A stretch of 50,122 bases of DNA, from assembly GCF_030908245.1 (NCBI RefSeq), contig NZ_JAVFJJ010000023.1:1-50122 (forward strand). The letters are read 5' to 3'. The notes under the pieces are model-generated. The model did no database searches. It was not told the origin of the DNA and worked only from the letters and a program-made list of their open reading frames with translations. Shown here piece by piece: positions 1-50,122 of the stretch (position 1 is the stretch's first letter; every line of letters begins with the position of its first letter). This DNA comes from Sinomonas sp. ASV322. GTDB taxonomy: Bacteria; Actinomycetota; Actinomycetes; Actinomycetales; Micrococcaceae. The translations under genes were made by a program, and so were the position numbers.

Positions 1-36
1 CCCCCCCGCCCCCCCCCCCCCGCGACTCGCCACAGG
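1..36. repeat. C-run and right arm of the junction hairpin
   Basis: The window opens with a run of C interrupted by one G, followed by CTCGCCACAGG at 26-36. The last bases of the window hold CCTGTGGCGAG at 50108-50118, its exact reverse complement. In a circle these 11-bp arms enclose a loop of about 30 nearly pure C bases inside rep. Such a structure commonly stops polymerases and breaks assemblies. Confidence 0.75.
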
Positions 37-646
37 CGAGAATCGCCCGCTGACGCTGTGGCCGCTCCACCGGACGCCAGCCACGACGATGACCCGGCGG
101 GCCGCCTCTGCCGAGGTCTGTCACCGTGCGCCAGCGCTGCGCTGTTTGAGCGTGCGCGACGTCGCGGCCGTGCTCCGGCCGTTCTTCATCGCCGGATGGT
201 GTGCCAGCGACGTCCTCCACGCCCTCGACTGGCGTCCTGACGGGACGCGCTGGCCCCACGACGGCGCGCCGACCTGGGCGGATACGAGCCGAGTGCGCGG
301 CTGGCTCCGCTACCGCCTCGCCGGCTGGACCCGCGACGGCGAACCCGTACGCTCCCCCGAGCAACGCAGGCAGGCCGCCCGCACGGCCCAGGCCATCGAA
401 CGACGACGCGTGCTCGAGAAGCAAGCCGAGCACGCCGCCCGGCTCGACCAGGGCGACTCCCCGGAGAAGGTCCGCGCCCTGGCCACGATCCGGGCGATGT
501 TCGCAGAAAGCCGCCGCAAGAAGACCGCCAAGCAAACCCCGGAAGTTTCCGCTGTTCGGGTTTGGACACCGTTGCATCAGCCAGCCCTGGAAGTGCGGCA
601 GAGCTCGGGATACGAAGCACCCCTCGTTAACCGCAAGTGCAGCTGA
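2..646 (+). CDS. rep: Plasmid replication initiator, C-terminal part (rest at window end)
   Basis: This frame is open from the first bases of the window and reads to the TGA at 644-646. The conserved part starts near position 89 and contains the run VAAVLRPFFIAGW followed by SDVLHALDWRPDG, a pattern I associate with actinobacterial plasmid replication proteins. The middle is basic and helical (EQRRQAARTAQAIERRR), as expected for DNA binding. No start codon with a ribosome site precedes it. Instead the sequence at the far end of the window (from 49558) encodes a rep N-terminus with a winged-helix-like domain and runs off the end. Joined as a circle, the two halves make one gene of about 400 codons, but the frames differ by one base across the C-run at 1-21. 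A miscounted homopolymer explains this best; a true frameshift is the alternative. Confidence 0.7.
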   Translation, partial: PPAPPPPRLATGENRPLTLWPLHRTPATTMTRRAASAEVCHRAPALRCLSVRDVAAVLRPFFIAGWCASDVLHALDWRPDGTRWPHDGAPTWADTSRVRGWLRYRLAGWTRDGEPVRSPEQRRQAARTAQAIERRRVLEKQAEHAARLDQGDSPEKVRALATIRAMFAESRRKKTAKQTPEVSAVRVWTPLHQPALEVRQSSGYEAPLVNRKCS

Positions 647-883
647 CACTTACCCCAAACTAGGCAGCGTTAATCTAACCGGCGCGATCATGATTGTGTC
701 GCTAAGAAAGGCGAGTATTGGTCTAAACGAAGGAGGACCCGTTGCAGCGGGCCCTCCAACTCCGGCCAATGCCAGAAGCAGCGCTCCCTGTTGGAAGCGT
801 GTCGTCGTTACAACGCCACGATACGGCGATCTCGGCACGATATCCAACACGCGGGGCGCGGTCGCGGCCTGAAAGGAGTAACC
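647..883 (+). other. Leader region between rep and a small ORF
   Basis: No convincing gene. A TTG at 742 sits behind a good AAGGAGG and opens a 52-codon frame ending at 900, but its composition is not gene-like and it overlaps the better candidate at 884. The stretch around 655-730 is less GC-rich than its surroundings and could hold promoter elements. Confidence 0.3.
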
Positions 884-985
884 GTGCCACGACAACCTGA
901 GCCGAAGTTTGCCGTCTGGCTCGCCGTTTTGCGGTTGGCCCGACTCGTCACCGAGCTCGTGATCGCCTTTGTAAACAGCAACTGA
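884..985 (+). CDS. 33-aa small membrane-type peptide
   Basis: A GTG start follows a well spaced AAAGGAGT. The product begins VPRQPEPKFAVW and is then a mostly hydrophobic helix (LAVLRLARLVTELVIAF) ending in polar residues, so a single membrane-associated helix is plausible. A strong hairpin directly follows the stop, giving the unit the outline of a real short gene. No family recognised. A similar-sized membrane peptide lies at 7958, but the two are not clearly related. Function unknown. Confidence 0.5.
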   Translation: MPRQPEPKFAVWLAVLRLARLVTELVIAFVNSN

Positions 986-987
986 GA

Positions 988-1020
988 GGTGGCCTGTCCG
1001 ACGTGTTCGGGCAGGCCACC
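988..1020 (+). terminator. Hairpin terminator after the small ORF
   Basis: GGTGGCCTG and CAGGCCACC form a perfect 9-bp stem, extended by CCG/CGG after one mismatch. It starts two bases after the stop at 985. There is no T-run, which is common for actinobacterial terminators. Confidence 0.65.
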
Positions 1021-1111
1021 AGTTCGCCTTGAGTATGCAACTCGAAGCCGCACCAACCTTAGCGCCAGACATTTCAGGAATTCACAAGCCGCCCCTAACA
1101 GCTGCAAGGTC

Positions 1112-1188
1112 CCCATGGTCCAGGCCTGAGCTGCCGGCCCACCCCGCCGTCGTGGTCGTCGTTCTTTGGCTTAAGACGAGGCACTGGG
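1112..1188 (-). repeat. Degenerate copy of a two-copy 77-bp element
   Basis: Both ends are identical to the element at 7655-7732: a 20-bp block starting CCCATGGTCCAGG and a 21-bp block starting GGCTTAAGACG. The inner 36 bp are diverged and one base shorter. Read on the minus strand both copies encode VPRLKPK, and differences fall often in third codon positions, so this looks like a frameshifted remnant of the minus-strand ORF at 7603-7872. It lies in the otherwise gene-free interval 1021-1357. Confidence 0.6.
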
Positions 1189-1357
1189 CGGGCGGTGCGT
1201 GTGGGCGCGAGCGAGGGAACCGGCGGCCGGTCCTCGCCTTCTAGGACGGCCTCATTCCGCGGACACCCGGACAGCTCACCACGCGGACGGACCTACCAAG
1301 ATTCCCCGAAAAGCCCGGAAAATCAAGGAATCCAGTTTGCCCACCAACACCACTTAT

Positions 1358-1372
1358 AGTACTATTAGTACT
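1358..1372. promoter_or_regulatory. AGTACT operator pair before the gene at 1398
   Basis: Two AGTACT palindromes start at 1358 and 1367, 9 bp apart, in a locally AT-rich patch. The second starts 31 bp before the ATG at 1398. TACTAT (1360-1365) fits the actinobacterial -10 pattern TANNNT, with TTGCCC 17 bp upstream, so a bound protein would cover the promoter. Part of the family running to 5016. Confidence 0.65.
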
Positions 1373-1397
1373 GAGCCCACCAAGAGAGGAAGACACA

Positions 1398-1619
1398 ATG
1401 GAGCAGGCCCAGAGCGCATGGACCATCCGGACCGCGGCTGCGAACCTGACAGCCGGGACCCGGTTCGTCTTCGGCCCCGAACTCGGAGGCGAAGGCCAGA
1501 CCCTCACCGTGGCCTCGGCCACGAGCCTCTTCGGCACTGTCGCCGTCGCCACCGAAGAACTCGACTTCGACGTCGAGCTGGCCGCCTCCCAGTGGGTCAC
1601 CCTCTCCCCCGCCGAATGA
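1398..1619 (+). CDS. Small hypothetical protein (73 aa)
   Basis: The ATG at 1398 follows AGAGAGGAAG at ribosome-site distance. The 73-residue acidic product contains alternating beta-type stretches (TRFVFGPEL, GQTLTVASATSLF, GTVAVATEELDFDV), suggesting a small beta-barrel domain, but I do not recognise a family. It is the first gene behind an AGTACT operator pair and lies 52 bp upstream of the ardC-like gene, which has its own AGTACT site. Probably a plasmid maintenance or establishment accessory, by position only. Confidence 0.7.
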   Translation: MEQAQSAWTIRTAAANLTAGTRFVFGPELGGEGQTLTVASATSLFGTVAVATEELDFDVELAASQWVTLSPAE

Positions 1620-1640
1620 CCCGCACAAAAGACAACTAAT

Positions 1641-1646
1641 AGTACT
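1641..1646. promoter_or_regulatory. AGTACT operator before ardC-like gene
   Basis: CTAATAGTACTGTTA carries one AGTACT starting 31 bp before the ATG at 1672, the same spacing as at the 1398 gene. TACTGT at 1643-1648 fits a -10 element. Confidence 0.6.
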
Positions 1647-1671
1647 GTTACCACCATTGGAGGCAATAGAG

Positions 1672-2583
1672 ATGGCACGCAAGGTCACCACCCGCAAGAG
1701 CCCCGAGGAGCGCCGGGCGCAGGCCGAGGCCCTGCAGGCATCGATCGCGGAGCAGGTCGAGGAGCTGCGCGGCTCGGAGCAGTGGCAGCTCTTCCTGGAC
1801 TTCGCCCGCAGCTTCCACAGCTACAGCCTGAGCAACGTCCTCCTGATCCTCGCCCAGTGCCCCACTGCCACCCGCGTCGCAGGCTTCCGGCAGTGGCAGG
1901 AGAAGGGCCGACAGGTCCGCAAGGGCGAGAAGGCCATCCGGATCTTCGGCTTCCGCCAGAAGAAGGTCACCGACGAGGAGGCGCCCGAGGGAGAGGAGGA
2001 CGCCGAGACGAACGAGAAGGGCGAGCGTGTGGTGACCTACTACCCCGTGCTGAGCGTGTTCGACATCTCCCAGACCGACCTCACCGACCCCGAGGCCGGC
2101 GACCCTTCCCAGATCGCCCGCCGCCTCGAGGGCGAGGAGCCCCGCGGCATCCTCGCCGCGGCCGCCGACTGGCTCACCGGGCAGGGCTGGAGCTTCGAGC
2201 GCGAGCAGATCCCCGGCAGCGTCAACGGCTACACCACCACCGACGGCACCCGGCGCGTCGTAGTCGACGCCGACCTCTCCCCCGCACAGGCCGCCAAGAC
2301 CGCCCTCCACGAGGCCGCCCACGTCATCCTGCACGCCGAGGAGGACCACGCCGAGTACGTCCAGCACCGGGGCATCAAGGAGACCGAGGCAGAGAGCGTG
2401 GCCTACGTCGTCGCCGGCCTCCTCGGACTCGACACCACCGCCTACAGCATCGGCTACGTCGCCGGATGGAGCCAGGGCGAGGCAGAGGCCATCAAGGGAA
2501 CCGCCGCCCGCGTACTGCGCGCAGCGCACACCCTCGCGGACGCCATCACCGCGCCCGCCGAGCCCGGCGAAGACGCAGCCTGA
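1672..2583 (+). CDS. ardC: ArdC-like antirestriction protein / zinc metallopeptidase
   Basis: A 303-aa protein with the ArdC layout. The N-terminal domain (about residues 35-90) has SLSNVLLI followed by FRQWQEKGRQVRKGEKAI, typical of the ssDNA-binding domain of plasmid antirestriction proteins. A variable acidic linker follows. The C-terminal domain has a zinc-protease motif HEAAH at residues 213-217 and a downstream ETEAESVAY helix that would supply the third ligand. Members of the family are encoded in the leading regions of conjugative plasmids, and some protect incoming DNA from host restriction. I chose the ATG at 1672 because TTGGAGG lies directly upstream; an in-frame start at 1657 lies inside that ribosome site. 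An operator precedes it and a 19-bp dyad with the same core follows its stop. Confidence 0.85.
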   Translation: MARKVTTRKSPEERRAQAEALQASIAEQVEELRGSEQWQLFLDFARSFHSYSLSNVLLILAQCPTATRVAGFRQWQEKGRQVRKGEKAIRIFGFRQKKVTDEEAPEGEEDAETNEKGERVVTYYPVLSVFDISQTDLTDPEAGDPSQIARRLEGEEPRGILAAAADWLTGQGWSFEREQIPGSVNGYTTTDGTRRVVVDADLSPAQAAKTALHEAAHVILHAEEDHAEYVQHRGIKETEAESVAYVVAGLLGLDTTAYSIGYVAGWSQGEAEAIKGTAARVLRAAHTLADAITAPAEPGEDAA

Positions 2584-2590
2584 CCAACCC

Positions 2591-2645
2591 TAATAGTACT
2601 ATTGCCACCTTGACCTGAATGGGTGGCAATAGTACTATTAGTACT
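2591..2645. promoter_or_regulatory. Long dyad with three AGTACT sites after ardC
   Basis: TAATAGTACTATTGCCACC at 2591-2609 and its exact reverse complement at 2622-2640 form 19-bp arms around a 12-base loop. AGTACT occurs at 2595, 2631 and 2640, the last two 9 bp apart. It begins 8 bp after the ardC stop, so it could be both operator and terminator. The 120 bp between it and the next gene hold no recognised feature except the next operator. Confidence 0.65.
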
Positions 2646-2737
2646 GAAAGAGGGAATCGAGGCCTTAGGCGCGAGAGCCCCGACGCCGAGCATCGAAGCC
2701 CCGAGCACTGAAGGCAGACCGCCAAAAAGCCACTAAT

Positions 2738-2743
2738 AGTACT
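2738..2743. promoter_or_regulatory. AGTACT operator before the gene at 2768
   Basis: CTAATAGTACTCTTAC carries AGTACT starting 30 bp before the ATG at 2768. TACTCT at 2740-2745 fits a -10 element. Confidence 0.6.
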
Positions 2744-2767
2744 CTTACTACCAAGAGAGGTATTAAC

Positions 2768-2995
2768 ATGGCAATGCAGACAGTCGCCCCCAGCTCCCCG
2801 CTCAGCCGGTTCCTGGAAGCCTGGGGCCGCGACCTCGCCCTAGACCTCGCCCAGCAGCTCACCTGCACGGAGGCGGAGGCCATAGCCGAGCTCTTCGAGG
2901 CCTGCGGACACACCCACGAGGCCGCCGCATGGCTCGAGAACCACAGCCGCGCCGACGAGGAAGGAGACCGCCACCACCAAGGCGCCAGCGCCTAG
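2768..2995 (+). CDS. Small hypothetical protein (75 aa)
   Basis: The ATG at 2768 follows AAGAGAGGT. The product is helical and acidic, with a middle run LALDLAQQLTCTEAEAIAELF and a C-terminal stretch rich in Glu, Asp and His (RADEEGDRHHQG). No family recognised. It is led by an AGTACT operator and followed within 10 bp by a GC-rich hairpin. Likely a member of the AGTACT-controlled maintenance set; function unknown. Confidence 0.65.
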   Translation: MAMQTVAPSSPLSRFLEAWGRDLALDLAQQLTCTEAEAIAELFEACGHTHEAAAWLENHSRADEEGDRHHQGASA

Positions 2996-3002
2996 AAACC
3001 AC

Positions 3003-3026
3003 GTGGGGCCCCGCCCGGGGCCCCAC
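3003..3026 (+). terminator. GC-rich hairpin between small genes
   Basis: GTGGGGCCCC and GGGGCCCCAC form a perfect 10-bp stem with loop GCCC. It lies 8 bp after the stop at 2995 and 28 bp before the next ATG, so it could terminate, or attenuate read-through into 3054. Confidence 0.65.
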
Positions 3027-3053
3027 AACCAGCACAAGGAAAGGCGAACCACC

Positions 3054-3287
3054 ATGGCCGCAACGACCGACCTGCACATCGGACAAACCGTCGAGTGGTA
3101 CGACATACCGATTGGAGGATGCGCCACGGGGACCATCGAGAGCGTCTCCCACCGGACGGGCTGGGTGACCGTGCGCCTGAACGCGCCGTACACGCTCGCC
3201 CCGCGCAACGACGGCTCCGGCGCCCTCGCCCACGAGGACGTAACCCACATCACCATGCGGGCGCGCGACCTTACGCCCCGCGACTAG
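3054..3287 (+). CDS. Small hypothetical protein (77 aa), SH3-like barrel candidate
   Basis: I start at the ATG 3054 because CAAGGAAAGG lies upstream at normal distance; the longer in-frame option at 3003 begins inside the hairpin. The product opens with IGQTVEWYDIPIGGCATGTIESV, then TGWVTVRLNAPY, a strand-rich pattern like small SH3/KOW-type barrels that bind nucleic acid or protein. No family assigned. No AGTACT site lies directly before it, so it may be transcribed through the hairpin from the 2768 promoter. Confidence 0.6.
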   Translation: MAATTDLHIGQTVEWYDIPIGGCATGTIESVSHRTGWVTVRLNAPYTLAPRNDGSGALAHEDVTHITMRARDLTPRD

Positions 3288-3315
3288 GCCCAAGCGGGCC
3301 ACGGGCACCACTAAT

Positions 3316-3363
3316 AGTTCTCTTAGTACTAAGAGTCCCAGTACTCTTAGTACTAAGAGAACT
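3316..3363. promoter_or_regulatory. Array of five AGTACT-type sites before the gene at 3378
   Basis: Sites start at 3316 (AGTTCT), 3325, 3340, 3349 (AGTACT) and 3358 (AGAACT), with spacings 9, 15, 9, 9. The outer arms AGTTCTCTTAGTACT (3316-3330) and AGTACTAAGAGAACT (3349-3363) are exact reverse complements, and CTCTTAGTACTAAGAG occurs twice. This is the densest array in the window, with the 3349 site starting 29 bp before the ATG at 3378. It is a good candidate for a centromere as well as an operator. Confidence 0.7.
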
Positions 3364-3377
3364 GAAAGGACCAGCGA

Positions 3378-3614
3378 ATGCAGACCATCACCGTCCACCG
3401 GCTCGCAGACCTCCGCAGGGGAGACCGGATCATCGGCTACGACGGGCACGTGTACGTCGGCCCCCGGACCGTCGCGAGCCCGCTCGGCCCCATCGAGCCC
3501 GGATCCCCCGTACACGGCGTGAGGCTCGAGGCACCCGGCGGACAGGGCGTCATCGAGCGGGTGCTTTACCCCTCCCAGATGGACGGCCGCCCCATCGAGG
3601 TGGTCAGGCCCTAG
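3378..3614 (+). CDS. Small hypothetical protein (78 aa)
   Basis: The ATG at 3378 follows GAAAGGACC. The product starts MQTITVHRLADLRRGDRIIGYDGHVY and looks beta-rich, with several short strands (HVYVGPRTV, GVIERVLYP). The RRGDRII segment recalls small barrel or translation-protein-like folds but is not diagnostic. It is the gene just behind the five-site operator array and upstream of parA. Function unknown; the context suggests plasmid stability or its control. Confidence 0.65.
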   Translation: MQTITVHRLADLRRGDRIIGYDGHVYVGPRTVASPLGPIEPGSPVHGVRLEAPGGQGVIERVLYPSQMDGRPIEVVRP

Positions 3615-3640
3615 GGCCTTGCGCCACCATTCCCAGCATC

Positions 3641-3646
3641 AGTACT
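3641..3646. promoter_or_regulatory. AGTACT site upstream of parA (distal)
   Basis: A single AGTACT in CATCAGTACTAATAG, 121 bp before the parA ATG. A 35-codon frame (ATG 3658 to TGA 3765) starts 12 bp after it and overlaps the parA start as ATGA, but it has no ribosome site. Confidence 0.5.
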
Positions 3647-3697
3647 AATAGAGTCAGATGCGACACAGGGCGACCGGCCAGCCCGCCCAGGCCGGGC

Positions 3698-3730
3698 GTG
3701 GCGCGGCCCTGATCGACAGCGCCGCGCCAC
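3698..3730 (+). terminator. Hairpin upstream of parA
   Basis: GTGGCGCGGC and GCCGCGCCAC form a perfect 10-bp stem with a 13-base loop, 5 bp before the proximal parA operator. It could insulate parAB from upstream transcription. Confidence 0.5.
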
Positions 3731-3734
3731 CAAC

Positions 3735-3740
3735 AGTACT
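3735..3740. promoter_or_regulatory. AGTACT operator at the parA start
   Basis: AACAGTACTGTT is a 12-bp palindrome starting 30 bp before the parA ATG, with the AGTACT core 27 bp before it. TACTGT (3737-3742) fits a -10 element and TCGACA lies 18 bp upstream of that. Autoregulation by a partition protein would be typical. Confidence 0.65.
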
Positions 3741-3761
3741 GTTACCAGCAATGGAGGCATC

Positions 3762-4562
3762 ATGACAGCTCGAATCTTCGCCCTGTGCAACCAGAAGGGC
3801 GGCGTCGGCAAGAGCACCACGGGTTTCCAGCTCGCCCGCGCGGCCGTGCGGCGCGGCTCCCGCGTGCTCGTGGTCGACCTCGACCCCCAGGGCAACATCA
3901 CCTCCACGGCTGCCGCCGAGGACGTGCCCGACGACCAGGCCGGCCTTGCCGATGCACTCAGCGCTCGCGCCGACGAGACGCTGCGCGACGTCATCGTGCC
4001 CGGCGTCTGGGCCGGCCTGGAAGTCGTGCCAACCAGCGGGGAGACGCTGGGCTTCGTGCGCGACGAGCTCGTCATCGCAGGGGCCGGCCGCGAGGGCAGG
4101 CTGCGCGAGGCCCTGGCCAGCGTCATCGAGGACTACGACCTGATCCTGATCGACTGCGCCCCCAGCCTGGACCAGCTCACCATCAACGGCCTGACGGCCG
4201 CCCACGGCGTGGTCATCGTGACCCACTCGAAGCAGTGGAGCCTGTCCGGGCTCGCGCAGCTCCTGAAGACGATCGACAGCGTGCGCCAGTACTACAACCC
4301 CCTGCTGCGGATCTGCGGCGTCATCGTCAACCAGCACGAGGAGCAGACCATCGGCGGCAAGTACTGGCTGGACGAGCTGAACGCCGCCGCCAAGGAGCGG
4401 GGCCTGAGCGTCCTCGCCCCGCCCATCCCCAAGCGCGTCGCCATCGCGGACGCCACCGAGGCAGCCCGCGGCCTCGACGAATGGGGGACCGCCGACGCCG
4501 CCGCGCTCGGCGCGATCTATGCCGAGCACCTCGCAACACTGGAAGGAGCAAACGCCTCATGA
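3762..4562 (+). CDS. parA: ParA-type partition ATPase
   Basis: A 266-aa ATPase of the ParA/Soj family that moves plasmid copies to daughter cells together with a DNA-bound partner. The deviant Walker A KGGVGKST is at residues 12-19, VDLDPQGN follows near 44-51 and LILIDCAPSLDQLT near 127-140. The small size, without an N-terminal DNA-binding domain, fits type Ib ParA proteins, whose partners are usually small ribbon-helix-helix proteins. That matches the next gene, which overlaps it as ATGA. The start is set by AATGGAGG upstream. An AGTACT operator overlaps its probable promoter. Confidence 0.93.
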   Translation: MTARIFALCNQKGGVGKSTTGFQLARAAVRRGSRVLVVDLDPQGNITSTAAAEDVPDDQAGLADALSARADETLRDVIVPGVWAGLEVVPTSGETLGFVRDELVIAGAGREGRLREALASVIEDYDLILIDCAPSLDQLTINGLTAAHGVVIVTHSKQWSLSGLAQLLKTIDSVRQYYNPLLRICGVIVNQHEEQTIGGKYWLDELNAAAKERGLSVLAPPIPKRVAIADATEAARGLDEWGTADAAALGAIYAEHLATLEGANAS

Positions 4563-4942
4563 GCGCCCGCCCCGCACCCCGCAGGTCGAGCCTGGCCGGG
4601 TCGAGCCCCATCGCCCCGCCAGCCGCACCGCAGCCAGTGGCCGAGCCGCCCACGCCTACGGCCGCGGCCTCCGAGCCAGCCGACCCCGGGCGGCAGTCGG
4701 CCCGGGCCAAGACGAAGTACCCGCCCAAGACCAGCTTCTACCAGGAACCCGAGGACACCGACCGCATGCGCGCCGCCCTCCTCCACACGCTTGTCACCGA
4801 AGGGTCGCGATCGCTCTCGAAGTTCATCAACGACGCCGTCATGGCAGAAGTCGAACGCCTCGAGCGCAAGTACAACCACGGCAAGCCGTTCCCCCCGGTC
4901 AAGGCCCGCGAACTGCCCCAGGGCCGGCCGATGGGGGAGTGA
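4559..4942 (+). CDS. parB: Partition DNA-binding protein (RHH, ParB/ParG-like)
   Basis: A 127-aa protein translated from an ATGA overlap with parA. The first half is a Pro/Ala-rich, disordered arm with a basic RQSARAKTKY patch, of the kind that in ParG and Omega relatives contacts ParA. The second half (about residues 60-105) carries SFYQ, then an amphipathic helix and SLSKFINDAVMAEVERLERK, resembling a ribbon-helix-helix dimer. It ends YNHGKPFPPVKARELPQ. An orphan relative is encoded at 9415. The AGTACT repeats scattered from 1.36 to 5.02 kb are the obvious candidate binding sites, by analogy with Omega, which binds short repeats at several promoters. That DNA target is an inference. Confidence 0.78.
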   Translation: MSARPAPRRSSLAGSSPIAPPAAPQPVAEPPTPTAAASEPADPGRQSARAKTKYPPKTSFYQEPEDTDRMRAALLHTLVTEGSRSLSKFINDAVMAEVERLERKYNHGKPFPPVKARELPQGRPMGE

Positions 4943-4981
4943 AGACAAGGGACGGCCTTGACAAGCCCACCGCATGGGAAT

Positions 4982-5036
4982 GGCGTCCCTCTGCCTCTCT
5001 TAGTACTAAGAGTACTAAGAGAGGCAGAGGGACGCC
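4982..5036. promoter_or_regulatory. 26-bp perfect dyad with two AGTACT sites, after parB
   Basis: Arms 4982-5007 and 5011-5036 are exact reverse complements around the 3-base centre AAG. The inner ends carry AGTACT at 5002 and 5011, again 9 bp apart. The outer parts (GGCGTCCC and GGGACGCC) extend the stem. It lies 40 bp after the parB stop and could be terminator, centromere or both. Confidence 0.7.
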
Positions 5037-5093
5037 TTCCCCCCCGACCTGATCAAGCCGTACGGCGCGCACCGCCATGGAAGGATCGGAGCC

Positions 5094-5459
5094 ATGCGCC
5101 TCCTTGCCGACGTCATCGCCGCGGCCGCCGACGCCAGGCACTCGACCCCGGCCCAGATCGACTACGCCCTCGCCAGCGGCGCGAGCGACGCCGAAGTGCG
5201 CGCGATGCTCGTCTCCGGGGCGACCCACCTCGCCATGCAGGAGATGCCAGGGAACCACCCCGAAGGACTCACCCTGGCCCTCGTCGGCCGCCGCGAGGAG
5301 ATCCTGGCCGCCGCGATGGGCGGGCTCGAGCTGCGCCGCCTCGAGGCCTCCGTGCTCGGCTACCGCGTCCTGGACGAGGGCGACGACGAGACGCCCGCGG
5401 CCGTCGTGTACGCGGACTCTGGATCGACCGGAGCCGACTGGGCCGACACCCTCCTCTGA
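5094..5459 (+). CDS. Hypothetical protein (121 aa) with duplicated tail
   Basis: The ATG at 5094 follows AAGGATCGGA. The helical N-terminal part includes LLADVIAAAADARH and AQIDYALASGASDAEV. The tail GDDETPAAVVYADS and STGADWADTLL is nearly repeated in the small protein at 30458. No family recognised. It is the first gene after the partition dyad. Its 3' flank also shares GATACTTGCTG (5487-5497) with the flank of the 30458 gene, so the two tails derive from a duplication. Confidence 0.7.
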   Translation: MRLLADVIAAAADARHSTPAQIDYALASGASDAEVRAMLVSGATHLAMQEMPGNHPEGLTLALVGRREEILAAAMGGLELRRLEASVLGYRVLDEGDDETPAAVVYADSGSTGADWADTLL

Positions 5460-5525
5460 CACCCCGTCCGCGGCCCCCTCTCAGTGGATACTTGCTGTCA
5501 CCGACCGAAGATGAGGGGACAGATC

Positions 5526-5807
5526 ATGAGCGAAAGCGAGCGGGGCATACGCACAGAACTACGGCGTTCCTCGGAAGAGGGGCACGCCGGCTTCGGGGCA
5601 GGGTCCGGGGACACAGAGCGGTACGAGTATGCCTGCCCTTGCGGGAAGGGCTCGGTCGTCGAGGAACACGACAACATCCCCGGCTTCCGGCAGCACGACG
5701 TGAATCTCTACTGCGCGTCTTGCAGGGATGAGGGATGGGACTTCGTCCCCGGCCGGGGCGTCCGCGGTTGGCGGCTGGAGCAGCGGACGGGTGCGCCCGA
5801 GGCGTGA
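5526..5807 (+). CDS. Small Cys-containing hypothetical protein (93 aa)
   Basis: I start at the ATG 5526, which follows ATGAGGGGACAG; the in-frame ATG at 5484 lacks a site. After a polar N-terminus the product has YACPCGKGSV and, about 25 residues later, YCASCRDEGW, two Cys pairs that could bind one zinc ion as a small ribbon. No family assigned. It is followed by a long palindrome controlling the next gene. Confidence 0.65.
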   Translation: MSESERGIRTELRRSSEEGHAGFGAGSGDTERYEYACPCGKGSVVEEHDNIPGFRQHDVNLYCASCRDEGWDFVPGRGVRGWRLEQRTGAPEA

Positions 5808-5818
5808 GGCGGGTACCT

Positions 5819-5867
5819 ATAGAATGTCTGTTCACACGATATCCACACATGTGAACAGACGTTCTAT
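5819..5867. promoter_or_regulatory. 18-bp-arm palindrome before the gene at 5877
   Basis: ATAGAATGTCTGTTCACA (5819-5836) and TGTGAACAGACGTTCTAT (5850-5867) are reverse complements with one mismatch, around a 13-base spacer that contains TATCCACA, close to a DnaA box. It ends 9 bp before the ATG, so the transcript would be leaderless or nearly so. No regulator is assigned. Confidence 0.65.
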
Positions 5868-5876
5868 CTTTGGTGT

Positions 5877-6143
5877 ATGTCCACCCCGCGGCGCGACCGG
5901 CTGTACCCGCGTCCGCACAAGACAAGGCACGCATGGTTCCTCGAAAACGACGAGCCCGGAACCCAGCCGCGCCAAGCCCTCATCGTGTCCTGGCGACGCC
6001 ACAGCTACCAGTGGCACGCGCGGATCCTGTACTGCGTCGACGTCGAAGGGGAGCCCGACCCAGCCGTGATCGAGCGCTGGGTGCCGAGGGAGGCGCTGCG
6101 ACCGGTACGGGCCGACCCCAATGCAGCCTTCGGGCTCCGATGA
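5877..6143 (+). CDS. Hypothetical protein (88 aa)
   Basis: The ATG at 5877 is the first in-frame start and has no ribosome site; it follows the palindrome by 9 bp, which suggests leaderless translation. The product is basic at first (MSTPRRDRLYPRPHKTRHAW) and then has aromatic strands (ALIVSWRRHSYQWHARILYCVDVEGEP). No family recognised. A 14-codon frame overlaps its stop as ATGA but is too short to judge. Confidence 0.6.
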   Translation: MSTPRRDRLYPRPHKTRHAWFLENDEPGTQPRQALIVSWRRHSYQWHARILYCVDVEGEPDPAVIERWVPREALRPVRADPNAAFGLR

Positions 6144-6236
6144 GCGCCGACTTCGTGCTGCGGTGGCTCGGCCGCTCGGCCTGATCCCACAGCGAGGACG
6201 GGGGCTTCCGGGTCCACACTGGTGGTGGAGGCTGAA

Positions 6237-6422
6237 ATGTCCGGTGACATCGACGATCTGAACAGGCGCGTGCGCGACGAGCTCCGCGGGACCGAGGCGG
6301 GCCAGGATCCCTGGGCAGGCATCCGTCTCATGCGCCTCAACGAGGAGCGCGAGTTCCGCAGAGGAGAGGACGAGAAGCCGTCTGTGCCCGAAGCGGCCAG
6401 CGATGACGGCCGGACGGGCTGA
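6237..6422 (+). CDS. Small acidic hypothetical protein (61 aa)
   Basis: I use the ATG at 6237, behind GGTGGAGGC. The product is a charged helix (DIDDLNRRVRDELRG, LMRLNEEREFRRGEDE). It overlaps the start of the ligase gene by 20 bp, so the two are translationally linked. No function can be assigned; a small adaptor or regulator of the ligase is possible from position only. Confidence 0.55.
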   Translation: MSGDIDDLNRRVRDELRGTEAGQDPWAGIRLMRLNEEREFRRGEDEKPSVPEAASDDGRTG

Positions 6423-7386
6423 GGCGCTCGGCGGGGCCTTCGACCTCGCCCTGGCCAGGGCCATACCCGCGATCCCCGACGCGCCGGGCCTGCAATTCGA
6501 GCCCAAATGGGACGGCGTAAGGGCCGCTGTCGTGATCGCGGACGGACGCACCCGGATCTTTTCCCGGAACGGCGCGGACCTCACCGCATCGTTTCCTGAG
6601 CTCGAGCAAGCCGCCGTCGCCCAGATCCCGGACTCGACGGTCGTCGACGGCGAGATCGTCTCCTGGGGCGACGGGCGCCTGGACTTCGACGCGGTGCTGC
6701 ACCGCCTTTCCGCCGGCCCGCTTCTGGCCCGCCGTCTCGCGGCCGCGCACCCGGTGAACTTCGTCGCGTTCGATGTCCTGGCCGTGCTCGGCCGCGACGT
6801 GCGCCAGCTCCGCATGTCCGACCGGCGCCGGCTCCTCGAGGGGCTCGCCGCGGGGTTTGCCCCGCCGATGCAGATCTCACCGGCGACCCTGGACCGTGAG
6901 CTCGCCCTCCAATGGTGGGACGAGCTCGCCTGCACAGGCGTGGAAGGCATCGTCTCGAAGGCCGACCAGCCCTATCGGACCGGCCGTTCCTGGCTCAAGA
7001 CCAAGAAGTACACTCCGTCCGATGCGGTCGCGGCGGCCGTGCTCGGGCCACGGCCGAGGCCGCGCCAGCTCGTCCTCGGCCTGTACGACGGCACGGGCAG
7101 GCTCAGGGTGGCCGGAAGAACCGGGCCGCTCACGGCCGCGCAGGCGGCCGCGATCGCGCCGTTCCTGCACACGCCGGTCGGCGGCCACCCGTGGCCGGAA
7201 GTAGTTCCCCCAGGCTGGTTCGGCCGCTTCGCGCGCGACACCGGCCCAGTACACCTGACGCTCGTGACGCCGCTGGCCGTGGAAGTGTCCGCGGACGCCG
7301 CGAGGACCGGGACCGCGTATCGGCATCTCGTCCGCTTCATCAGGCCGAGGCCAGACACTGACCCCGTGACGCTCCGGACAGGCTAG
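6403..7386 (+). CDS. ATP-dependent DNA ligase
   Basis: A 327-aa ATP-dependent ligase of the LigD/LigC type found in actinobacteria. The adenylation motif KWDG starts at Lys35. Other nucleotidyltransferase motifs follow in order: DGEIV, FVAFDVLAV, VEGIVSKAD and WLKTKK. A C-terminal OB-fold region (about residues 205-310) completes the minimal ligase. No polymerase or nuclease domain is fused, so it is stand-alone. It would seal nicks during plasmid replication, transfer or end repair, and the nearby SSB fits a DNA-processing block. The ATG at 6403 overlaps the preceding gene; a ribosome site is weak. Confidence 0.88.
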   Translation: MTAGRAEALGGAFDLALARAIPAIPDAPGLQFEPKWDGVRAAVVIADGRTRIFSRNGADLTASFPELEQAAVAQIPDSTVVDGEIVSWGDGRLDFDAVLHRLSAGPLLARRLAAAHPVNFVAFDVLAVLGRDVRQLRMSDRRRLLEGLAAGFAPPMQISPATLDRELALQWWDELACTGVEGIVSKADQPYRTGRSWLKTKKYTPSDAVAAAVLGPRPRPRQLVLGLYDGTGRLRVAGRTGPLTAAQAAAIAPFLHTPVGGHPWPEVVPPGWFGRFARDTGPVHLTLVTPLAVEVSADAARTGTAYRHLVRFIRPRPDTDPVTLRTG

Positions 7387-7561
7387 CTCCCGTCCTGTCG
7401 GCGCAGCCGGCGCTCCCTCGACCTCCGGCTCTTTCATCGAAGAGCGTCCTTGCCGGAGCCCGTATCGGCGAGGCGTCCCGACTCGAGCGCCCACTCGCGC
7501 CGGCCGCCGTGGTCCCCTAGCTGTGGCCAGGGGAGAAGCGGGCTCAGACGAAGGTGAAGTG

Positions 7562-7602
7562 CCCCGGCCGGAGGACTTGGGGGGTGTCTCAGACGGCCGG
7601 GG
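7562..7602 (-). terminator. Dyad at the 3' end of the minus-strand ORF
   Basis: CCCCGGCCG (7562-7570) and CGGCCGGGG (7594-7602) are exact inverted repeats with a 23-base loop. They directly abut the stop of the minus-strand ORF at 7603. The stretch 7387-7561 shows no gene, only a weaker CCCCT/AGGGG hairpin near 7515-7535. Confidence 0.45.
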
Positions 7603-7872
7603 TCACGCAAGGCACACTAGCAGCCGCTTATACCACGTAGAGACCAGGACGTTTCCCATGGTCCAGGCCTGAGCCGCCCGCCCCACCGAACCGCCGCGCT
7701 CACCGCTCTTGGGCTTAAGACGAGGCACTGGGAACACGTCGTGCGGCTGCCGCTGGCAGTAACCAAGGACCGGGGTCGGGTCCAGAGGCGGCTCTATTCC
7801 GAGGACCAGGTGCGGGTGGCTATTCGCCGGAAGCTGACGGGCCAACCACGCGCGAAGATCACCGAAAATCAT
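7603..7872 (-). CDS. Hypothetical protein (89 aa), divergent from 7958
   Basis: A minus-strand frame starting MIFGDLRAWLARQLP and ending NVLVSTWYKRLLVCLA. Support comes from a credible start inside an AT-rich operator region, a dyad right after the stop, and the degenerate second copy of its C-terminal segment (VPRLKPK to QAWTMG) at 1112-1188, where changes favour third codon positions. No family recognised. No clear ribosome site is visible, so a leaderless start is assumed. It might instead be a non-coding repeated element. Confidence 0.4.
   Translation of the reverse strand: MIFGDLRAWLARQLPANSHPHLVLGIEPPLDPTPVLGYCQRQPHDVFPVPRLKPKSGERGGSVGRAAQAWTMGNVLVSTWYKRLLVCLA
7655..7732 (-). repeat. 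Intact copy of the two-copy 77-bp element
   Basis: Shares its 20-bp left block and 21-bp right block exactly with 1112-1188, with a 37-bp diverged centre. It lies within the minus-strand ORF 7603-7872. Confidence 0.6.
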
Positions 7873-7914
7873 ATGAATAAATCCCGGAAAACCCTTACAT
7901 AATCATATGATTAT
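7867..7914. promoter_or_regulatory. Divergent operator/promoter with ATCATATGA repeats
   Basis: AATCATATGAA near 7868 and the 16-bp palindrome ATAATCATATGATTAT (7899-7914) share the core AATCATATGA about 33 bp apart. The patch is strikingly AT-rich. It lies between the minus-strand start at 7872 and the plus-strand gene at 7958, which fits a shared repressor site. Confidence 0.55.
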
Positions 7915-7957
7915 CGGTAGACTGGACACATTAGGACGGGACGAAGGGGGCGGGGAA

Positions 7958-8068
7958 ATGAGCAAGATCCTCGACAGCAAGGCAGCGATGTGGATCGTCT
8001 TCGGGATCGCGATCGCGGCGAACGCTGCGGCCGGGATCCTCAAGGTCATCGAAGCCTTCGCCCGCTGA
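7958..8068 (+). CDS. 36-aa single-helix membrane peptide
   Basis: The ATG at 7958 follows GAAGGGGGCGGGG. The product is MSKILDSKAAMW followed by a hydrophobic helix (IVFGIAIAANAAAGILKVI) and a short basic end, so one membrane span is likely. It is the first gene behind the ATCATATGAT operator and 57 bp upstream of the glutaredoxin gene, so it may lead the operon nrdH-like/ssb. Function unknown. Confidence 0.55.
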   Translation: MSKILDSKAAMWIVFGIAIAANAAAGILKVIEAFAR

Positions 8069-8125
8069 CCCGAGACAGATTGAACCCTTACTAAAACCGA
8101 CACGAAACTCAAGGATCTGATCCCG

Positions 8126-8386
8126 ATGACCATCACCATCTACACCAAGCCCGGATGCTTCGGCTGCACCAAGACCGAGGAGAAGTTCCGCGAGGCCGGC
8201 ATGACGCCCGGTGTGGACTTCCAGGTGATCGACCTGACCCAGACCCCCGAGGCCATCGAGTACGTCACCAACGACCTCGGGTACTCCCAGGCCCCCATCG
8301 TCGTGGTCGACGAGCACGACCACTGGGCCGGCCTGAACCCTGTGCGCATCAAGGCCGTCACCGACGCCTTCAAGACCGACAACTGA
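8126..8386 (+). CDS. nrdH: NrdH-like glutaredoxin
   Basis: An 86-aa thioredoxin-fold protein. The redox motif CFGC is at residues 11-14 after YTKPG, and the cis-proline region [21 protein letters not shown] matches NrdH-type glutaredoxins, which donate electrons to ribonucleotide reductase. The usual NrdH active site is CVQC-like, so this is a variant. No reductase is encoded in the window, so it would work with host enzymes. It precedes ssb by 56 bp; together they suggest support of DNA synthesis. Confidence 0.85.
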
Positions 8387-8442
8387 ATACCGCAGTACCG
8401 ACCCGGCAACACCAAAACCAACACGAAAAGAGGGCAGCCGAA

Positions 8443-8955
8443 ATGGCTGGAGACACCACCATCACCGTGATCGGGAACCTGACGAACGACCCCGAGCTGA
8501 GGTTCACTCCCAGCGGGTCCGCCGTCGCGAACTTCACCGTCGCGTCGACGCCGCGCACCTTCGACCGCCAGGCCAACGAGTGGAAGGACGGGGAGACCCT
8601 GTTCCTGCGCGGGCAGGTCTGGCGTGAGTCGGCCGAGAACGTGGCCGAGTCCCTGACCAAGGGTATGCGCGTGATCGTTTCCGGACGCCTCAAGAGCCGG
8701 TCCTACGAGACCAAGGAAGGCGAGAAGCGCACCGTGATCGAGCTCGAGGTGGACGAGATCGGCCCGAGCCTCCGCTACGCCACAGCCAAGGTCAACCGCG
8801 TCCAGCGCGGCAACGGCCAGGGCAGCCAAGGGCAGACACCCGCACGCCAGGGCGCCGGACGCCAGGCCGCACCCCAGGACGACCCGTGGGCGACACCCCA
8901 CCAGGAGCCAGCCGGTAGCTGGGGCAGCGGCCCGGACACCGAGCCGCCGTTCTGA
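8443..8955 (+). CDS. ssb: Single-stranded DNA-binding protein
   Basis: A 170-aa SSB. The N-terminal OB fold (residues 1-110) has [29 protein letters not shown] and the [19 protein letters not shown] and [11 protein letters not shown] segments of bacterial SSBs. A Gly/Gln/Pro-rich linker follows, and the tail ends DTEPPF, a form of the acidic tip that binds partner proteins. The start follows AAAAGAGGG. Conjugative plasmids often carry ssb to coat the entering strand. A 12-bp-stem hairpin follows its stop. Confidence 0.95.
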
Positions 8956-8962
8956 TCAACCA

Positions 8963-8991
8963 GGCTGGGGCGCCGGCTCGGCGCCCCAGCC
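8963..8991 (+). terminator. Terminator after ssb
   Basis: GGCTGGGGCGCC and GGCGCCCCAGCC form a perfect 12-bp stem with loop GGCTC, 7 bp after the ssb stop. It is followed by C bases rather than a T-run. Confidence 0.75.
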
Positions 8992-9055
8992 CCCTCAGTG
9001 TCAGATGACAGCCCTAGAATCCGGCCCAAGATCGCCTTGAATGAGGAGAACCAAC

Positions 9056-9418
9056 ATGAGCGAAGAAACCCCTGCCGTCGTCCAGGAGGCCGACGCGATC
9101 TATGAATCTGTCCGCGCGATCTGCCATGACAGCCGCACCCACCCGGCGCCCACGGTGTACCGGGTCTTGGGGAACCTGAAGGGTGCCTCCGGGCACATGC
9201 TGGCCCAGGCGCTGCGCCAGCTCGCCGCGGGCCTGGAGCGGTCCCTGAATGAGTACGACGTCTACGAGGACGACGGCCGGAACCCGGCCGAGTCGGTGGC
9301 CACGGCCGCCGAACACATGCGCGCGGCCGCCACCCTGGCCTCACAGCTGGGGGAACACCTGGCCGAGGCGCAGAACGCGATCGCGGGGCAGGGGTACCGG
9401 ACGGCCGAGGAAGAGTGA
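9056..9418 (+). CDS. Hypothetical helical protein (120 aa), coupled to an RHH protein
   Basis: I use the ATG at 9056 behind AATGAGGAGAAC. The product is an all-helical acidic protein (AIYESVRAICHD, HMLAQALRQLAAGLERSL, AAEHMRAAATLASQLGEHL). No family recognised. Its stop overlaps the GTG of the next gene as GTGA, the same arrangement as parA/parB, so it probably acts with the ribbon-helix-helix protein. It has no ATPase motif, so it is not a ParA. Confidence 0.7.
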   Translation: MSEETPAVVQEADAIYESVRAICHDSRTHPAPTVYRVLGNLKGASGHMLAQALRQLAAGLERSLNEYDVYEDDGRNPAESVATAAEHMRAAATLASQLGEHLAEAQNAIAGQGYRTAEEE

Positions 9419-9651
9419 GCAAGGAGAAGCCGGCGTCGTTCTCTCCGTACTTCCGCGTCGAGGACGCAGACCAGGTACGAGCGGCATTCGAGGCCGTGGG
9501 GGAGCAGGAGAAGCACAGCTCGATCTCGGAGCTGATTGAGGCGGCAACGTTGCGTGAGCTGAAGCGGCTGCAGCGCAAGTACAACGCTGGCAAGCCCTGG
9601 CCCGGAGTGCCTGCGAGCCCCGGCCGGGCAGGGCGGCCGCGCAAGATCTAA
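9415..9651 (+). CDS. Ribbon-helix-helix protein, paralogue of the partition protein
   Basis: A 78-aa protein starting at a GTG that overlaps the previous stop. It aligns with the C-terminal half of the parB product: both have an SF-x-x start, a helix with D-x-RAA or D-RMRAA, then S-SISELIEAATLRELKRL against S-LSKFINDAVMAEVERL, and both continue RKYN-x-GKP-x-P. It lacks the long disordered N-terminal arm. A DNA-binding dimer that competes at, or has diverged from, the partition sites is likely. No AGTACT repeats lie near it. Confidence 0.72.
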   Translation: MSKEKPASFSPYFRVEDADQVRAAFEAVGEQEKHSSISELIEAATLRELKRLQRKYNAGKPWPGVPASPGRAGRPRKI

Positions 9652-9660
9652 CCCGAGGAC

Positions 9661-9771
9661 ATGCGCGCTGATCCGGAAGCGGTCAAGGCCGTGGACCGTG
9701 TGGTCCGGCAGGGCCGCGCCGACGAGGACCGCCAGCACCGGGACCGGCAGGAAAATGGAGACGTGCGATGA
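9661..9771 (+). CDS. 36-aa basic/charged small ORF
   Basis: The ATG at 9661 is 9 bp after the stop of the RHH gene, behind AACCCGAGGAC. The product is charged and helical (MRADPEAVKAVDRVV, ADEDRQHRDRQENGD). It could be the last gene of the 9056-9771 set. Too short to classify. Confidence 0.4.
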   Translation: MRADPEAVKAVDRVVRQGRADEDRQHRDRQENGDVR

Positions 9772-9856
9772 GTGCATCGATTCTGGAGACGCCGGCGCCA
9801 CCTACCACTGCTTGCCCTGTGGCCGATGGTGGGGTTATTTGTTGGCAGCGCCCGAC

Positions 9857-9881
9857 CCTGGCAGGGCGAGACCCTGCCAGG
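9857..9881 (+). terminator. Hairpin at the backbone/restriction-module boundary
   Basis: CCTGGCAGGG and CCCTGCCAGG form a perfect 10-bp stem with loop CGAGA. A second palindrome GGCTCGGCGCCGAGCC lies just after it (about 9887-9902). Together they end the rightward small genes. Confidence 0.6.
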
Positions 9882-9921
9882 ACAGGGGCTCGGCGCCGAG
9901 CCTGGACAAGGCCCTAAGTGT

Positions 9922-10101
9922 TCAGGCGTCGACAATTTCAGCTTGTGTGAAGATGAAGTCCTCGTCTGGGTGGATCCTGCATGCGAACTCTCCAATGACA
10001 CGGTGCCCGTTGACTTCTCTCACGCTCCACACCTCTTCTGGAACGGCGAAGATGTTCTTCCCGTCGTTACACGCCCTGCACCCCAAGTCCATGATTGCCA
10101 T
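9922..10101 (-). CDS. Small Cys-containing protein (59 aa) downstream of the restriction gene
   Basis: The minus-strand frame MAIMDLGCRACNDGKNIF and GHRVIGEFACRIHPDEDF looks coding and is less GC-rich than the backbone, like the adjacent restriction genes. It carries a CRAC pair and a later CxxH-type group that could bind zinc. The frame is open 13 codons further upstream (WGRIVDS) but without another start. It lies 98 bp after the nuclease stop and could be an accessory of the module. Function unknown. Confidence 0.5.
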   Translation of the reverse strand: MAIMDLGCRACNDGKNIFAVPEEVWSVREVNGHRVIGEFACRIHPDEDFIFTQAEIVDA

Positions 10102-10199
10102 GCTGTCGACAATACGCCCCCAAAGCGCCCACGTTGCTTAATCAGGCCACCGTAAGCCCTAGAATTGTGAGAAGAGCTGGGGATTCTTAGGATCGCAAA

Positions 10200-11132
10200 T
10201 TAGTCGTGTAGTAGGCCGCCGATCCGGTCGAGCAAGGCGAGTATTTCCTCTGCTGCCGAGGGAGCGACTTTGTTCACATGGCGCGAGAGCGCATCTTGAA
10301 GTGCCTCCTGAATTTCCTCCGGGACGGCGTTGTCGCTGTGCCTACGCAAGAACAGGATCCAAGCCTTTACCGGAATCCCAAGGATTTCATGTTGCTCCGC
10401 GCGAGCGATAAAGTCGTCCATCAGCGGTTTGGCGCGTGGAAGGCGCCCATAGTTGCCGCCGCCATCGTAGTTCGGCACAGCCAGAACCAGGTCAGCCTTC
10501 CCGGGGTACGGTCCTGCGTTTGGTGGATACACGATCCCCGTGTCGCTTGACGTATCACGGACATGCTGCCACCAGAAGTCCCGGTACTCGGCCGCGTACC
10601 GGGCGCTTTCCACCCACGGTTCCGTTACCTGAGCGACACCGGCAACCGCGTTGCTCAGATGCCACGGAACCACGCAAAGCAAGTCGTGCGGAGCGCAGGC
10701 GGCTGGGGTTACCTGATATCGGAGGCTCGGCACGCCTTCCTTTGAGAGTAGCCACCAACCCTTAAGCTCGATGCCGAGTGCTATATCGGGCTCCCCGACA
10801 TCTCTACGGACGAGGCGTACGTCCGGGAACGATTGGCTTGAACGTTCGAAACGGTAGCCGAGCCACTCGTTTTCCGGGTCCCACATGTCTCGCAAGCTAT
10901 TGAGAGTTCGAACAACCTCAACTTCTATGCCGGCGCCGAGGAGAGTATTTAGGTTGAAGAGATCTGTTGCGTTTACCCCGGAGATTGGATTGTCGAACGA
11001 GAAATCGCCGGGCAGCGCCAACAAAGCGCTCCTGACCCGCTCTTGGAGGACTGTCTTCGGATCCGATGGGTCGAGTTCAAGTCGTTCCGGTTTTACGCTT
11101 CTTGCCACTCGCTCCCATTCTTCTAGGCTCAC
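10200..11132 (-). CDS. Putative restriction endonuclease (PD-(D/E)XK)
   Basis: A 310-aa protein encoded directly after, and overlapping by 4 bp, a DNA methyltransferase. Residues 115-124 read PDIALGIELK, a good match to the PD-(D/E)XK nuclease core with the ELK in a predicted strand, followed by GWWLL. The remaining sequence is not one I recognise, which is usual for restriction enzymes. Pairing, overlap, motif and lower GC content all support a type II restriction partner. Recognition sequence unknown. The alternative, an unrelated protein near an orphan methylase, is less likely. Confidence 0.75.
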   Translation of the reverse strand: MSLEEWERVARSVKPERLELDPSDPKTVLQERVRSALLALPGDFSFDNPISGVNATDLFNLNTLLGAGIEVEVVRTLNSLRDMWDPENEWLGYRFERSSQSFPDVRLVRRDVGEPDIALGIELKGWWLLSKEGVPSLRYQVTPAACAPHDLLCVVPWHLSNAVAGVAQVTEPWVESARYAAEYRDFWWQHVRDTSSDTGIVYPPNAGPYPGKADLVLAVPNYDGGGNYGRLPRAKPLMDDFIARAEQHEILGIPVKAWILFLRRHSDNAVPEEIQEALQDALSRHVNKVAPSAAEEILALLDRIGGLLHD

Positions 11133-12178
11133 GCGCTCACCTCGGTGCTGTTAGCGGTGCGACCGACCGCCTCTTCGAGGCGGGACTTAGCGATGTCCTG
11201 GAACGTTGGATTTAACTCGGCGACATAGGCGCGGCGGCCAAGTTCGACGGCGGCGACTGATGCGGACGCGAGGCCGCCAAAAGGTTCCCACACGACATCG
11301 CCTCGCGTCGTGACGGCCTGGACTTGGCGGCGCATGAACTCCAAAGGCTTCTGATTCAGATGCGACGCAGACTGCACGGAGGGGTTGTGCACTCGAGGTG
11401 CCGAACGCTCCAGGGTGCCTTTGAAGCGCTCACTGCCGTGCAGCGGCGGTCTCTGCCACACGTTGGTCAGCCCGTGGACATGGCTCCATTGGTATCGAAG
11501 AACGTCCCATTCTTCGGCCGTCACGGAACGCTCGCCGTCGACCGAATAGTAGGGTCTACCGGCTCGAATTCCATGTTCGTTCGCGTAGGCAGCAAGCCGC
11601 TCGACCATTTCTCCTGGAGGCCAGTACCAGAGCCAATCTTGAGTCAGGTATTTTCGAGTGGCGGCGTTTTTAACTCCGCACGCCTCATTGGCTTTGTACA
11701 GCGGGATGCCTGCCCGCTGCCATTCGTATCTGAGCCAGGGTTTGACGTCCATTGCACCGTCGACCGTGTCGATCATGAACCGACGCTGGTACAGCACTGA
11801 GACTTCCGACACCACTGGAAACCTTCGGATTGTCCGACCATTCACGTTTCCAGCAACATGGGCGATGCCTTTGTCCCAGGTCACCGTCTGGACGTAATCC
11901 CAACCATGGGCCTCCAGAAGGGGATGGACAGTCGCCCAGCCGATTTCAGTGTTCCAGAACCAGAGTGTGGTTCCCGGCAGTGCTGCGCGATCCCAGGCAG
12001 CGACGTGCGGCCGGTACCAGTCCACCAGACCCTCGACCCCCGTCGTATCTCCGTGGAACCCACGGACGCCGTAGGCGCCGTCGGAGATGATCGTGTTCGG
12101 TGCAGGCCACTTCCCGTAGGCCTTGAGCACGTTCCCCTTGTGCAAGGTGAACGGCGCTCGGATCGGCGTCACTGTCAT
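11129..12178 (-). CDS. Site-specific DNA methyltransferase (N4/N6 amino type)
   Basis: A 349-aa methylase. Motif IV is SDGAYG at residues 32-37, the variant of the (D/S)PPY catalytic loop seen as SDGPYG in several restriction-linked methylases. Motif I comes late (WEPFGGLASASVAAVELGRR, near residue 300) after NQKPLEFM, so the domain order is that of beta-class enzymes. It would methylate adenine N6 or cytosine N4 at the sites cut by the nuclease in the next gene. The module may stabilise the plasmid by post-segregational killing as well as defend the cell. GC content is visibly lower than that of neighbouring genes. Confidence 0.85.
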   Translation of the reverse strand: MTVTPIRAPFTLHKGNVLKAYGKWPAPNTIISDGAYGVRGFHGDTTGVEGLVDWYRPHVAAWDRAALPGTTLWFWNTEIGWATVHPLLEAHGWDYVQTVTWDKGIAHVAGNVNGRTIRRFPVVSEVSVLYQRRFMIDTVDGAMDVKPWLRYEWQRAGIPLYKANEACGVKNAATRKYLTQDWLWYWPPGEMVERLAAYANEHGIRAGRPYYSVDGERSVTAEEWDVLRYQWSHVHGLTNVWQRPPLHGSERFKGTLERSAPRVHNPSVQSASHLNQKPLEFMRRQVQAVTTRGDVVWEPFGGLASASVAAVELGRRAYVAELNPTFQDIAKSRLEEAVGRTANSTEVSA

Positions 12179-12376
12179 ACCGGCAGATTATCGGTTGTGA
12201 TCGTTCGTCCTTGCCTCCTTGGCCAGAAGGTTCCGGGTGTGTTCGTAGGTTCTGTGGTTGCCACCGGGCCCGGGTGATCTGGCAGTAGTCGTTCGGACCG
12301 TAAACGGCCGTTACCTGTGGATTTGATCGCTCGGTGGCGGTGTTCTGTGATCGGTTTGTGGCGGTGTGCCGTGGGA

Positions 12377-12775
12377 TCAATCCAGGGGCGTGGGACTGCC
12401 TGGGTCCTCGGCTAGCGCTGCTTCGTAGTCCTCCCGCGACTGGAGAATGCAGAAGTGGTTGCCGCCCGGATCGGCCATGACGGTCCAGCTTTCCTGTCCG
12501 GACTGACCGATGTGGGCGATGGAGGCTCCGAGCTCGAGTGCGCGGTCGATGCAGGCGCGCTGGTCTTCGGGGCGGAGGTCCAGATGGATCGCGCTGGCCG
12601 AGGGCGGGCTCGTCGATGGCTGGATCAGGAGTGTCGGGCCGCCGTCCCCGACGAGCATCACGGAGTCGCTGTTGTTAGGCGCGACCCGGTAGCCGAGCAA
12701 GTCGCGCCAGAACCGGGCAACATCCTTGGGGCGGTCGGTCTTGAGCGTGACCGTCGCGATGCTTATTGCGATCAT
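12377..12775 (-). CDS. VOC-family protein (glyoxalase/bleomycin-resistance type)
   Basis: A 132-aa protein with one vicinal-oxygen-chelate unit: an N-terminal ISIATVTLKTDRPKDVARFWRDLLGY, central MLVGDGGPTLLIQPS, and C-terminal SWTVMADPGGNHFCIL. Members bind metals and act as dioxygenases, isomerases or drug-binding proteins. Substrate unknown. It lies beside the transposition genes in the same orientation and may be a passenger. The 198 bp between it and the methyltransferase hold no gene, though the minus strand there reads partly like old coding sequence. Confidence 0.8.
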   Translation of the reverse strand: MIAISIATVTLKTDRPKDVARFWRDLLGYRVAPNNSDSVMLVGDGGPTLLIQPSTSPPSASAIHLDLRPEDQRACIDRALELGASIAHIGQSGQESWTVMADPGGNHFCILQSREDYEAALAEDPGSPTPLD

Positions 12776-12819
12776 GGGACGATTCTTCCGGGAGCGACGC
12801 CGCGAATGCCACCACGATG

Positions 12820-12842
12820 TAGCTGCGGACTACCCGCAGCTA
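12820..12842 (-). terminator. Hairpin overlapping the transposition ATPase stop
   Basis: TAGCTGCGG and CCGCAGCTA are exact inverted repeats with loop ACTAC. The stem includes the TAG stop of the ATPase gene, so it is placed to end that operon. Confidence 0.55.
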
Positions 12843-13652
12843 GTTGCCGATGACGAGGATGCTGGCGGCAGCTTCGATGACGTCGTCGGTGATGGTTTCG
12901 AGCTGGTTGATCTTGAGTACTCGTTGAATCTGCGGGAAGAGGCGCTCGAGGAGGCGGAAGTTGCCGCGGGTGATCCGTTCGATTGCGGCGATGGCTTGTG
13001 CGTCGGTGAAGTCTTCGGGGTCGAGGGTGCGTCCGAGGCGTTTCCAGTGGCGGTCGAGGACGAAGAGGAGTTCGTCTCGGCCGAGTGCGCGGTAGCGATG
13101 GGAGAAGCCGAGGCGGCTGTAGAGCTGGGGGTAGTGGCGGAAGCGTTGGTCTATGCCGGGCATGCCGATCAGGATGATGGCCAGGTGATGGCGGTCGTGC
13201 TTGTCTCGGAGGAGTTCGAGCGCAGTTGGTGTGAGGCGTTCGGCTTCGTCGATGATGAGCAGTTCGACCCACTTGCCGGTGTTGATGGTGGGGCCTCCGG
13301 TGACCTTGCCGATGAGGCGCTGGTGCTCGTCGATGCAGATCCCGATCCTGGTTTGCAGTTGGTCGATTTCGCGCATGAGGTCTTTGGGCCTGGGTATCAC
13401 TTCGGGGGTGTAAACGACGGTGCGGGAGCGGTTGGCGGCCGCGTAGTGCTTGGGGTCTGCCTCTTCGCTGCGTGGTCCCCATCGGGTGACGAAGAGCTCG
13501 AGGGTGTCCCAGTGTGCATAGCGGCGTGCCGATTGGGTCTTGCCTACGCCTGCGTCGCCGTGGCAGATGCCGATGGTGCCCTCCTTGCGCACGGCGTTGG
13601 CGAACTCGGTGAAGCGGCGGTGTTCCTTGGTGACGATGAAGTCGTTGCTCAT
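12840..13652 (-). CDS. tniB: TniB-like transposition ATPase (Tn552 p271-like)
   Basis: A 270-aa AAA+ ATPase with Walker A GDAGVGKT at residues 32-39 and Walker B LLIIDEAERL at 131-140. This is the TniB/MuB/IstB-like regulator that, with a DDE transposase, picks target DNA. Its size and its place after the transposase match the ATPase of Tn552. The start overlaps the transposase stop as ATGA. Adjacent genes supply transposase and resolvase. Confidence 0.85.
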   Translation of the reverse strand: MSNDFIVTKEHRRFTEFANAVRKEGTIGICHGDAGVGKTQSARRYAHWDTLELFVTRWGPRSEEADPKHYAAANRSRTVVYTPEVIPRPKDLMREIDQLQTRIGICIDEHQRLIGKVTGGPTINTGKWVELLIIDEAERLTPTALELLRDKHDRHHLAIILIGMPGIDQRFRHYPQLYSRLGFSHRYRALGRDELLFVLDRHWKRLGRTLDPEDFTDAQAIAAIERITRGNFRLLERLFPQIQRVLKINQLETITDDVIEAAASILVIGN

Positions 13653-15043
13653 TGCTCGTCCTCTTCGTAGGTTCGCAGCTTCACGCGGCGTGCCACGGGT
13701 GCGGCCCTGGGGGCGGTGGGCTCTTCGTGGGCCGCGGCGCGTGGGATGCGGTCATTGATCTCCTTGCGCAGCTGGCGGCGTCTGGCCCGGCGGGCGGTCT
13801 CGATCTCGCGCAGGCTCAGGCGCTGGTTCGGGTGGGTCTCGTCGATGGCGGCGCAGATGAAGGTGTCGTGGTCGTAGACGCGGATCTCGGAGAGGTCGCG
13901 GGGGTCGTACCGGATGGTCACCGGCTTGCGGACGAACGGCGCCAGGGTTGGCGAGTGGTAGCGCTGGCCTTGGAAGTGGATGCCGTCGCGCTGCACGGTG
14001 CGGTGCTTGGGGACGGTCAGGAGCAGTCCGTCGAGCTCCTCGAGGGTCTCGGGCATGCGCGGCAGCCAGCCGTCGGCGGTCCATGCCTTCTTCGGGCTGG
14101 TCCCGAGCTCCCGGTGGGGGCGCTCGTTGTATACAGAGATGAAGTCGGCCATAGCCGCGTCGAGGGCAGCCAGGTCCAGGACCGGTTTCGGCGCCCTCGC
14201 TCCGGGGGCGAGTTGCCCGGGGAGGGCAGCGAGGAGCTCGGTGTTGACGGTGCCGAAGAAGCGCTCGACCTTCCCACGCCCCTGGGGCCGGCCGATCGTG
14301 GAGTAGATGAGGCGAATCTTCAGCGCGACCGCGGTGTACTCGAGGTGGTGGCTGGTGAAGTCGCTGCCGTGGTCGACGTGCAGCACATCCGGGACGCCGC
14401 ACATCGCCCAGGACGGGTCGGTCTTGCGCCAGATCGCCTGCCGCAGCGCCAGGGCGGTGTTCATCGCCGACGGCGCGCCGGTGAAGACCGTGTACCCGCA
14501 CACCGCTCGTGCGTAGTCGTCGATCACGACCGTCAGCCACGGCCGCTCCGGCTTGCCGTCGGCGCCGACGATGAGGATGTCGAGCTCGGTGTGGTCGGCC
14601 TGCCACGCGGCGTTCGGCCTCTCGGCCCGGCGACGGAACACCAGCTCGTGCCGATCGCGGTAGGCCGTAGGCCCCTCCAGCGCCAGCGTCACCAGCGCGG
14701 GGTCGAGGCCGCGGACGATCGCGCGTACGGTTGCGTAGCTCGGGCGCGGAACCTGAAGCCGGTCCGCCTCCGCCATTGCGAGGCGGTGCAGCGTGGCGAT
14801 GCCGGGGCGCGGCCTTGTCAACGCAAGGCCCTCGACGAACGTCACCAAGTCCCCGGCCGTGCGTCGGGTCCCGGAATCAACCCGCACCCGGGTTTGGAGT
14901 GCGTCGATGCCGCCGGCCTTGTAGAACTGGTGCCAGCGCTGGAGGGTGCGCAGCCCGATGCCTGCGTCCCGTGCCAGGGCCGTGAGCGGGATGCCGTCCT
15001 CGACGTGGAGCCGGAGGATGTGCCACCGCTGCAGCCCACCCAT
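13649..15043 (-). CDS. tniA: DDE transposase, TniA/Tn552 type
   Basis: A 464-aa integrase-fold transposase. The N-terminal helix-turn-helix region (GIPLTALARDAGIGLRTLQR) precedes the rve domain. Catalytic residues lie in WQADHTELDIL, DHGSDFTS and GRGKVERFFGTVN. A basic C-terminal domain of the Mu-transposase type follows (TLAPFVRKPVTIRYDPRDLSEIRVYD). I begin at the ATG at 15043: the frame is open 52 codons further, but there it overlaps the resolvase gene and is compositionally a shadow. All catalytic motifs are present, so it may be active. Confidence 0.88.
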   Translation of the reverse strand: MGGLQRWHILRLHVEDGIPLTALARDAGIGLRTLQRWHQFYKAGGIDALQTRVRVDSGTRRTAGDLVTFVEGLALTRPRPGIATLHRLAMAEADRLQVPRPSYATVRAIVRGLDPALVTLALEGPTAYRDRHELVFRRRAERPNAAWQADHTELDILIVGADGKPERPWLTVVIDDYARAVCGYTVFTGAPSAMNTALALRQAIWRKTDPSWAMCGVPDVLHVDHGSDFTSHHLEYTAVALKIRLIYSTIGRPQGRGKVERFFGTVNTELLAALPGQLAPGARAPKPVLDLAALDAAMADFISVYNERPHRELGTSPKKAWTADGWLPRMPETLEELDGLLLTVPKHRTVQRDGIHFQGQRYHSPTLAPFVRKPVTIRYDPRDLSEIRVYDHDTFICAAIDETHPNQRLSLREIETARRARRRQLRKEINDRIPRAAAHEEPTAPRAAPVARRVKLRTYEEDEQ

Positions 15044-15044
15044 G

Positions 15045-15647
15045 TCAGGCCCGTTCGGCCCCGGCAACACGTGAACGTTCTGCGAGCTGGTGGCGGTACA
15101 GCGTCGCCCTCGACCAGCCGACCAGCTTCGCGGCGTCCTCTGCTGTGCGGCCCTTCGACCTGGCGTCGGCGACGATCGCGAGCTTCTCCGCCACCACATC
15201 AGGATTCAGCGGCGGCCGCCCGAACCGGGTGCCATTCTGCTTCGCAGCCGCGATGCCCGCGTTGACACGCTCGGCAATCAGCTCGCGCTCGTACTCGGCC
15301 AGGGTTGCGAGCATTCCCAGCATCATCCGTCCTGACGAGGTCTCCGGGTCGATCCCGTCCGAGACCGACTGGATCTTCATCCCGCTTTCGCGCAGCAGGT
15401 TCACGGTGTTCAGGACATCGATCAGGGAGCGGCCGAGACGGTCGATGCGCCAGACCACCACGGTGTCCCCGGGCTCGGCGTAGTCCAGCAGTCGCTTCAT
15501 CCCCGGTCGCTGCACCGCAGTCCGGCTGCCCGAGGTTACGTCGGAGAAAACGTCCCTCGGCTCTACCCCGACGCCCCGCAGCGCATCGAGCTGCAGCCGT
15601 GCGTCCTGGCCGACGGTGCTCACCCGCGTGTACCCCAGAAGCCTCAC
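15045..15647 (-). CDS. Serine recombinase (transposon resolvase)
   Basis: A 200-aa resolvase/invertase. The N-terminus RLLGYTRVST places the catalytic serine at residue 10. Other family segments are VWRIDRLGRSL and ATLAEYERELIAERVNAGI, and a C-terminal helix-turn-helix (AEDAAKLVGWSRATLYRHQL) binds the res site. I choose the GTG at 15647, where homology begins. The transposase starts one base after its stop, so the two are co-translated. In Tn552-like elements this enzyme resolves cointegrates. Confidence 0.88.
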   Translation of the reverse strand: MRLLGYTRVSTVGQDARLQLDALRGVGVEPRDVFSDVTSGSRTAVQRPGMKRLLDYAEPGDTVVVWRIDRLGRSLIDVLNTVNLLRESGMKIQSVSDGIDPETSSGRMMLGMLATLAEYERELIAERVNAGIAAAKQNGTRFGRPPLNPDVVAEKLAIVADARSKGRTAEDAAKLVGWSRATLYRHQLAERSRVAGAERA

Positions 15648-15844
15648 CCGCCCAGTGTGCCCCACAAACCCCCGAAAACACCGCACCTGAGGCAGATTTC
15701 GACGAGACGTGTTTCCAAGACATCAGAGGCCTTGAAAAGCCGGCATACGCCCGAGGGGAGAGCCATGATCATGCGGCGTCTCGTCAAGCTGTAGATTTCC
15801 AAGGCACGGTTCTTGGTCGTCGCGGCCGCGATGACCGTAGGCGT

Positions 15845-16843
15845 TCAGGCCGGTGTGCCCGTCATGGGGCCGAGGTCGCCCAGCCCTGGGAGGTCGGCTC
15901 CGGGGCGGGAGCAGGTGAGTGCGGCCGCGTTGGTGGCGTACTCGATAAGGGCCGCGAGACTCTCATGGTCGAGGCGGCGGAGCTGGTCCCTCTTGGAGGC
16001 GCCGAGCAGGTCGAGCTGGGCCAAGCCTGCGATGAGGGCCGCCATGAAGGAGTCGCCCGCGCCGACGGTGTCGGCGACGGTGACCGCCCGCGCGGGCATT
16101 TCGACCCTTGCGGTCCGGGTCAGGGCGATGGGGCCGAGTGCTCCCCGGGTGACGGCGATGAGCGCGGGCCCGGCGTCGAGCCACGCCGCCAGAGTCTCGT
16201 CGAGGGTCCGGTTCGGGTAGAGCCAGAGGAGGTCTTCGTCGCTGGCTTTGACGATGTCGCTGCTTTGGACGAAGACCTCGGCCTGACGGCGGGCGATGGT
16301 GTTGTCCCCGACGATGGATGGCCGGCAGTTCGGGTCGTAGCTTATCGTCGCGTTCCGTTGGGCGGCCTGCACGAGGGAATGGACGGTCTGGTCTCCGGGC
16401 GGGAGCATCGTGGCGATCGATCCGGTGTGGACGTGGGCGGAGTCCTCCGTGCTCGCGAGGGCTGCGAGGGCGGCGTCGGCGATCTCCCACGTGAGCGAGA
16501 AGGTGTACGTGGCGGCCCGGTCTGCACCGAGGGTTGCGGTCGCTGTCGAGGTGGGGCCGACCCCGCCGTTGACGGCCTCCACGCCGTTGGCGGCGAGGTG
16601 CTCGGCGATCGAACGCCCATGGGCGTCCTCGCCGAAGTGGGTGACGAGGCGCGTGGCCAGTCCGAGGCGCGCGCAGCCTATGGCGACATTCAGGGGGCTT
16701 CCCCCGACGTGTTCGGACACGCGCGGGCTCCCGCCGTCCGCGCCGTCCGCGTGGATGATGTCCATGAGTGCCTCGCCGATCACGCTGATGCGGGCGGGAG
16801 CGCCGCCGGGCGAGTGGGCGTGCGGTGTGTTCACGGGAGTCAT
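15845..16843 (-). CDS. PfkB-family sugar kinase (fructokinase-like)
   Basis: A 332-aa ribokinase-fold kinase. It begins with ISVIGEALMDII, has GGSPLNVAIGCARLGL for sugar binding, SYDPNCRPS in the middle, and the ATP/anion-hole signature DTVGAGDSF with the catalytic Asp. It would phosphorylate the ketose made by the dehydrogenase encoded just upstream (ATGA overlap), probably fructose to fructose-6-phosphate. The frame extends far upstream, but that part is the dehydrogenase in another frame. It is the last gene of the polyol operon; the 157 bp after it, up to the transposon, show no gene. Confidence 0.85.
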   Translation of the reverse strand: MTPVNTPHAHSPGGAPARISVIGEALMDIIHADGADGGSPRVSEHVGGSPLNVAIGCARLGLATRLVTHFGEDAHGRSIAEHLAANGVEAVNGGVGPTSTATATLGADRAATYTFSLTWEIADAALAALASTEDSAHVHTGSIATMLPPGDQTVHSLVQAAQRNATISYDPNCRPSIVGDNTIARRQAEVFVQSSDIVKASDEDLLWLYPNRTLDETLAAWLDAGPALIAVTRGALGPIALTRTARVEMPARAVTVADTVGAGDSFMAALIAGLAQLDLLGASKRDQLRRLDHESLAALIEYATNAAALTCSRPGADLPGLGDLGPMTGTPA

Positions 16844-17880
16844 TTGCCGGGGTAGACGACGGCCTTGAGCTGGCCGGGCTGCCTGCCGGCGTTGAGCGCG
16901 TCCTCGGCCTGGTCGAGGGCGAAGCGGCCGGTGACGAGGACGTCCAGGTCGACCTTGCCGTCGGCGACCAGCTGGATGGCCAGCGGCCAGGTGTTCGTGT
17001 ACCTGAAGACGCCGGAGAGCCAGATCTCCCGGTTCTGGATGAAGGACACGGGGAGCTCGACGTCGTCGGCCCCGAGGCCCACGAGGATGACCTTTCCCGC
17101 GGGGGCGACGGCCTTGATACCGGTGCGGACGGCGGGGGCCGCGCCGGAGGCGTCGATGAACGCGTCGACGTCGAGGCCTTCGACGCTGTCGGCCTTCGGG
17201 TTCAGGGCGTGGGTCGCGCCGTGCTGGAGCGCGAAGGCCAGGCGGTCCTCCGCGATGTCCGTGACATATACCTCGGCCGCGCCGAAGGCGCGGGCGGCCT
17301 GGGCGGCGATGATGCCGATGGGACCGGCGCCGGCGATGAGGACGCGGCTGCCGGGGCGGATCCCGGCGCGTTCGCAGGCCCAGATCCCCACGGAGAGCGG
17401 CTCGATGAGCGCGGCGGCTTCGTCGCTGACGCTGTCGGGGATGGCGTAGGCGAAGTCGCTCTGGATCTTCACGTATTCGGCGAAGGCTCCGTCGATGGGC
17501 GGGGTGGCGTAGAACTCGACGTCCGGGCAGAGGTTGTACCGGCCGGCCTTGCACTGGGCGCAGGTGCGGCACGGGCGCTGGGGTTCGACGGCGACCCGCT
17601 GTCCGATGCGGGAGGGGTCCACGTCCTTGCCGACGGCGGCGATCCGGCCGGAGAGCTCGTGGCCGAGGATCAGCGGGTGGTCCACGATGTAGGGGCCGAT
17701 CCGGCCGTGCTCGTAGTAGTGCACGTCGCTGCCGCAGACGCCGACGGCCGCGACCTGGACCAGGACCTGATCGTCGTCGGGGGCCGGGACGTCGAGGGTT
17801 TCGAGGGCGATTTCGCCCTGACGCCTGAGCACGGACGCGCGCATGGTCGTGGGAGGTGCCGAGAGGGCGGTGGTGGTCAT
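16840..17880 (-). CDS. Zinc-dependent polyol dehydrogenase (sorbitol/xylitol type)
   Basis: A 346-aa medium-chain dehydrogenase. Catalytic zinc ligands are in GVCGSDVHYYEHG and ILGHELSG. Structural zinc cysteines are in CRTCAQCKAGRYNLC. The cofactor site is GAGPIGIIAAQAA, followed by VTDIAEDR whose Asp favours NAD. The overall sequence resembles L-iditol/sorbitol 2-dehydrogenases, which oxidise polyols to ketoses. With the kinase this completes import, oxidation and phosphorylation. It lies 19 bp after the permease gene. Confidence 0.87.
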   Translation of the reverse strand: MTTTALSAPPTTMRASVLRRQGEIALETLDVPAPDDDQVLVQVAAVGVCGSDVHYYEHGRIGPYIVDHPLILGHELSGRIAAVGKDVDPSRIGQRVAVEPQRPCRTCAQCKAGRYNLCPDVEFYATPPIDGAFAEYVKIQSDFAYAIPDSVSDEAAALIEPLSVGIWACERAGIRPGSRVLIAGAGPIGIIAAQAARAFGAAEVYVTDIAEDRLAFALQHGATHALNPKADSVEGLDVDAFIDASGAAPAVRTGIKAVAPAGKVILVGLGADDVELPVSFIQNREIWLSGVFRYTNTWPLAIQLVADGKVDLDVLVTGRFALDQAEDALNAGRQPGQLKAVVYPGK

Positions 17881-17899
17881 GAAGAGATCCTTTTGCGAG

Positions 17900-18787
17900 T
17901 TACTTGACGGCGCCGAGCGAGAGGCCTTGGACGAGCTTGTCCTGGGCGGCGAATCCGGCGACGAGGACGGGAAGGGATACGGCCACTGCGGCGGCGCAGA
18001 CCTTGGCCAGGAACAGGCCCTGGCTGGTGACGAAGCTGGTCAGGAATACCGGGGAGGTGTAGGCGGCGGTGCTGGTGAGCACGTTGGCGAACAGGAGCTC
18101 GTTCCAGCTGAAGATGAAGCAGATCAGCGCTGTCGCGGCGATCCCGGGCCCGGAGACGGGGATGATGATGCGCCGGAAGATCGTCAGGAGCCCGGCGCCG
18201 TCGATGGAGGCGGCCTCGAGGATCTCGACCGGGACCTCGGAGAGGAACGAGCGCATCATCCACACGGCGATGGGCAGGTTCATCGAGGTGTACAGGATGA
18301 CGAGCAGCAGGACGCTGTCCAGGAGCCCGGTGGACTTGGCGATCAGGTAGATCGGCAGCAGTCCGGCCACGACGGGGAGCATCTTGGTAGAGAGGAAGAA
18401 GAACATCACATCCGACCACTTCTTCACCGGCCGGATCGAGAGGGCGTACGCGGCCGGGATGGACAGGGCCAGGACGAGGAGGGTGGAGATGACGCTGGCC
18501 ATGGCCGAGTTAAGCAGCGGCGGGATCGGGGAGGCGCCGCTGCTGGCGCCGAAGAACTCCGCGTAGCCGTCCAGCGTCAGGGGCGCGAGCAGCGATGGCG
18601 GGTTGGTCGCGGCGTCGGTCTCGGCGTGCAGGGAGGTCAGGACCATCCACGCCGCGGGGGCGACGAAGAGCAGGCCCACGGCCCAGGCCAGCAGCCCGAG
18701 CAGGAGCGTGGCCGACTTCCGTCTCCGTGCGGTCCGGGAAATGGACACGCTGGACGTTGACCTGGCGTGCGTTGCGGTGGTGCTCAT
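17900..18787 (-). CDS. ABC sugar permease, MalG type
   Basis: A 295-aa inner-membrane permease with about six helices (LLLGLLAWAVGLLFVAPAAW first). The EAA loop that docks the ATPase is EAASIDGAGLLTIFRRI. The MalG-type partner lies immediately upstream, joined by an ATGA overlap. It forms the channel of the polyol importer. A long in-frame extension upstream is a shadow of the other permease gene. Confidence 0.9.
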   Translation of the reverse strand: MSTTATHARSTSSVSISRTARRRKSATLLLGLLAWAVGLLFVAPAAWMVLTSLHAETDAATNPPSLLAPLTLDGYAEFFGASSGASPIPPLLNSAMASVISTLLVLALSIPAAYALSIRPVKKWSDVMFFFLSTKMLPVVAGLLPIYLIAKSTGLLDSVLLLVILYTSMNLPIAVWMMRSFLSEVPVEILEAASIDGAGLLTIFRRIIIPVSGPGIAATALICFIFSWNELLFANVLTSTAAYTSPVFLTSFVTSQGLFLAKVCAAAVAVSLPVLVAGFAAQDKLVQGLSLGAVK

Positions 18788-19743
18788 CGGGTTTCCTCCT
18801 TCAGGAGCGTGGAAACGGTCCGCAGTGCGAAGGTGGCCAGCAGCAGGGAGCCGATGACGATGACGACGCCGGCCGCGGAGGCGGCGCCGTAGTCGTGGGC
18901 CAGGAAGAACGTCTGGTAGATGCTGTACGGGAGGTTGGCGGTGCCCAGGCCCCCGGAGGTGATGGTGAAGACGGCGTCGAAGTTCTGCACGATGTAGATC
19001 GAGCCCAGCAGCGCGGCGAGCTCGAGGTACCGGCGCAGGTGCGGCAGGGTCATGAACCGGAAGAGCTGCCACGTGCTGGCCCCGTCGATCCGGGCCGCCT
19101 CGATCACGTCCAGCGGCCTGGACTGCAGGCCGGCGAGCAGGATGAGCATCATGAACGGGGTCCACTGCCAGACCAGGTCGACCTCGATCGCGCCGAGCGG
19201 CTGCATGGAGATCCAGTCGGGCTGCGGCGCCTGGAACCCGAAGACGCCGCCGACCCAGTTCAGGATGCCGTTGAGCAGCCCGTACGAGGGGTTGAACAGA
19301 GCGTGCTTCCACAGCAGGGCCGATGCCACCGGCACGATCAGGAACGGGGTGATCAGGATCGTGCGCACAATGCCGCGTCCCCAGAAGTGCCGGTCCAGCA
19401 GCAGCGCGATGCCCAGGCCGAGCACGAGGCTGACCAGGACCACGACGACGGTGAGCACGATCGTGGTGAGCACCGAGTTGCGCAGCGATTCGTCGGTGAA
19501 GACGCTCACGTAGTTGTCGAACCAGCCGAACTTCACGTCGTTGGGGTAGAGGGCGTTCCAGTCGAAGAAGGAGATGACGACGGTGACCACGAACGGCAGC
19601 TGTGTCACCGCGATCATGAAGACCAGGGCCGGCAGCAGCGGTGCCCGGCGCGCCCACGCCGCAGCCCTTTCGAAGCCCGCCTTCCTGCCCGGGGCGGGCG
19701 TCGAATTCCGCCGGCCGGTCTTGACGGTCGATGCGATGGCCAT
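18784..19743 (-). CDS. ABC sugar permease, MalF type
   Basis: A 319-aa permease with an N-terminal cytoplasmic segment and about six helices (LLPALVFMIAVTQLPFVVTV first). The EAA loop is EAARIDGASTWQLFRFM. I choose the ATG at 19743 because TTGGAGTG lies before it; the longer TTG start would lie within that site. Together with the MalG-type partner and binding protein it makes a CUT1-like carbohydrate importer. No ATPase gene is present in the operon or anywhere in the window, so a shared chromosomal MsmK/MsiK-type ATPase must energise it. Confidence 0.9.
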   Translation of the reverse strand: MAIASTVKTGRRNSTPAPGRKAGFERAAAWARRAPLLPALVFMIAVTQLPFVVTVVISFFDWNALYPNDVKFGWFDNYVSVFTDESLRNSVLTTIVLTVVVVLVSLVLGLGIALLLDRHFWGRGIVRTILITPFLIVPVASALLWKHALFNPSYGLLNGILNWVGGVFGFQAPQPDWISMQPLGAIEVDLVWQWTPFMMLILLAGLQSRPLDVIEAARIDGASTWQLFRFMTLPHLRRYLELAALLGSIYIVQNFDAVFTITSGGLGTANLPYSIYQTFFLAHDYGAASAAGVVIVIGSLLLATFALRTVSTLLKEETR

Positions 19744-19875
19744 GGTGCACTCCAATGTCTCTGTCCCGCTGATGTCCAGTCCCCCTCGATGTGCCCCGAA
19801 GCGGACGGTCAGGGGACGGGAGGTGCGGCGGCGGGCGGCGGCCAGAAGGCTTCGGCGCGCCCGCCGCAGCAGGGG

Positions 19876-21225
19876 CTACTTCTTGTACTTGTCCGCGACC
19901 TTCTGGGCCAGGGACTGGGCCTTGTCGAGGGCCTGCCGGACACTCTCCTGCCCGGCGATCGCCGAGGAGATCTCCTGGGAGACCTGGGTGCCAAGGTCTG
20001 CGAACTCGGGGATCGCGACGAACTGGATCCCCGGGGCCGGGCGGGGCTGGACGCCCGGGTTGGCCGGGTCGGCCGAGTTGATCGCGTCCTGGGTCGGCTT
20101 GTAGAAGGCCGCCGCGGCCTTCTGATAGTCAGCGTTCTCGAACGTCGAGGTCCGCTTCCCTGCCGGAACCCGGCTCCAGCCCAGCTGCTGGCCGACCAGG
20201 TTCTCGTACTGCTTGCCCGAGGCCCACTCGATGAACTTCACCGCGGCGTCCTGGTGCTTGGCGGCCTTCTCGATGCCCCATGCCCAGGAGTACAGCCACC
20301 CCGAGCTCTTCGTCTGGTCCACCGGCGCCGCGACATAGCCGAGCTTGCCAGCCACGGGCGAATCCTTGGCTTCGAGGGAGCCGGCGGCGGCCGTAGAGTC
20401 GTACCACATGGCCACCTTGCCCTGCTGCAGGTTGTTCAGGCACTCGGTGTAGCCGGCCTGCGGCGCGCCGTTCTCGCCATGTTGGCGGACCAGGTCCGTG
20501 TAGAACTGGGTGGCCTTGACGAACTCGGGCGCGTTGACCTGGGCGCTCCAGTCCTTGTCGAACCACGTCCCGCCGAAGGTATTCACCACAGTGTCCAACG
20601 GGGCCAGCACCTGCCCCCACCCGGGCTGGCCGCGCAGGCAGATACCCTTCATCCCGGGCTGCGCGCCGTCGGCCTTCGCAGCCAGGTCCGCCACCTGCTG
20701 CCACGTCGGGTGATCCGGCATGGCCAGGCCCTTGGCCGCGAAGACATCCTTGCGGTACATCAGGAACGAGGACTCCCCGTAGAAGGGCTCCGCGTACAGC
20801 TTCCCGTCCGCCCCGGTCAGGGACTTCGTCATCGGAGCAAGGATGTCCGACTGGTCGAAGTCCGCAGACTTGGCCACGGAGTCATCCAAGGAGGATAGCC
20901 AGCCGTTCTTGGAGTAGAACGGGACCTCATAGTTGCTGATCGAGGCCACGTCATACTGCCCGGCCTGGCTCGAGAACTCCTGGCTGATCTTGGCCCGCAC
21001 GTCGTTCTCCGGCAGGACCGTGAAGTTGACCTTGATGCCCGTCTGCTTCGTGAAGTTGTCCGCCGTCAGCTTCTGCAGGTCGACCATCTGCGGATTGTTC
21101 ACCATGAGCACGTTCACCTCCTTGTCGGAGGCGCTCGACCCACCTGCACCCCCGCAGGCAGAAGCGGAGAGGGCGATACAGAGGGCACCGGCAGCGAGCG
21201 AGGCTGCGCGCATACTCTGGCGCAT
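19876..21225 (-). CDS. ABC sugar-binding lipoprotein
   Basis: A 449-aa extracellular solute-binding protein (family 1). The N-terminus has a basic start, a hydrophobic stretch (AASLAAGALCIALSASAC) and a Cys followed by GGAGG, an atypical but acceptable lipobox. The mature protein has features of polyol/sugar binders such as VLPENDVRAKI and EPFYGESSFLMYRKD. The start has AAAGGAG at ideal distance. It is first in the minus operon, followed after 132 bp by the permeases, and faces the AraC-type regulator. Sorbitol, mannitol or a related polyol is the likely ligand, judging from the dehydrogenase. Confidence 0.9.
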   Translation of the reverse strand: MRQSMRAASLAAGALCIALSASACGGAGGSSASDKEVNVLMVNNPQMVDLQKLTADNFTKQTGIKVNFTVLPENDVRAKISQEFSSQAGQYDVASISNYEVPFYSKNGWLSSLDDSVAKSADFDQSDILAPMTKSLTGADGKLYAEPFYGESSFLMYRKDVFAAKGLAMPDHPTWQQVADLAAKADGAQPGMKGICLRGQPGWGQVLAPLDTVVNTFGGTWFDKDWSAQVNAPEFVKATQFYTDLVRQHGENGAPQAGYTECLNNLQQGKVAMWYDSTAAAGSLEAKDSPVAGKLGYVAAPVDQTKSSGWLYSWAWGIEKAAKHQDAAVKFIEWASGKQYENLVGQQLGWSRVPAGKRTSTFENADYQKAAAAFYKPTQDAINSADPANPGVQPRPAPGIQFVAIPEFADLGTQVSQEISSAIAGQESVRQALDKAQSLAQKVADKYKK

Positions 21226-21480
21226 AAAAGGACTCCTTTGTTCTTTCGAGGGCACGCCGCAGCGCATCGGCTGGGGACGGGCTTGTCGGCCTGGGGCGGA
21301 TCGGTTCCGGCTCTGCAGCCCCTCGGCCCCTTGGCGTTCCTCAACAGTAGGCTTCGGACCCAGACACAACTAGCGCTACAGTTGCCAAGGTCTGATACTT
21401 ATTTTCCAAGCGATGGGGCTGGCGAAGATACGCTGACCGTCCGCGACGACGTGCTCCCGGAACGGTGGAAAGAGGGTCCG
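21226..21480. promoter_or_regulatory. Divergent promoter region of the polyol operon
   Basis: The 255-bp gap between binding-protein and regulator genes must hold both promoters. A less GC-rich patch at about 21360-21415 (with TAGCGCTA and TGATACTTATTTTCC) is the most promoter-like part. TAGCGCTA at 21371-21378 is an 8-bp palindrome and a candidate regulator site. Confidence 0.45.
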
Positions 21481-22422
21481 ATGGCAGACTCAGGGGATGA
21501 GCTGGCAACGGCGAGGATCGCCGAGCGCCTGCTCGGGATGCGCGCCAACCGAGAGGTCATCCCGCAGGACCCGAACCACAGCGTCCGATGGCACGAGCAC
21601 GACTATCCGAGCCCCATAGCCAGATGGAACTACCATCCCGAGCACGAGATCCACCTGATCCGCAAGGGAACGGGGAAGTTCATCGTCGGGGACCACATCG
21701 GGACCTTCGAGGCCGGTCAGGTGTCCCTCATCGGTTCGGGCCTGCCCCACGACTGGGTCAGCGACCTGGCGCCGGGAGAAGTGCTGGAAAACAGGGACGC
21801 CGTCATCCAGTTCGACGGCAAGTGGCTCGAACAGTGTGCCGGGCTCATCCCCGAGCTCTCCGAGATGGCCCCGTTGCTCGAGGAGTCCTCCCGCGGCATC
21901 GAGTTCCTCGGCCAGTCCGCAGCAAACGCGGCCGACCAGATCGAGGCCATGGGCGCCAGCCGCGGCATGCAGCGGCTCCATCACCTCTTCGAGCTCTTCA
22001 CCATCCTCGCAAGAGCCCCACAAGAGGACCGCCGATACCTCGCGGACGCGTGGTTCAAGCCTGAACTCGACAGCGAGGCCGCCGCCGTCGTGGACATCGC
22101 GCTGGAGTACCTGTTCAGCCATCACTCCGGCACCGCGCGCATGTCCGAGGCCGCCCAGCTCGTGGGCATGAGCGAGCCGACCTTCTCGAAGTACTTCAAG
22201 CGCTCAACCGGCCAGAACTTCAGCGACCTGCTCAGGAAACTCCGTGTCGCGCACGCCCGCCGGCTCCTGGAACAAACCGAAAAGCCCATCTCCGAGGTGT
22301 GCTACGAGGTCGGCTTCTCCAACCTGTCGAACTTCAACAGGCACTTCCTCAAAGACACGGGCCAGACGCCCCGCGAATACCGACGACACTCCCCGGATCT
22401 CCCGCCCCCCGTACGAACCTAG
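21481..22422 (+). CDS. AraC-family transcriptional regulator
   Basis: A 313-aa regulator. The N-terminal half has a cupin-like sensing domain (WNYHPEHEIHLIRKGTG, IVGDHIGTFEAGQVSLIGSG). The C-terminal 100 residues hold two helix-turn-helix units: MSEAAQLVGMSEPTFSKYFKR and ISEVCYEVGFSNLSNFNRHF, then the closing TPREYRR. Start at ATG 21481 behind AAAGAGGG; the frame is open further upstream but covers the promoter. Divergent from the polyol operon, so it most likely activates that operon in response to the polyol. Confidence 0.9.
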   Translation: MADSGDELATARIAERLLGMRANREVIPQDPNHSVRWHEHDYPSPIARWNYHPEHEIHLIRKGTGKFIVGDHIGTFEAGQVSLIGSGLPHDWVSDLAPGEVLENRDAVIQFDGKWLEQCAGLIPELSEMAPLLEESSRGIEFLGQSAANAADQIEAMGASRGMQRLHHLFELFTILARAPQEDRRYLADAWFKPELDSEAAAVVDIALEYLFSHHSGTARMSEAAQLVGMSEPTFSKYFKRSTGQNFSDLLRKLRVAHARRLLEQTEKPISEVCYEVGFSNLSNFNRHFLKDTGQTPREYRRHSPDLPPPVRT

Positions 22423-22774
22423 CTTCGCCACCTCAAGACTGCACCAGGCCTGCCTGGACAGACACTGTTTGGCCGACGCCCCGAGACCGCGACCCACCCC
22501 GGGCGAATGGGATCCCCGTTCAATGCCCACGGGGTGGCTGCATCCGCACGGTCCCAACAAGGGATGGCCCGCCATTTACCACTGACAGAAGCCCGCCACA
22601 TAGCCCTGACATCCACAGCCGTTACCGGCACGCTTTCGGCGACACGCCCGGCAAGCACGACACGCCGAACCGAAAACCATGCACCGAAACCCCCTCGGCC
22701 GAAACCGGGATCCCACCGTTTCTGGGCGGCGCCGCTTAGGCTGCCCCTTGGGATAGGAAGGAAGGGATGCGGAC
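22423..22774 (+). other. Gene-free interval before the recombinase
   Basis: No gene is supported in these 352 bp. A short direct repeat CGACACGCC occurs twice near 22640-22666, and two GCCGAAACC-type words lie in the last 100 bp. A recombination (res) site for the adjacent serine recombinase could be here, but no dyad of the expected form stands out. Confidence 0.35.
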
Positions 22775-23344
22775 GTGGCTGTCATCGGCTATGCCAGGAC
22801 CTCGACCCGCGAGCAGAACCCCGAAGCCCAGGAGGTGGAGCTCCGCGCTGCGGGTGCGGTGAAGGTGTTCACCGACCACGGCGAGTCGAGCCGGGTAGCC
22901 TCGCGTCCGCTGTGGCGCGAGTGCCTCGGCTACCTCCGGGATGGGGATACCCTCGTCGTGCGCAGGCTAGACCGGCTCGCCGGAAGCGAGCGGATGGCGA
23001 TCGAGACCATCAACGACCTGAACGCCCGCGGCGTGCAGATCAAGAGCCTCACCGAGCCCGACATCGACACCACCACGCCGATGGGCCGAGCCCTGTTCGG
23101 GATCGTGGCCGTGTTCGCCCAGCTGCGCGTGGATACGATCCGGGAGAACACCCGCCGCGGCCTCGCCCACGCCCGCGCCCAGGGCCGCATCGGCGGCCGA
23201 CCCACCGTGATGACCCCAGATCGCCTCGCCGAGGCGCAGCGCATGCGGGCCGAAGGCAGGAGCATCGCACACATCGCGCGTGTTCTCGGGGTGGGAGCAT
23301 CGAGTGTGAACCGAGCGCTGGCAGGGGGCAGGAGCAACGGATGA
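22775..23344 (+). CDS. Serine recombinase (resolvase/invertase family)
   Basis: A 189-aa recombinase. It starts at GTG 22775 behind GGAAGGGATG, with IGYARTST placing the catalytic Ser at residue 10. LVVRRLDRLAGSE and ALFGIVAVFAQLRVDTIRENT are the conserved catalytic and dimer helices. The C-terminal helix-turn-helix is SIAHIARVLGVGASSVNRAL. It differs from the transposon resolvase at 15045 and could resolve plasmid multimers. Its stop overlaps the ATG of a membrane protein gene, an unusual partner for a resolvase. Confidence 0.88.
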   Translation: MAVIGYARTSTREQNPEAQEVELRAAGAVKVFTDHGESSRVASRPLWRECLGYLRDGDTLVVRRLDRLAGSERMAIETINDLNARGVQIKSLTEPDIDTTTPMGRALFGIVAVFAQLRVDTIRENTRRGLAHARAQGRIGGRPTVMTPDRLAEAQRMRAEGRSIAHIARVLGVGASSVNRALAGGRSNG

Positions 23345-24465
23345 GTTCTCCTGACGAGCCCAAGCGGACCAGGGCGAACTTCCCATGGATCTTTGGGACT
23401 CTCGTGGTTGGGGGTGTGATCTTGTTGCTCACGATCGTGACCGCGGACAGTTCTGCCAGGCTCGGTCTCTGGCAGTCGTTCCTGATCAATGTCGGATCCG
23501 CTGTAGCCCTCGCGAGCCTCCTCGGGTTCGTCGAGCCGCGTCTGCGGAAGAACTATATCGAGGCGACGACGAGGAAGATCGAGGCAGCGACTGAGAGAGT
23601 CGAGGCCCGCGTCGAGGCCCGTGTCGAGGAGCTCGAGGAACGCGTCGAGAGCGCACGGACGCTCTTCGAGAACTATCTGGCCGCCGAGGACAATGCCGTG
23701 GCCGCTGCGGCCGACCGCCCCGACTTCTACACGATCGCCGACGCCCTTGTTGCAGCGAACAACGCGCACGCGATCGACCAGTTCCGCGGTGTCGCGGTTC
23801 CGGCGTCCGAGGGCATCCCCGCTGTCGTTATCGGGTTCCATTACGCGACACCGGTGCACAACGGCCGTCGCGACGTCCTCCTGGTTTCTCCGTCCATCCT
23901 CGAAGACCCGCCCCCGAACGGATTCTGGGCGCCGATGCAGTACTCGTGGCAGCCCGGGGCTCCGTCAGAGGAATTCGGCGCCTTCATCATGACCGAGCTC
24001 CGCAACTCAAGGTTGAAGGACGTGGCTGCGAAAGTGCACTGGGCGGAGACGATCGACCGGCTGGTCGAGGCACTGGCCCTGGCACTGGAATCCTCGACGA
24101 GCGATGGCAAGCTCACAGGCTGGCTGATCGAGAAGGGTCCCGGCGGCTGGGCCCTGACCAATGCCGGCATCGAGTACGTTGGGCGCGGTGTCATCGCGCC
24201 CGCCGGCTCCTTCCCCGGTCCCATCATCAGCGCGCTTGGGGCCGCCGCTCGCCAGCGCCGGGGCGAAGAAGTCCGCGAGCCGTGGATGGACCTTGAACGG
24301 CCCGAATGGGCCGAACCTGACGAATGGGAGTACATGGTCTCCCGCGCCCGCACGATGCTCCCCGGCGCCAACCTCCCGGTTCTCATGCAGCCGCCCTACG
24401 TCGCTTCGAGCAACGTGCCGAAGAGGCCCACCCCAAGGCCACCCCTACCGCCGGCCCTGCGTTAG
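23341..24465 (+). CDS. Membrane-anchored coiled-coil protein of unknown function
   Basis: A 374-aa protein coupled to the recombinase by ATGA. Two predicted membrane helices are near the N-terminus (IFGTLVVGGVILLLTIV and SFLINVGSAVALASLLGFV). A coiled coil follows (KIEAATERVEARVEARVEE), then a cytoplasmic domain of about 260 residues with FYTIADALVAANN and AVVIGFHYATP. A Pro-rich tail ends it. No family recognised. Two helices plus a coiled coil and an unknown soluble domain recall sensor or defence proteins, but no enzymatic motif is visible. Confidence 0.75.
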   Translation: MSSPDEPKRTRANFPWIFGTLVVGGVILLLTIVTADSSARLGLWQSFLINVGSAVALASLLGFVEPRLRKNYIEATTRKIEAATERVEARVEARVEELEERVESARTLFENYLAAEDNAVAAAADRPDFYTIADALVAANNAHAIDQFRGVAVPASEGIPAVVIGFHYATPVHNGRRDVLLVSPSILEDPPPNGFWAPMQYSWQPGAPSEEFGAFIMTELRNSRLKDVAAKVHWAETIDRLVEALALALESSTSDGKLTGWLIEKGPGGWALTNAGIEYVGRGVIAPAGSFPGPIISALGAAARQRRGEEVREPWMDLERPEWAEPDEWEYMVSRARTMLPGANLPVLMQPPYVASSNVPKRPTPRPPLPPALR

Positions 24466-24504
24466 CACGCCGGGTGCGCCGTTGAAGGGTCGGTCGAGGA
24501 GAGG

Positions 24505-24591
24505 TTCCGGTCCAAGGTCATCCGCGGGCCGCGCCCCGACGACTGCTTGGCTGTGGACGGCCGCCGTCGCCGTCAGAACAACCGTTCCTGA
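24505..24591 (+). pseudogene. Inverted fragment of an HNH gene
   Basis: Positions 24505-24560 match, in inverted orientation and with few mismatches, the 5' part of the HNH gene (24977-25031). The plus strand reads FRSKVIRGPRPDDC, equivalent to FWSKVIRGPRPSDC of the intact protein, then leaves homology and stops at 24591. It is a decapitated second copy, probably left by an inversion or recombination. Confidence 0.6.
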
Positions 24592-25076
24592 TCCGGCGAG
24601 TACCCGGCGAGCAGTGCGGGGAACGCGGCGTCCCATCCGTGCTCGAGGAGATGGTCGCGGATCTCGCGAGAGAGCGCGGCCTGGTCGCGGCGGCGCCCTC
24701 CCGAGCGCCGCAGGCTGTACATGTTCGCGTGCCGACCGGCGCGCGAACGGTCGAGGTTGTTCTCCGCCACCGAGCCTAGGAGCAGATGCGAGTCGGCCCC
24801 GTGCGCGACATGGACGCACAGCGGCACGTCGCAGCTTTCATGGCGGACCGTCTCGTGCTCGCCCAGCTCGCCACCTCCGAAGACCAGGGCGACGGCGAAG
24901 CGGTGAGCACGCCACATGCGCTGCCCGCCGGGGACATGCTGCCAATACCGGCCGTAGCCGTCGTCACCGATCGCGCCCGTCCAGATCCAGCAGTCCGAAG
25001 GGCGCGGCCCGCGGATGACCTTGGACCAGAACCGGACGGAGTCCGAGGCCGCGTTCAGGTCTTCGGCATCACCCAT
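24573..25076 (-). CDS. HNH endonuclease-like protein
   Basis: A 167-aa protein with the layout of small phage/plasmid HNH nucleases. The N-terminal FWSKVIRGPRPSDCWIWTGA is followed by GYGRYW, RAHRFAVALVFG, then HESCDVPLCVHVAHG and HLLLGSVAENNLDR. The paired Cys/His and N residues would bind zinc and metal at the active site. Such enzymes nick or cut DNA, often as mobile elements. It starts 6 bp after the stop of the upstream gene, on the minus strand, within the leading region near oriT. Confidence 0.75.
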   Translation of the reverse strand: MGDAEDLNAASDSVRFWSKVIRGPRPSDCWIWTGAIGDDGYGRYWQHVPGGQRMWRAHRFAVALVFGGGELGEHETVRHESCDVPLCVHVAHGADSHLLLGSVAENNLDRSRAGRHANMYSLRRSGGRRRDQAALSREIRDHLLEHGWDAAFPALLAGYSPDQERLF

Positions 25077-25082
25077 CTGTCA

Positions 25083-25553
25083 TCACGCGGCGTGGCCGTC
25101 GTGCTGCTCTCCGCCGTGCTGTTCGGGGGCGTCCGCGTGCTCGCCGTCCTGGTCCGCCGGCTCAGCCTCCCGGTGCTCGGCCTTCGCTGCCTCGCTGGCC
25201 TCCTTCACGGCGGCGCGGACCACGGCGGCCTTCACGTCCAGGCGCGAGGCGACGTCGGCGACCGAAGCTCCGGTGGCGACCATCTGGGCGATGAACTGCC
25301 GGGCGTCATTCTCCTTGCCGGCAGACTTCACCCGCGCCTCGTCAACGAGCGCACGCCCCTTGGCTACGGCGTCCTCCATGAGCTTCTCGGCCGCATCCTC
25401 CGCAGCGGCGACCACGGCCTCAGCTTCACCGTTCGCGACGAAATACGACTCCGCGAGGTCGATCAGCTTCTCGTGCCGCTCCTGCTGAGCGGTCGCCAGC
25501 TCGCGCGCCTTCCGGCGGGCTTCTACGAGCTTCGAATTGTGAGCCTTGGCCAT
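25083..25553 (-). CDS. Helical protein (156 aa) next to oriT, possible relaxosome accessory
   Basis: The start used is the ATG at 25553; an ATG four codons upstream is equally possible. The product is a charged coiled coil (KLVEARRKARELATAQQERHEKLIDLAE) with a later helix-turn-helix-like segment (ASVADVASRLDVKAAVVRAA) and an acidic, His-rich tail. It is divergent from traA across the probable oriT. MobC or TraM-like accessory proteins occupy this position in other systems, so DNA binding at oriT is a reasonable inference. No family recognised. Confidence 0.6.
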   Translation of the reverse strand: MAKAHNSKLVEARRKARELATAQQERHEKLIDLAESYFVANGEAEAVVAAAEDAAEKLMEDAVAKGRALVDEARVKSAGKENDARQFIAQMVATGASVADVASRLDVKAAVVRAAVKEASEAAKAEHREAEPADQDGEHADAPEQHGGEQHDGHAA

Positions 25554-25978
25554 GAGATCCATCCCCCTCGGGAACCTAGCGGCCACACGAGGCGGGCCGC
25601 GCCTTGTTGTTCGCCTCCACCCTACCGTGAGGGTCGGGAATCGGACCTCGCTGGCGCTCGGGCTCTTTGTGCGCCTGGCGGCGCGGGCCGCCGCGCTGAC
25701 CACACGTGGACACGCGAGATTCTTCCTTCGGTCTCGCTGATGTGCCCACCTGTGGACAGCGCGGCACGGGCGATTGAACACAGTCGAGCCTTCGGTTCTC
25801 GTGTGCACAATCGCATCGAAGAATCGATGGAACCAGACCGTGTGCCGAATCCAAAGCGTCTTCCACCAGCTCCCCCGCAAGCTCCTCCGCTGCCTCCAGA
25901 CTGGATTCAACCCCCAATCTGGTTCACACCTCTGGCATTCTGAATAAGTGAGGCTGTCTCCCACGCTATGCTTGGGGC
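25554..25978. other. oriT: Probable oriT region upstream of traA
   Basis: A 425-bp gene-free gap between divergent accessory and relaxase genes. It holds the imperfect hairpin CCAGACTGG / CCAATCTGG (25896-25922, one mismatch), a GCGAGA/TCTCGC hairpin near 25713-25736 and other short dyads around 25795-25835. MobF relaxases usually cut near such dyads next to their gene. The nick site itself cannot be assigned. Confidence 0.5.
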
Positions 25979-28900
25979 GTGCTGTCCCTGAAAGTCATCT
26001 CGGCGGGCACTGGCTACGAGTACTACACCTCGGAGATGGTCAGTGGCGACGAGCTGCGCGCGGACGGCTACGAGCTGGGCGACTACTACCACGCCAGGGG
26101 CCTCCCTCCCGGGCAGTGGATCGGCGACGGGTGCGCGACCCTTGGCGTTTCCGGGAATGTCTCCAAAGAGCAGATGGCCAACCTGATGGGCATGGGAATC
26201 CACCCCGACGCCGAGCGGATCAGGGCCGAGGCCATCGCCGAGGGCAAGACCCCGAAGCAGGCCGAAGCGGAGACTCTGCTGGGCCGGAAGTACTACGAGT
26301 ACGAGGCCAAGACAGGGGAGCTGGCAACCCGCATCAAGACCGCCGAGGACGACTTCAAGCGGCTGAACCAGCGCGAACCGCGCGACGCCGAGAAGCGGAA
26401 GATCCACCGCAAGGAAGGCGCGAAGCTCTTCCGCGAACGCCACGGCCGAGGCCCCGACGACAACGAGGAGCTGGCCAAGTTCATCACCGGACAGCTGCGT
26501 CCACAGCAGTCGGCCGTCGCAGGATTCGACATGACCATGACCCCCGTGAAGAGCGTCAGCGTCCTATGGGCAGTCGGCGGAGACGACGCCCGCAAGCTCG
26601 TCGAACGCGCCCAGCACGAGGCCGTGAAGGACACCGTTTCCTGGCTCCAGGAGCACGCCGTCCGGACCCGGACCGGTGCAAACGGCGTCGCCCAGGAAGA
26701 CGTCCCCGGTGGCATCGTCGCCCAGGTCTTCCGCCACTACGACTCCCGCGAAGGCGACCCGAACCTCCACGACCACCTCGTGATCTCCAACAAGGTCCAA
26801 ACAGCCGACGGCAAGTGGAAGACCATCGACTCGCGCCTGCTGCACAAGATGAGCGTGTCCGCGTCCGAGCACTACAACGCCCGCATACAGGCACACCTTG
26901 CCGCCCGCGGCGTACAGTTCGAGGCCCGCGGCATGGGCCCAGGGAAGCAGCCGGTCATGGAGGTCAAAGGCATCTCCGCCGAGCTGCTGGAGGAGTTCTC
27001 CACGCGCCGCGCAACCATCCGCGAGGAGCTTGACCGGCTTGCCGACGAGTACGCGGCGAAGTTCGGCCACGCCCCCGGCAAAGAAGCCATGCTCAAGCTT
27101 GCCCAGCAGGCCACCCTGGAGACCCGCGCGGCGAAGAAGAGCGGTCGGAGCCTGGAAGAACTGGTGACCGAGTGGCGTTCCCGCGCCGCATCGGTCGTCG
27201 GCGAACGCACCCTCGGCCGACTCGCCGAGCGCGTCATAGGCGCCCGCGAGGCACGCCAGGCCGCACAGGTCGACGTCGCTGCCGCCGCCCGCGAACTTGT
27301 CGCCGTGGTCGAAGCAGAGCGCGCCGTGTGGGGACAGAACCACCTCGAAGCCGCCGCCCAGCGGTGGGCGAAGGAATACTCGCTCGAGAACGGCAGCGTC
27401 GCCTCCGAGACCGTCCGGGAGATCATCGGTCACGCCCTCACACACGAGGCCCAGCGCGTCACACCGGAACGAGCCCACGCCACTTTCGAACCGCTGACCC
27501 GCGCCGACGGGTCCAGCGTGTTCGAGCACAAGGGCTCCATCCTCTACGCCTCGGAAGGCCTGATCCGGGCGGAGAACTACCTGCTGCGAGCAGGGCAGCG
27601 GGAAGTCATCCCGGTGGCCTCACCGGACGTGTTCCACGCCGTCATCGCAGAGCGCAACGCCCGCGTCGCAGCCGGGGAAGCCTTCCCCCTCAGCCCCGCG
27701 CAGATGAGCATGGCGTTCGAGTTCACCGTCTCGGACAAGCTCGTCAGCGTCGGCAAGGGCCCGGCCGGAACCGGCAAGTCCACCGCCATGGAAGTAGTCC
27801 GCGACGTCGTCCAGCGCTCCGGCGGCAACGTCATCGCCCTCGCCCCGCAGGCCGTCGCCGCGACCCTCCTGGGCGACAAACTCGGCATCCGCGGCATGAC
27901 AGCCGACGCGTTCGCCATCGGATCCGGGACCGTCGCACCCGGTGACCTCGTCATCCTTGACGAGGCCGGCATGTGCGGGACCAAGCTGCTCGCCGACGTC
28001 GTCGAACGCGCCGAAACGGCCGGGGCCCGCATCGCCCTGCTCGGCGACGATGCACAGATCGGCGCCGTCGCCGCGGGCGGCGCATTCGGGATGCTCGCCG
28101 CCGAACTCGGAGCCGTCGAGCTGGACACGATCCACCGCTTCGAAGACCCCGAAGAGGCCCAGGCATCCCTCGCCCTCCGCCGCCGCGGCGAGGGCGAGAC
28201 GGACCCCTTCGCCTGGTACAGGGAGCACGGCAGGGTTCAGGCCGGCGACGGAGCCATGGTGGAGGCCCTGGCGTTCCGGCGATGGCAGGAAGCCCACCAG
28301 AAGGGCACCCCCGCCGTGGTCATGGCCGCCACCAACGAACAGGCCCAGCGGCTCTCCGAGCGCGCCCAGGCGGCCCTGGAGATCCTCGGAGAGATCGACA
28401 CCTCCCGGGACGGGCGGACCCTCCGGGACGGGTCCAAGGCATGGGCCGGGGACACGATCGTCACGCGCCGGAACGAATGGATCGAGACGAAGTCCGACCG
28501 CGTCCGCGTCCACAACGGCGACCTCTGGAGGGTGGAAAAGGTCAACCGGGACGGCACGCTCACCGTCCGCCACCAGGGCGACGGGAAGCGCACCACCCTC
28601 CCCGGGGACTACATCGAGCAGAACGTCCACCTCGGCTACGCCTACACCACCCACCGGGCCCAGGGCATGACCGTCACCGCAGGCATCCCCATCGTCTCGG
28701 CCTCAACGGCACGGAACCTCGTGTACGTGGCGATGACCCGCGGCGAGGTCACCAACCAGCTGTACGTGCAGCTCGAGGACGGCCAGACCCTCGAGGAGGT
28801 GCTGGGCCGGATCGCCGCGAACGAGGGCATCGAGCGCAGCGTCCACCAGGCCATGGCCGACGAGCACACGCGCATCGACTCGACCGATCAGCTCGCGGCC

Positions 28901-30361
28901 GAGTACCGGCACGTGAGCGGGCTCGCCGACGAGCTGCGCTTCAAGGGCATGGCCCATCAGGCCCTCGGGCCGATGGCCACGATGTTCACCGCCTCTGACG
29001 CATGGGGGGCCGTGTCCACCCACCTCGCCGTCGCGGAGGCCGACGGCTTCGACCCCCGCGCCCTGCTGGTGGAAGCCGTGAACATGCGCTCCTTCGAAGG
29101 CGCCGAGGACGCAGCGGCCGTGCTCGCCTGGCGCATCGAAGGACTCCTCGCCAAGGCACCGGAGAACGCCACGCCAAAGCACGCATCCCTGGCCACGCAG
29201 AGCGAGGAGAGCCTGTACAAGGCGCTCAAGGTCGCCGAGGACCGCGAAGCCAAGGCACTCGCACACCGGCAGTCCGCCATCGCCGCCCAGCACGGACCCT
29301 GGCCCAAGGAGCACTGGACGAACCGCCCCTTCGGGCACCTGACCGAAGCGGCCATCGAGTCCCGCATCAGGGCTGACCGCCTGCTGGCCCGCACGGACGC
29401 GACCCTGCTCACCAAGGAACAGCGGGAACGCCTCGGAGTCGAGGTCCCGGCCAAGGACGCCCGCAAGCTCTCGTGGGAGATCCGCGCCCTCCAGGACGAG
29501 CTGCGCCACCGCAAGGGCCTCGACCCCGCCCAGGACGTCGCCGAGCTGGCCGAACGCGGCCACGCCAACCGCAAGGCCGCAGGGGCCGGGCACTTCGAGC
29601 GCCACCGGCAGTCCCACGAGATCGCCGCGGCCATCCGCGACGAGCTGCGCCGCCGCCAGCTCGTGCCCGACCCGGCCAAGGCCGCCCAAGCCGCGCCAGA
29701 CAGGCTCCCCGAATGGGCCGCCCCGCACCAGGCCGCGGCGGACGAGTTCACCCCGGCGAACTGGCGCAGCGAGCTGAACGAGCGCCGCGCCGTCCTCACG
29801 GCCCGGTTCGAGGAGACCGGGCACCTCATCGCCGCCGAGCCCCCCGCCTGGGCCGCCGGCCTCGGGCCCGTCCCCGCCGACCCCGAGCGGGCCCAACGCT
29901 GGCGCGAGACCGCCGCCGAGGTCGCCGCGTTCCGGGACCGCTACAAGATCCCCGCGGCCGAGACAGCCCCGATCCCCGAACGGTTCCGGGACCACCCAAC
30001 CGGCGCGGAGCTCCACACACGCACCGTCAGCCTCGCCCGCGGCACCAACTCAGCACCGGCACCAGCAGAGGAGACCACCATGGCCGCACAGAAGGCCGTC
30101 GAGCGCGCGGCCGCGACCCACGCCCCCAAGGCCCAGGCACAGCGCACCTCAGACAAGGACCGCACCGCCAACGGGCAGGACGCCACCAGCGTCACCGCCA
30201 CCCAACGGGCCAAGGACTCCCTGGCCGCGCTCAACAGGCTCCGCGACCAGCAGGAGGCCCTGCGCCGCGCCGAACAGAAGCCCCGCCGCAAGGACACCCC
30301 CGGCGGGAACGACAGCGGACGCAGCGACGAACGCAACCGCGACCGCGGCCGCAGCCTCTGA
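25979..30361 (+). CDS. traA: TraA: MobF relaxase-helicase
   Basis: A 1460-aa conjugative relaxase fused to a helicase. The N-terminal relaxase domain has candidate catalytic tyrosines in GTGYEYYTSEM (12, 14, 15) and the three-His metal site H253, H264, H266 in HYDSREGDPNLHDHLVISN. The helicase part has Walker A GPAGTGKST near residue 596 and VILDEAGMCG about 65 residues later, as in TrwC/TraI-type SF1 helicases. The last 400 residues are helical and charged, as in actinobacterial TraA. It would nick oriT, stay bound to the 5' end and unwind the strand for export. The GTG start has no good ribosome site. Confidence 0.93.
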   Translation: MLSLKVISAGTGYEYYTSEMVSGDELRADGYELGDYYHARGLPPGQWIGDGCATLGVSGNVSKEQMANLMGMGIHPDAERIRAEAIAEGKTPKQAEAETLLGRKYYEYEAKTGELATRIKTAEDDFKRLNQREPRDAEKRKIHRKEGAKLFRERHGRGPDDNEELAKFITGQLRPQQSAVAGFDMTMTPVKSVSVLWAVGGDDARKLVERAQHEAVKDTVSWLQEHAVRTRTGANGVAQEDVPGGIVAQVFRHYDSREGDPNLHDHLVISNKVQTADGKWKTIDSRLLHKMSVSASEHYNARIQAHLAARGVQFEARGMGPGKQPVMEVKGISAELLEEFSTRRATIREELDRLADEYAAKFGHAPGKEAMLKLAQQATLETRAAKKSGRSLEELVTEWRSRAASVVGERTLGRLAERVIGAREARQAAQVDVAAAARELVAVVEAERAVWGQNHLEAAAQRWAKEYSLENGSVASETVREIIGHALTHEAQRVTPERAHATFEPLTRADGSSVFEHKGSILYASEGLIRAENYLLRAGQREVIPVASPDVFHAVIAERNARVAAGEAFPLSPAQMSMAFEFTVSDKLVSVGKGPAGTGKSTAMEVVRDVVQRSGGNVIALAPQAVAATLLGDKLGIRGMTADAFAIGSGTVAPGDLVILDEAGMCGTKLLADVVERAETAGARIALLGDDAQIGAVAAGGAFGMLAAELGAVELDTIHRFEDPEEAQASLALRRRGEGETDPFAWYREHGRVQAGDGAMVEALAFRRWQEAHQKGTPAVVMAATNEQAQRLSERAQAALEILGEIDTSRDGRTLRDGSKAWAGDTIVTRRNEWIETKSDRVRVHNGDLWRVEKVNRDGTLTVRHQGDGKRTTLPGDYIEQNVHLGYAYTTHRAQGMTVTAGIPIVSASTARNLVYVAMTRGEVTNQLYVQLEDGQTLEEVLGRIAANEGIERSVHQAMADEHTRIDSTDQLAAEYRHVSGLADELRFKGMAHQALGPMATMFTASDAWGAVSTHLAVAEADGFDPRALLVEAVNMRSFEGAEDAAAVLAWRIEGLLAKAPENATPKHASLATQSEESLYKALKVAEDREAKALAHRQSAIAAQHGPWPKEHWTNRPFGHLTEAAIESRIRADRLLARTDATLLTKEQRERLGVEVPAKDARKLSWEIRALQDELRHRKGLDPAQDVAELAERGHANRKAAGAGHFERHRQSHEIAAAIRDELRRRQLVPDPAKAAQAAPDRLPEWAAPHQAAADEFTPANWRSELNERRAVLTARFEETGHLIAAEPPAWAAGLGPVPADPERAQRWRETAAEVAAFRDRYKIPAAETAPIPERFRDHPTGAELHTRTVSLARGTNSAPAPAEETTMAAQKAVERAAATHAPKAQAQRTSDKDRTANGQDATSVTATQRAKDSLAALNRLRDQQEALRRAEQKPRRKDTPGGNDSGRSDERNRDRGRSL

Positions 30362-30457
30362 CCTTCCGCCCCCGCGAGTCGGGCGCGCGACGATGATCGG
30401 TGACTGTCGGTCGGGCGAAGTAGCTTTCTGTCATCTGTCGAGAAGGGGACGTCGAAG

Positions 30458-30631
30458 GTGGGCATCGTCAACAATCCCTACGGTGTCCTGGCCGAGCTTT
30501 CCCTGCGTCACCTCGCGGCGCTGGCCGTCGAGTTCGAGCTCATCCACCACGGAGACGACGAGATCCCGGCAGCCGTCGTGTACGCAGCCCCCCGCTCGAC
30601 CGGCGCGGACTGGGCCGACGCCCTCCTGTGA
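30458..30631 (+). CDS. 57-aa protein sharing its tail with the 5094 protein
   Basis: GTG 30458 follows GAGAAGGGGACG. The product is VGIVNNPYGVLAELS, then EFELIHHGDDEIPAAVVYA and STGADWADALL. The last 25 residues nearly repeat the C-terminus of the 121-aa protein at 5094, and the 3' flanks share GATACTTGCTG (30653-30663). It looks like a short form of the same family, or a domain copy. Function unknown. Confidence 0.55.
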   Translation: MGIVNNPYGVLAELSLRHLAALAVEFELIHHGDDEIPAAVVYAAPRSTGADWADALL

Positions 30632-30749
30632 CGTCTGTCCTGTCCGCTCGCTGATACTTGCTGCTGTCTTAACCCATTGGACGCGTCTACCGGGGAACGT
30701 AACGGCGGCATAACATCCTCTCAGCACAACAAGGTTGGGGGAGAAGACG

Positions 30750-31841
30750 ATGAGTCAGAACGGGCGCACGATCGTGCGCTATTGGCCTGCGCCCGCTTTA
30801 CTGCTCATAGTTGCGGCCACCGCACTGACAGCCTGTGGCAACGGACAAACTTCCACGGCCAGCACGAGCAGCCAGAGCACGGCAATCGCTGGAACGGCCA
30901 CCGGAGCACAACCAAGCTCGCCAGTGCAGGTGCCGGGCACGGTCGGCTACCTCAACACGGGACCGGGTGCGATCACGTACCTCCAGTGGCAGTCAGACGG
31001 CAGCGGGCGCTTCAACGGGACCGCGATAGAAGCAGCCATAAACGGCGCGCCTCCAAATGAGACCGTCAGCCCGAAAACGACCTCGATCTACGGCCAAGTC
31101 AACGGGACCGCGTTCACGCTCGACATCAATGGACACACCGACCAGGGCGTCCTCTCTGGTGACACCCTCACGCTCAACGTGATCCAGAACGATGGCAGTA
31201 TCCGCGCCATTGCCTACCGTCAGGCGACAGCCGCCGACTACAACAGCGCCCTGGCCAAACTTCAGCAGACGGCACAGAACGCGGACACCCAAGAACAGCA
31301 ACGGCAGTCCCAAGCCAACCTCCAAACGACCGCTCAAAACGCCCTGAAAGCCATCCAATCGGACAACAACAACTTCACAAACGCCAAGACCGTCCGCAAC
31401 GACCTCGCTCGGACGGACAACGACCTGCAGAAAGAACGGCAGGATGCCGCAAACGGCAACGGCAACAACTGCTACAACGTCGATTCGGTGGTCGCCTACG
31501 ACGCGACTTCGGTTGTCAGCTATGACGTGACGTCGAGCGCCTCATACGACGTGAACCAGGAACAGAAAGCCATAAACGGAGTGCGGTCCGACATACAAGC
31601 CGTTCAGAGCGCCGAGGACGCCTTGAAGACCGCCGGACTACCAGCAACGCCCGGGGCAAGCGATGCAATCGCAACAGCCCAGCAACACGTGGCCGAGGCC
31701 GTCGCCACGACGAACAACGCCATCGACGGCCTCAACGCGGACCTCACAACCGCCTACAGCGTCGCGAACGCGGCCGGCACCGGGTCTTGCGCCGGCCACG
31801 GACCGGGCAGCCCACCGGCCGGCCTCTCGCACATCTCGTGA
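30750..31841 (+). CDS. Secreted lipoprotein (363 aa)
   Basis: ATG 30750 follows GGGGGAGAAG. A signal peptide with LIVAATALTACG gives a lipobox cleaved before the Cys. The mature part begins with a Ser/Thr-rich linker, then a beta-rich domain (GSGRFNGTAIEAAINGAPP), a Gln-rich coiled coil (QQTAQNADTQEQQRQSQAN) and a helical C-terminal domain. It lies downstream of traA and could act at the cell surface in mating or exclusion, by position only. Codon use is slightly less GC-rich than that of traA. Confidence 0.75.
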   Translation: MSQNGRTIVRYWPAPALLLIVAATALTACGNGQTSTASTSSQSTAIAGTATGAQPSSPVQVPGTVGYLNTGPGAITYLQWQSDGSGRFNGTAIEAAINGAPPNETVSPKTTSIYGQVNGTAFTLDINGHTDQGVLSGDTLTLNVIQNDGSIRAIAYRQATAADYNSALAKLQQTAQNADTQEQQRQSQANLQTTAQNALKAIQSDNNNFTNAKTVRNDLARTDNDLQKERQDAANGNGNNCYNVDSVVAYDATSVVSYDVTSSASYDVNQEQKAINGVRSDIQAVQSAEDALKTAGLPATPGASDAIATAQQHVAEAVATTNNAIDGLNADLTTAYSVANAAGTGSCAGHGPGSPPAGLSHIS

Positions 31842-31906
31842 CCGGCCGCCGCATCAAGATCAACAGGGGCGCCCTCGACGCACTCCACCGAAGCCCCAAA
31901 GCCTGA
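31838..31906 (+). CDS. 22-codon ORF overlapping the lipoprotein stop
   Basis: GTG overlaps the lipoprotein stop as GTGA. The product VTGRRIKINRGALDALHRSP is basic and recalls the start of phage head-tail connector proteins, so it may be a remnant. Too short to be sure. The following 189 bp (31907-32095) are less GC-rich and hold no gene; they probably contain the promoter of the next gene. Confidence 0.3.
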   Translation: MTGRRIKINRGALDALHRSPKA

Positions 31907-32095
31907 CGTCCCGATAGAACAGGTATTTTGGGTATCAGCTTGGCTGAAGTACCTAGTCCACAAATTTCGAATTCCTGCGCTGCGTACAGTTTCGGGTCTG
32001 CTCTGCCCAAAAATGGGCGAGGATACCGTTCCCTTTCTGCTCGGGATCTTCGGTGTTACGTTGTCCGAAGCGGCAGCTTGGCAAAGGGGGGCACA

Positions 32096-32677
32096 GTGCG
32101 ATCGGCGAGCGTGTTGGCTTGTGTTCTCGGCCTGGCATTCTGTTTGGCCGGCTGCGCTCAATCCACGGACAGCACAGCGGAGTCGACGCTGACATCGTCG
32201 CCCACCCGACCGGTCTCGTCCGCGAGCGCCTCTCCGCCGTCTCCGGCCGATCCCATCCCAAGCACGAGCGTGGCATTACCACCTGAGGCGCCCACTCCTT
32301 CAAAGGTGACAGCTTCCGATTTCGGGCAGACCCCAAAGACGTCAGCTCCAGCGATACGTTCGGCGTCCGATCAGGCGTTTCTCGCGAAGATCCACCAGGG
32401 CAGCCCAGAACTGGCCAGTGTCTCCGACGCCACCCTGATTGCCGTTGGAACCACCTTCTGCGCGAGGCTTCGCGAGGGCATCCCCGCGCGGCTCGAGATG
32501 GAGAACGAGGTCAGAAAGATCTCATCCATGTGGATGAACGGAGAGATCTCTACAGATCAGGAGACCAAACTGACGCTCGGAATCGCTGACATCGAGGCGA
32601 GCGCTTCGATCAACTACTGCAGCGAACAGTATCTGTCTGTCATGCGTGCGTTCGCCCAGATGGCAAGCGGCAACTGA
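32096..32677 (+). CDS. DUF732-like lipoprotein (193 aa)
   Basis: GTG 32096 follows AAAGGGGGG. The signal peptide VLACVLGLAFCLAGC has a typical lipobox. A long Ser/Pro/Thr linker leads to a C-terminal domain: DQAFLAKIHQGSPELASVSD, ATLIAVGTTFCARLREG and NYCSEQYL, with two Cys likely bridged. This resembles the DUF732 domain of actinobacterial lipoproteins. It is surface-exposed; its role is unknown. The frame is open upstream but lacks signal-peptide character there. Confidence 0.75.
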   Translation: MRSASVLACVLGLAFCLAGCAQSTDSTAESTLTSSPTRPVSSASASPPSPADPIPSTSVALPPEAPTPSKVTASDFGQTPKTSAPAIRSASDQAFLAKIHQGSPELASVSDATLIAVGTTFCARLREGIPARLEMENEVRKISSMWMNGEISTDQETKLTLGIADIEASASINYCSEQYLSVMRAFAQMASGN

Positions 32678-32876
32678 CAGGTGGGGCTAGGTCCCTCGTG
32701 GCCACCCCAGAACGCCATGAGTCACCAACACCAAGTTGGGCTCCGCTGAGCCTTGTAGGTTTCCGACAGGCCGGCAGCTAGTCGACGCCGCGGCAATCGC
32801 GAACTGAAATTCCCGGAATCATGCGGATCTCTACTCAAGACCGGAAATCGGCTCTTGTAGGAGTCCCACAAATACC

Positions 32877-32907
32877 GATGCCCAGCACCAAGACGGTGCC
32901 GGGCATC
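32877..32907. terminator. Bidirectional terminator between convergent operons
   Basis: GATGCCCAGCACC (32877-32889) and GGTGCCGGGCATC (32895-32907) pair with one mismatch around AAGAC. It lies between the rightward lipoprotein gene and the end of the leftward transfer operon. The rest of 32678-32946 shows no gene. Confidence 0.7.
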
Positions 32908-32946
32908 GTTCTCCGACAGGGTCTCCTGTCAGCCTTTGTGGGGGGA

Positions 32947-33144
32947 CTACCGCAGCGGCAGGATGGGCCGGCGTGTGTAGCTCAGGAGCTGCCGCCGTCC
33001 GAGGACGGCCGTCGGGGTGCGTCCGAGAAGCTCGGCCGCCTGCTCCGCGCTAAGGTCTTCGCGCATTACGGTCTCCTCGTCCTCGGCGCTCCAAGGCATT
33101 CGCGGCTCCCGCCTGCGCCATGCTCGGCTCGTGTCCTCGGCCAT
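32947..33144 (-). CDS. Small SANT/Myb-like protein (65 aa)
   Basis: Starting at ATG 33144, 5 bp after the previous stop, the product is MAEDTSRAWRRREPRMPW then SAEDEETVMREDLSAEQAAELLGRTPTAV. The W-S-x-E-E/D-E-x-x-V pattern and helical spacing resemble a SANT/GcrA-like DNA-binding unit. It is the last gene of the transfer operon and may regulate it. An in-frame extension upstream is a shadow of the preceding gene. Confidence 0.55.
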   Translation of the reverse strand: MAEDTSRAWRRREPRMPWSAEDEETVMREDLSAEQAAELLGRTPTAVLGRRQLLSYTRRPILPLR

Positions 33145-33149
33145 GGCGC

Positions 33150-33800
33150 TCAGGCCTCGCCTTCGGCATCGGCCAGCAGGCTCCGGCGCTGCTCCGCCAG
33201 ACGGTGCTCGATGCCGGCGGTGAGCTGTTCGTATTCCGTCCAGGCACGCCAGAGCGTGTACTTCTGTACGGCCCAGAAGAGCGCGATCAGGCCGAGGTAG
33301 ATACCCCCGGCCCACCTCACTCCCTGCTCCATTGACTGGCTATATGCAACCTGGGGGATCTGCAGGGCGGCCAGTACGAACACCGCCCCGACGAGACCGG
33401 CAAAGAGGCCGAAGAAGCCCAGGACTCCAACGAAGACGGCAACGCCCCAGGCGGGCCACAGACGCGGTGCCGTGGGGACGCCGCCCCGCCGCTCCCGGGC
33501 CTCTTCTGCCGCCCGCTCGACCCTGGCCGCGATCCCGCCCGCCACGAAGCACAGGGCGCATACGGCCAGCGCCCATCCGCAGGCGTCCAGGAGCATCCGG
33601 AAGGCTCCGCTGGTTGCGCCGCCGGTGAACAGCGAACCGGCCACAGCGAAGGCCATCGCCACGACGAAGGCCTTCAACCCCGTGGACCTGAGACGGTCTG
33701 AGACTGAAACGTCCTCGAACCCGTGCCAGGTGCGCAGGACCCACCATCCCCCCAGACCGGTCAAGACGACCAGCACAGTGATTCCCAGTGCCGTTTCCAT
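33150..33800 (-). CDS. Polytopic membrane protein of the transfer operon (216 aa)
   Basis: The ATG at 33800 overlaps the previous stop as TGATG. About four to five hydrophobic helices are seen (ALGITVLVVLTGLGGWW, LDACGWALAVCALCFVAGG, WGVAVFVGVLGFFGLFAGL, IYLGLIALFWAVQ), with a charged middle loop (ARVERAAEEARERRGG). No family recognised. Its place in the operon suggests an accessory part of the mating channel or an exclusion protein. Confidence 0.7.
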   Translation of the reverse strand: METALGITVLVVLTGLGGWWVLRTWHGFEDVSVSDRLRSTGLKAFVVAMAFAVAGSLFTGGATSGAFRMLLDACGWALAVCALCFVAGGIAARVERAAEEARERRGGVPTAPRLWPAWGVAVFVGVLGFFGLFAGLVGAVFVLAALQIPQVAYSQSMEQGVRWAGGIYLGLIALFWAVQKYTLWRAWTEYEQLTAGIEHRLAEQRRSLLADAEGEA

Positions 33801-34474
33801 CACGCTTCCTCCTGCTCTTTCTGCTGGACACGTTCGGGGTAGGGAAGCCACTTGTCCGGGACCGCCTCATAAGCGAGCCATCCCCGCTCCTGGGCCTTGA
33901 TGTGGCGGCCGCCGGGGCACTGTTTGAACACGCCTTCGTGGCCGAAGAGGAAGGCGTAGTGCCGGTCCCAGTGGTTGACCCACCAGCCGGACAGCTCGCC
34001 CTCGGCCTCAGCCGCGATGTACGCCAGCCAGAGGGCGTGAAGCCGGTCGACGGCCTCGGGGTGGTCCCACCACACCGGGCACCACGAGTTGTCGCCCTCG
34101 TTCACGGACTCCAGGCGGGACAGCCGGCCTTGGATCCAGCGGACGAAGGCGCTGCGGGACTTCTCGGCCTCTTCGACGAGGTCGACCGCCGCGGCCGGTT
34201 CGGCCTCGGCCTCAAGGACCGCGTCGGCCCAGGCCCGCAGCTCGGTCATGGACCACTTCGCGGTTCCGCCCGCCGTCTCTGCCGGGGCCGGGGCCTCGCG
34301 GTCGATGACCAGCTGCCGGAAGGACGCCGTGGAGAGCCGGCGTCCGAAGGCCTCGGAGAGGAACCCTGCCGCATCGCGGGCCGCAAGGAGGAAGTCGACG
34401 CTGCTTCCCTCGCCCTCACCGGCCGCGGCCGCGACGTCGGGCACGTCCTCGGTGACCTCCGGCTCCTCGCTCAC
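33800..34474 (-). CDS. DUF4913-like transfer protein (224 aa)
   Basis: It starts at GTG 34474, overlapping the coupling protein stop as GTGA. An acidic N-terminus is followed by a C-terminal domain with WCPVWWDHPEAVDRLHALW, LSGWWVNHWDRHYAFLFG and FKQCPGGRH, the Trp-rich signature of the DUF4913 domain found in actinobacterial conjugative elements. Its role in transfer is not established; adjacency to the coupling protein suggests it adapts substrates or the relaxosome. Confidence 0.75.
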   Translation of the reverse strand: MSEEPEVTEDVPDVAAAAGEGEGSSVDFLLAARDAAGFLSEAFGRRLSTASFRQLVIDREAPAPAETAGGTAKWSMTELRAWADAVLEAEAEPAAAVDLVEEAEKSRSAFVRWIQGRLSRLESVNEGDNSWCPVWWDHPEAVDRLHALWLAYIAAEAEGELSGWWVNHWDRHYAFLFGHEGVFKQCPGGRHIKAQERGWLAYEAVPDKWLPYPERVQQKEQEEA

Positions 34475-36225
34475 TTCCGCTCCTTCCCTGCGTCGAGGGC
34501 CGCCTGGATCGGGCCGCGGAGCTCGTCGTCCTGGAACCAGGGCACAATCCGCACCACCGTCTTCGCCCCGCTGCCGGAGTCATGGACGATGGCGTGCCAC
34601 TCCGGCAGGCTGAACAGCTCGTCGGCGCCGAAGATCTCCTCGCGCCGTGTGCTGATGTTCCGTGACGCCGGGCCGCGCTCATTCGAGGTGTAGGAGGCCA
34701 CGCACTCGTCGTGCTTGCCGAGCAGCTTCGACAGGCTCGTCAGGTAGGCCTCGTCCCGAACGCCGCCGCCGAACACCCAGATGCCCGCGGCATCGCGCAA
34801 GGTGTCCCACCCGGCCTCGCCCAGGACCTTCTTCCCGAAGGCCTCCGACTGGATGAACACGCGCACGAGCATCCCCATCGATCCGAAGTAGGTGAACCAG
34901 TCCGGCATCTTCGGCAGGACCACCGTGTTGCCGAACTCGTCCAGGTCGAACGTCGCCGGGGTCTTCAGCCGGCCCCCGTTCGCCTCTGCGAGACGCTCGC
35001 CCGTGGCGAAGATCGATTCCCAGAACGCGGTCATCAGGCCCGTGACGACCTTCGATGAGCCCTTCGACAGGGCGATGAGCGTGTCACGGGAGGTCAGATA
35101 CTTCGACGGGTCGAACTCCGGAACCCCGTCTGCGGGGCGGATCCACGCCAGCAGGTGGTCGTGGGTCAGGGAGGACGCCATGCGCTGCGCGGACGCGGCC
35201 ACGCTGCCCTTGGTCTCGGCCGGCTGCCGCGACATTCCGAACAGCTGGTCAGCCTGCCGGCTGAAGGACACGCCGGCCTCGGGGTTCCGGGACGGTGCCT
35301 CAAGGAGCACCCTGCGCGGGGAGAGGAAGTCGGCGTTGGCGACCCACTCGTGCACCCCCTCCATGGTCCCGCCCTCTAGGGCCTGGGCCAGGATGCACGC
35401 TGCCAGGAACGAGCGCCCCTGCTCATCGAACTGTGCGTCGCCGTTCTTGTCACCGCCGGCCAGCGTTGCCGCCTCCAGCACGGCGGCCAGGTTCGTGGCC
35501 TGCTCGGAGTCCTTGATGCCCAGCAGCGGGTTAAACGTGAACGCTGGCCTGGGACTCTTGCGGAACACCTGCTGCATGTCCATCATCCAGACCCGCCCGC
35601 CGGGGTGCCAGATCGCCCGTGCCGCGAGGATCTCGGCGACGCCGTCGACCTTGTTCCCGGCCATCCCATAGGGCCCCGATGCGTAGCGGGCGGCCCGCAC
35701 CAGCAGGCCCCTCGTCTTCCCCCGGCCCGGACCCATCACGTAGAGCGCGCACTGGCGCAGGCCCTGGAACAGCCAGTCCGCGCCTCCCAGCACCCACCGC
35801 CCGATGTGCAGCCCCGGGAACACGTCCGGGTCGTCCGGGTGCATCCTCTTGGCCTCGACCGCACGGGCCGGGAAGGTCAACGGCGCGAGGTCGGCGGCCG
35901 AGGCCAGAAGCTCGGCCTTGGCCCGGATCTTCTTGACCGGGGAAACTCTGCCTCGGCCCCTCAGAACCCTGACGAGAGCCCACAGCCAGGCCGCGACGAG
36001 GACGACGAGCAGGGCCACGGACGCGGGCGGAATCCGCGTCCCCGTGGCCCACAGCAGCAGCACGGACAGCGGGTTGAACCCCCAGTCCGTGCCTGTGGGG
36101 GTCAGCCACTCCCCCAGCCAGGCGGAGACGTCGACCGCGGCCGCGGCCGCCACAATCAGCACCACGGGCATCCACGTGCCGGACCAGCTGCCCGGCCGCG
36201 CGCCCCTGATCGTCGCGGAGCTCAT
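34471..36225 (-). CDS. Type IV coupling protein (VirD4/TraD family)
   Basis: A 584-aa protein. Two membrane helices lie near residues 20-36 and 66-86. The P-loop GPGRGKT is at 165-171, and FDLDEFGNTVVLPKMPDW carries a Walker B-like element with the family Asp-Glu pair. The C-terminus contains FGGGVRDEAYLTSLSKLLG. Such hexameric ATPases bring the relaxase-DNA complex to the secretion channel. Start at ATG 36225, coupled to the VirB4-like gene as ATGA; the frame upstream is a shadow. Confidence 0.88.
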   Translation of the reverse strand: MSSATIRGARPGSWSGTWMPVVLIVAAAAAVDVSAWLGEWLTPTGTDWGFNPLSVLLLWATGTRIPPASVALLVVLVAAWLWALVRVLRGRGRVSPVKKIRAKAELLASAADLAPLTFPARAVEAKRMHPDDPDVFPGLHIGRWVLGGADWLFQGLRQCALYVMGPGRGKTRGLLVRAARYASGPYGMAGNKVDGVAEILAARAIWHPGGRVWMMDMQQVFRKSPRPAFTFNPLLGIKDSEQATNLAAVLEAATLAGGDKNGDAQFDEQGRSFLAACILAQALEGGTMEGVHEWVANADFLSPRRVLLEAPSRNPEAGVSFSRQADQLFGMSRQPAETKGSVAASAQRMASSLTHDHLLAWIRPADGVPEFDPSKYLTSRDTLIALSKGSSKVVTGLMTAFWESIFATGERLAEANGGRLKTPATFDLDEFGNTVVLPKMPDWFTYFGSMGMLVRVFIQSEAFGKKVLGEAGWDTLRDAAGIWVFGGGVRDEAYLTSLSKLLGKHDECVASYTSNERGPASRNISTRREEIFGADELFSLPEWHAIVHDSGSGAKTVVRIVPWFQDDELRGPIQAALDAGKERK

Positions 36226-37814
36226 GCCGCCGCCCCTTCCCCGCGGGCCGCGGCGATCGCGTTGGCCCAGGCAGCGTTGGTATCGTGGACCTCCTTCTCC
36301 CGCCTCGTCAGCTCGACCCGGAACGGAATGCCAGGCGCGTCCGAGGTCTTCAGCAGGAACCGGCCACGGCCCGGCGGCGGGTTCATCTCGCCTGTGGCCG
36401 GGTTCACCGTGCCCTCGGCCGACCACTCGACCAGCTGCTGTATCTCGCGGTCGGAGAAGCGCCGGATGCGCCGCAGGTCTTCCTGCTCGTTCTCCGCCAG
36501 GCCGCCCAGGAACACCATCGAGGACCGCTCCACGAAGCCGAACGCCATCTTGGTCCGCTCGGTCGTGGACAGCTCCAGGTCCTTCATCGAGTGCGTGATC
36601 ATGATCTGCCCCAGGCCCTTCTGCCGGTTGACCTTCGTGATCGTGTTGATCCGGTACACCGAGCCCTCCCACGCCTGGAGGATCTGCCACAGCTCGTCCA
36701 TGACGTTCAGGTGGTGCACCTCGGGCCCCAGACGGCGCTGCGGGTCCTCGGGGTCGGGCTCGTTGGCCAGGGTCTGGGCTGCCAGGGCCCCGGCCTGCCC
36801 GTACGACCAGATCACCAGCTGCGCGGCCGCCCGCAAGTCGGCCTCGCCCTCGTCGATGCTGGAGACGTCGAACACGACCGGCTTATACATATCCATCTCC
36901 ACCGTGGTCTGCCCCCAGAACATGCCCCCGAACACGCCTTCCGGGCCTAGCGCCGTGATGCCCTTCACCAAGGACTTCACCTCGGCGTCGTACTCGGCCT
37001 CGCTCATGTCCAGGATCGCCTCCCGGATGCGCGGGTGCCGGGCCACGATCACCCGGCGGACGTCCGCCAGCTCCGGCTGCCGGCCCTCCTGGGCGGCCTC
37101 CTCGGCGGCCACCCGGATGGCCGTGGAAAGGACCATGTGCTCGGACTGCTCCTCGCTGAGGCGGCGGCGGAGCATCATCTCGATGAGACCGGCCACGGTG
37201 TTCACCCTGCGGCCGTGGATCTGCCCCTCTACCTCGGTGCGGGTCTGGGGCGAAAGCCGGTGAAGCCACTTGGCGATCGGGCCCGCGTCGAGCGCGTTGA
37301 CGCGGCCGACGCCGCCCAAGCCCAGCCGGATATGCTGCCCGCCGACAGCCTTCACCAGGCCGACGTAGTCCGGCTTGAGGTCCCCTAGGAACAGGGGGAT
37401 GAAGCCGAGGTCCATGACGCCCAGGCAGATCCGCACCACCAGCGACGACTTGCCGCGCCCGTTCAGGGCCAGGATGAACGCGCTCGGTGCGCTCATGATC
37501 CCGTACAGGAACAGGCTCAGCGGGTCGCCCAGCAACGGCTGCCCCGTGGTCTGGTCCCGGCCCAGCGGGGCCCCGATCAGCGGCGAGGAAGTGCCGTTGC
37601 TGAACGGCCACAGCCCGGCGACCTGCGTGGACATGCCCTGGAACTGGATAGGGGCGTCCACATGGAGGTGGGCGCCGCCCCCCGGGGCCACGAAGCCCCG
37701 GGTGGTCAGGCCGGGTAGGGACTCATAGGCCGCGACGACCGCGGGCATCTCTTTGCGCAGCAGCCGGTACCACTTGCGCATCGTCCAATCGGCAGTGTCG
37801 TCAATCCAACCCAT
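36222..37814 (-). CDS. VirB4/TraC-like secretion ATPase (530 aa)
   Basis: The start at ATG 37814 follows ACAGGAGC. Walker A is ALNGRGKSS around residues 116-124 and Walker B is HLNVMDELWQIL near 395, followed by TITKVNRQKGLGQIMITHSM. The protein is shorter than classical VirB4; it starts close to the ATPase core. The missing N-terminal part may be supplied by the next protein upstream, as proposed for actinobacterial systems. It energises pilus or channel assembly and transfer. Confidence 0.85.
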   Translation of the reverse strand: MGWIDDTADWTMRKWYRLLRKEMPAVVAAYESLPGLTTRGFVAPGGGAHLHVDAPIQFQGMSTQVAGLWPFSNGTSSPLIGAPLGRDQTTGQPLLGDPLSLFLYGIMSAPSAFILALNGRGKSSLVVRICLGVMDLGFIPLFLGDLKPDYVGLVKAVGGQHIRLGLGGVGRVNALDAGPIAKWLHRLSPQTRTEVEGQIHGRRVNTVAGLIEMMLRRRLSEEQSEHMVLSTAIRVAAEEAAQEGRQPELADVRRVIVARHPRIREAILDMSEAEYDAEVKSLVKGITALGPEGVFGGMFWGQTTVEMDMYKPVVFDVSSIDEGEADLRAAAQLVIWSYGQAGALAAQTLANEPDPEDPQRRLGPEVHHLNVMDELWQILQAWEGSVYRINTITKVNRQKGLGQIMITHSMKDLELSTTERTKMAFGFVERSSMVFLGGLAENEQEDLRRIRRFSDREIQQLVEWSAEGTVNPATGEMNPPPGRGRFLLKTSDAPGIPFRVELTRREKEVHDTNAAWANAIAAARGEGAAA

Positions 37815-37832
37815 CAGGTGCTCCTGTCTCGC

Positions 37833-39371
37833 TCAGAGGGACTTGCGCATGGCCGCGCTGACGGTGGCGTGCGTTGCGGGCACGAGGCCCAGGCCCAGGC
37901 CGATGGCGTGCCCCGAGTCGTGGGCCCCATCCGAGGGACGGATGCTCATCTGCACCCCGGTGCTGCACGCCCGGCGCAGCGCCGCGCCGGCCTTGTCCAG
38001 GCGGATCTTCTGATCCGGGCCCTTCGGGACGGTGCTCGTCATCACGAACGAGAACCGGACCACGGCCGCGCCGTGGGCCTGCTCGTCCGCCCCGTCGACG
38101 GCGCTGCCCAGATCCCGGCCCGCGGCCGCCGTCGCGGCCTTGCCGCCCTGGTTGATCTCGAACAGCCGGTTCGTCTTGTCTCCCTCAAGGGCTGCGATCG
38201 ACTCCTCCGGGCCCAGCACCCGGTACAGCATCGTCACGCGCTTCTGCTCCGAGACGCCGTCCGGAAGCAGCAGCGCCGTGAGGGAATCGTCCATGAAGAA
38301 CCCCGCCGGAGGCTTCCACACCGTCATCGTCCGGGACACGTACCCCGAGTGCTCCCAGTGCTCCAGACCGGCCTCGGCGGCCGCCGGGCCGACCTCGAAC
38401 CACGACAGGTTCGTCCCGCCGTTCAGCCGGGCCCGCTCAACCGCAAGCGCCCGGTCCGGGTTGTAGGCCACGAACGCATAGTCGACGATGTCAGCGATTT
38501 TCATCCGCGAGACCGTGAGCGCGCCCGCACCCGTGAGCAGCTCCGCGAGAGCGGGCATCTGGATGGCCAGATCGGCCAGCATGTCCTCCGCCTGCCGCGC
38601 CACCGTCCCCTCGCTGGCGATCTCCGCCCCCGAGAACGTCAGCGCCACATGCTGCGAGATCCTCGGCATGTTCCAGTTGATGGTCTGGACGATCTCATCG
38701 ACCGTGCCGCGAACGAACGACCCTGCCTCCCCCAGCGAGACAGGGTCCGCGGTGCCGTGATTCACGCGGGCCCCCGCGACGGCCGCGGGCAGCCGCTCGC
38801 CCGGGTCCCGGGTCGCCTGTGTCGTGACCGCGATCTGCACCAGGTCAGCGACAAGGCCCGCCTGGGCAAGGAACCCCGACCAGCCGTCCACCAGCAGGTC
38901 GATGCTCGACTGGTCCGACAGCCCACGGCCCTGCCCCGCGCAGGAGAAGAACACCGTGGCCGTGCGGTCACGGGGATTCCACAGCATCCCGAACTCCTGG
39001 CCGAACGCGTCCGTCCCCTCGTACGGGATTGTCCCGGCCAGCAGGCCCGGGGCCCGGGAGGCTCCGTCAGGAATCCTCGATGCCGGGCCCGAGACATACT
39101 TCACCGTGCCCTTGCGCTGCGCCTTCCGGAACCTGCGCGCGTTCATCCGCCGCTCGAGCGACGAACGGCCCTGCCGCTTCCCCCTGGCCATCCACACCAC
39201 CGCCCAGATCCCGACGACCAGGACGACGCCAGCCGGGATCAGCCAGCCGACCATCAGCAAGACGGCCGCGACCGCGATCGAAGCGAAGGCCACCGCGGCA
39301 GCGGCCATCCCGAGGCCGAGGAAGCCCGCTGCGCGCGGCGTGGTGATGTTCCCATATGCTGGTCGGCTCAT
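37833..39371 (-). CDS. SCO6880-like protein (VirB3/VirB4 N-terminal-like)
   Basis: A 512-aa protein with two N-terminal membrane helices (AGFLGLGMAAAAVAFASIAVA and MVGWLIPAGVVLVVGIWAVVW), then KRQGRSSLERRMNARR and a large soluble domain (VFFSCAGQGRGLSDQSSIDLL, TINWNMPRISQHVALTF). This architecture is that of the SCO6880 family, in which a VirB3/PrgI-like membrane part is fused to the N-terminal part of VirB4. The ATPase half is the next gene. Start at ATG 39371, overlapping the VirB6-like gene. Confidence 0.82.
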   Translation of the reverse strand: MSRPAYGNITTPRAAGFLGLGMAAAAVAFASIAVAAVLLMVGWLIPAGVVLVVGIWAVVWMARGKRQGRSSLERRMNARRFRKAQRKGTVKYVSGPASRIPDGASRAPGLLAGTIPYEGTDAFGQEFGMLWNPRDRTATVFFSCAGQGRGLSDQSSIDLLVDGWSGFLAQAGLVADLVQIAVTTQATRDPGERLPAAVAGARVNHGTADPVSLGEAGSFVRGTVDEIVQTINWNMPRISQHVALTFSGAEIASEGTVARQAEDMLADLAIQMPALAELLTGAGALTVSRMKIADIVDYAFVAYNPDRALAVERARLNGGTNLSWFEVGPAAAEAGLEHWEHSGYVSRTMTVWKPPAGFFMDDSLTALLLPDGVSEQKRVTMLYRVLGPEESIAALEGDKTNRLFEINQGGKAATAAAGRDLGSAVDGADEQAHGAAVVRFSFVMTSTVPKGPDQKIRLDKAGAALRRACSTGVQMSIRPSDGAHDSGHAIGLGLGLVPATHATVSAAMRKSL

Positions 39372-40759
39372 GACGACTCTCCCCCTTCGACTGCGTCTTC
39401 AACTCTGTGCAACTGCTGCGTCAGATGGTCGCCAGCCGATCCCATCCGCCGACGCCCGGCCCCCGTGCCCGGCCGCGGCGCTGCGGGACGGGGAGCAACA
39501 GGCTGGCCCGGCCCCTGACCACCGGGCCGCGGGCCGCTCTGCGGCCTGCCCAGTTCGCTGGGCTTCACCGGCGGTGCCTGCGGAGGCCCCGAGTGCTGCC
39601 CCTGCGGCTGGGGCCGTGGCGGCTGCGGCGGGTTCGAGTAGCCGTGACGGGCCGGATTCACCAGGCCCCGGTTCACCGGCTCAGGAGACGGCCCGCCGAG
39701 GTTCCCAGGGCCGCCGCCCATCATAGGAGCGCCCATCCGGCCGCCCGCGGCGAGGGCCTGGGCACGGGACCCGCCGAACTTCGCCATGAGCGAGGCACCG
39801 CCCATGACTGCACCGGCCGCCAGCGTCGCGCCCGCCATCACGAGCCCGCCGGCCCCCACGCCGCGTGAAGCCGCGGCCATCGTCGGCACGATCAGGCGCA
39901 CCAGGGCCGGAAGGACGAGCCCCGCGGCGCCGATCACCATGAAGCCGGAGATGGTCTGCAACGCGAGCTGATCGCTGCCCAGCTTCGAGCCGTCCGAGGA
40001 CGTCAGGAGCCTCACCATCGCGATGCCGCCGCCGTAGACGATCCCGGCAACCGGCTTGAACAAGCACGTCGCCAACGTCCACCCGATCACCTTGTAGAAC
40101 GCGGCCGCGCCGCGCTCCGTCACCGAGCCCGCCGCGAGGACCGGGATCATCCCGGCCACAATCGGCAGCATCGCGTACGTGAACAGCATGAAGAACAGGT
40201 TCGCCAGCGACCCGATGAGGGCCAGGAGGAACACGATGATCAGGATCAGCGTCAGGCCAGAGTTGTCCAGGATGGCCATGACGTCCTTCTGGTTCCCCGA
40301 AAGGCCCGTCATCGCCTTGGTGAAGTCCGTCTCCCCGCCGATCGTCTTCACGAACCACGGCGCGGACTGATCGCCGAACGCGAGCAGCCCCATCACGACC
40401 GAGAGCGTCAGCCCCGAGAAAACCACCACCCGGCCAATGGCCCAGCCCAGCTCCTCGCCCTTGTGATTGCCCTTGCGCATCGCGTACTGCACCACCACGA
40501 ACACCGTGCTGATGAACCCCACAACACCGACCAAGGCCCGCGTGTACAGCATCACTTTCTGCGCCGGAGAATCCCCGCCATCAGTCATCAACTGCGGAGC
40601 CGGGATATTCAGCCACCACGTCGAAAGCCACTGCAAAGCCGCAACAACACCCTCATAGAGCTTCCCCGCCAACTGCGACCAAGCATCCGAAGCGGCCTTA
40701 CCAATGACGTCGCCGACGGCACCGCCGAGCCAGTCTCCAATTCCTTCAGCGGGCCGCAT
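39368..40759 (-). CDS. VirB6/TrbL-like membrane channel protein (463 aa)
   Basis: About six to seven hydrophobic helices between residues 60 and 330 (LVGVVGFISTVFVVVQYA, LTLILIIVFLLALIGSLANLFF and others) precede a Gly-rich and Pro/Gln-rich cytoplasmic tail (NPPQPPRPQPQGQ). This is the VirB6/TrbL arrangement, the inner-membrane platform of the mating channel. I start at ATG 40759, as the region before it overlaps the previous gene. Its stop overlaps the SCO6880-like start as ATGA. Confidence 0.8.
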   Translation of the reverse strand: MRPAEGIGDWLGGAVGDVIGKAASDAWSQLAGKLYEGVVAALQWLSTWWLNIPAPQLMTDGGDSPAQKVMLYTRALVGVVGFISTVFVVVQYAMRKGNHKGEELGWAIGRVVVFSGLTLSVVMGLLAFGDQSAPWFVKTIGGETDFTKAMTGLSGNQKDVMAILDNSGLTLILIIVFLLALIGSLANLFFMLFTYAMLPIVAGMIPVLAAGSVTERGAAAFYKVIGWTLATCLFKPVAGIVYGGGIAMVRLLTSSDGSKLGSDQLALQTISGFMVIGAAGLVLPALVRLIVPTMAAASRGVGAGGLVMAGATLAAGAVMGGASLMAKFGGSRAQALAAGGRMGAPMMGGGPGNLGGPSPEPVNRGLVNPARHGYSNPPQPPRPQPQGQHSGPPQAPPVKPSELGRPQSGPRPGGQGPGQPVAPRPAAPRPGTGAGRRRMGSAGDHLTQQLHRVEDAVEGGESS

Positions 40760-41564
40760 TGCTGGCCTCCGCGGAGAAGAGAACGTATTGGCTGAGGTCA
40801 CTCACCTTCGTACCGTGCGCGAAGTCGTCTGGTCCGACAGGAACGATCTTCCAATCGCTACTTTCCCATCGCAGGGTGAAACGAGTTGTGCCGTTGATCT
40901 TGTCGGTTCCGACCTGCGAAACGAACCCCAGGTCAATCAAGGCGACATCTCCCTGGAGCTGGATTCGATATCCGGCCAGGTGGGTGATGCTCCTGTAGTC
41001 AGTGCCCGGGGATTGGGCCCCGGACAAAATGCGCTTTGCCTGTACTTCCAAGGCGTCGCGGTCAGATCCTGCGACTGTTACGGCCCGGATCGCCTCAGGA
41101 GTTCCGCTATTGACCGAGCCGCTGGCCAGCTCCCAGAACCAGTGCGCTGCGGCTGAGAGCGCGCCAGTCTGGGTCTTGGCGAATCCAGTATCTACGCCGC
41201 TGACGGGCTTCCCACACGGGCCCGCGCCCTTGATAACGGGCACCTGCCCGGAGGCTTGAGCTACCCATTGCTGGACGGTGGGGGCGGTGGTGGTGATGTC
41301 TTTGGGGGTGTTGTCGAGGCAGCCGCCGGCCCCGGCGGTGTCGTCAGTGCTTGGGCTGTAGCTGATGGTGGGCACCGGGGCGGGCCCGGCGCCCTTCTGC
41401 CCCTGCGGCTGGTTGGTTAGGACCGCGAGGATGACCGCGCCCGCGACTAGGACGACGCCGAGGACCACCAGAGCCCAGCGGGTACGGGAGAGCTGGCCGC
41501 CGTCCATCTTCTCGGGATGGGCGACGGCGTCGTACTGGCTTCGGGAGAAGCTCTTGAGACCCAT
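40746..41564 (-). CDS. Single-span VirB8/NTF2-like transfer protein (272 aa)
   Basis: The start at ATG 41564 follows GAGGAAGTG. The layout is a short cytoplasmic N-terminus, one membrane helix (WALVVLGVVLVAGAVILAVL), a linker, then a soluble domain with HWFWELASGSVNSGTPEAIRA, TDYRSITHLAGYRIQL and TRFTLRWESSDWKIVPV. This alpha/beta pattern resembles the NTF2-like fold of VirB8, a scaffold of type IV secretion. It overlaps the VirB6-like gene by 14 bp. Base composition in its 3' half is less GC-rich than that of its neighbours. Confidence 0.72.
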   Translation of the reverse strand: MGLKSFSRSQYDAVAHPEKMDGGQLSRTRWALVVLGVVLVAGAVILAVLTNQPQGQKGAGPAPVPTISYSPSTDDTAGAGGCLDNTPKDITTTAPTVQQWVAQASGQVPVIKGAGPCGKPVSGVDTGFAKTQTGALSAAAHWFWELASGSVNSGTPEAIRAVTVAGSDRDALEVQAKRILSGAQSPGTDYRSITHLAGYRIQLQGDVALIDLGFVSQVGTDKINGTTRFTLRWESSDWKIVPVGPDDFAHGTKVSDLSQYVLFSAEASNAAR

Positions 41565-41629
41565 GTGTTCACTTCCTCTCTACAGGAATTCAGTAGTTAC
41601 GGACTTCAGTGCTTCAGTGGCTTCTCTGC

Positions 41630-41731
41630 TCAGCGGGAGTTGGCGTGCATGATGGCGATCTGGATGCAGATCGCGACGATGGAGAGGACCGCTCCGAGGA
41701 GCAGCAGCCCGAAGACCGCTCGACATCCCAC
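41630..41731 (-). CDS. 33-aa membrane peptide in the transfer operon
   Basis: GTG at 41731 follows AGGAGGCGACC, a strong ribosome site. The product VGCRAVFGLLLLGAVLSIV then AICIQIAIMHANSR is one hydrophobic helix with a short polar end. It sits between the VirB2-like and VirB8-like genes. Probably a small structural or assembly subunit of the membrane complex. Too short for family assignment. Confidence 0.6.
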   Translation of the reverse strand: MGCRAVFGLLLLGAVLSIVAICIQIAIMHANSR

Positions 41732-41740
41732 GGTCGCCTC

Positions 41741-42034
41741 CTAGCCCGGGACGATGACGCGCCAGATGGTTCCGGCCGCGCCGAGGACGACGGCCCAGAC
41801 CAGCGGCCACATGGGCGCTTCGGCGTCCACCTGGCCCTGCTGGTGCCGGGCGCGGGCGGCCTTGACGATGCCGCTGATGAACAGGGCGAACAGGGCCACC
41901 CCCGCGATCCAGAGAAGCCAGCTGACGATCGTGGCCAGCGACCCCATGCCCGGGGGCATGACGGGCTTGGCGTTGACGGGGTCCCCGTCCATCGCCACAT
42001 AGAGCTTCGTGGCGGCAAGGGCAATGGTGTTCAT
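41741..42034 (-). CDS. Small two-helix membrane protein, VirB2/pilin-like candidate (97 aa)
   Basis: The ATG at 42034 overlaps the previous stop as ATGA and follows AAGGAGGAC. Two hydrophobic helices (LATIVSWLLWIAGVALFALFISGIV and MWPLVWAVVLGAAGTIWRVIV) are separated by a charged loop (KAARARHQQGQVDAE). Size and topology match TrbC/VirB2-like subunits and the small membrane proteins seen next to VirB6 in actinobacterial systems. A pilin role is an inference. Confidence 0.65.
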   Translation of the reverse strand: MNTIALAATKLYVAMDGDPVNAKPVMPPGMGSLATIVSWLLWIAGVALFALFISGIVKAARARHQQGQVDAEAPMWPLVWAVVLGAAGTIWRVIVPG

Positions 42035-42663
42035 GACTTGTCCTCCTTGGTGTGAGTGAGCTTGGCCAGTGATCGGATGAGGGTCTTCGTGTTGTGCCGG
42101 TGGGGCACCGGCTCCGCCCCGGGCTCCCGCCATGCCGCCTCGTACGGCATGGACCAGAACCGCGGGAACATCGCCCCGATGCGCCTGCACTCCCGGCCAG
42201 TGGCGTCGGAGAGATTGGGCCGGTCATGCACCCAGACGAGGCCGACGACGTCGTACGTCAGCTCGCCCCTTGCCTTGGCCAGGGCAAGTCGCTCGGCCCC
42301 GGCTAGCCCTGCCGGGTGCGTCGGAGCGACGACCAAGGCCCGGCCCGACCAGATCGGGGCCTGCTCTGTCGCGTCCAGGACGTGCTCCCCGAGCAGCTCG
42401 GCCAGCGTGCTCACCCCTGCGCCGCCGCACGCCGGGACCAGCCACAGCGTGCGCTGGCTGATCCTCGCCGCGGCCCGCGCCGGGGCGGGCTCCGGAATGC
42501 GCAGCTCGGCGGCCAGGGCCGCCGAGGAGTCCTGCACGCCAGGCAGGAACTCCTTCTCCCCCACGATCACGTCGAACTCCCGCACGTCCGCCTCTTCCGC
42601 CGCAGGGGCCGGCGGCGGAAGGAAGCGCGACGCCCAGGAGGACTGCTCGAGATCCTGGGCCAT
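42031..42663 (-). CDS. P-loop-like protein lacking the Walker lysine (210 aa)
   Basis: ATG 42663 overlaps the MinD-like gene stop as TGATG. After a disordered acidic N-terminus, residues 73-92 read LWLVPACGGAGVSTLAELLG, a MinD/ParA-like P-loop in which the lysines are absent (GGAGVST). VVGLVWVHDRPNLSDATGREC follows. It resembles the DUF6668-type proteins of actinobacterial mobile elements. It may be a degenerate partner of the active MinD-like ATPase encoded just before it. The large upstream in-frame extension is a shadow. Confidence 0.65.
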   Translation of the reverse strand: MAQDLEQSSWASRFLPPPAPAAEEADVREFDVIVGEKEFLPGVQDSSAALAAELRIPEPAPARAAARISQRTLWLVPACGGAGVSTLAELLGEHVLDATEQAPIWSGRALVVAPTHPAGLAGAERLALAKARGELTYDVVGLVWVHDRPNLSDATGRECRRIGAMFPRFWSMPYEAAWREPGAEPVPHRHNTKTLIRSLAKLTHTKEDKS

Positions 42664-44090
42664 CACAGGCCCCTCGCGATCGACGCCGTCGCCGCCAGCC
42701 ACGCGCGCTGCGTGACGGGGCGGAGCGCGCCGAAGTGGATCATGCCGTCCTTGAGCGCCGGGTCGAACGGGATCACGTGGACCGCGCGCACGTACGGGCG
42801 AAACTTCTCCGCGTGCAGCTGCGCGAGCTTCTCGTGCCCGGGCTGCTCCTGGGAGACGATCACGACGGCCTCGGAGGCGAGGCGCGCGGTCCGCTCGTTG
42901 CGGCCGGCGAGGCCCTGGAGGGTAAGGCGCGCGCCCTCCACCCGGTCCTCCACCGTCGTGGTAGAGACCACGAGCTGGTCCGTGTGCCCGATCATCCGCC
43001 GCCAGTTCGCTGCCCGGTGGTTGTTGCCGGAGTCCATCAGGATCACGTTGAAGTACTTCGACGCCACCGCGTGCAGGACGTCCACCTCGGCCGCGGAGAT
43101 CTCGTGCTCGCCGTCGATGTCCTGGTCCGAGAACAGGGCGTCGTACTTGTCCGCCGTCTGCCGGTGCACGAAGGCGTTGATGTCCGCCGCGCGGGCGGTG
43201 TCGGAGAGCAGGTGCGGGGACCGTTCCAGCACGTTCAGGGCGGAGCTGGCGTGGTCGCCGCGCTCCACCCTCCACGGCAGCGAGCCCGTGGTCTCGTTGT
43301 TGTCCCACGCGAGCACGGACCCGCCCGCGCGGCCGAACACGGCCGCGAGGCAGATGGTCGTCGGGGTCTTGGATGCCCCGCCCTTCTGGTTCACCACCGC
43401 GATGGTGCGTGGTCCCGAGTAGATCCGGGCCACCAGGTGCTCGTCCTCGCGCTCCGCGAGCTCCACAGCTCCCGGAGCCAGCGAGAACCCGAAGGCGTTC
43501 AGCCTGCCCTGCCAGCCCTTTCGGGCGGGCTCGATGTTGGTCTGCACCGCCAGGAACGACTGCGAGTCCCGCAGCGACTTCCGCGACGGCAGCTCCTCCG
43601 GGGCCTGCATCGGCACGGTGGCCTCCGCGGGCACCATCTCTGCGGCCGCGCGGACCGACTCGGCCTCCGGCCACGGGGCGACCTCGACGGCCTCCGGCGC
43701 CGCCTCGGCGGGCTCCGTCTCCCCTGCTGGCTCCGGCGCGGCCGCGGCGGGTTCGGCTGCCTGCGCCGCTGCGGGCGCGGGAGCCTGAACCGGGGCCGGC
43801 TGGAACCGGGAGGCAGCATTGTCGGCACGGGGCCTCGCGGGCAGGGCTCCGTCGACCAGCTCCGTGTCCCCGTCGGCGTGGACGAGGAGGGCGTGCACGC
43901 CCGAGGGGTCGGTGATCTCCAGCTGCACGGGACCCCCGTGCTCGGCCGCGTGCTTCGCCGCAGCCTCCCGCACTGCCCGACGGGCGGCGGGCAGATCCGG
44001 GAACGCCCGCTCGTGGGACTGGCCGTCGGGATCGGTGACGTTCGTCTGGCCGGTCGAGTCGAGGAACGCGGTGATCTTGGGCTGGCTCAT
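42663..44090 (-). CDS. MinD/ParA-like ATPase of the transfer operon (475 aa)
   Basis: The N-terminal 80 residues form a small alpha/beta domain (ITAFLDSTGQTNVTDPDGQ). A long Ala/Pro/Glu linker follows. The ATPase domain begins near residue 225 with IAVVNQKGGASKTPTT, a deviant Walker A in which KGG-x-x-KT is kept, then VLAWDNNETTGSLPWR and YFNVILMDSGNNH. Such ATPases accompany actinobacterial secretion systems and may position the machine at the membrane. The start overlaps the propeller gene stop as ATGA. Confidence 0.8.
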   Translation of the reverse strand: MSQPKITAFLDSTGQTNVTDPDGQSHERAFPDLPAARRAVREAAAKHAAEHGGPVQLEITDPSGVHALLVHADGDTELVDGALPARPRADNAASRFQPAPVQAPAPAAAQAAEPAAAAPEPAGETEPAEAAPEAVEVAPWPEAESVRAAAEMVPAEATVPMQAPEELPSRKSLRDSQSFLAVQTNIEPARKGWQGRLNAFGFSLAPGAVELAEREDEHLVARIYSGPRTIAVVNQKGGASKTPTTICLAAVFGRAGGSVLAWDNNETTGSLPWRVERGDHASSALNVLERSPHLLSDTARAADINAFVHRQTADKYDALFSDQDIDGEHEISAAEVDVLHAVASKYFNVILMDSGNNHRAANWRRMIGHTDQLVVSTTTVEDRVEGARLTLQGLAGRNERTARLASEAVVIVSQEQPGHEKLAQLHAEKFRPYVRAVHVIPFDPALKDGMIHFGALRPVTQRAWLAATASIARGL

Positions 44091-45685
44091 TTCTTCTCTC
44101 CTTCAGGGGCGAGGGCATAGAGGCTTTGGTCGGTCCCGGCCTCGACCAGGACGCGGTGATCGGGAAGTGCGAACAGGGGCACCGGAGCAGCGGACGGGGA
44201 GTTCACAGTGTCCCCGGCCGTACCGACACGTACCGTGGCCTGGTCCTTGGCTCCCCACCAGAACCCGGCCCCGAGCTTGCCCGACGCGCCGGGCACCTCG
44301 AGGGCCGTGTGCGCGGCGGTGTCGATGAAGACCCGGTTCACCAGGACGGTCCCGGCGTAGCGGTCCACCACTACCGCCGACGTCGACGACGCCGCCGACG
44401 ACGACGCCACCTCCTTCACGACCGTGGGGGCCCCGAGCTGCGGGAAGACCGGCACGAGCGCGACGACGGACCGGTCCTTCGCAGCCCCGTCCCAGACCGT
44501 CACGAGCGAGCCGTCAGCGGCCGTGTACACGGCCGTGAGCTTCTTCGCGCCCTGCGGTGCCGGGATCGTCGACGGTGCTGGGAACTGGACCGCGTCGGAG
44601 CCGATGCGCCACAGCCTCGCGGTGGAAACCTCAACGGCGAGCAGCGTCCCGCGGTCCACGCCGACGGCCACGGCCCCGGCCGGGATGCGGCGCAGGGACA
44701 TGCCCCCGTGCGTGAAGACCATGGCCCGCTGGTCCGGGAGGGAGAAGAAGGCCTCCCGTCCGGTGTCCACGACCGGGCGCGCGGTCGCGTCCCCGGCCTC
44801 GAACACCGGCCCCGGGGCCCCGTCGAGCCCGAACGTGCGGACCTTGCTTCCGTCGGCCACCACGACCTTCTGCTCGCCGTCCACGGCCATCACGCGCAGG
44901 GACGATACGGAGCCCTCCAGCGCCGTCGACCAGACAAGGGCGCCGGTCCGGGCGTCGAGGGCTTCCAGGCGGCCGCTGCTTACCGTGATGACCCGGTTCC
45001 CGTCCGGGGACAGGACCGGGGCCACGTTCGTCCGCGACACGGGGACCGTCCAGGACGCGAAGGTCCCCCACCCCGCCGGGGCGTACACCGGGAGCTGCCC
45101 GGCAGGGGCCGGAGCCGCCGCCTGGGCGCTCTGGGTGGCCGGGGCAAGCCAGCCGGCCTGCCGCGCCCCCACCACTCCCGCCGTCGCGGCAGCGCAGGCC
45201 ACCACCACGGCGGCCGTGAGCGCCCGGCGGCCCTTCCGGGTCCTCGCCCACGCCGTCCCGGCGGCCGCCCGGGCGCCGAGCCGCCCGGTGAGCCTCGCTC
45301 CAAGGGACGCCGCGGCGAGGCCCGGGACGAGGACACGGGAGAACCGGCTGTGCTCGGCGCGGCCGCGGGCGTCCTCGAGCGCGCTGTGGGCGCGGTCGAT
45401 GGCAGGGGCCGGGGCCGACGGCGCGAGCGCCTCGGTCAGGGTTCCCTCCCGTGCGTCGACGATCAGGGACACGACGTCGTCGCCGTCGACGCCCTGGACC
45501 CGCGCCCGCTCCATCCCCAAGGCCGTGCACGCCTTCACGGCGGCGCGGCGGGACGTCTCGAACGGGTCCTCGCCCGGAATGGGCAGCACCCGGCGAGGGT
45601 CCAGGGCGGCGTCGGAGTCGGACACGACGAGGATCTCGCCCTCCCACCGCAGAGAGATGATCGGCCAGGCCGGAACAGCGCTCAT
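44087..45685 (-). CDS. Membrane-anchored PQQ-like beta-propeller protein (532 aa)
   Basis: A cytoplasmic N-terminal domain (ISLRWEGEILVVSDSDAAL) leads to one membrane helix (ALTAAVVVACAAATAGVVG, about residues 155-175). An extracellular beta-propeller of repeated strands follows (VITVSSGRLEALDARTGALVW is a typical PQQ-like blade). The propeller probably forms a surface scaffold in the mating apparatus. ATG 45685 overlaps the lipoprotein gene as TGATG; the upstream frame is not used. Confidence 0.78.
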   Translation of the reverse strand: MSAVPAWPIISLRWEGEILVVSDSDAALDPRRVLPIPGEDPFETSRRAAVKACTALGMERARVQGVDGDDVVSLIVDAREGTLTEALAPSAPAPAIDRAHSALEDARGRAEHSRFSRVLVPGLAAASLGARLTGRLGARAAAGTAWARTRKGRRALTAAVVVACAAATAGVVGARQAGWLAPATQSAQAAAPAPAGQLPVYAPAGWGTFASWTVPVSRTNVAPVLSPDGNRVITVSSGRLEALDARTGALVWSTALEGSVSSLRVMAVDGEQKVVVADGSKVRTFGLDGAPGPVFEAGDATARPVVDTGREAFFSLPDQRAMVFTHGGMSLRRIPAGAVAVGVDRGTLLAVEVSTARLWRIGSDAVQFPAPSTIPAPQGAKKLTAVYTAADGSLVTVWDGAAKDRSVVALVPVFPQLGAPTVVKEVASSSAASSTSAVVVDRYAGTVLVNRVFIDTAAHTALEVPGASGKLGAGFWWGAKDQATVRVGTAGDTVNSPSAAPVPLFALPDHRVLVEAGTDQSLYALAPEGEKK

Positions 45686-46224
45686 CAGTGCCCCTGCCTC
45701 ACCGGCGGCTGGATCGAGGCCACTCGCCACGACCCGTCAGGCTGGCGGTGCACCCCCAGCTGCCACGGCCCCTCGCTCGTGCCGACCGTGACCACCCCGT
45801 TGTACGGGTTGGAATCGTCGGCCGTCAGGGTGCCCGTCGCGGCCGGGGCCGAGGTCGTCAGGTACTTGGTGTCTGCCTGCCGGAACGTCGCCATCAGCTC
45901 CATGGACGCGTACGGGGCCAAGGCGTCCGCCCAGGCAGGCTGGGCGGTCCCGGGCCGGGCGTAAGCGGACATGAACTTCACTGCGACGGACGTCGCCGCG
46001 GCGCGGGACTCGGCCGACCAGGCCACCGCCGTCGGCTTGGGCGCGTTCGGGTCCTCCGGTGCCTGCGGCCCGGTTCCCCACGTGGGCGGCAGGGAATCCG
46101 CCGTCGCCGTCATGGTCGGCGCGGCCGAGCTGCCCGACGTCGGCGACGCGGACGCGCACCCCGCGCACGCGGCGACGAGGGCGAGGCCCGCTGCAAGCTT
46201 GATCAAACGGTGGGTCATGGTCAT
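45685..46224 (-). CDS. Transfer-operon lipoprotein (179 aa)
   Basis: The signal peptide KLAAGLALVAACAGCAS contains a lipobox. A Ser/Thr-rich linker precedes a small domain with AVKFMSAYARPGTAQPAWAD, YASMELMATFRQADTKY and WQLGVHRQPDGSWRVAS, an alpha-then-beta pattern like NTF2/VirB8 periplasmic domains. ATG 46224 overlaps the lytic enzyme stop as ATGA. Likely an extracytoplasmic component of the channel. Confidence 0.75.
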   Translation of the reverse strand: MTMTHRLIKLAAGLALVAACAGCASASPTSGSSAAPTMTATADSLPPTWGTGPQAPEDPNAPKPTAVAWSAESRAAATSVAVKFMSAYARPGTAQPAWADALAPYASMELMATFRQADTKYLTTSAPAATGTLTADDSNPYNGVVTVGTSEGPWQLGVHRQPDGSWRVASIQPPVRQGH

Positions 46225-47303
46225 CCCTTCGGCACGTACAGGAAAGCGGTCGGGACCGAGCTGCGGACGGTCCGGGTGTAGTACTGGTGGTCGTTCGGGG
46301 CAGGGTTGCCGTTGTAGCCCTCTTCCACATAAGTCCCGTCGGCGGCCACGGACTTCACCACGGCCACATGGCCGTAAGTGGCATCGGCTCCACCGACGCC
46401 GGGCCCGTAGAACACCACGGCCCCCGGCTTCGGCTCCGTGCCCGTCGACCAGCCCTTGACCTGCCAGCCCGTCAGCCAGGACTGCGCCCCCGGGGTGTTG
46501 GCACTGCCCAGCAGGACACCGTCGCCGCGGAAGCTGCTGTTGGCGACCTTCCACGGCTGCCCGGAGCTCCACCCCAGCTCCTGGTTCACGCGGAAGAGCG
46601 CGAAGTCGACGCACTCGCGGTTGAAGAAGCCCAGAGGCGATCGTGCGGCCGGGTTGTCCACACCGACCTGGACCCACGTCGGGGCGTTCTTCCACGGAAG
46701 GTCATCGCCGTCACCGGCAGCGCCGGCCTGCGAGCACGCCGCAGCGGCCGAGTCACCGGCCCCCGTGTACTTCTTCGCGGAATCGAGGATCTTGGCGACG
46801 TAGTCCTGCGTCTCCCCGTAGGGCGGGACGCCGTGGAACTGCTCCACCGCGCCCCAGCCCGCGTTGTACCCCGCCAGCGCCAGCGACACCGGATCAAGGC
46901 TCGAACCCTTAGCCACCGCCTGCGCGCGCCGGTACAGATCCCCCATGAACCGCCCCTGTGCGCCGATCGCGGCCACAGGATCGAGCACGTCTCCCCCGTT
47001 GCCCCACGTCTTCCACGTCTCCGGCATGAACTGCGCCAGGCCCATCGCCCCGGCCGGGGACGTCGCCTTCGGATTCCAGCCGGACTCCGCCGCGAGCTGC
47101 GCCGCCAGCACAGAGGAAGGAAGGCCGGCCGTCTTCGCCGCGGCGTCAACCGCCGGCCCCCAGCCGTTCGGAACGCCCTGGGCGCTCCCGCCGGGAACGC
47201 ACGCGGCAGACGCCGACTGAGGATCCGGAGACCCGCTCATCATCATCACGACGAACACGAGCAGCGCCAGGAGCCCCCCGATCGCACCGCCTACAGCCTT
47301 CAT
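46221..47303 (-). CDS. VirB1-like bifunctional lytic enzyme (SLT + CHAP)
   Basis: A 360-aa exported protein with an N-terminal membrane anchor (GGLLALLVFVVMMM). The first domain is a lytic transglycosylase with catalytic Glu73 in AAESGWNPKAT and the GAMGLAQFMP and LAGYNAGWGAV motifs. The second is a CHAP amidase/endopeptidase with Cys231 (NRECVDF) and His312 (YGHVAVV). It opens peptidoglycan for the mating channel, as in Gram-positive type IV systems. It is first in the 14-kb minus-strand transfer operon. The start follows GAGGGGGAG. Confidence 0.92.
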   Translation of the reverse strand: MKAVGGAIGGLLALLVFVVMMMSGSPDPQSASAACVPGGSAQGVPNGWGPAVDAAAKTAGLPSSVLAAQLAAESGWNPKATSPAGAMGLAQFMPETWKTWGNGGDVLDPVAAIGAQGRFMGDLYRRAQAVAKGSSLDPVSLALAGYNAGWGAVEQFHGVPPYGETQDYVAKILDSAKKYTGAGDSAAAACSQAGAAGDGDDLPWKNAPTWVQVGVDNPAARSPLGFFNRECVDFALFRVNQELGWSSGQPWKVANSSFRGDGVLLGSANTPGAQSWLTGWQVKGWSTGTEPKPGAVVFYGPGVGGADATYGHVAVVKSVAADGTYVEEGYNGNPAPNDHQYYTRTVRSSVPTAFLYVPKG

Positions 47304-47550
47304 CCCTGGGACTCCCCCTCGTCACCAAACACGCGCGCGGCCGTTGACGCGGCCCGGGCGCATTTTTCCATCCCCTGTACAAAAATCTCCAGTCAAGTTA
47401 AGCCCGGCTCCCGGCTCTATGACGGCCGTTGTAACGACTCGCGCACAGCTAGTCATGGACCCATGCTATCTCGAATCTGAAGAAATATCTCTATGATAGA
47501 GACTCGTCGGGCATGCATTGATGCTTCTGATTGAGCTGGAGGAGATCTAT
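47304..47550. promoter_or_regulatory. Divergent control region of the transfer operon
   Basis: The gap between the first transfer gene and the rightward regulator. It contains the palindrome TCTCTATGATAGAGA (47488-47502), whose centre includes a TANNNT-type -10 (TATGAT) for rightward transcription, in an AT-rich patch. A regulator encoded next to it (47565) is the likely ligand, and its binding could also affect the leftward transfer promoter, which is not visible as a clear consensus. Confidence 0.55.
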
Positions 47551-47631
47551 ATGACAATGGTCTGGTGCCCAAACGTCGGTATGAGCCCCCCACCAAGCCG
47601 CCTCCTGCGGTGGAGGAGGCGCTTCAAGTGA
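47551..47631 (+). CDS. Short leader ORF overlapping the HTH gene
   Basis: ATG 47551 has the best ribosome site here (CTGGAGGAG 6 bp upstream) but reads only 26 codons, in a different frame from the regulator gene that starts inside it at GTG 47565. It may be a leader that couples translation, or the true start of the regulator separated from it by an indel. Confidence 0.35.
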   Translation: MTMVWCPNVGMSPPPSRLLRWRRRFK

Positions 47632-47888
47632 TCAACATGACGCCGCTGCGCGAGGAGATCCTGCGCGACTTGGCGCTGCACGCGAAGTCAACAACCAGCG
47701 ACGTCGCCAAGCGCATCGACGGCGACTACAAGACTGTCTGGGCTCACATGAAGCTGCTCAGGGCCAAAGGCCTGGTGATTGCCGAGCTGTCTCAGGAGAC
47801 GAGCCACGTCAGCCCGCTCTTCACTCTGGACAAGGACGCCCTTCGCGAGCATTTCGCCGTCGCCCTGGCCTACGCCCTCGGCGAATAG
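47565..47888 (+). CDS. Winged-helix regulator (107 aa)
   Basis: The product starts at GTG as PKRRYEPPTKPPPAVEEAL and contains an ArsR/MarR-like winged helix: LREEILRDLALHAKSTTSD, VAKRIDGDYKTVWAHMKLL, then LVIAELSQETSH. It likely binds the TCTCTATGATAGAGA operator 60 bp upstream and so regulates itself and perhaps the divergent transfer operon; that is inference. No metal- or ligand-binding residues stand out. Followed after 29 bp by the DUF3800-like gene. Confidence 0.7.
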   Translation: MPKRRYEPPTKPPPAVEEALQVINMTPLREEILRDLALHAKSTTSDVAKRIDGDYKTVWAHMKLLRAKGLVIAELSQETSHVSPLFTLDKDALREHFAVALAYALGE

Positions 47889-47917
47889 GTGTCGGAACCG
47901 GAACCTAGACTTCCCGC

Positions 47918-49018
47918 ATGACGACGATGGACGGCTATTCGCTCCGAGACGAGCGGCTGAAAAAGGTCTACGCCACCTCGAGCGGGCCCGTGGCGTTCAT
48001 CGACGAGTCCTACCGGGCTCCCGGCTTCGTCGGCCACAGAGGACCCGAGCGGCCCTTCTACGTCCTCTCCGCCGTCGTCGTCGAGCGCGACCAGGCCACC
48101 TACGTCCGCGAGGCCCTGACCGACATTCCCGGCAGCCTCTTCTGGCACACCAAAGACCTCGTCAAAGACCCCGTGGGCCAGCAGTACATGCGCGAGATGC
48201 TCAACTACCTCGCCTCATCGGAAATGCTCTCCATCGTCACCGTGCAGACAGACATCAGGATCGGCGACGACAAGCAGATGAACTACGCCCGCGCCGAATG
48301 CCTCAGCACCCTGACTGCGGAACTCACCCGCGGCACCGGGGAGAACGCCGTCCGCCTCATCGTCATGGACTCCCGAGAACCGAAGATTCCCCACGCCAAC
48401 AAGATCGACCAGGACACCATCCACCGGCTCCGCAGCACGGGGATCATCGACGAGAACGTCCAGCTCCATCACTCCGGGCCCGGCAAGGAACCCCTGCTGT
48501 GGACCCCAGACCTCGCCGCCTGGAGCTACCGGCGCGAGCTGGCGATCGGGGACGGCAGCTGGTTCAACCACATCCGCGAGACAACGATCCAGCTCCACGC
48601 CCACGGGACGAACCTTGCCGTTAAACGAAACAGCCCCCATCTGCCGCAGCAAGGTCCGGGGGCCCTCTCCGCGAGCTACGAGAACCAGCGGCGAGTTGTT
48701 TCGCAGCAAAGCCTAGTCCACCAAGGAGCCGAAAGCCAACAGCTCGCAGCCGCCCGGCAGGCGTCCGCGCGCCAACAGCCCAAATTCTCCAACGAAGTCA
48801 CCCGGGCTGTAGGCGCCAGCGGCGCTCCCCGCGTCGAGGCCCTCCAGCGCCAGGTCAAGGCAGCGCCCGTCAGCGACGGACAGCAGAAAGCCATCAAAGA
48901 CCTCGACAAGATCCTCAAAGCCCTCACCCCCACCCCCAAGGCGAAAGAATCCAAGGCCGCCAGCTCCCGGACTGCCGGACCAGACGGGGATCAGCTGGGC
49001 CGGGGCCGCGCCCGATAA
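47918..49018 (+). CDS. DUF3800-like RNase-H-fold protein (366 aa)
   Basis: The N-terminal 220 residues match the DUF3800 pattern: VAFIDESYRAP with the first acidic residues, YVLSAVVVER, RLIVMDSREPK, and LLWTPDLAAWSYRR near the end of the domain. These acidic residues suggest a metal-dependent nuclease of RNase-H fold. The last 140 residues are a Gln/Ala-rich, low-complexity helical tail (QQLAAARQASARQQPKFS) not typical of the family. Coupling with the small winged-helix gene suggests a regulated pair. Substrate unknown. Confidence 0.7.
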   Translation: MTTMDGYSLRDERLKKVYATSSGPVAFIDESYRAPGFVGHRGPERPFYVLSAVVVERDQATYVREALTDIPGSLFWHTKDLVKDPVGQQYMREMLNYLASSEMLSIVTVQTDIRIGDDKQMNYARAECLSTLTAELTRGTGENAVRLIVMDSREPKIPHANKIDQDTIHRLRSTGIIDENVQLHHSGPGKEPLLWTPDLAAWSYRRELAIGDGSWFNHIRETTIQLHAHGTNLAVKRNSPHLPQQGPGALSASYENQRRVVSQQSLVHQGAESQQLAAARQASARQQPKFSNEVTRAVGASGAPRVEALQRQVKAAPVSDGQQKAIKDLDKILKALTPTPKAKESKAASSRTAGPDGDQLGRGRAR

Positions 49019-49082
49019 GAGAAGGGGACACGCCGGGGCTGAAATACGCCCGTATGCATGCGTGGCGTGACAGGTTAAATCC

Positions 49083-49316
49083 ATGAGTACACAACCAGGA
49101 CGTGTCCGTCAGCCTGACGGCATCCACCTCGTGCTCTTGCAGGGCAGGGTGAGGCCCGAACGTCGACAGGCAGTCAACAACGCAGCCGAGAGCTCCGGCC
49201 GTTCCCTTGGCCTCTACCTCGATGACCTTGTGCGTTATCTGGAGGAGAACGGCGGACTGCCCGTGTTCGCCAAGCCAAAGCGCCAATCTGAGGAGCTGCC
49301 TATTCCGGCCGCTTAA
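49083..49316 (+). CDS. Small ribbon-helix-helix protein (77 aa)
   Basis: ATG 49083 lacks a clear ribosome site. The centre reads IHLVLLQGRVRPERRQAVNNAAE and GRSLGLYLDDLVRYLEENGG, a beta strand then two helices, as in RHH DNA-binding proteins. It lies just before the origin and rep and could be a copy-number regulator or an antitoxin-like protein without a visible toxin. It is not clearly related to the two longer RHH proteins. Confidence 0.6.
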   Translation: MSTQPGRVRQPDGIHLVLLQGRVRPERRQAVNNAAESSGRSLGLYLDDLVRYLEENGGLPVFAKPKRQSEELPIPAA

Positions 49317-49322
49317 CGACTG

Positions 49323-49345
49323 AGGGCCCGCACTAGGCGGGCCCT
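49323..49345 (+). terminator. Terminator upstream of the origin region
   Basis: AGGGCCCGC and GCGGGCCCT form a perfect 9-bp stem with loop ACTAG, 6 bp after the stop at 49316, followed by TCAAA. Confidence 0.75.
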
Positions 49346-49557
49346 TCAAACGTCTCCCGTCACTGCCTTGTTTGGCGACGTGTCAGTGACGGCATCGAAA
49401 CCCTCCCTCTCGGGTGGGTCCCCGTTGCATGCCCCTCTCATCGAGAAAGGCTCACATCGCAATGGTAGCTGAGGCTGCCCTTTTGTCACTTCCTTCTGCC
49501 CAAAAATCGGGCGTGTCAAAGTCGACATGCTCCGTGCGGCTTTTGCGGCGACGTCGG
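49346..49557 (+). other. Putative replication origin / rep control region
   Basis: CCGTCACTG (49357-49365) and CAGTGACGG (49384-49392) form a 9-bp dyad with an 18-base loop. A short GCCC/GGGC hairpin around CAAAAATC lies at about 49498-49512. The region before rep is less GC-rich than rep and has no clear iterons. Copy control, a counter-transcript or the origin are all possible. Confidence 0.45.
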
Positions 49558-50122
49558 GTGAGCCGGCGGCGCGAGACGCACCGAGACGTGGTGCTCGCGG
49601 CAGTCCCATGCGGCTCCGTGCGCGCCGCACACGGCCATCAGACCATCGCAGCGCTCCGCGCACGCCCGGAATGGGCCCGATGCACCGCAGGTCGCCGCAC
49701 GCGGCTACTGGCCTGCCTCCAGGCCGTCATCGATCGCGCCGACTACGAGACGATGACCAGCCGGCCGACGTGGGCCGCCCTCGCCGAGCGCGTCGGCGTC
49801 TCCCGGGCCAGCGTCGCCCGCTACCTCCGCACACTCCGCGAATGGGGCCTCCTCGGCATCGTCGCGTCCGGCCGCACCGCCCCCTACGCCTCCCTGCCCG
49901 AGGACGGCTCCGAGCGCACCAACGAGGCCGCCGTCTACGTCGTGTGCGCACCGGCCCCCCTCGCCGTCGTAGACGCGGCCGCGGACGCTGTGGACAAGAA
50001 TGAGACCCCTCCCGCCCTAGGCGGTTCTCACCTTAAGAGAGAAAAGAACCCCCCGCACACGCGCGAGGAAAAAGCCCCGAAGGACGCGGCTACGCCGCGA
50101 GCTCCCTCCTGTGGCGAGGCCC
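49558..50122 (+). CDS. rep: Plasmid replication initiator, N-terminal part (runs off window)
   Basis: From GTG 49558 the frame reads VSRRRETHRDVVLAAV and then a winged-helix region: TSRPTWAALAERVGVSRASV, RYLRTLREWGLLGIVASGRT and ERTNEAAVYVVCAP. This is characteristic of actinobacterial theta-type plasmid initiators. In-frame GTG codons at 49513 and 49534 are alternative starts; none has a strong ribosome site. The frame is open to the last base and continues, after a one-base slip in the C-run, into the C-terminal part at positions 2-646. Confidence 0.75.
   Translation, partial: MSRRRETHRDVVLAAVPCGSVRAAHGHQTIAALRARPEWARCTAGRRTRLLACLQAVIDRADYETMTSRPTWAALAERVGVSRASVARYLRTLREWGLLGIVASGRTAPYASLPEDGSERTNEAAVYVVCAPAPLAVVDAAADAVDKNETPPALGGSHLKREKNPPHTREEKAPKDAATPRAPSCGEA

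Follow-up and report, generated by a model that had tools for sequence, protein, structure and literature searches.

Comparison of the window (the whole 50,122-nucleotide stretch of Sinomonas sp. ASV322 DNA analysed here) with related plasmid loci suggests that the pCXC100-type ParB protein encoded at 4559 probably works both as a centromere binder and as the repressor of an establishment and maintenance regulon, which it would reach through AGTACT-centred operators. What comparison between sequences shows is the operator with its 9-bp pitch, where it is placed, which genes it accompanies, and how it is linked to the RHH protein.

AGTACT Sites in the Window

The features concerned are the following (those without strand are marked as such):

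1358..1372, no strand: operator core pair (1358, 1367), promoter-like TTGCCC-17-TACTAT, before gene 1398
1398..1619, + strand: small gene under this operator pair (ORF; no Pfam match)
1641..1646, no strand: operator core, 31 bp before the ardC ATG (1672)
1672..2583, + strand: ArdC-like anti-restriction protein, ArdcN and M78 peptidase domains (Pfam PF08401, PF06114)
2590..2645, no strand: operator triplet (2595, 2631, 2640), TTGACC-17-TACTAT at 2631
2738..2743, no strand: operator core, 30 bp before gene 2768
2768..2995, + strand: small gene (ORF; Pfam search)
3054..3287, + strand: small gene without an operator of its own (ORF; Pfam search)
3316..3363, no strand: largest operator array, candidate centromere (parS), two runs of three 9-bp units
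3378..3614, + strand: h4-family small gene, operator upstream
3641..3646, no strand: operator core, 121 bp before parA
3735..3740, no strand: operator core, 27 bp before the parA ATG, TCGACA-18-TACTGT
3762..4562, + strand: ParA-type Walker ATPase (Pfam AAA_31/CbiA)
4559..4942, + strand: RHH protein of the centromere-binding pCXC100 ParB family, presumed strand KTSFYQ (PF18064, E 7.5e-23)
4976..5042, no strand: inverted repeat after the RHH gene, 32-nt arms (94%), the tip holding cores 5002 and 5011
9415..9651, + strand: second PF18064 RHH protein, without N-terminal tail (Pfam)

AGTACT occurs 23 times in the whole window against 1.56 expected, a number reached by none of 100 shuffles. Sixteen of these matches lie in 1358-5016, and there the 14 positions listed by the earlier note, together with AGTTCT at 3316 and AGAACT at 3358, were all found in the sequence; all 14 are intergenic, but the note had missed two further copies inside parA (4288 and 4360), which are without AAT/ATT flanks. 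The remaining seven (12916 to 46280) all fall within long ORFs, an ORF not being a proven gene, and none of them has an operator-level matrix score. A count by coding class, proposed earlier as a check, found the hexamer concentrated in non-coding DNA, with 14 copies per 780 non-coding bases vs. 2 per 3014 coding bases in 1300-5093 (binomial p 1.9e-8).

The exact 9-bp pairs that had been described are present at 1358/1367, 2631/2640, 3340/3349, and 5002/5011, with two more (3316/3325 and 3349/3358) if AGTTCT and AGAACT are counted, while the neighbouring cores 3325/3340, 15 bp apart, are an exception to this spacing. The largest array consists of a first run, AGTTCT 3316, AGTACT 3325 and (AGTCCC 3334), and a second run, AGTACT 3340, AGTACT 3349 and AGAACT 3358, offset by 6 bp from the first, and it holds a 21-nt perfect inverted repeat. 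Another perfect inverted repeat, of 20 nt, carries cores 2595 and 2631 in its arms at 2590..2645, and core pairs 32-36 bp apart also occur in the related loci L001, L003, L006, L019, L023, L029, L035, and L038, in a core-spacing survey that retained L002 and dropped L028. The hairpin at 4976..5042 has a folding energy of -62 kcal/mol (z -12).

Shape of the Operator and Its Overlap with Promoters

Across the window and related loci, the operator is longer than AGTACT: a near-symmetric element of about 26 bp, TAnCCCTAATAGTACTATTAGGGnTA, with a 9-bp pitch and the repeat unit AGTACTATT, overlapping the -10 box. Duplicates and sites with fewer than four of six flank matches were omitted from the site alignment, matrix, covariation test, and -35 survey (62 of 169 sites in the alignment); the inner flanks belonged to this selection rule, which biases the set toward conservation there. 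The outer positions (-9 to -3 and 10 to 16), not used in the selection, are conserved on both sides. No compensatory covariation between the arms was seen beyond their symmetric composition (1 of 13 pairs with p<0.05), and the arm pair -4/11 went in the opposite direction. Palindromic hexamer counts over whole loci were useful but noisy, because GC-rich DNA brings enrichment of CGGCCG and GCCGGC as well, and the 26-bp matrix was used instead.

The 9-bp spacing rule recurs in related plasmids, where it had been recommended to look for it: upstream of parA, lags 9 and 18 peak at z 6.3 and 6.1 in 19 KVSFYQ-type loci, and at z 8.3 and 7.2 (lag 27, z 6.4) in 11 other loci, in which the peaks stem mainly from L055, L073, and L086.

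In the window, the core-to-ATG distances claimed earlier were borne out, being 31, 31, 30, 29, and 27 bp at genes 1398, 1672, 2768, 3378, and 3762. The overlap with a TACT(A/G/C)T -10-like hexamer is likewise real, but a fair -35 element at 17-18 bp accompanies it only at 1358, 2631, and 3735, and 12 of the 15 window sites in the promoter survey are without one. Among 106 sites, TTG stands 17 bp before TACTAT in 22 and 18 bp before it in 8, while spacings of 12-16 and 19-23 bp give 0-2 each.

These features could also belong to a mere conserved -10 element of a plasmid-borne promoter type, without any dedicated repressor, since TACTAT suits a -10 box, TTGAnn lies 17 bp upstream in a subset, and many cores stand about 28 bp from a start codon. 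We consider this very improbable, because such a promoter does not account for the unselected conservation of the outer positions, for tandem cores at 9 or 18 bp, for the hairpin that follows the RHH gene and carries cores 5002/5011, or for a promoter word that varies with the RHH protein between actinobacterial plasmids. It is more improbable still, indeed barely credible, that the operators activate transcription or serve as roadblocks or terminators instead of repressing: strong hairpins do bear sites, but where a -35 element is visible the site covers the -10 box, so that binding would block the polymerase, and the promoter-acting RHH ParBs described in PMC5016525 and PMC9499535 are repressors.

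The RHH Protein at 4559 and Its Paralogue

The protein at 4559, whose start is overlapped by the parA gene directly upstream, belongs to PF18064 (CB_ParB_C) with 80.8 bits against a curated cut-off of 27. Its match to PDB 3no7 reaches 4.2e-8 by phmmer, 6.4e-15 by profile, and probability 1.00 with E 1.7e-3 by Foldseek, 3no7 being, among solved structures, the sole relative that sequence comparison finds at up to E 0.1 and, by fold, the sole credible one. The single-chain model contains the two helices; the strand is absent from it. By comparison of sequences, this protein is likely the reader of the AGTACT operators, and the idea of a single regulator over the maintenance block, in the manner of Omega, is supported in the same way.

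The earlier note had also named the 9415 protein, likewise of PF18064, as an alternative binder. We put this candidate low, given its missing N-terminal tail and that none of the 14 loci of its type carries an operator scoring >=20. It is highly improbable that the sites are recognised by this paralogue or by a further protein of the plasmid or the host, as the other contigs of the same genome hold no operator-pattern match at <=2 mismatches and promoter similarity tracks the parA-linked RHH protein.

Operators in Related Loci and Genomes

A matrix built from 92 sites of other loci recovers 14 window sites, all in 1358-5011, including AGTTCT 3316 and excluding 3340. All 13 loci with ardC and all 13 with the h4-type gene (window included in both) have an operator upstream of it, as do 14 of 15 for ssb and 28 of 34 for parA; the window's own ssb differs, and by matrix neither it nor the glutaredoxin gene (8.1-8.9 kb) has an operator. 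For these counts the near-identical L002, L018, and L040-L043 and the own-window L013/L014 were dropped, while L004, L028, and L029 were retained though mutually close, and the locus counts are not independent since the loci are related and some are nearly identical.

In favour of the 4559 protein as reader, TAATAGTACTNTTA at <=2 mismatches gives 15 strand matches in the own 4.34-Mb genome, at 8 places, all in C16:1354-5020. Two results count against it. First, the reversed-pattern control in this genome gives 12 matches (as a number only, without places). Second, 19 of the 50 loci in the SFYQ group carry at most one site with a score >=20, among them L030, which has an RHH frame identical to those of L004 and L029; this group is set by locus number (L001-L012 and L015-L052) and takes in L009 (SFEQ) and L037 (strand not printed).

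The exact TAATAGTACTATTAG has no match in 396 genomes of the order, which shows rarity only, because the window itself is without an exact copy. PF18064 matches in 5 of 396 genomes of the phylum, the own genome included. Among viral contigs, the RHH search gave 2 weak loci and the operator-pattern search at least 120 stretches (80 loci among the matches listed), which are probably chance matches. A structured element beside ardC has no Rfam match and, in a 20-row alignment, shows double changes in 3 of 19 pairs.

RHH Variants and Operator Words

Over 29 loci, parA promoter similarity follows the RHH protein when ParA is held constant (partial r 0.405, p 0.0005) but does not follow ParA when the RHH protein is held constant (partial r 0.148, p 0.13), the RHH cut-outs of a few loci (L007, L025, and L089 among them) being shifted by some residues. 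L053 resembles a natural swap: its ParA stands at 72% and its ArdC at 64%, whereas its RHH protein, of strand KLTIYQ, stands at only 41%, and AGTACT is replaced by AACTCT. Conversely, L011 and L052, with ParA at 38 and 36% and a KTSFYQ RHH protein, have three AGTACT operators each, located elsewhere in the locus and not in the parA promoters. As a point against the linkage, the 6-mers which their parA promoters have in common with other SFYQ loci number 5.3 for L011 and 6.1 for L052, not above the 6.1 for L053, against 10.2 within the group. In L012, where no parA is adjacent, an operator stands at the start of the RHH gene itself. Several plasmids with a differing RHH strand, not all, bear other words. 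A further cross-plasmid comparison of words, made along with the lag analysis, is given no weight because its promoters were hand-picked by the author.

Proposed Mechanism

Most likely, RHH dimers of the 4559 protein would sit side by side, one per 9 bp, on AGTACT-centred operators of roughly three 9-bp units each, at many sites atop the promoter -10 box, and because of this position an occupied operator should block transcription. The repressed targets would be its own parA-parB operon, ardC, several small genes, and, in relatives, ssb. In a plasmid-bearing cell the maintenance block would be kept low, whereas entry into a cell without ParB would set off an expression burst, ending as ParB accumulates. 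The longer arrays at 3316-3363, and perhaps 2595-2645 and 5002-5016, would act as the centromere together with ParA. Binding, repression, the post-transfer burst, and the centromere role are what we infer.

The sites could instead serve segregation exclusively, as a centromere spread over the intergenic spaces that regulates nothing but parAB, in keeping with the centromere-binding function of the family (PMC5016525) and with the array at 3316-3363. This seems to us unlikely, given that a centromere needs neither a regular distance from the start codons of ardC, ssb, and h4 nor the -10/-35 overlap seen there in a subset.

Beyond the repressor and centromere binder proposed for the window, there may be a whole actinobacterial plasmid class with an RHH ParB as establishment master switch, its own 9-bp word, operators doubling as a distributed centromere, and a strand-to-operator code, a joint proposal that we hold tentatively and somewhat short of probable. 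The word would then stand in the promoters of ardC, ssb, parAB, and others, and the strands K[VT]SFYQ and KVAYYQ would correspond to AGTACT, KLTIYQ to AACTCT, KMGYYA to AGACCT, and RTSFKH to CACGAAC. One protein would link segregation state, anti-restriction, and the entry programme. If so, coupling of segregation to the control of anti-restriction and ssDNA binding, so far known from the single model plasmids pSM19035, R388, and p576, would be a general design of actinobacterial plasmids, plasmid regulons could be read directly from sequence, simple swaps between the many natural protein-operator pairs would put the operator specificity of RHH proteins to the test, and orthogonal repressors and centromeres would become available for actinobacterial genetics.

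Comparison with Known Systems

The repeat and gene set had been called undescribed, which does not hold as worded: the RHH family is PF18064, and a large part of the gene set is found again on sequenced actinobacterial plasmids. A literature search that did not take in the two primary pCXC100 papers gave no paper on an AGTACT network.

The nearest relative is pCXC100 of Leifsonia xyli (type Ib, PDB 3no7), whose centromere-binding protein is an RHH protein and whose centromere consists of direct repeats (PMC5016525). Its ParB shares PF18064 with the 4559 protein, although the presumed strands align as MTVTVG and KTSFYQ, respectively. Reportedly, by the account attributed to Huang in 2011, pCXC100 has nine uninterrupted 9-nt repeats bound cooperatively. 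In contrast to this one block, reportedly at the par operon, the window has short 9-bp arrays at many promoters, those of ardC and small genes included, with runs of at most three units and no single long uninterrupted block.

Omega of pSM19035 is an RHH centromere binder with sites that overlap the promoters of several plasmid genes, whose expression it controls (PMC9499535). The window sites similarly lie at promoters of several maintenance genes, with a -35 element only in a subset. Omega, however, controls other genes and uses 7-bp WATCACW units in 7-10 consecutive copies, whereas the window has 9-bp AGTACT-type units, fewer per site, and not this heptad.

StbA of R388 is a segregation protein acting on 9-bp direct repeats, TTGCATCAT with two-base spacing (PMC3098194), which are also found in three other maintenance promoters; it represses ardC and others, and ardC and ssb overshoot after transfer (PMC3098194 and PMC3937220). 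R388 differs in being a Gram-negative plasmid with ssb repressed by ArdK. StbA is not known to be an RHH protein.

In p576 (pLS20 family, clade II), Reg is predicted to be an RHH repressor; its operators stand at the promoters of ardC and of other establishment genes and lead to transient expression in the recipient. PMC8708921 describes Reg as a repressor, not as the partition protein, and these are Bacillus plasmids. As with Reg of p576 and ArdK/StbA of R388, a common operator stands before ardC (13/13) and ssb (14/15 loci) in the loci compared here.

AGTACT sites and the full operator

The window, 50,122 bases long, holds 23 copies of AGTACT against 1.56 expected from dinucleotide shuffles. 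Sixteen of them lie between 1358 and 5016, of which 14 fall in 780 intergenic bases and two, without operator flanks (4288 and 4360), within parA, in a coding total of 3014 bases (p 1.9e-8). The 14 intergenic copies are exactly those listed by the earlier note, and the AGTTCT at 3316, the AGAACT at 3358, the core spacings and the start-codon distances that it gave were all recovered from the sequence. The genes concerned are:

3762–4562, parA
4559–4942 (+), ribbon-helix-helix (RHH) partition protein of the pCXC100 ParB family, here the 4559 protein
8126–9651, second block of glutaredoxin, SSB, an unassigned ORF and RHH2, with no AGTACT sites
9415–9651 (+), RHH2, the second PF18064 protein of the window, here the 9415 protein, with no N-terminal tail

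The window and 50 related loci together supply 169 distinct AGTACT contexts; the operator profile was drawn from the 107 of these in which at least four of the six inner flank bases agree with AAT/ATT. Conservation spans about −9 to +16, including outer positions outside the selection rule, and the consensus is roughly TAnCCCTAAT AGTACT ATTAGnGnTA, a nearly symmetric site whose outer units are set 9 bp off the core. There was no excess of complementary arm pairs when the right arm was shuffled among sites (p 0.016 at one of 13 positions; position pair −4/11 in the opposite sense), and the symmetry of the operator is a matter of composition only. The 26-bp matrix yields one false match at score 9 when run over 245 kb of simulated DNA. 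A version built from 92 sites, none of them from the window, recovers 14 window sites at a score of at least 15, all at 1358–5011, namely 13 AGTACT and the AGTTCT at 3316, with 3340 below threshold; the complete matrix recovers 15, all of them within 1300–5100. Across the organism's own genome (4.34 Mb), TAATAGTACTNTTA with at most two mismatches gave 15 strand matches in 8 places, all at 1354–5020 of the window's contig, and the reversed-pattern control gave 12 matches, as a count without positions.

Placement at genes and promoters

Counting operators that score at least 15 and lie no more than 130 bp ahead of the estimated start, we found them before the anti-restriction gene ardC in 13/13 loci, ssb in 14/15, the small h4-type genes in 13/13 and parA in 28/34; the window belongs to every count except that for ssb. 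They are rare before glutaredoxin genes (2/16 loci) and absent before DUF192 genes (0/9), and neither the ssb nor the glutaredoxin gene of the window has one. Loci of the Arthrobacter group (among L054–L070) repeatedly place a glutaredoxin gene close to one of RHH2 type, often together with an SSB. For most ardC and parA genes the core centre lies about 28 bp 5′ of the start; at ssb the distance is 32–40 bp.

At the six parA genes without an operator, the ParA match is partial in L020, L037 and L008 (30% in the last), and the sequence upstream of parA is unlike that of relatives in L030, L031 and L027. Seen by eye, the start of the parA frame in L008 (5900–6252, C. acnes plasmid pTP-CU411) passes directly into the RHH gene, and this parA looks internally deleted; the stretch has one weak operator-like match (score 16) and no AGTACT.

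Of 106 sites, 22 have a TTG 17 bp upstream of TACTAT and 8 have one 18 bp upstream, compared with 0–2 at spacings of 12–16 and 19–23, and because of this preference at least some of the sites are read as −10/−35 promoters whose −10 is overlaid by the operator. The window sites that show a fair −35 are 1358, 2631 and 3735 alone.

Spacing, hairpins and a candidate centromere

Exact cores no more than 60 bp apart are separated by 9 bp (9 cases), 18 (4) or 36 (2), the 36-bp pair of the window being the inverted repeat 2590–2641, and otherwise by 34 (5), 32 (2), 40 (2) or 15 bp (1). Upstream of parA the spacing recurs in related plasmids as a 9/18 periodicity (z 6.1–8.3). In 19 loci of the KVSFYQ type (loci are typed by the residues of the presumed strand of their RHH) self-similarity is highest at lag 9 (z 6.3) and lag 18 (z 6.1), with smaller peaks at 3, 6, 12 and 21; 11 loci with other RHH types show peaks at 9, 18 and 27 (z 8.3, 7.2, 6.4), mainly due to L055, L073 and L086, with no lag peak in L087.

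Three strong inverted repeats (z −8 to −12) have operator cores in their arms or at their tip:

2590–2641
3316–3363, an array of two runs of three units
4976–5042, within a hairpin at 4972–5048 of −62 kcal/mol

Such hairpins may terminate transcripts; the repeats may be terminators, cruciforms or just paired operators. The array 3316–3363 is the best candidate centromere. Full activation of ParA by Omega takes four contiguous units (PMC9499535); if that rule carried over, both the array and a single operator would fall short of it.

The candidate reader

The earlier note had named the 4559 protein as the simplest binder, with the 9415 protein as an alternative, and the distribution of sites favours the former and not the latter: the K[VT]SFYQ group, to which the 4559 protein (KTSFYQ) belongs, numbers 50 loci, and 31 of them have at least two sites scoring at least 20, whereas no site of that score occurs in the 14 loci of the 9415 type or in 13 other PF18064 loci. 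The 4559 protein matches PF18064, and pCXC100 ParB (3no7) is both its sole solved sequence relative and the only credible fold match of its model (mean pLDDT 71; helices 64–81 and 86–105), a single chain predicted without the strand, which is presumed to be KTSFYQ ahead of helix 1.

The 19 K[VT]SFYQ loci below two sites comprise 11 without a detected adjoining parA (L009, L012, L036 and L044–L051, with L049 starting at a contig end and uninformative), the six parA misses, and two loci that have a single site (L015, L024). In L012 (pACHL01), where a parA lies about 7 kb off, the operator is at the RHH gene's own start. The RHH frame of L030 is identical to that of L004 and L029, yet L030 has no sites; set against L004 and L029, L030 and L031 appear to be a natural case of loss, in which the region before parA differs and the operator is gone from the stretch examined.

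Does the site follow RHH or ParA? L053 (Microbacterium) is 72% identical to the window in ParA and 64% in ArdC but 41% in RHH (strand KLTIYQ), and it lacks AGTACT. AACTCT flanks ardC on both sides there and also precedes the hyp4225-type gene; parA is preceded by the reverse form, AGAGTT, and the h4 promoter has neither. L011 and L052, with ParA only 38% and 36% identical and an RHH of KTSFYQ type, have three AGTACT operators each, outside the parA promoter itself. Eight further plasmids were picked for their ParA likeness with the RHH still unseen, and L088 was left out, its next annotated gene not being RHH-like:

KVAYYQ (L082, L083), AGTACT retained, L083 with four pairs at a distance of exactly 18 bp
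KMGYYA (L084, L085), AGACCT
RTSFKH (L086), CACGAAC units before ardC and parA, the word with the weakest count in this list
KMGFYS (L087), ACTATGG plus one AGTACT promoter
QVKFYA (L089), GGTACC, by eye

These cases show covariation but, with no word predicted beforehand, do not amount to a blind test. Over 29 loci, parA-promoter similarity in shared 6-mers correlates with RHH similarity given ParA (0.405, p 0.0005) but not with ParA similarity given RHH (0.148, p 0.13; raw 0.62 and 0.53). In 6-mers shared with other SFYQ loci, L011 (5.3) and L052 (6.1) are no closer than L053 (6.1).

Other elements

A GC-rich element of very roughly 150–235 nt, in one to three copies per plasmid, precedes ardC, glutaredoxin and other genes of the relatives (L001:1957–2191; L003:2512–2746; L006:2718–2952; L017:1804–2038 and 3207–3441; L053:2170–2404 and 3811–4045; three copies in L084; others too). 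It is closed by CCGTGAAG ... CTTCACGG and ends in AAAACGTGGGG or similar; its closing pairs are nearly invariant, with double changes in 3/19 pairs. It was not found in the window and has no match in Rfam. It recalls EGeRS1 of pLS20, structured regions that precede establishment genes there (PMC8708921), and by that likeness it is a candidate ssDNA promoter or cis-RNA.

In the window, a DNA methylase (N6_N4_Mtase, 11132–12178) and an adjoining ORF without Pfam match (10203–11132) could be a restriction-modification pair. L023:8611–8726 matches the ALIL pseudoknot (RF01497, 52.8 bits), an IS frameshift element. A full ardC-ssb-parA-RHH set stands in L019, a MAG record titled Deinococci bacterium that is probably a misbinned actinobacterial plasmid contig.

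Proposed mechanism and known systems

The window probably comes from a transferable element, to judge by its TrwC-type relaxase with helicase domain (25979–30358) and TraG/VirD4-type coupling protein (34474–36690). The position of the operator on the −10 implies that the 4559 protein would repress by occlusion, and the genes under its control would be ardC, parAB and small uncharacterised genes, in relatives also ssb. Several points count against this reading: a clear −35 at some sites only, the operator-free ssb and glutaredoxin genes of the window, the absence of sites from L030 despite an RHH frame identical to that of L004, and the kinship among the loci, by which the counts are inflated.

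The RHH family and the regulatory principle are already known, RHH ParB proteins being centromere binders and repressors (PMC5016525, PMC9499535). The earlier note's view of the repeat and gene set as undescribed could hold at most for the AGTACT network, its reach to ardC and ssb on actinobacterial plasmids and the strand-operator covariation, of which the literature searched, primary pCXC100 papers not covered, gave no account.

ArdC is required in the recipient (PMC7213743). The ardC and ssb genes of R388 overshoot after transfer because the entering DNA comes without its repressors (PMC3937220), and in p576 such control of ardC falls to Reg, a predicted RHH protein (PMC8708921). By analogy, the block of the window's plasmid would be released on entry until ParB accumulates.
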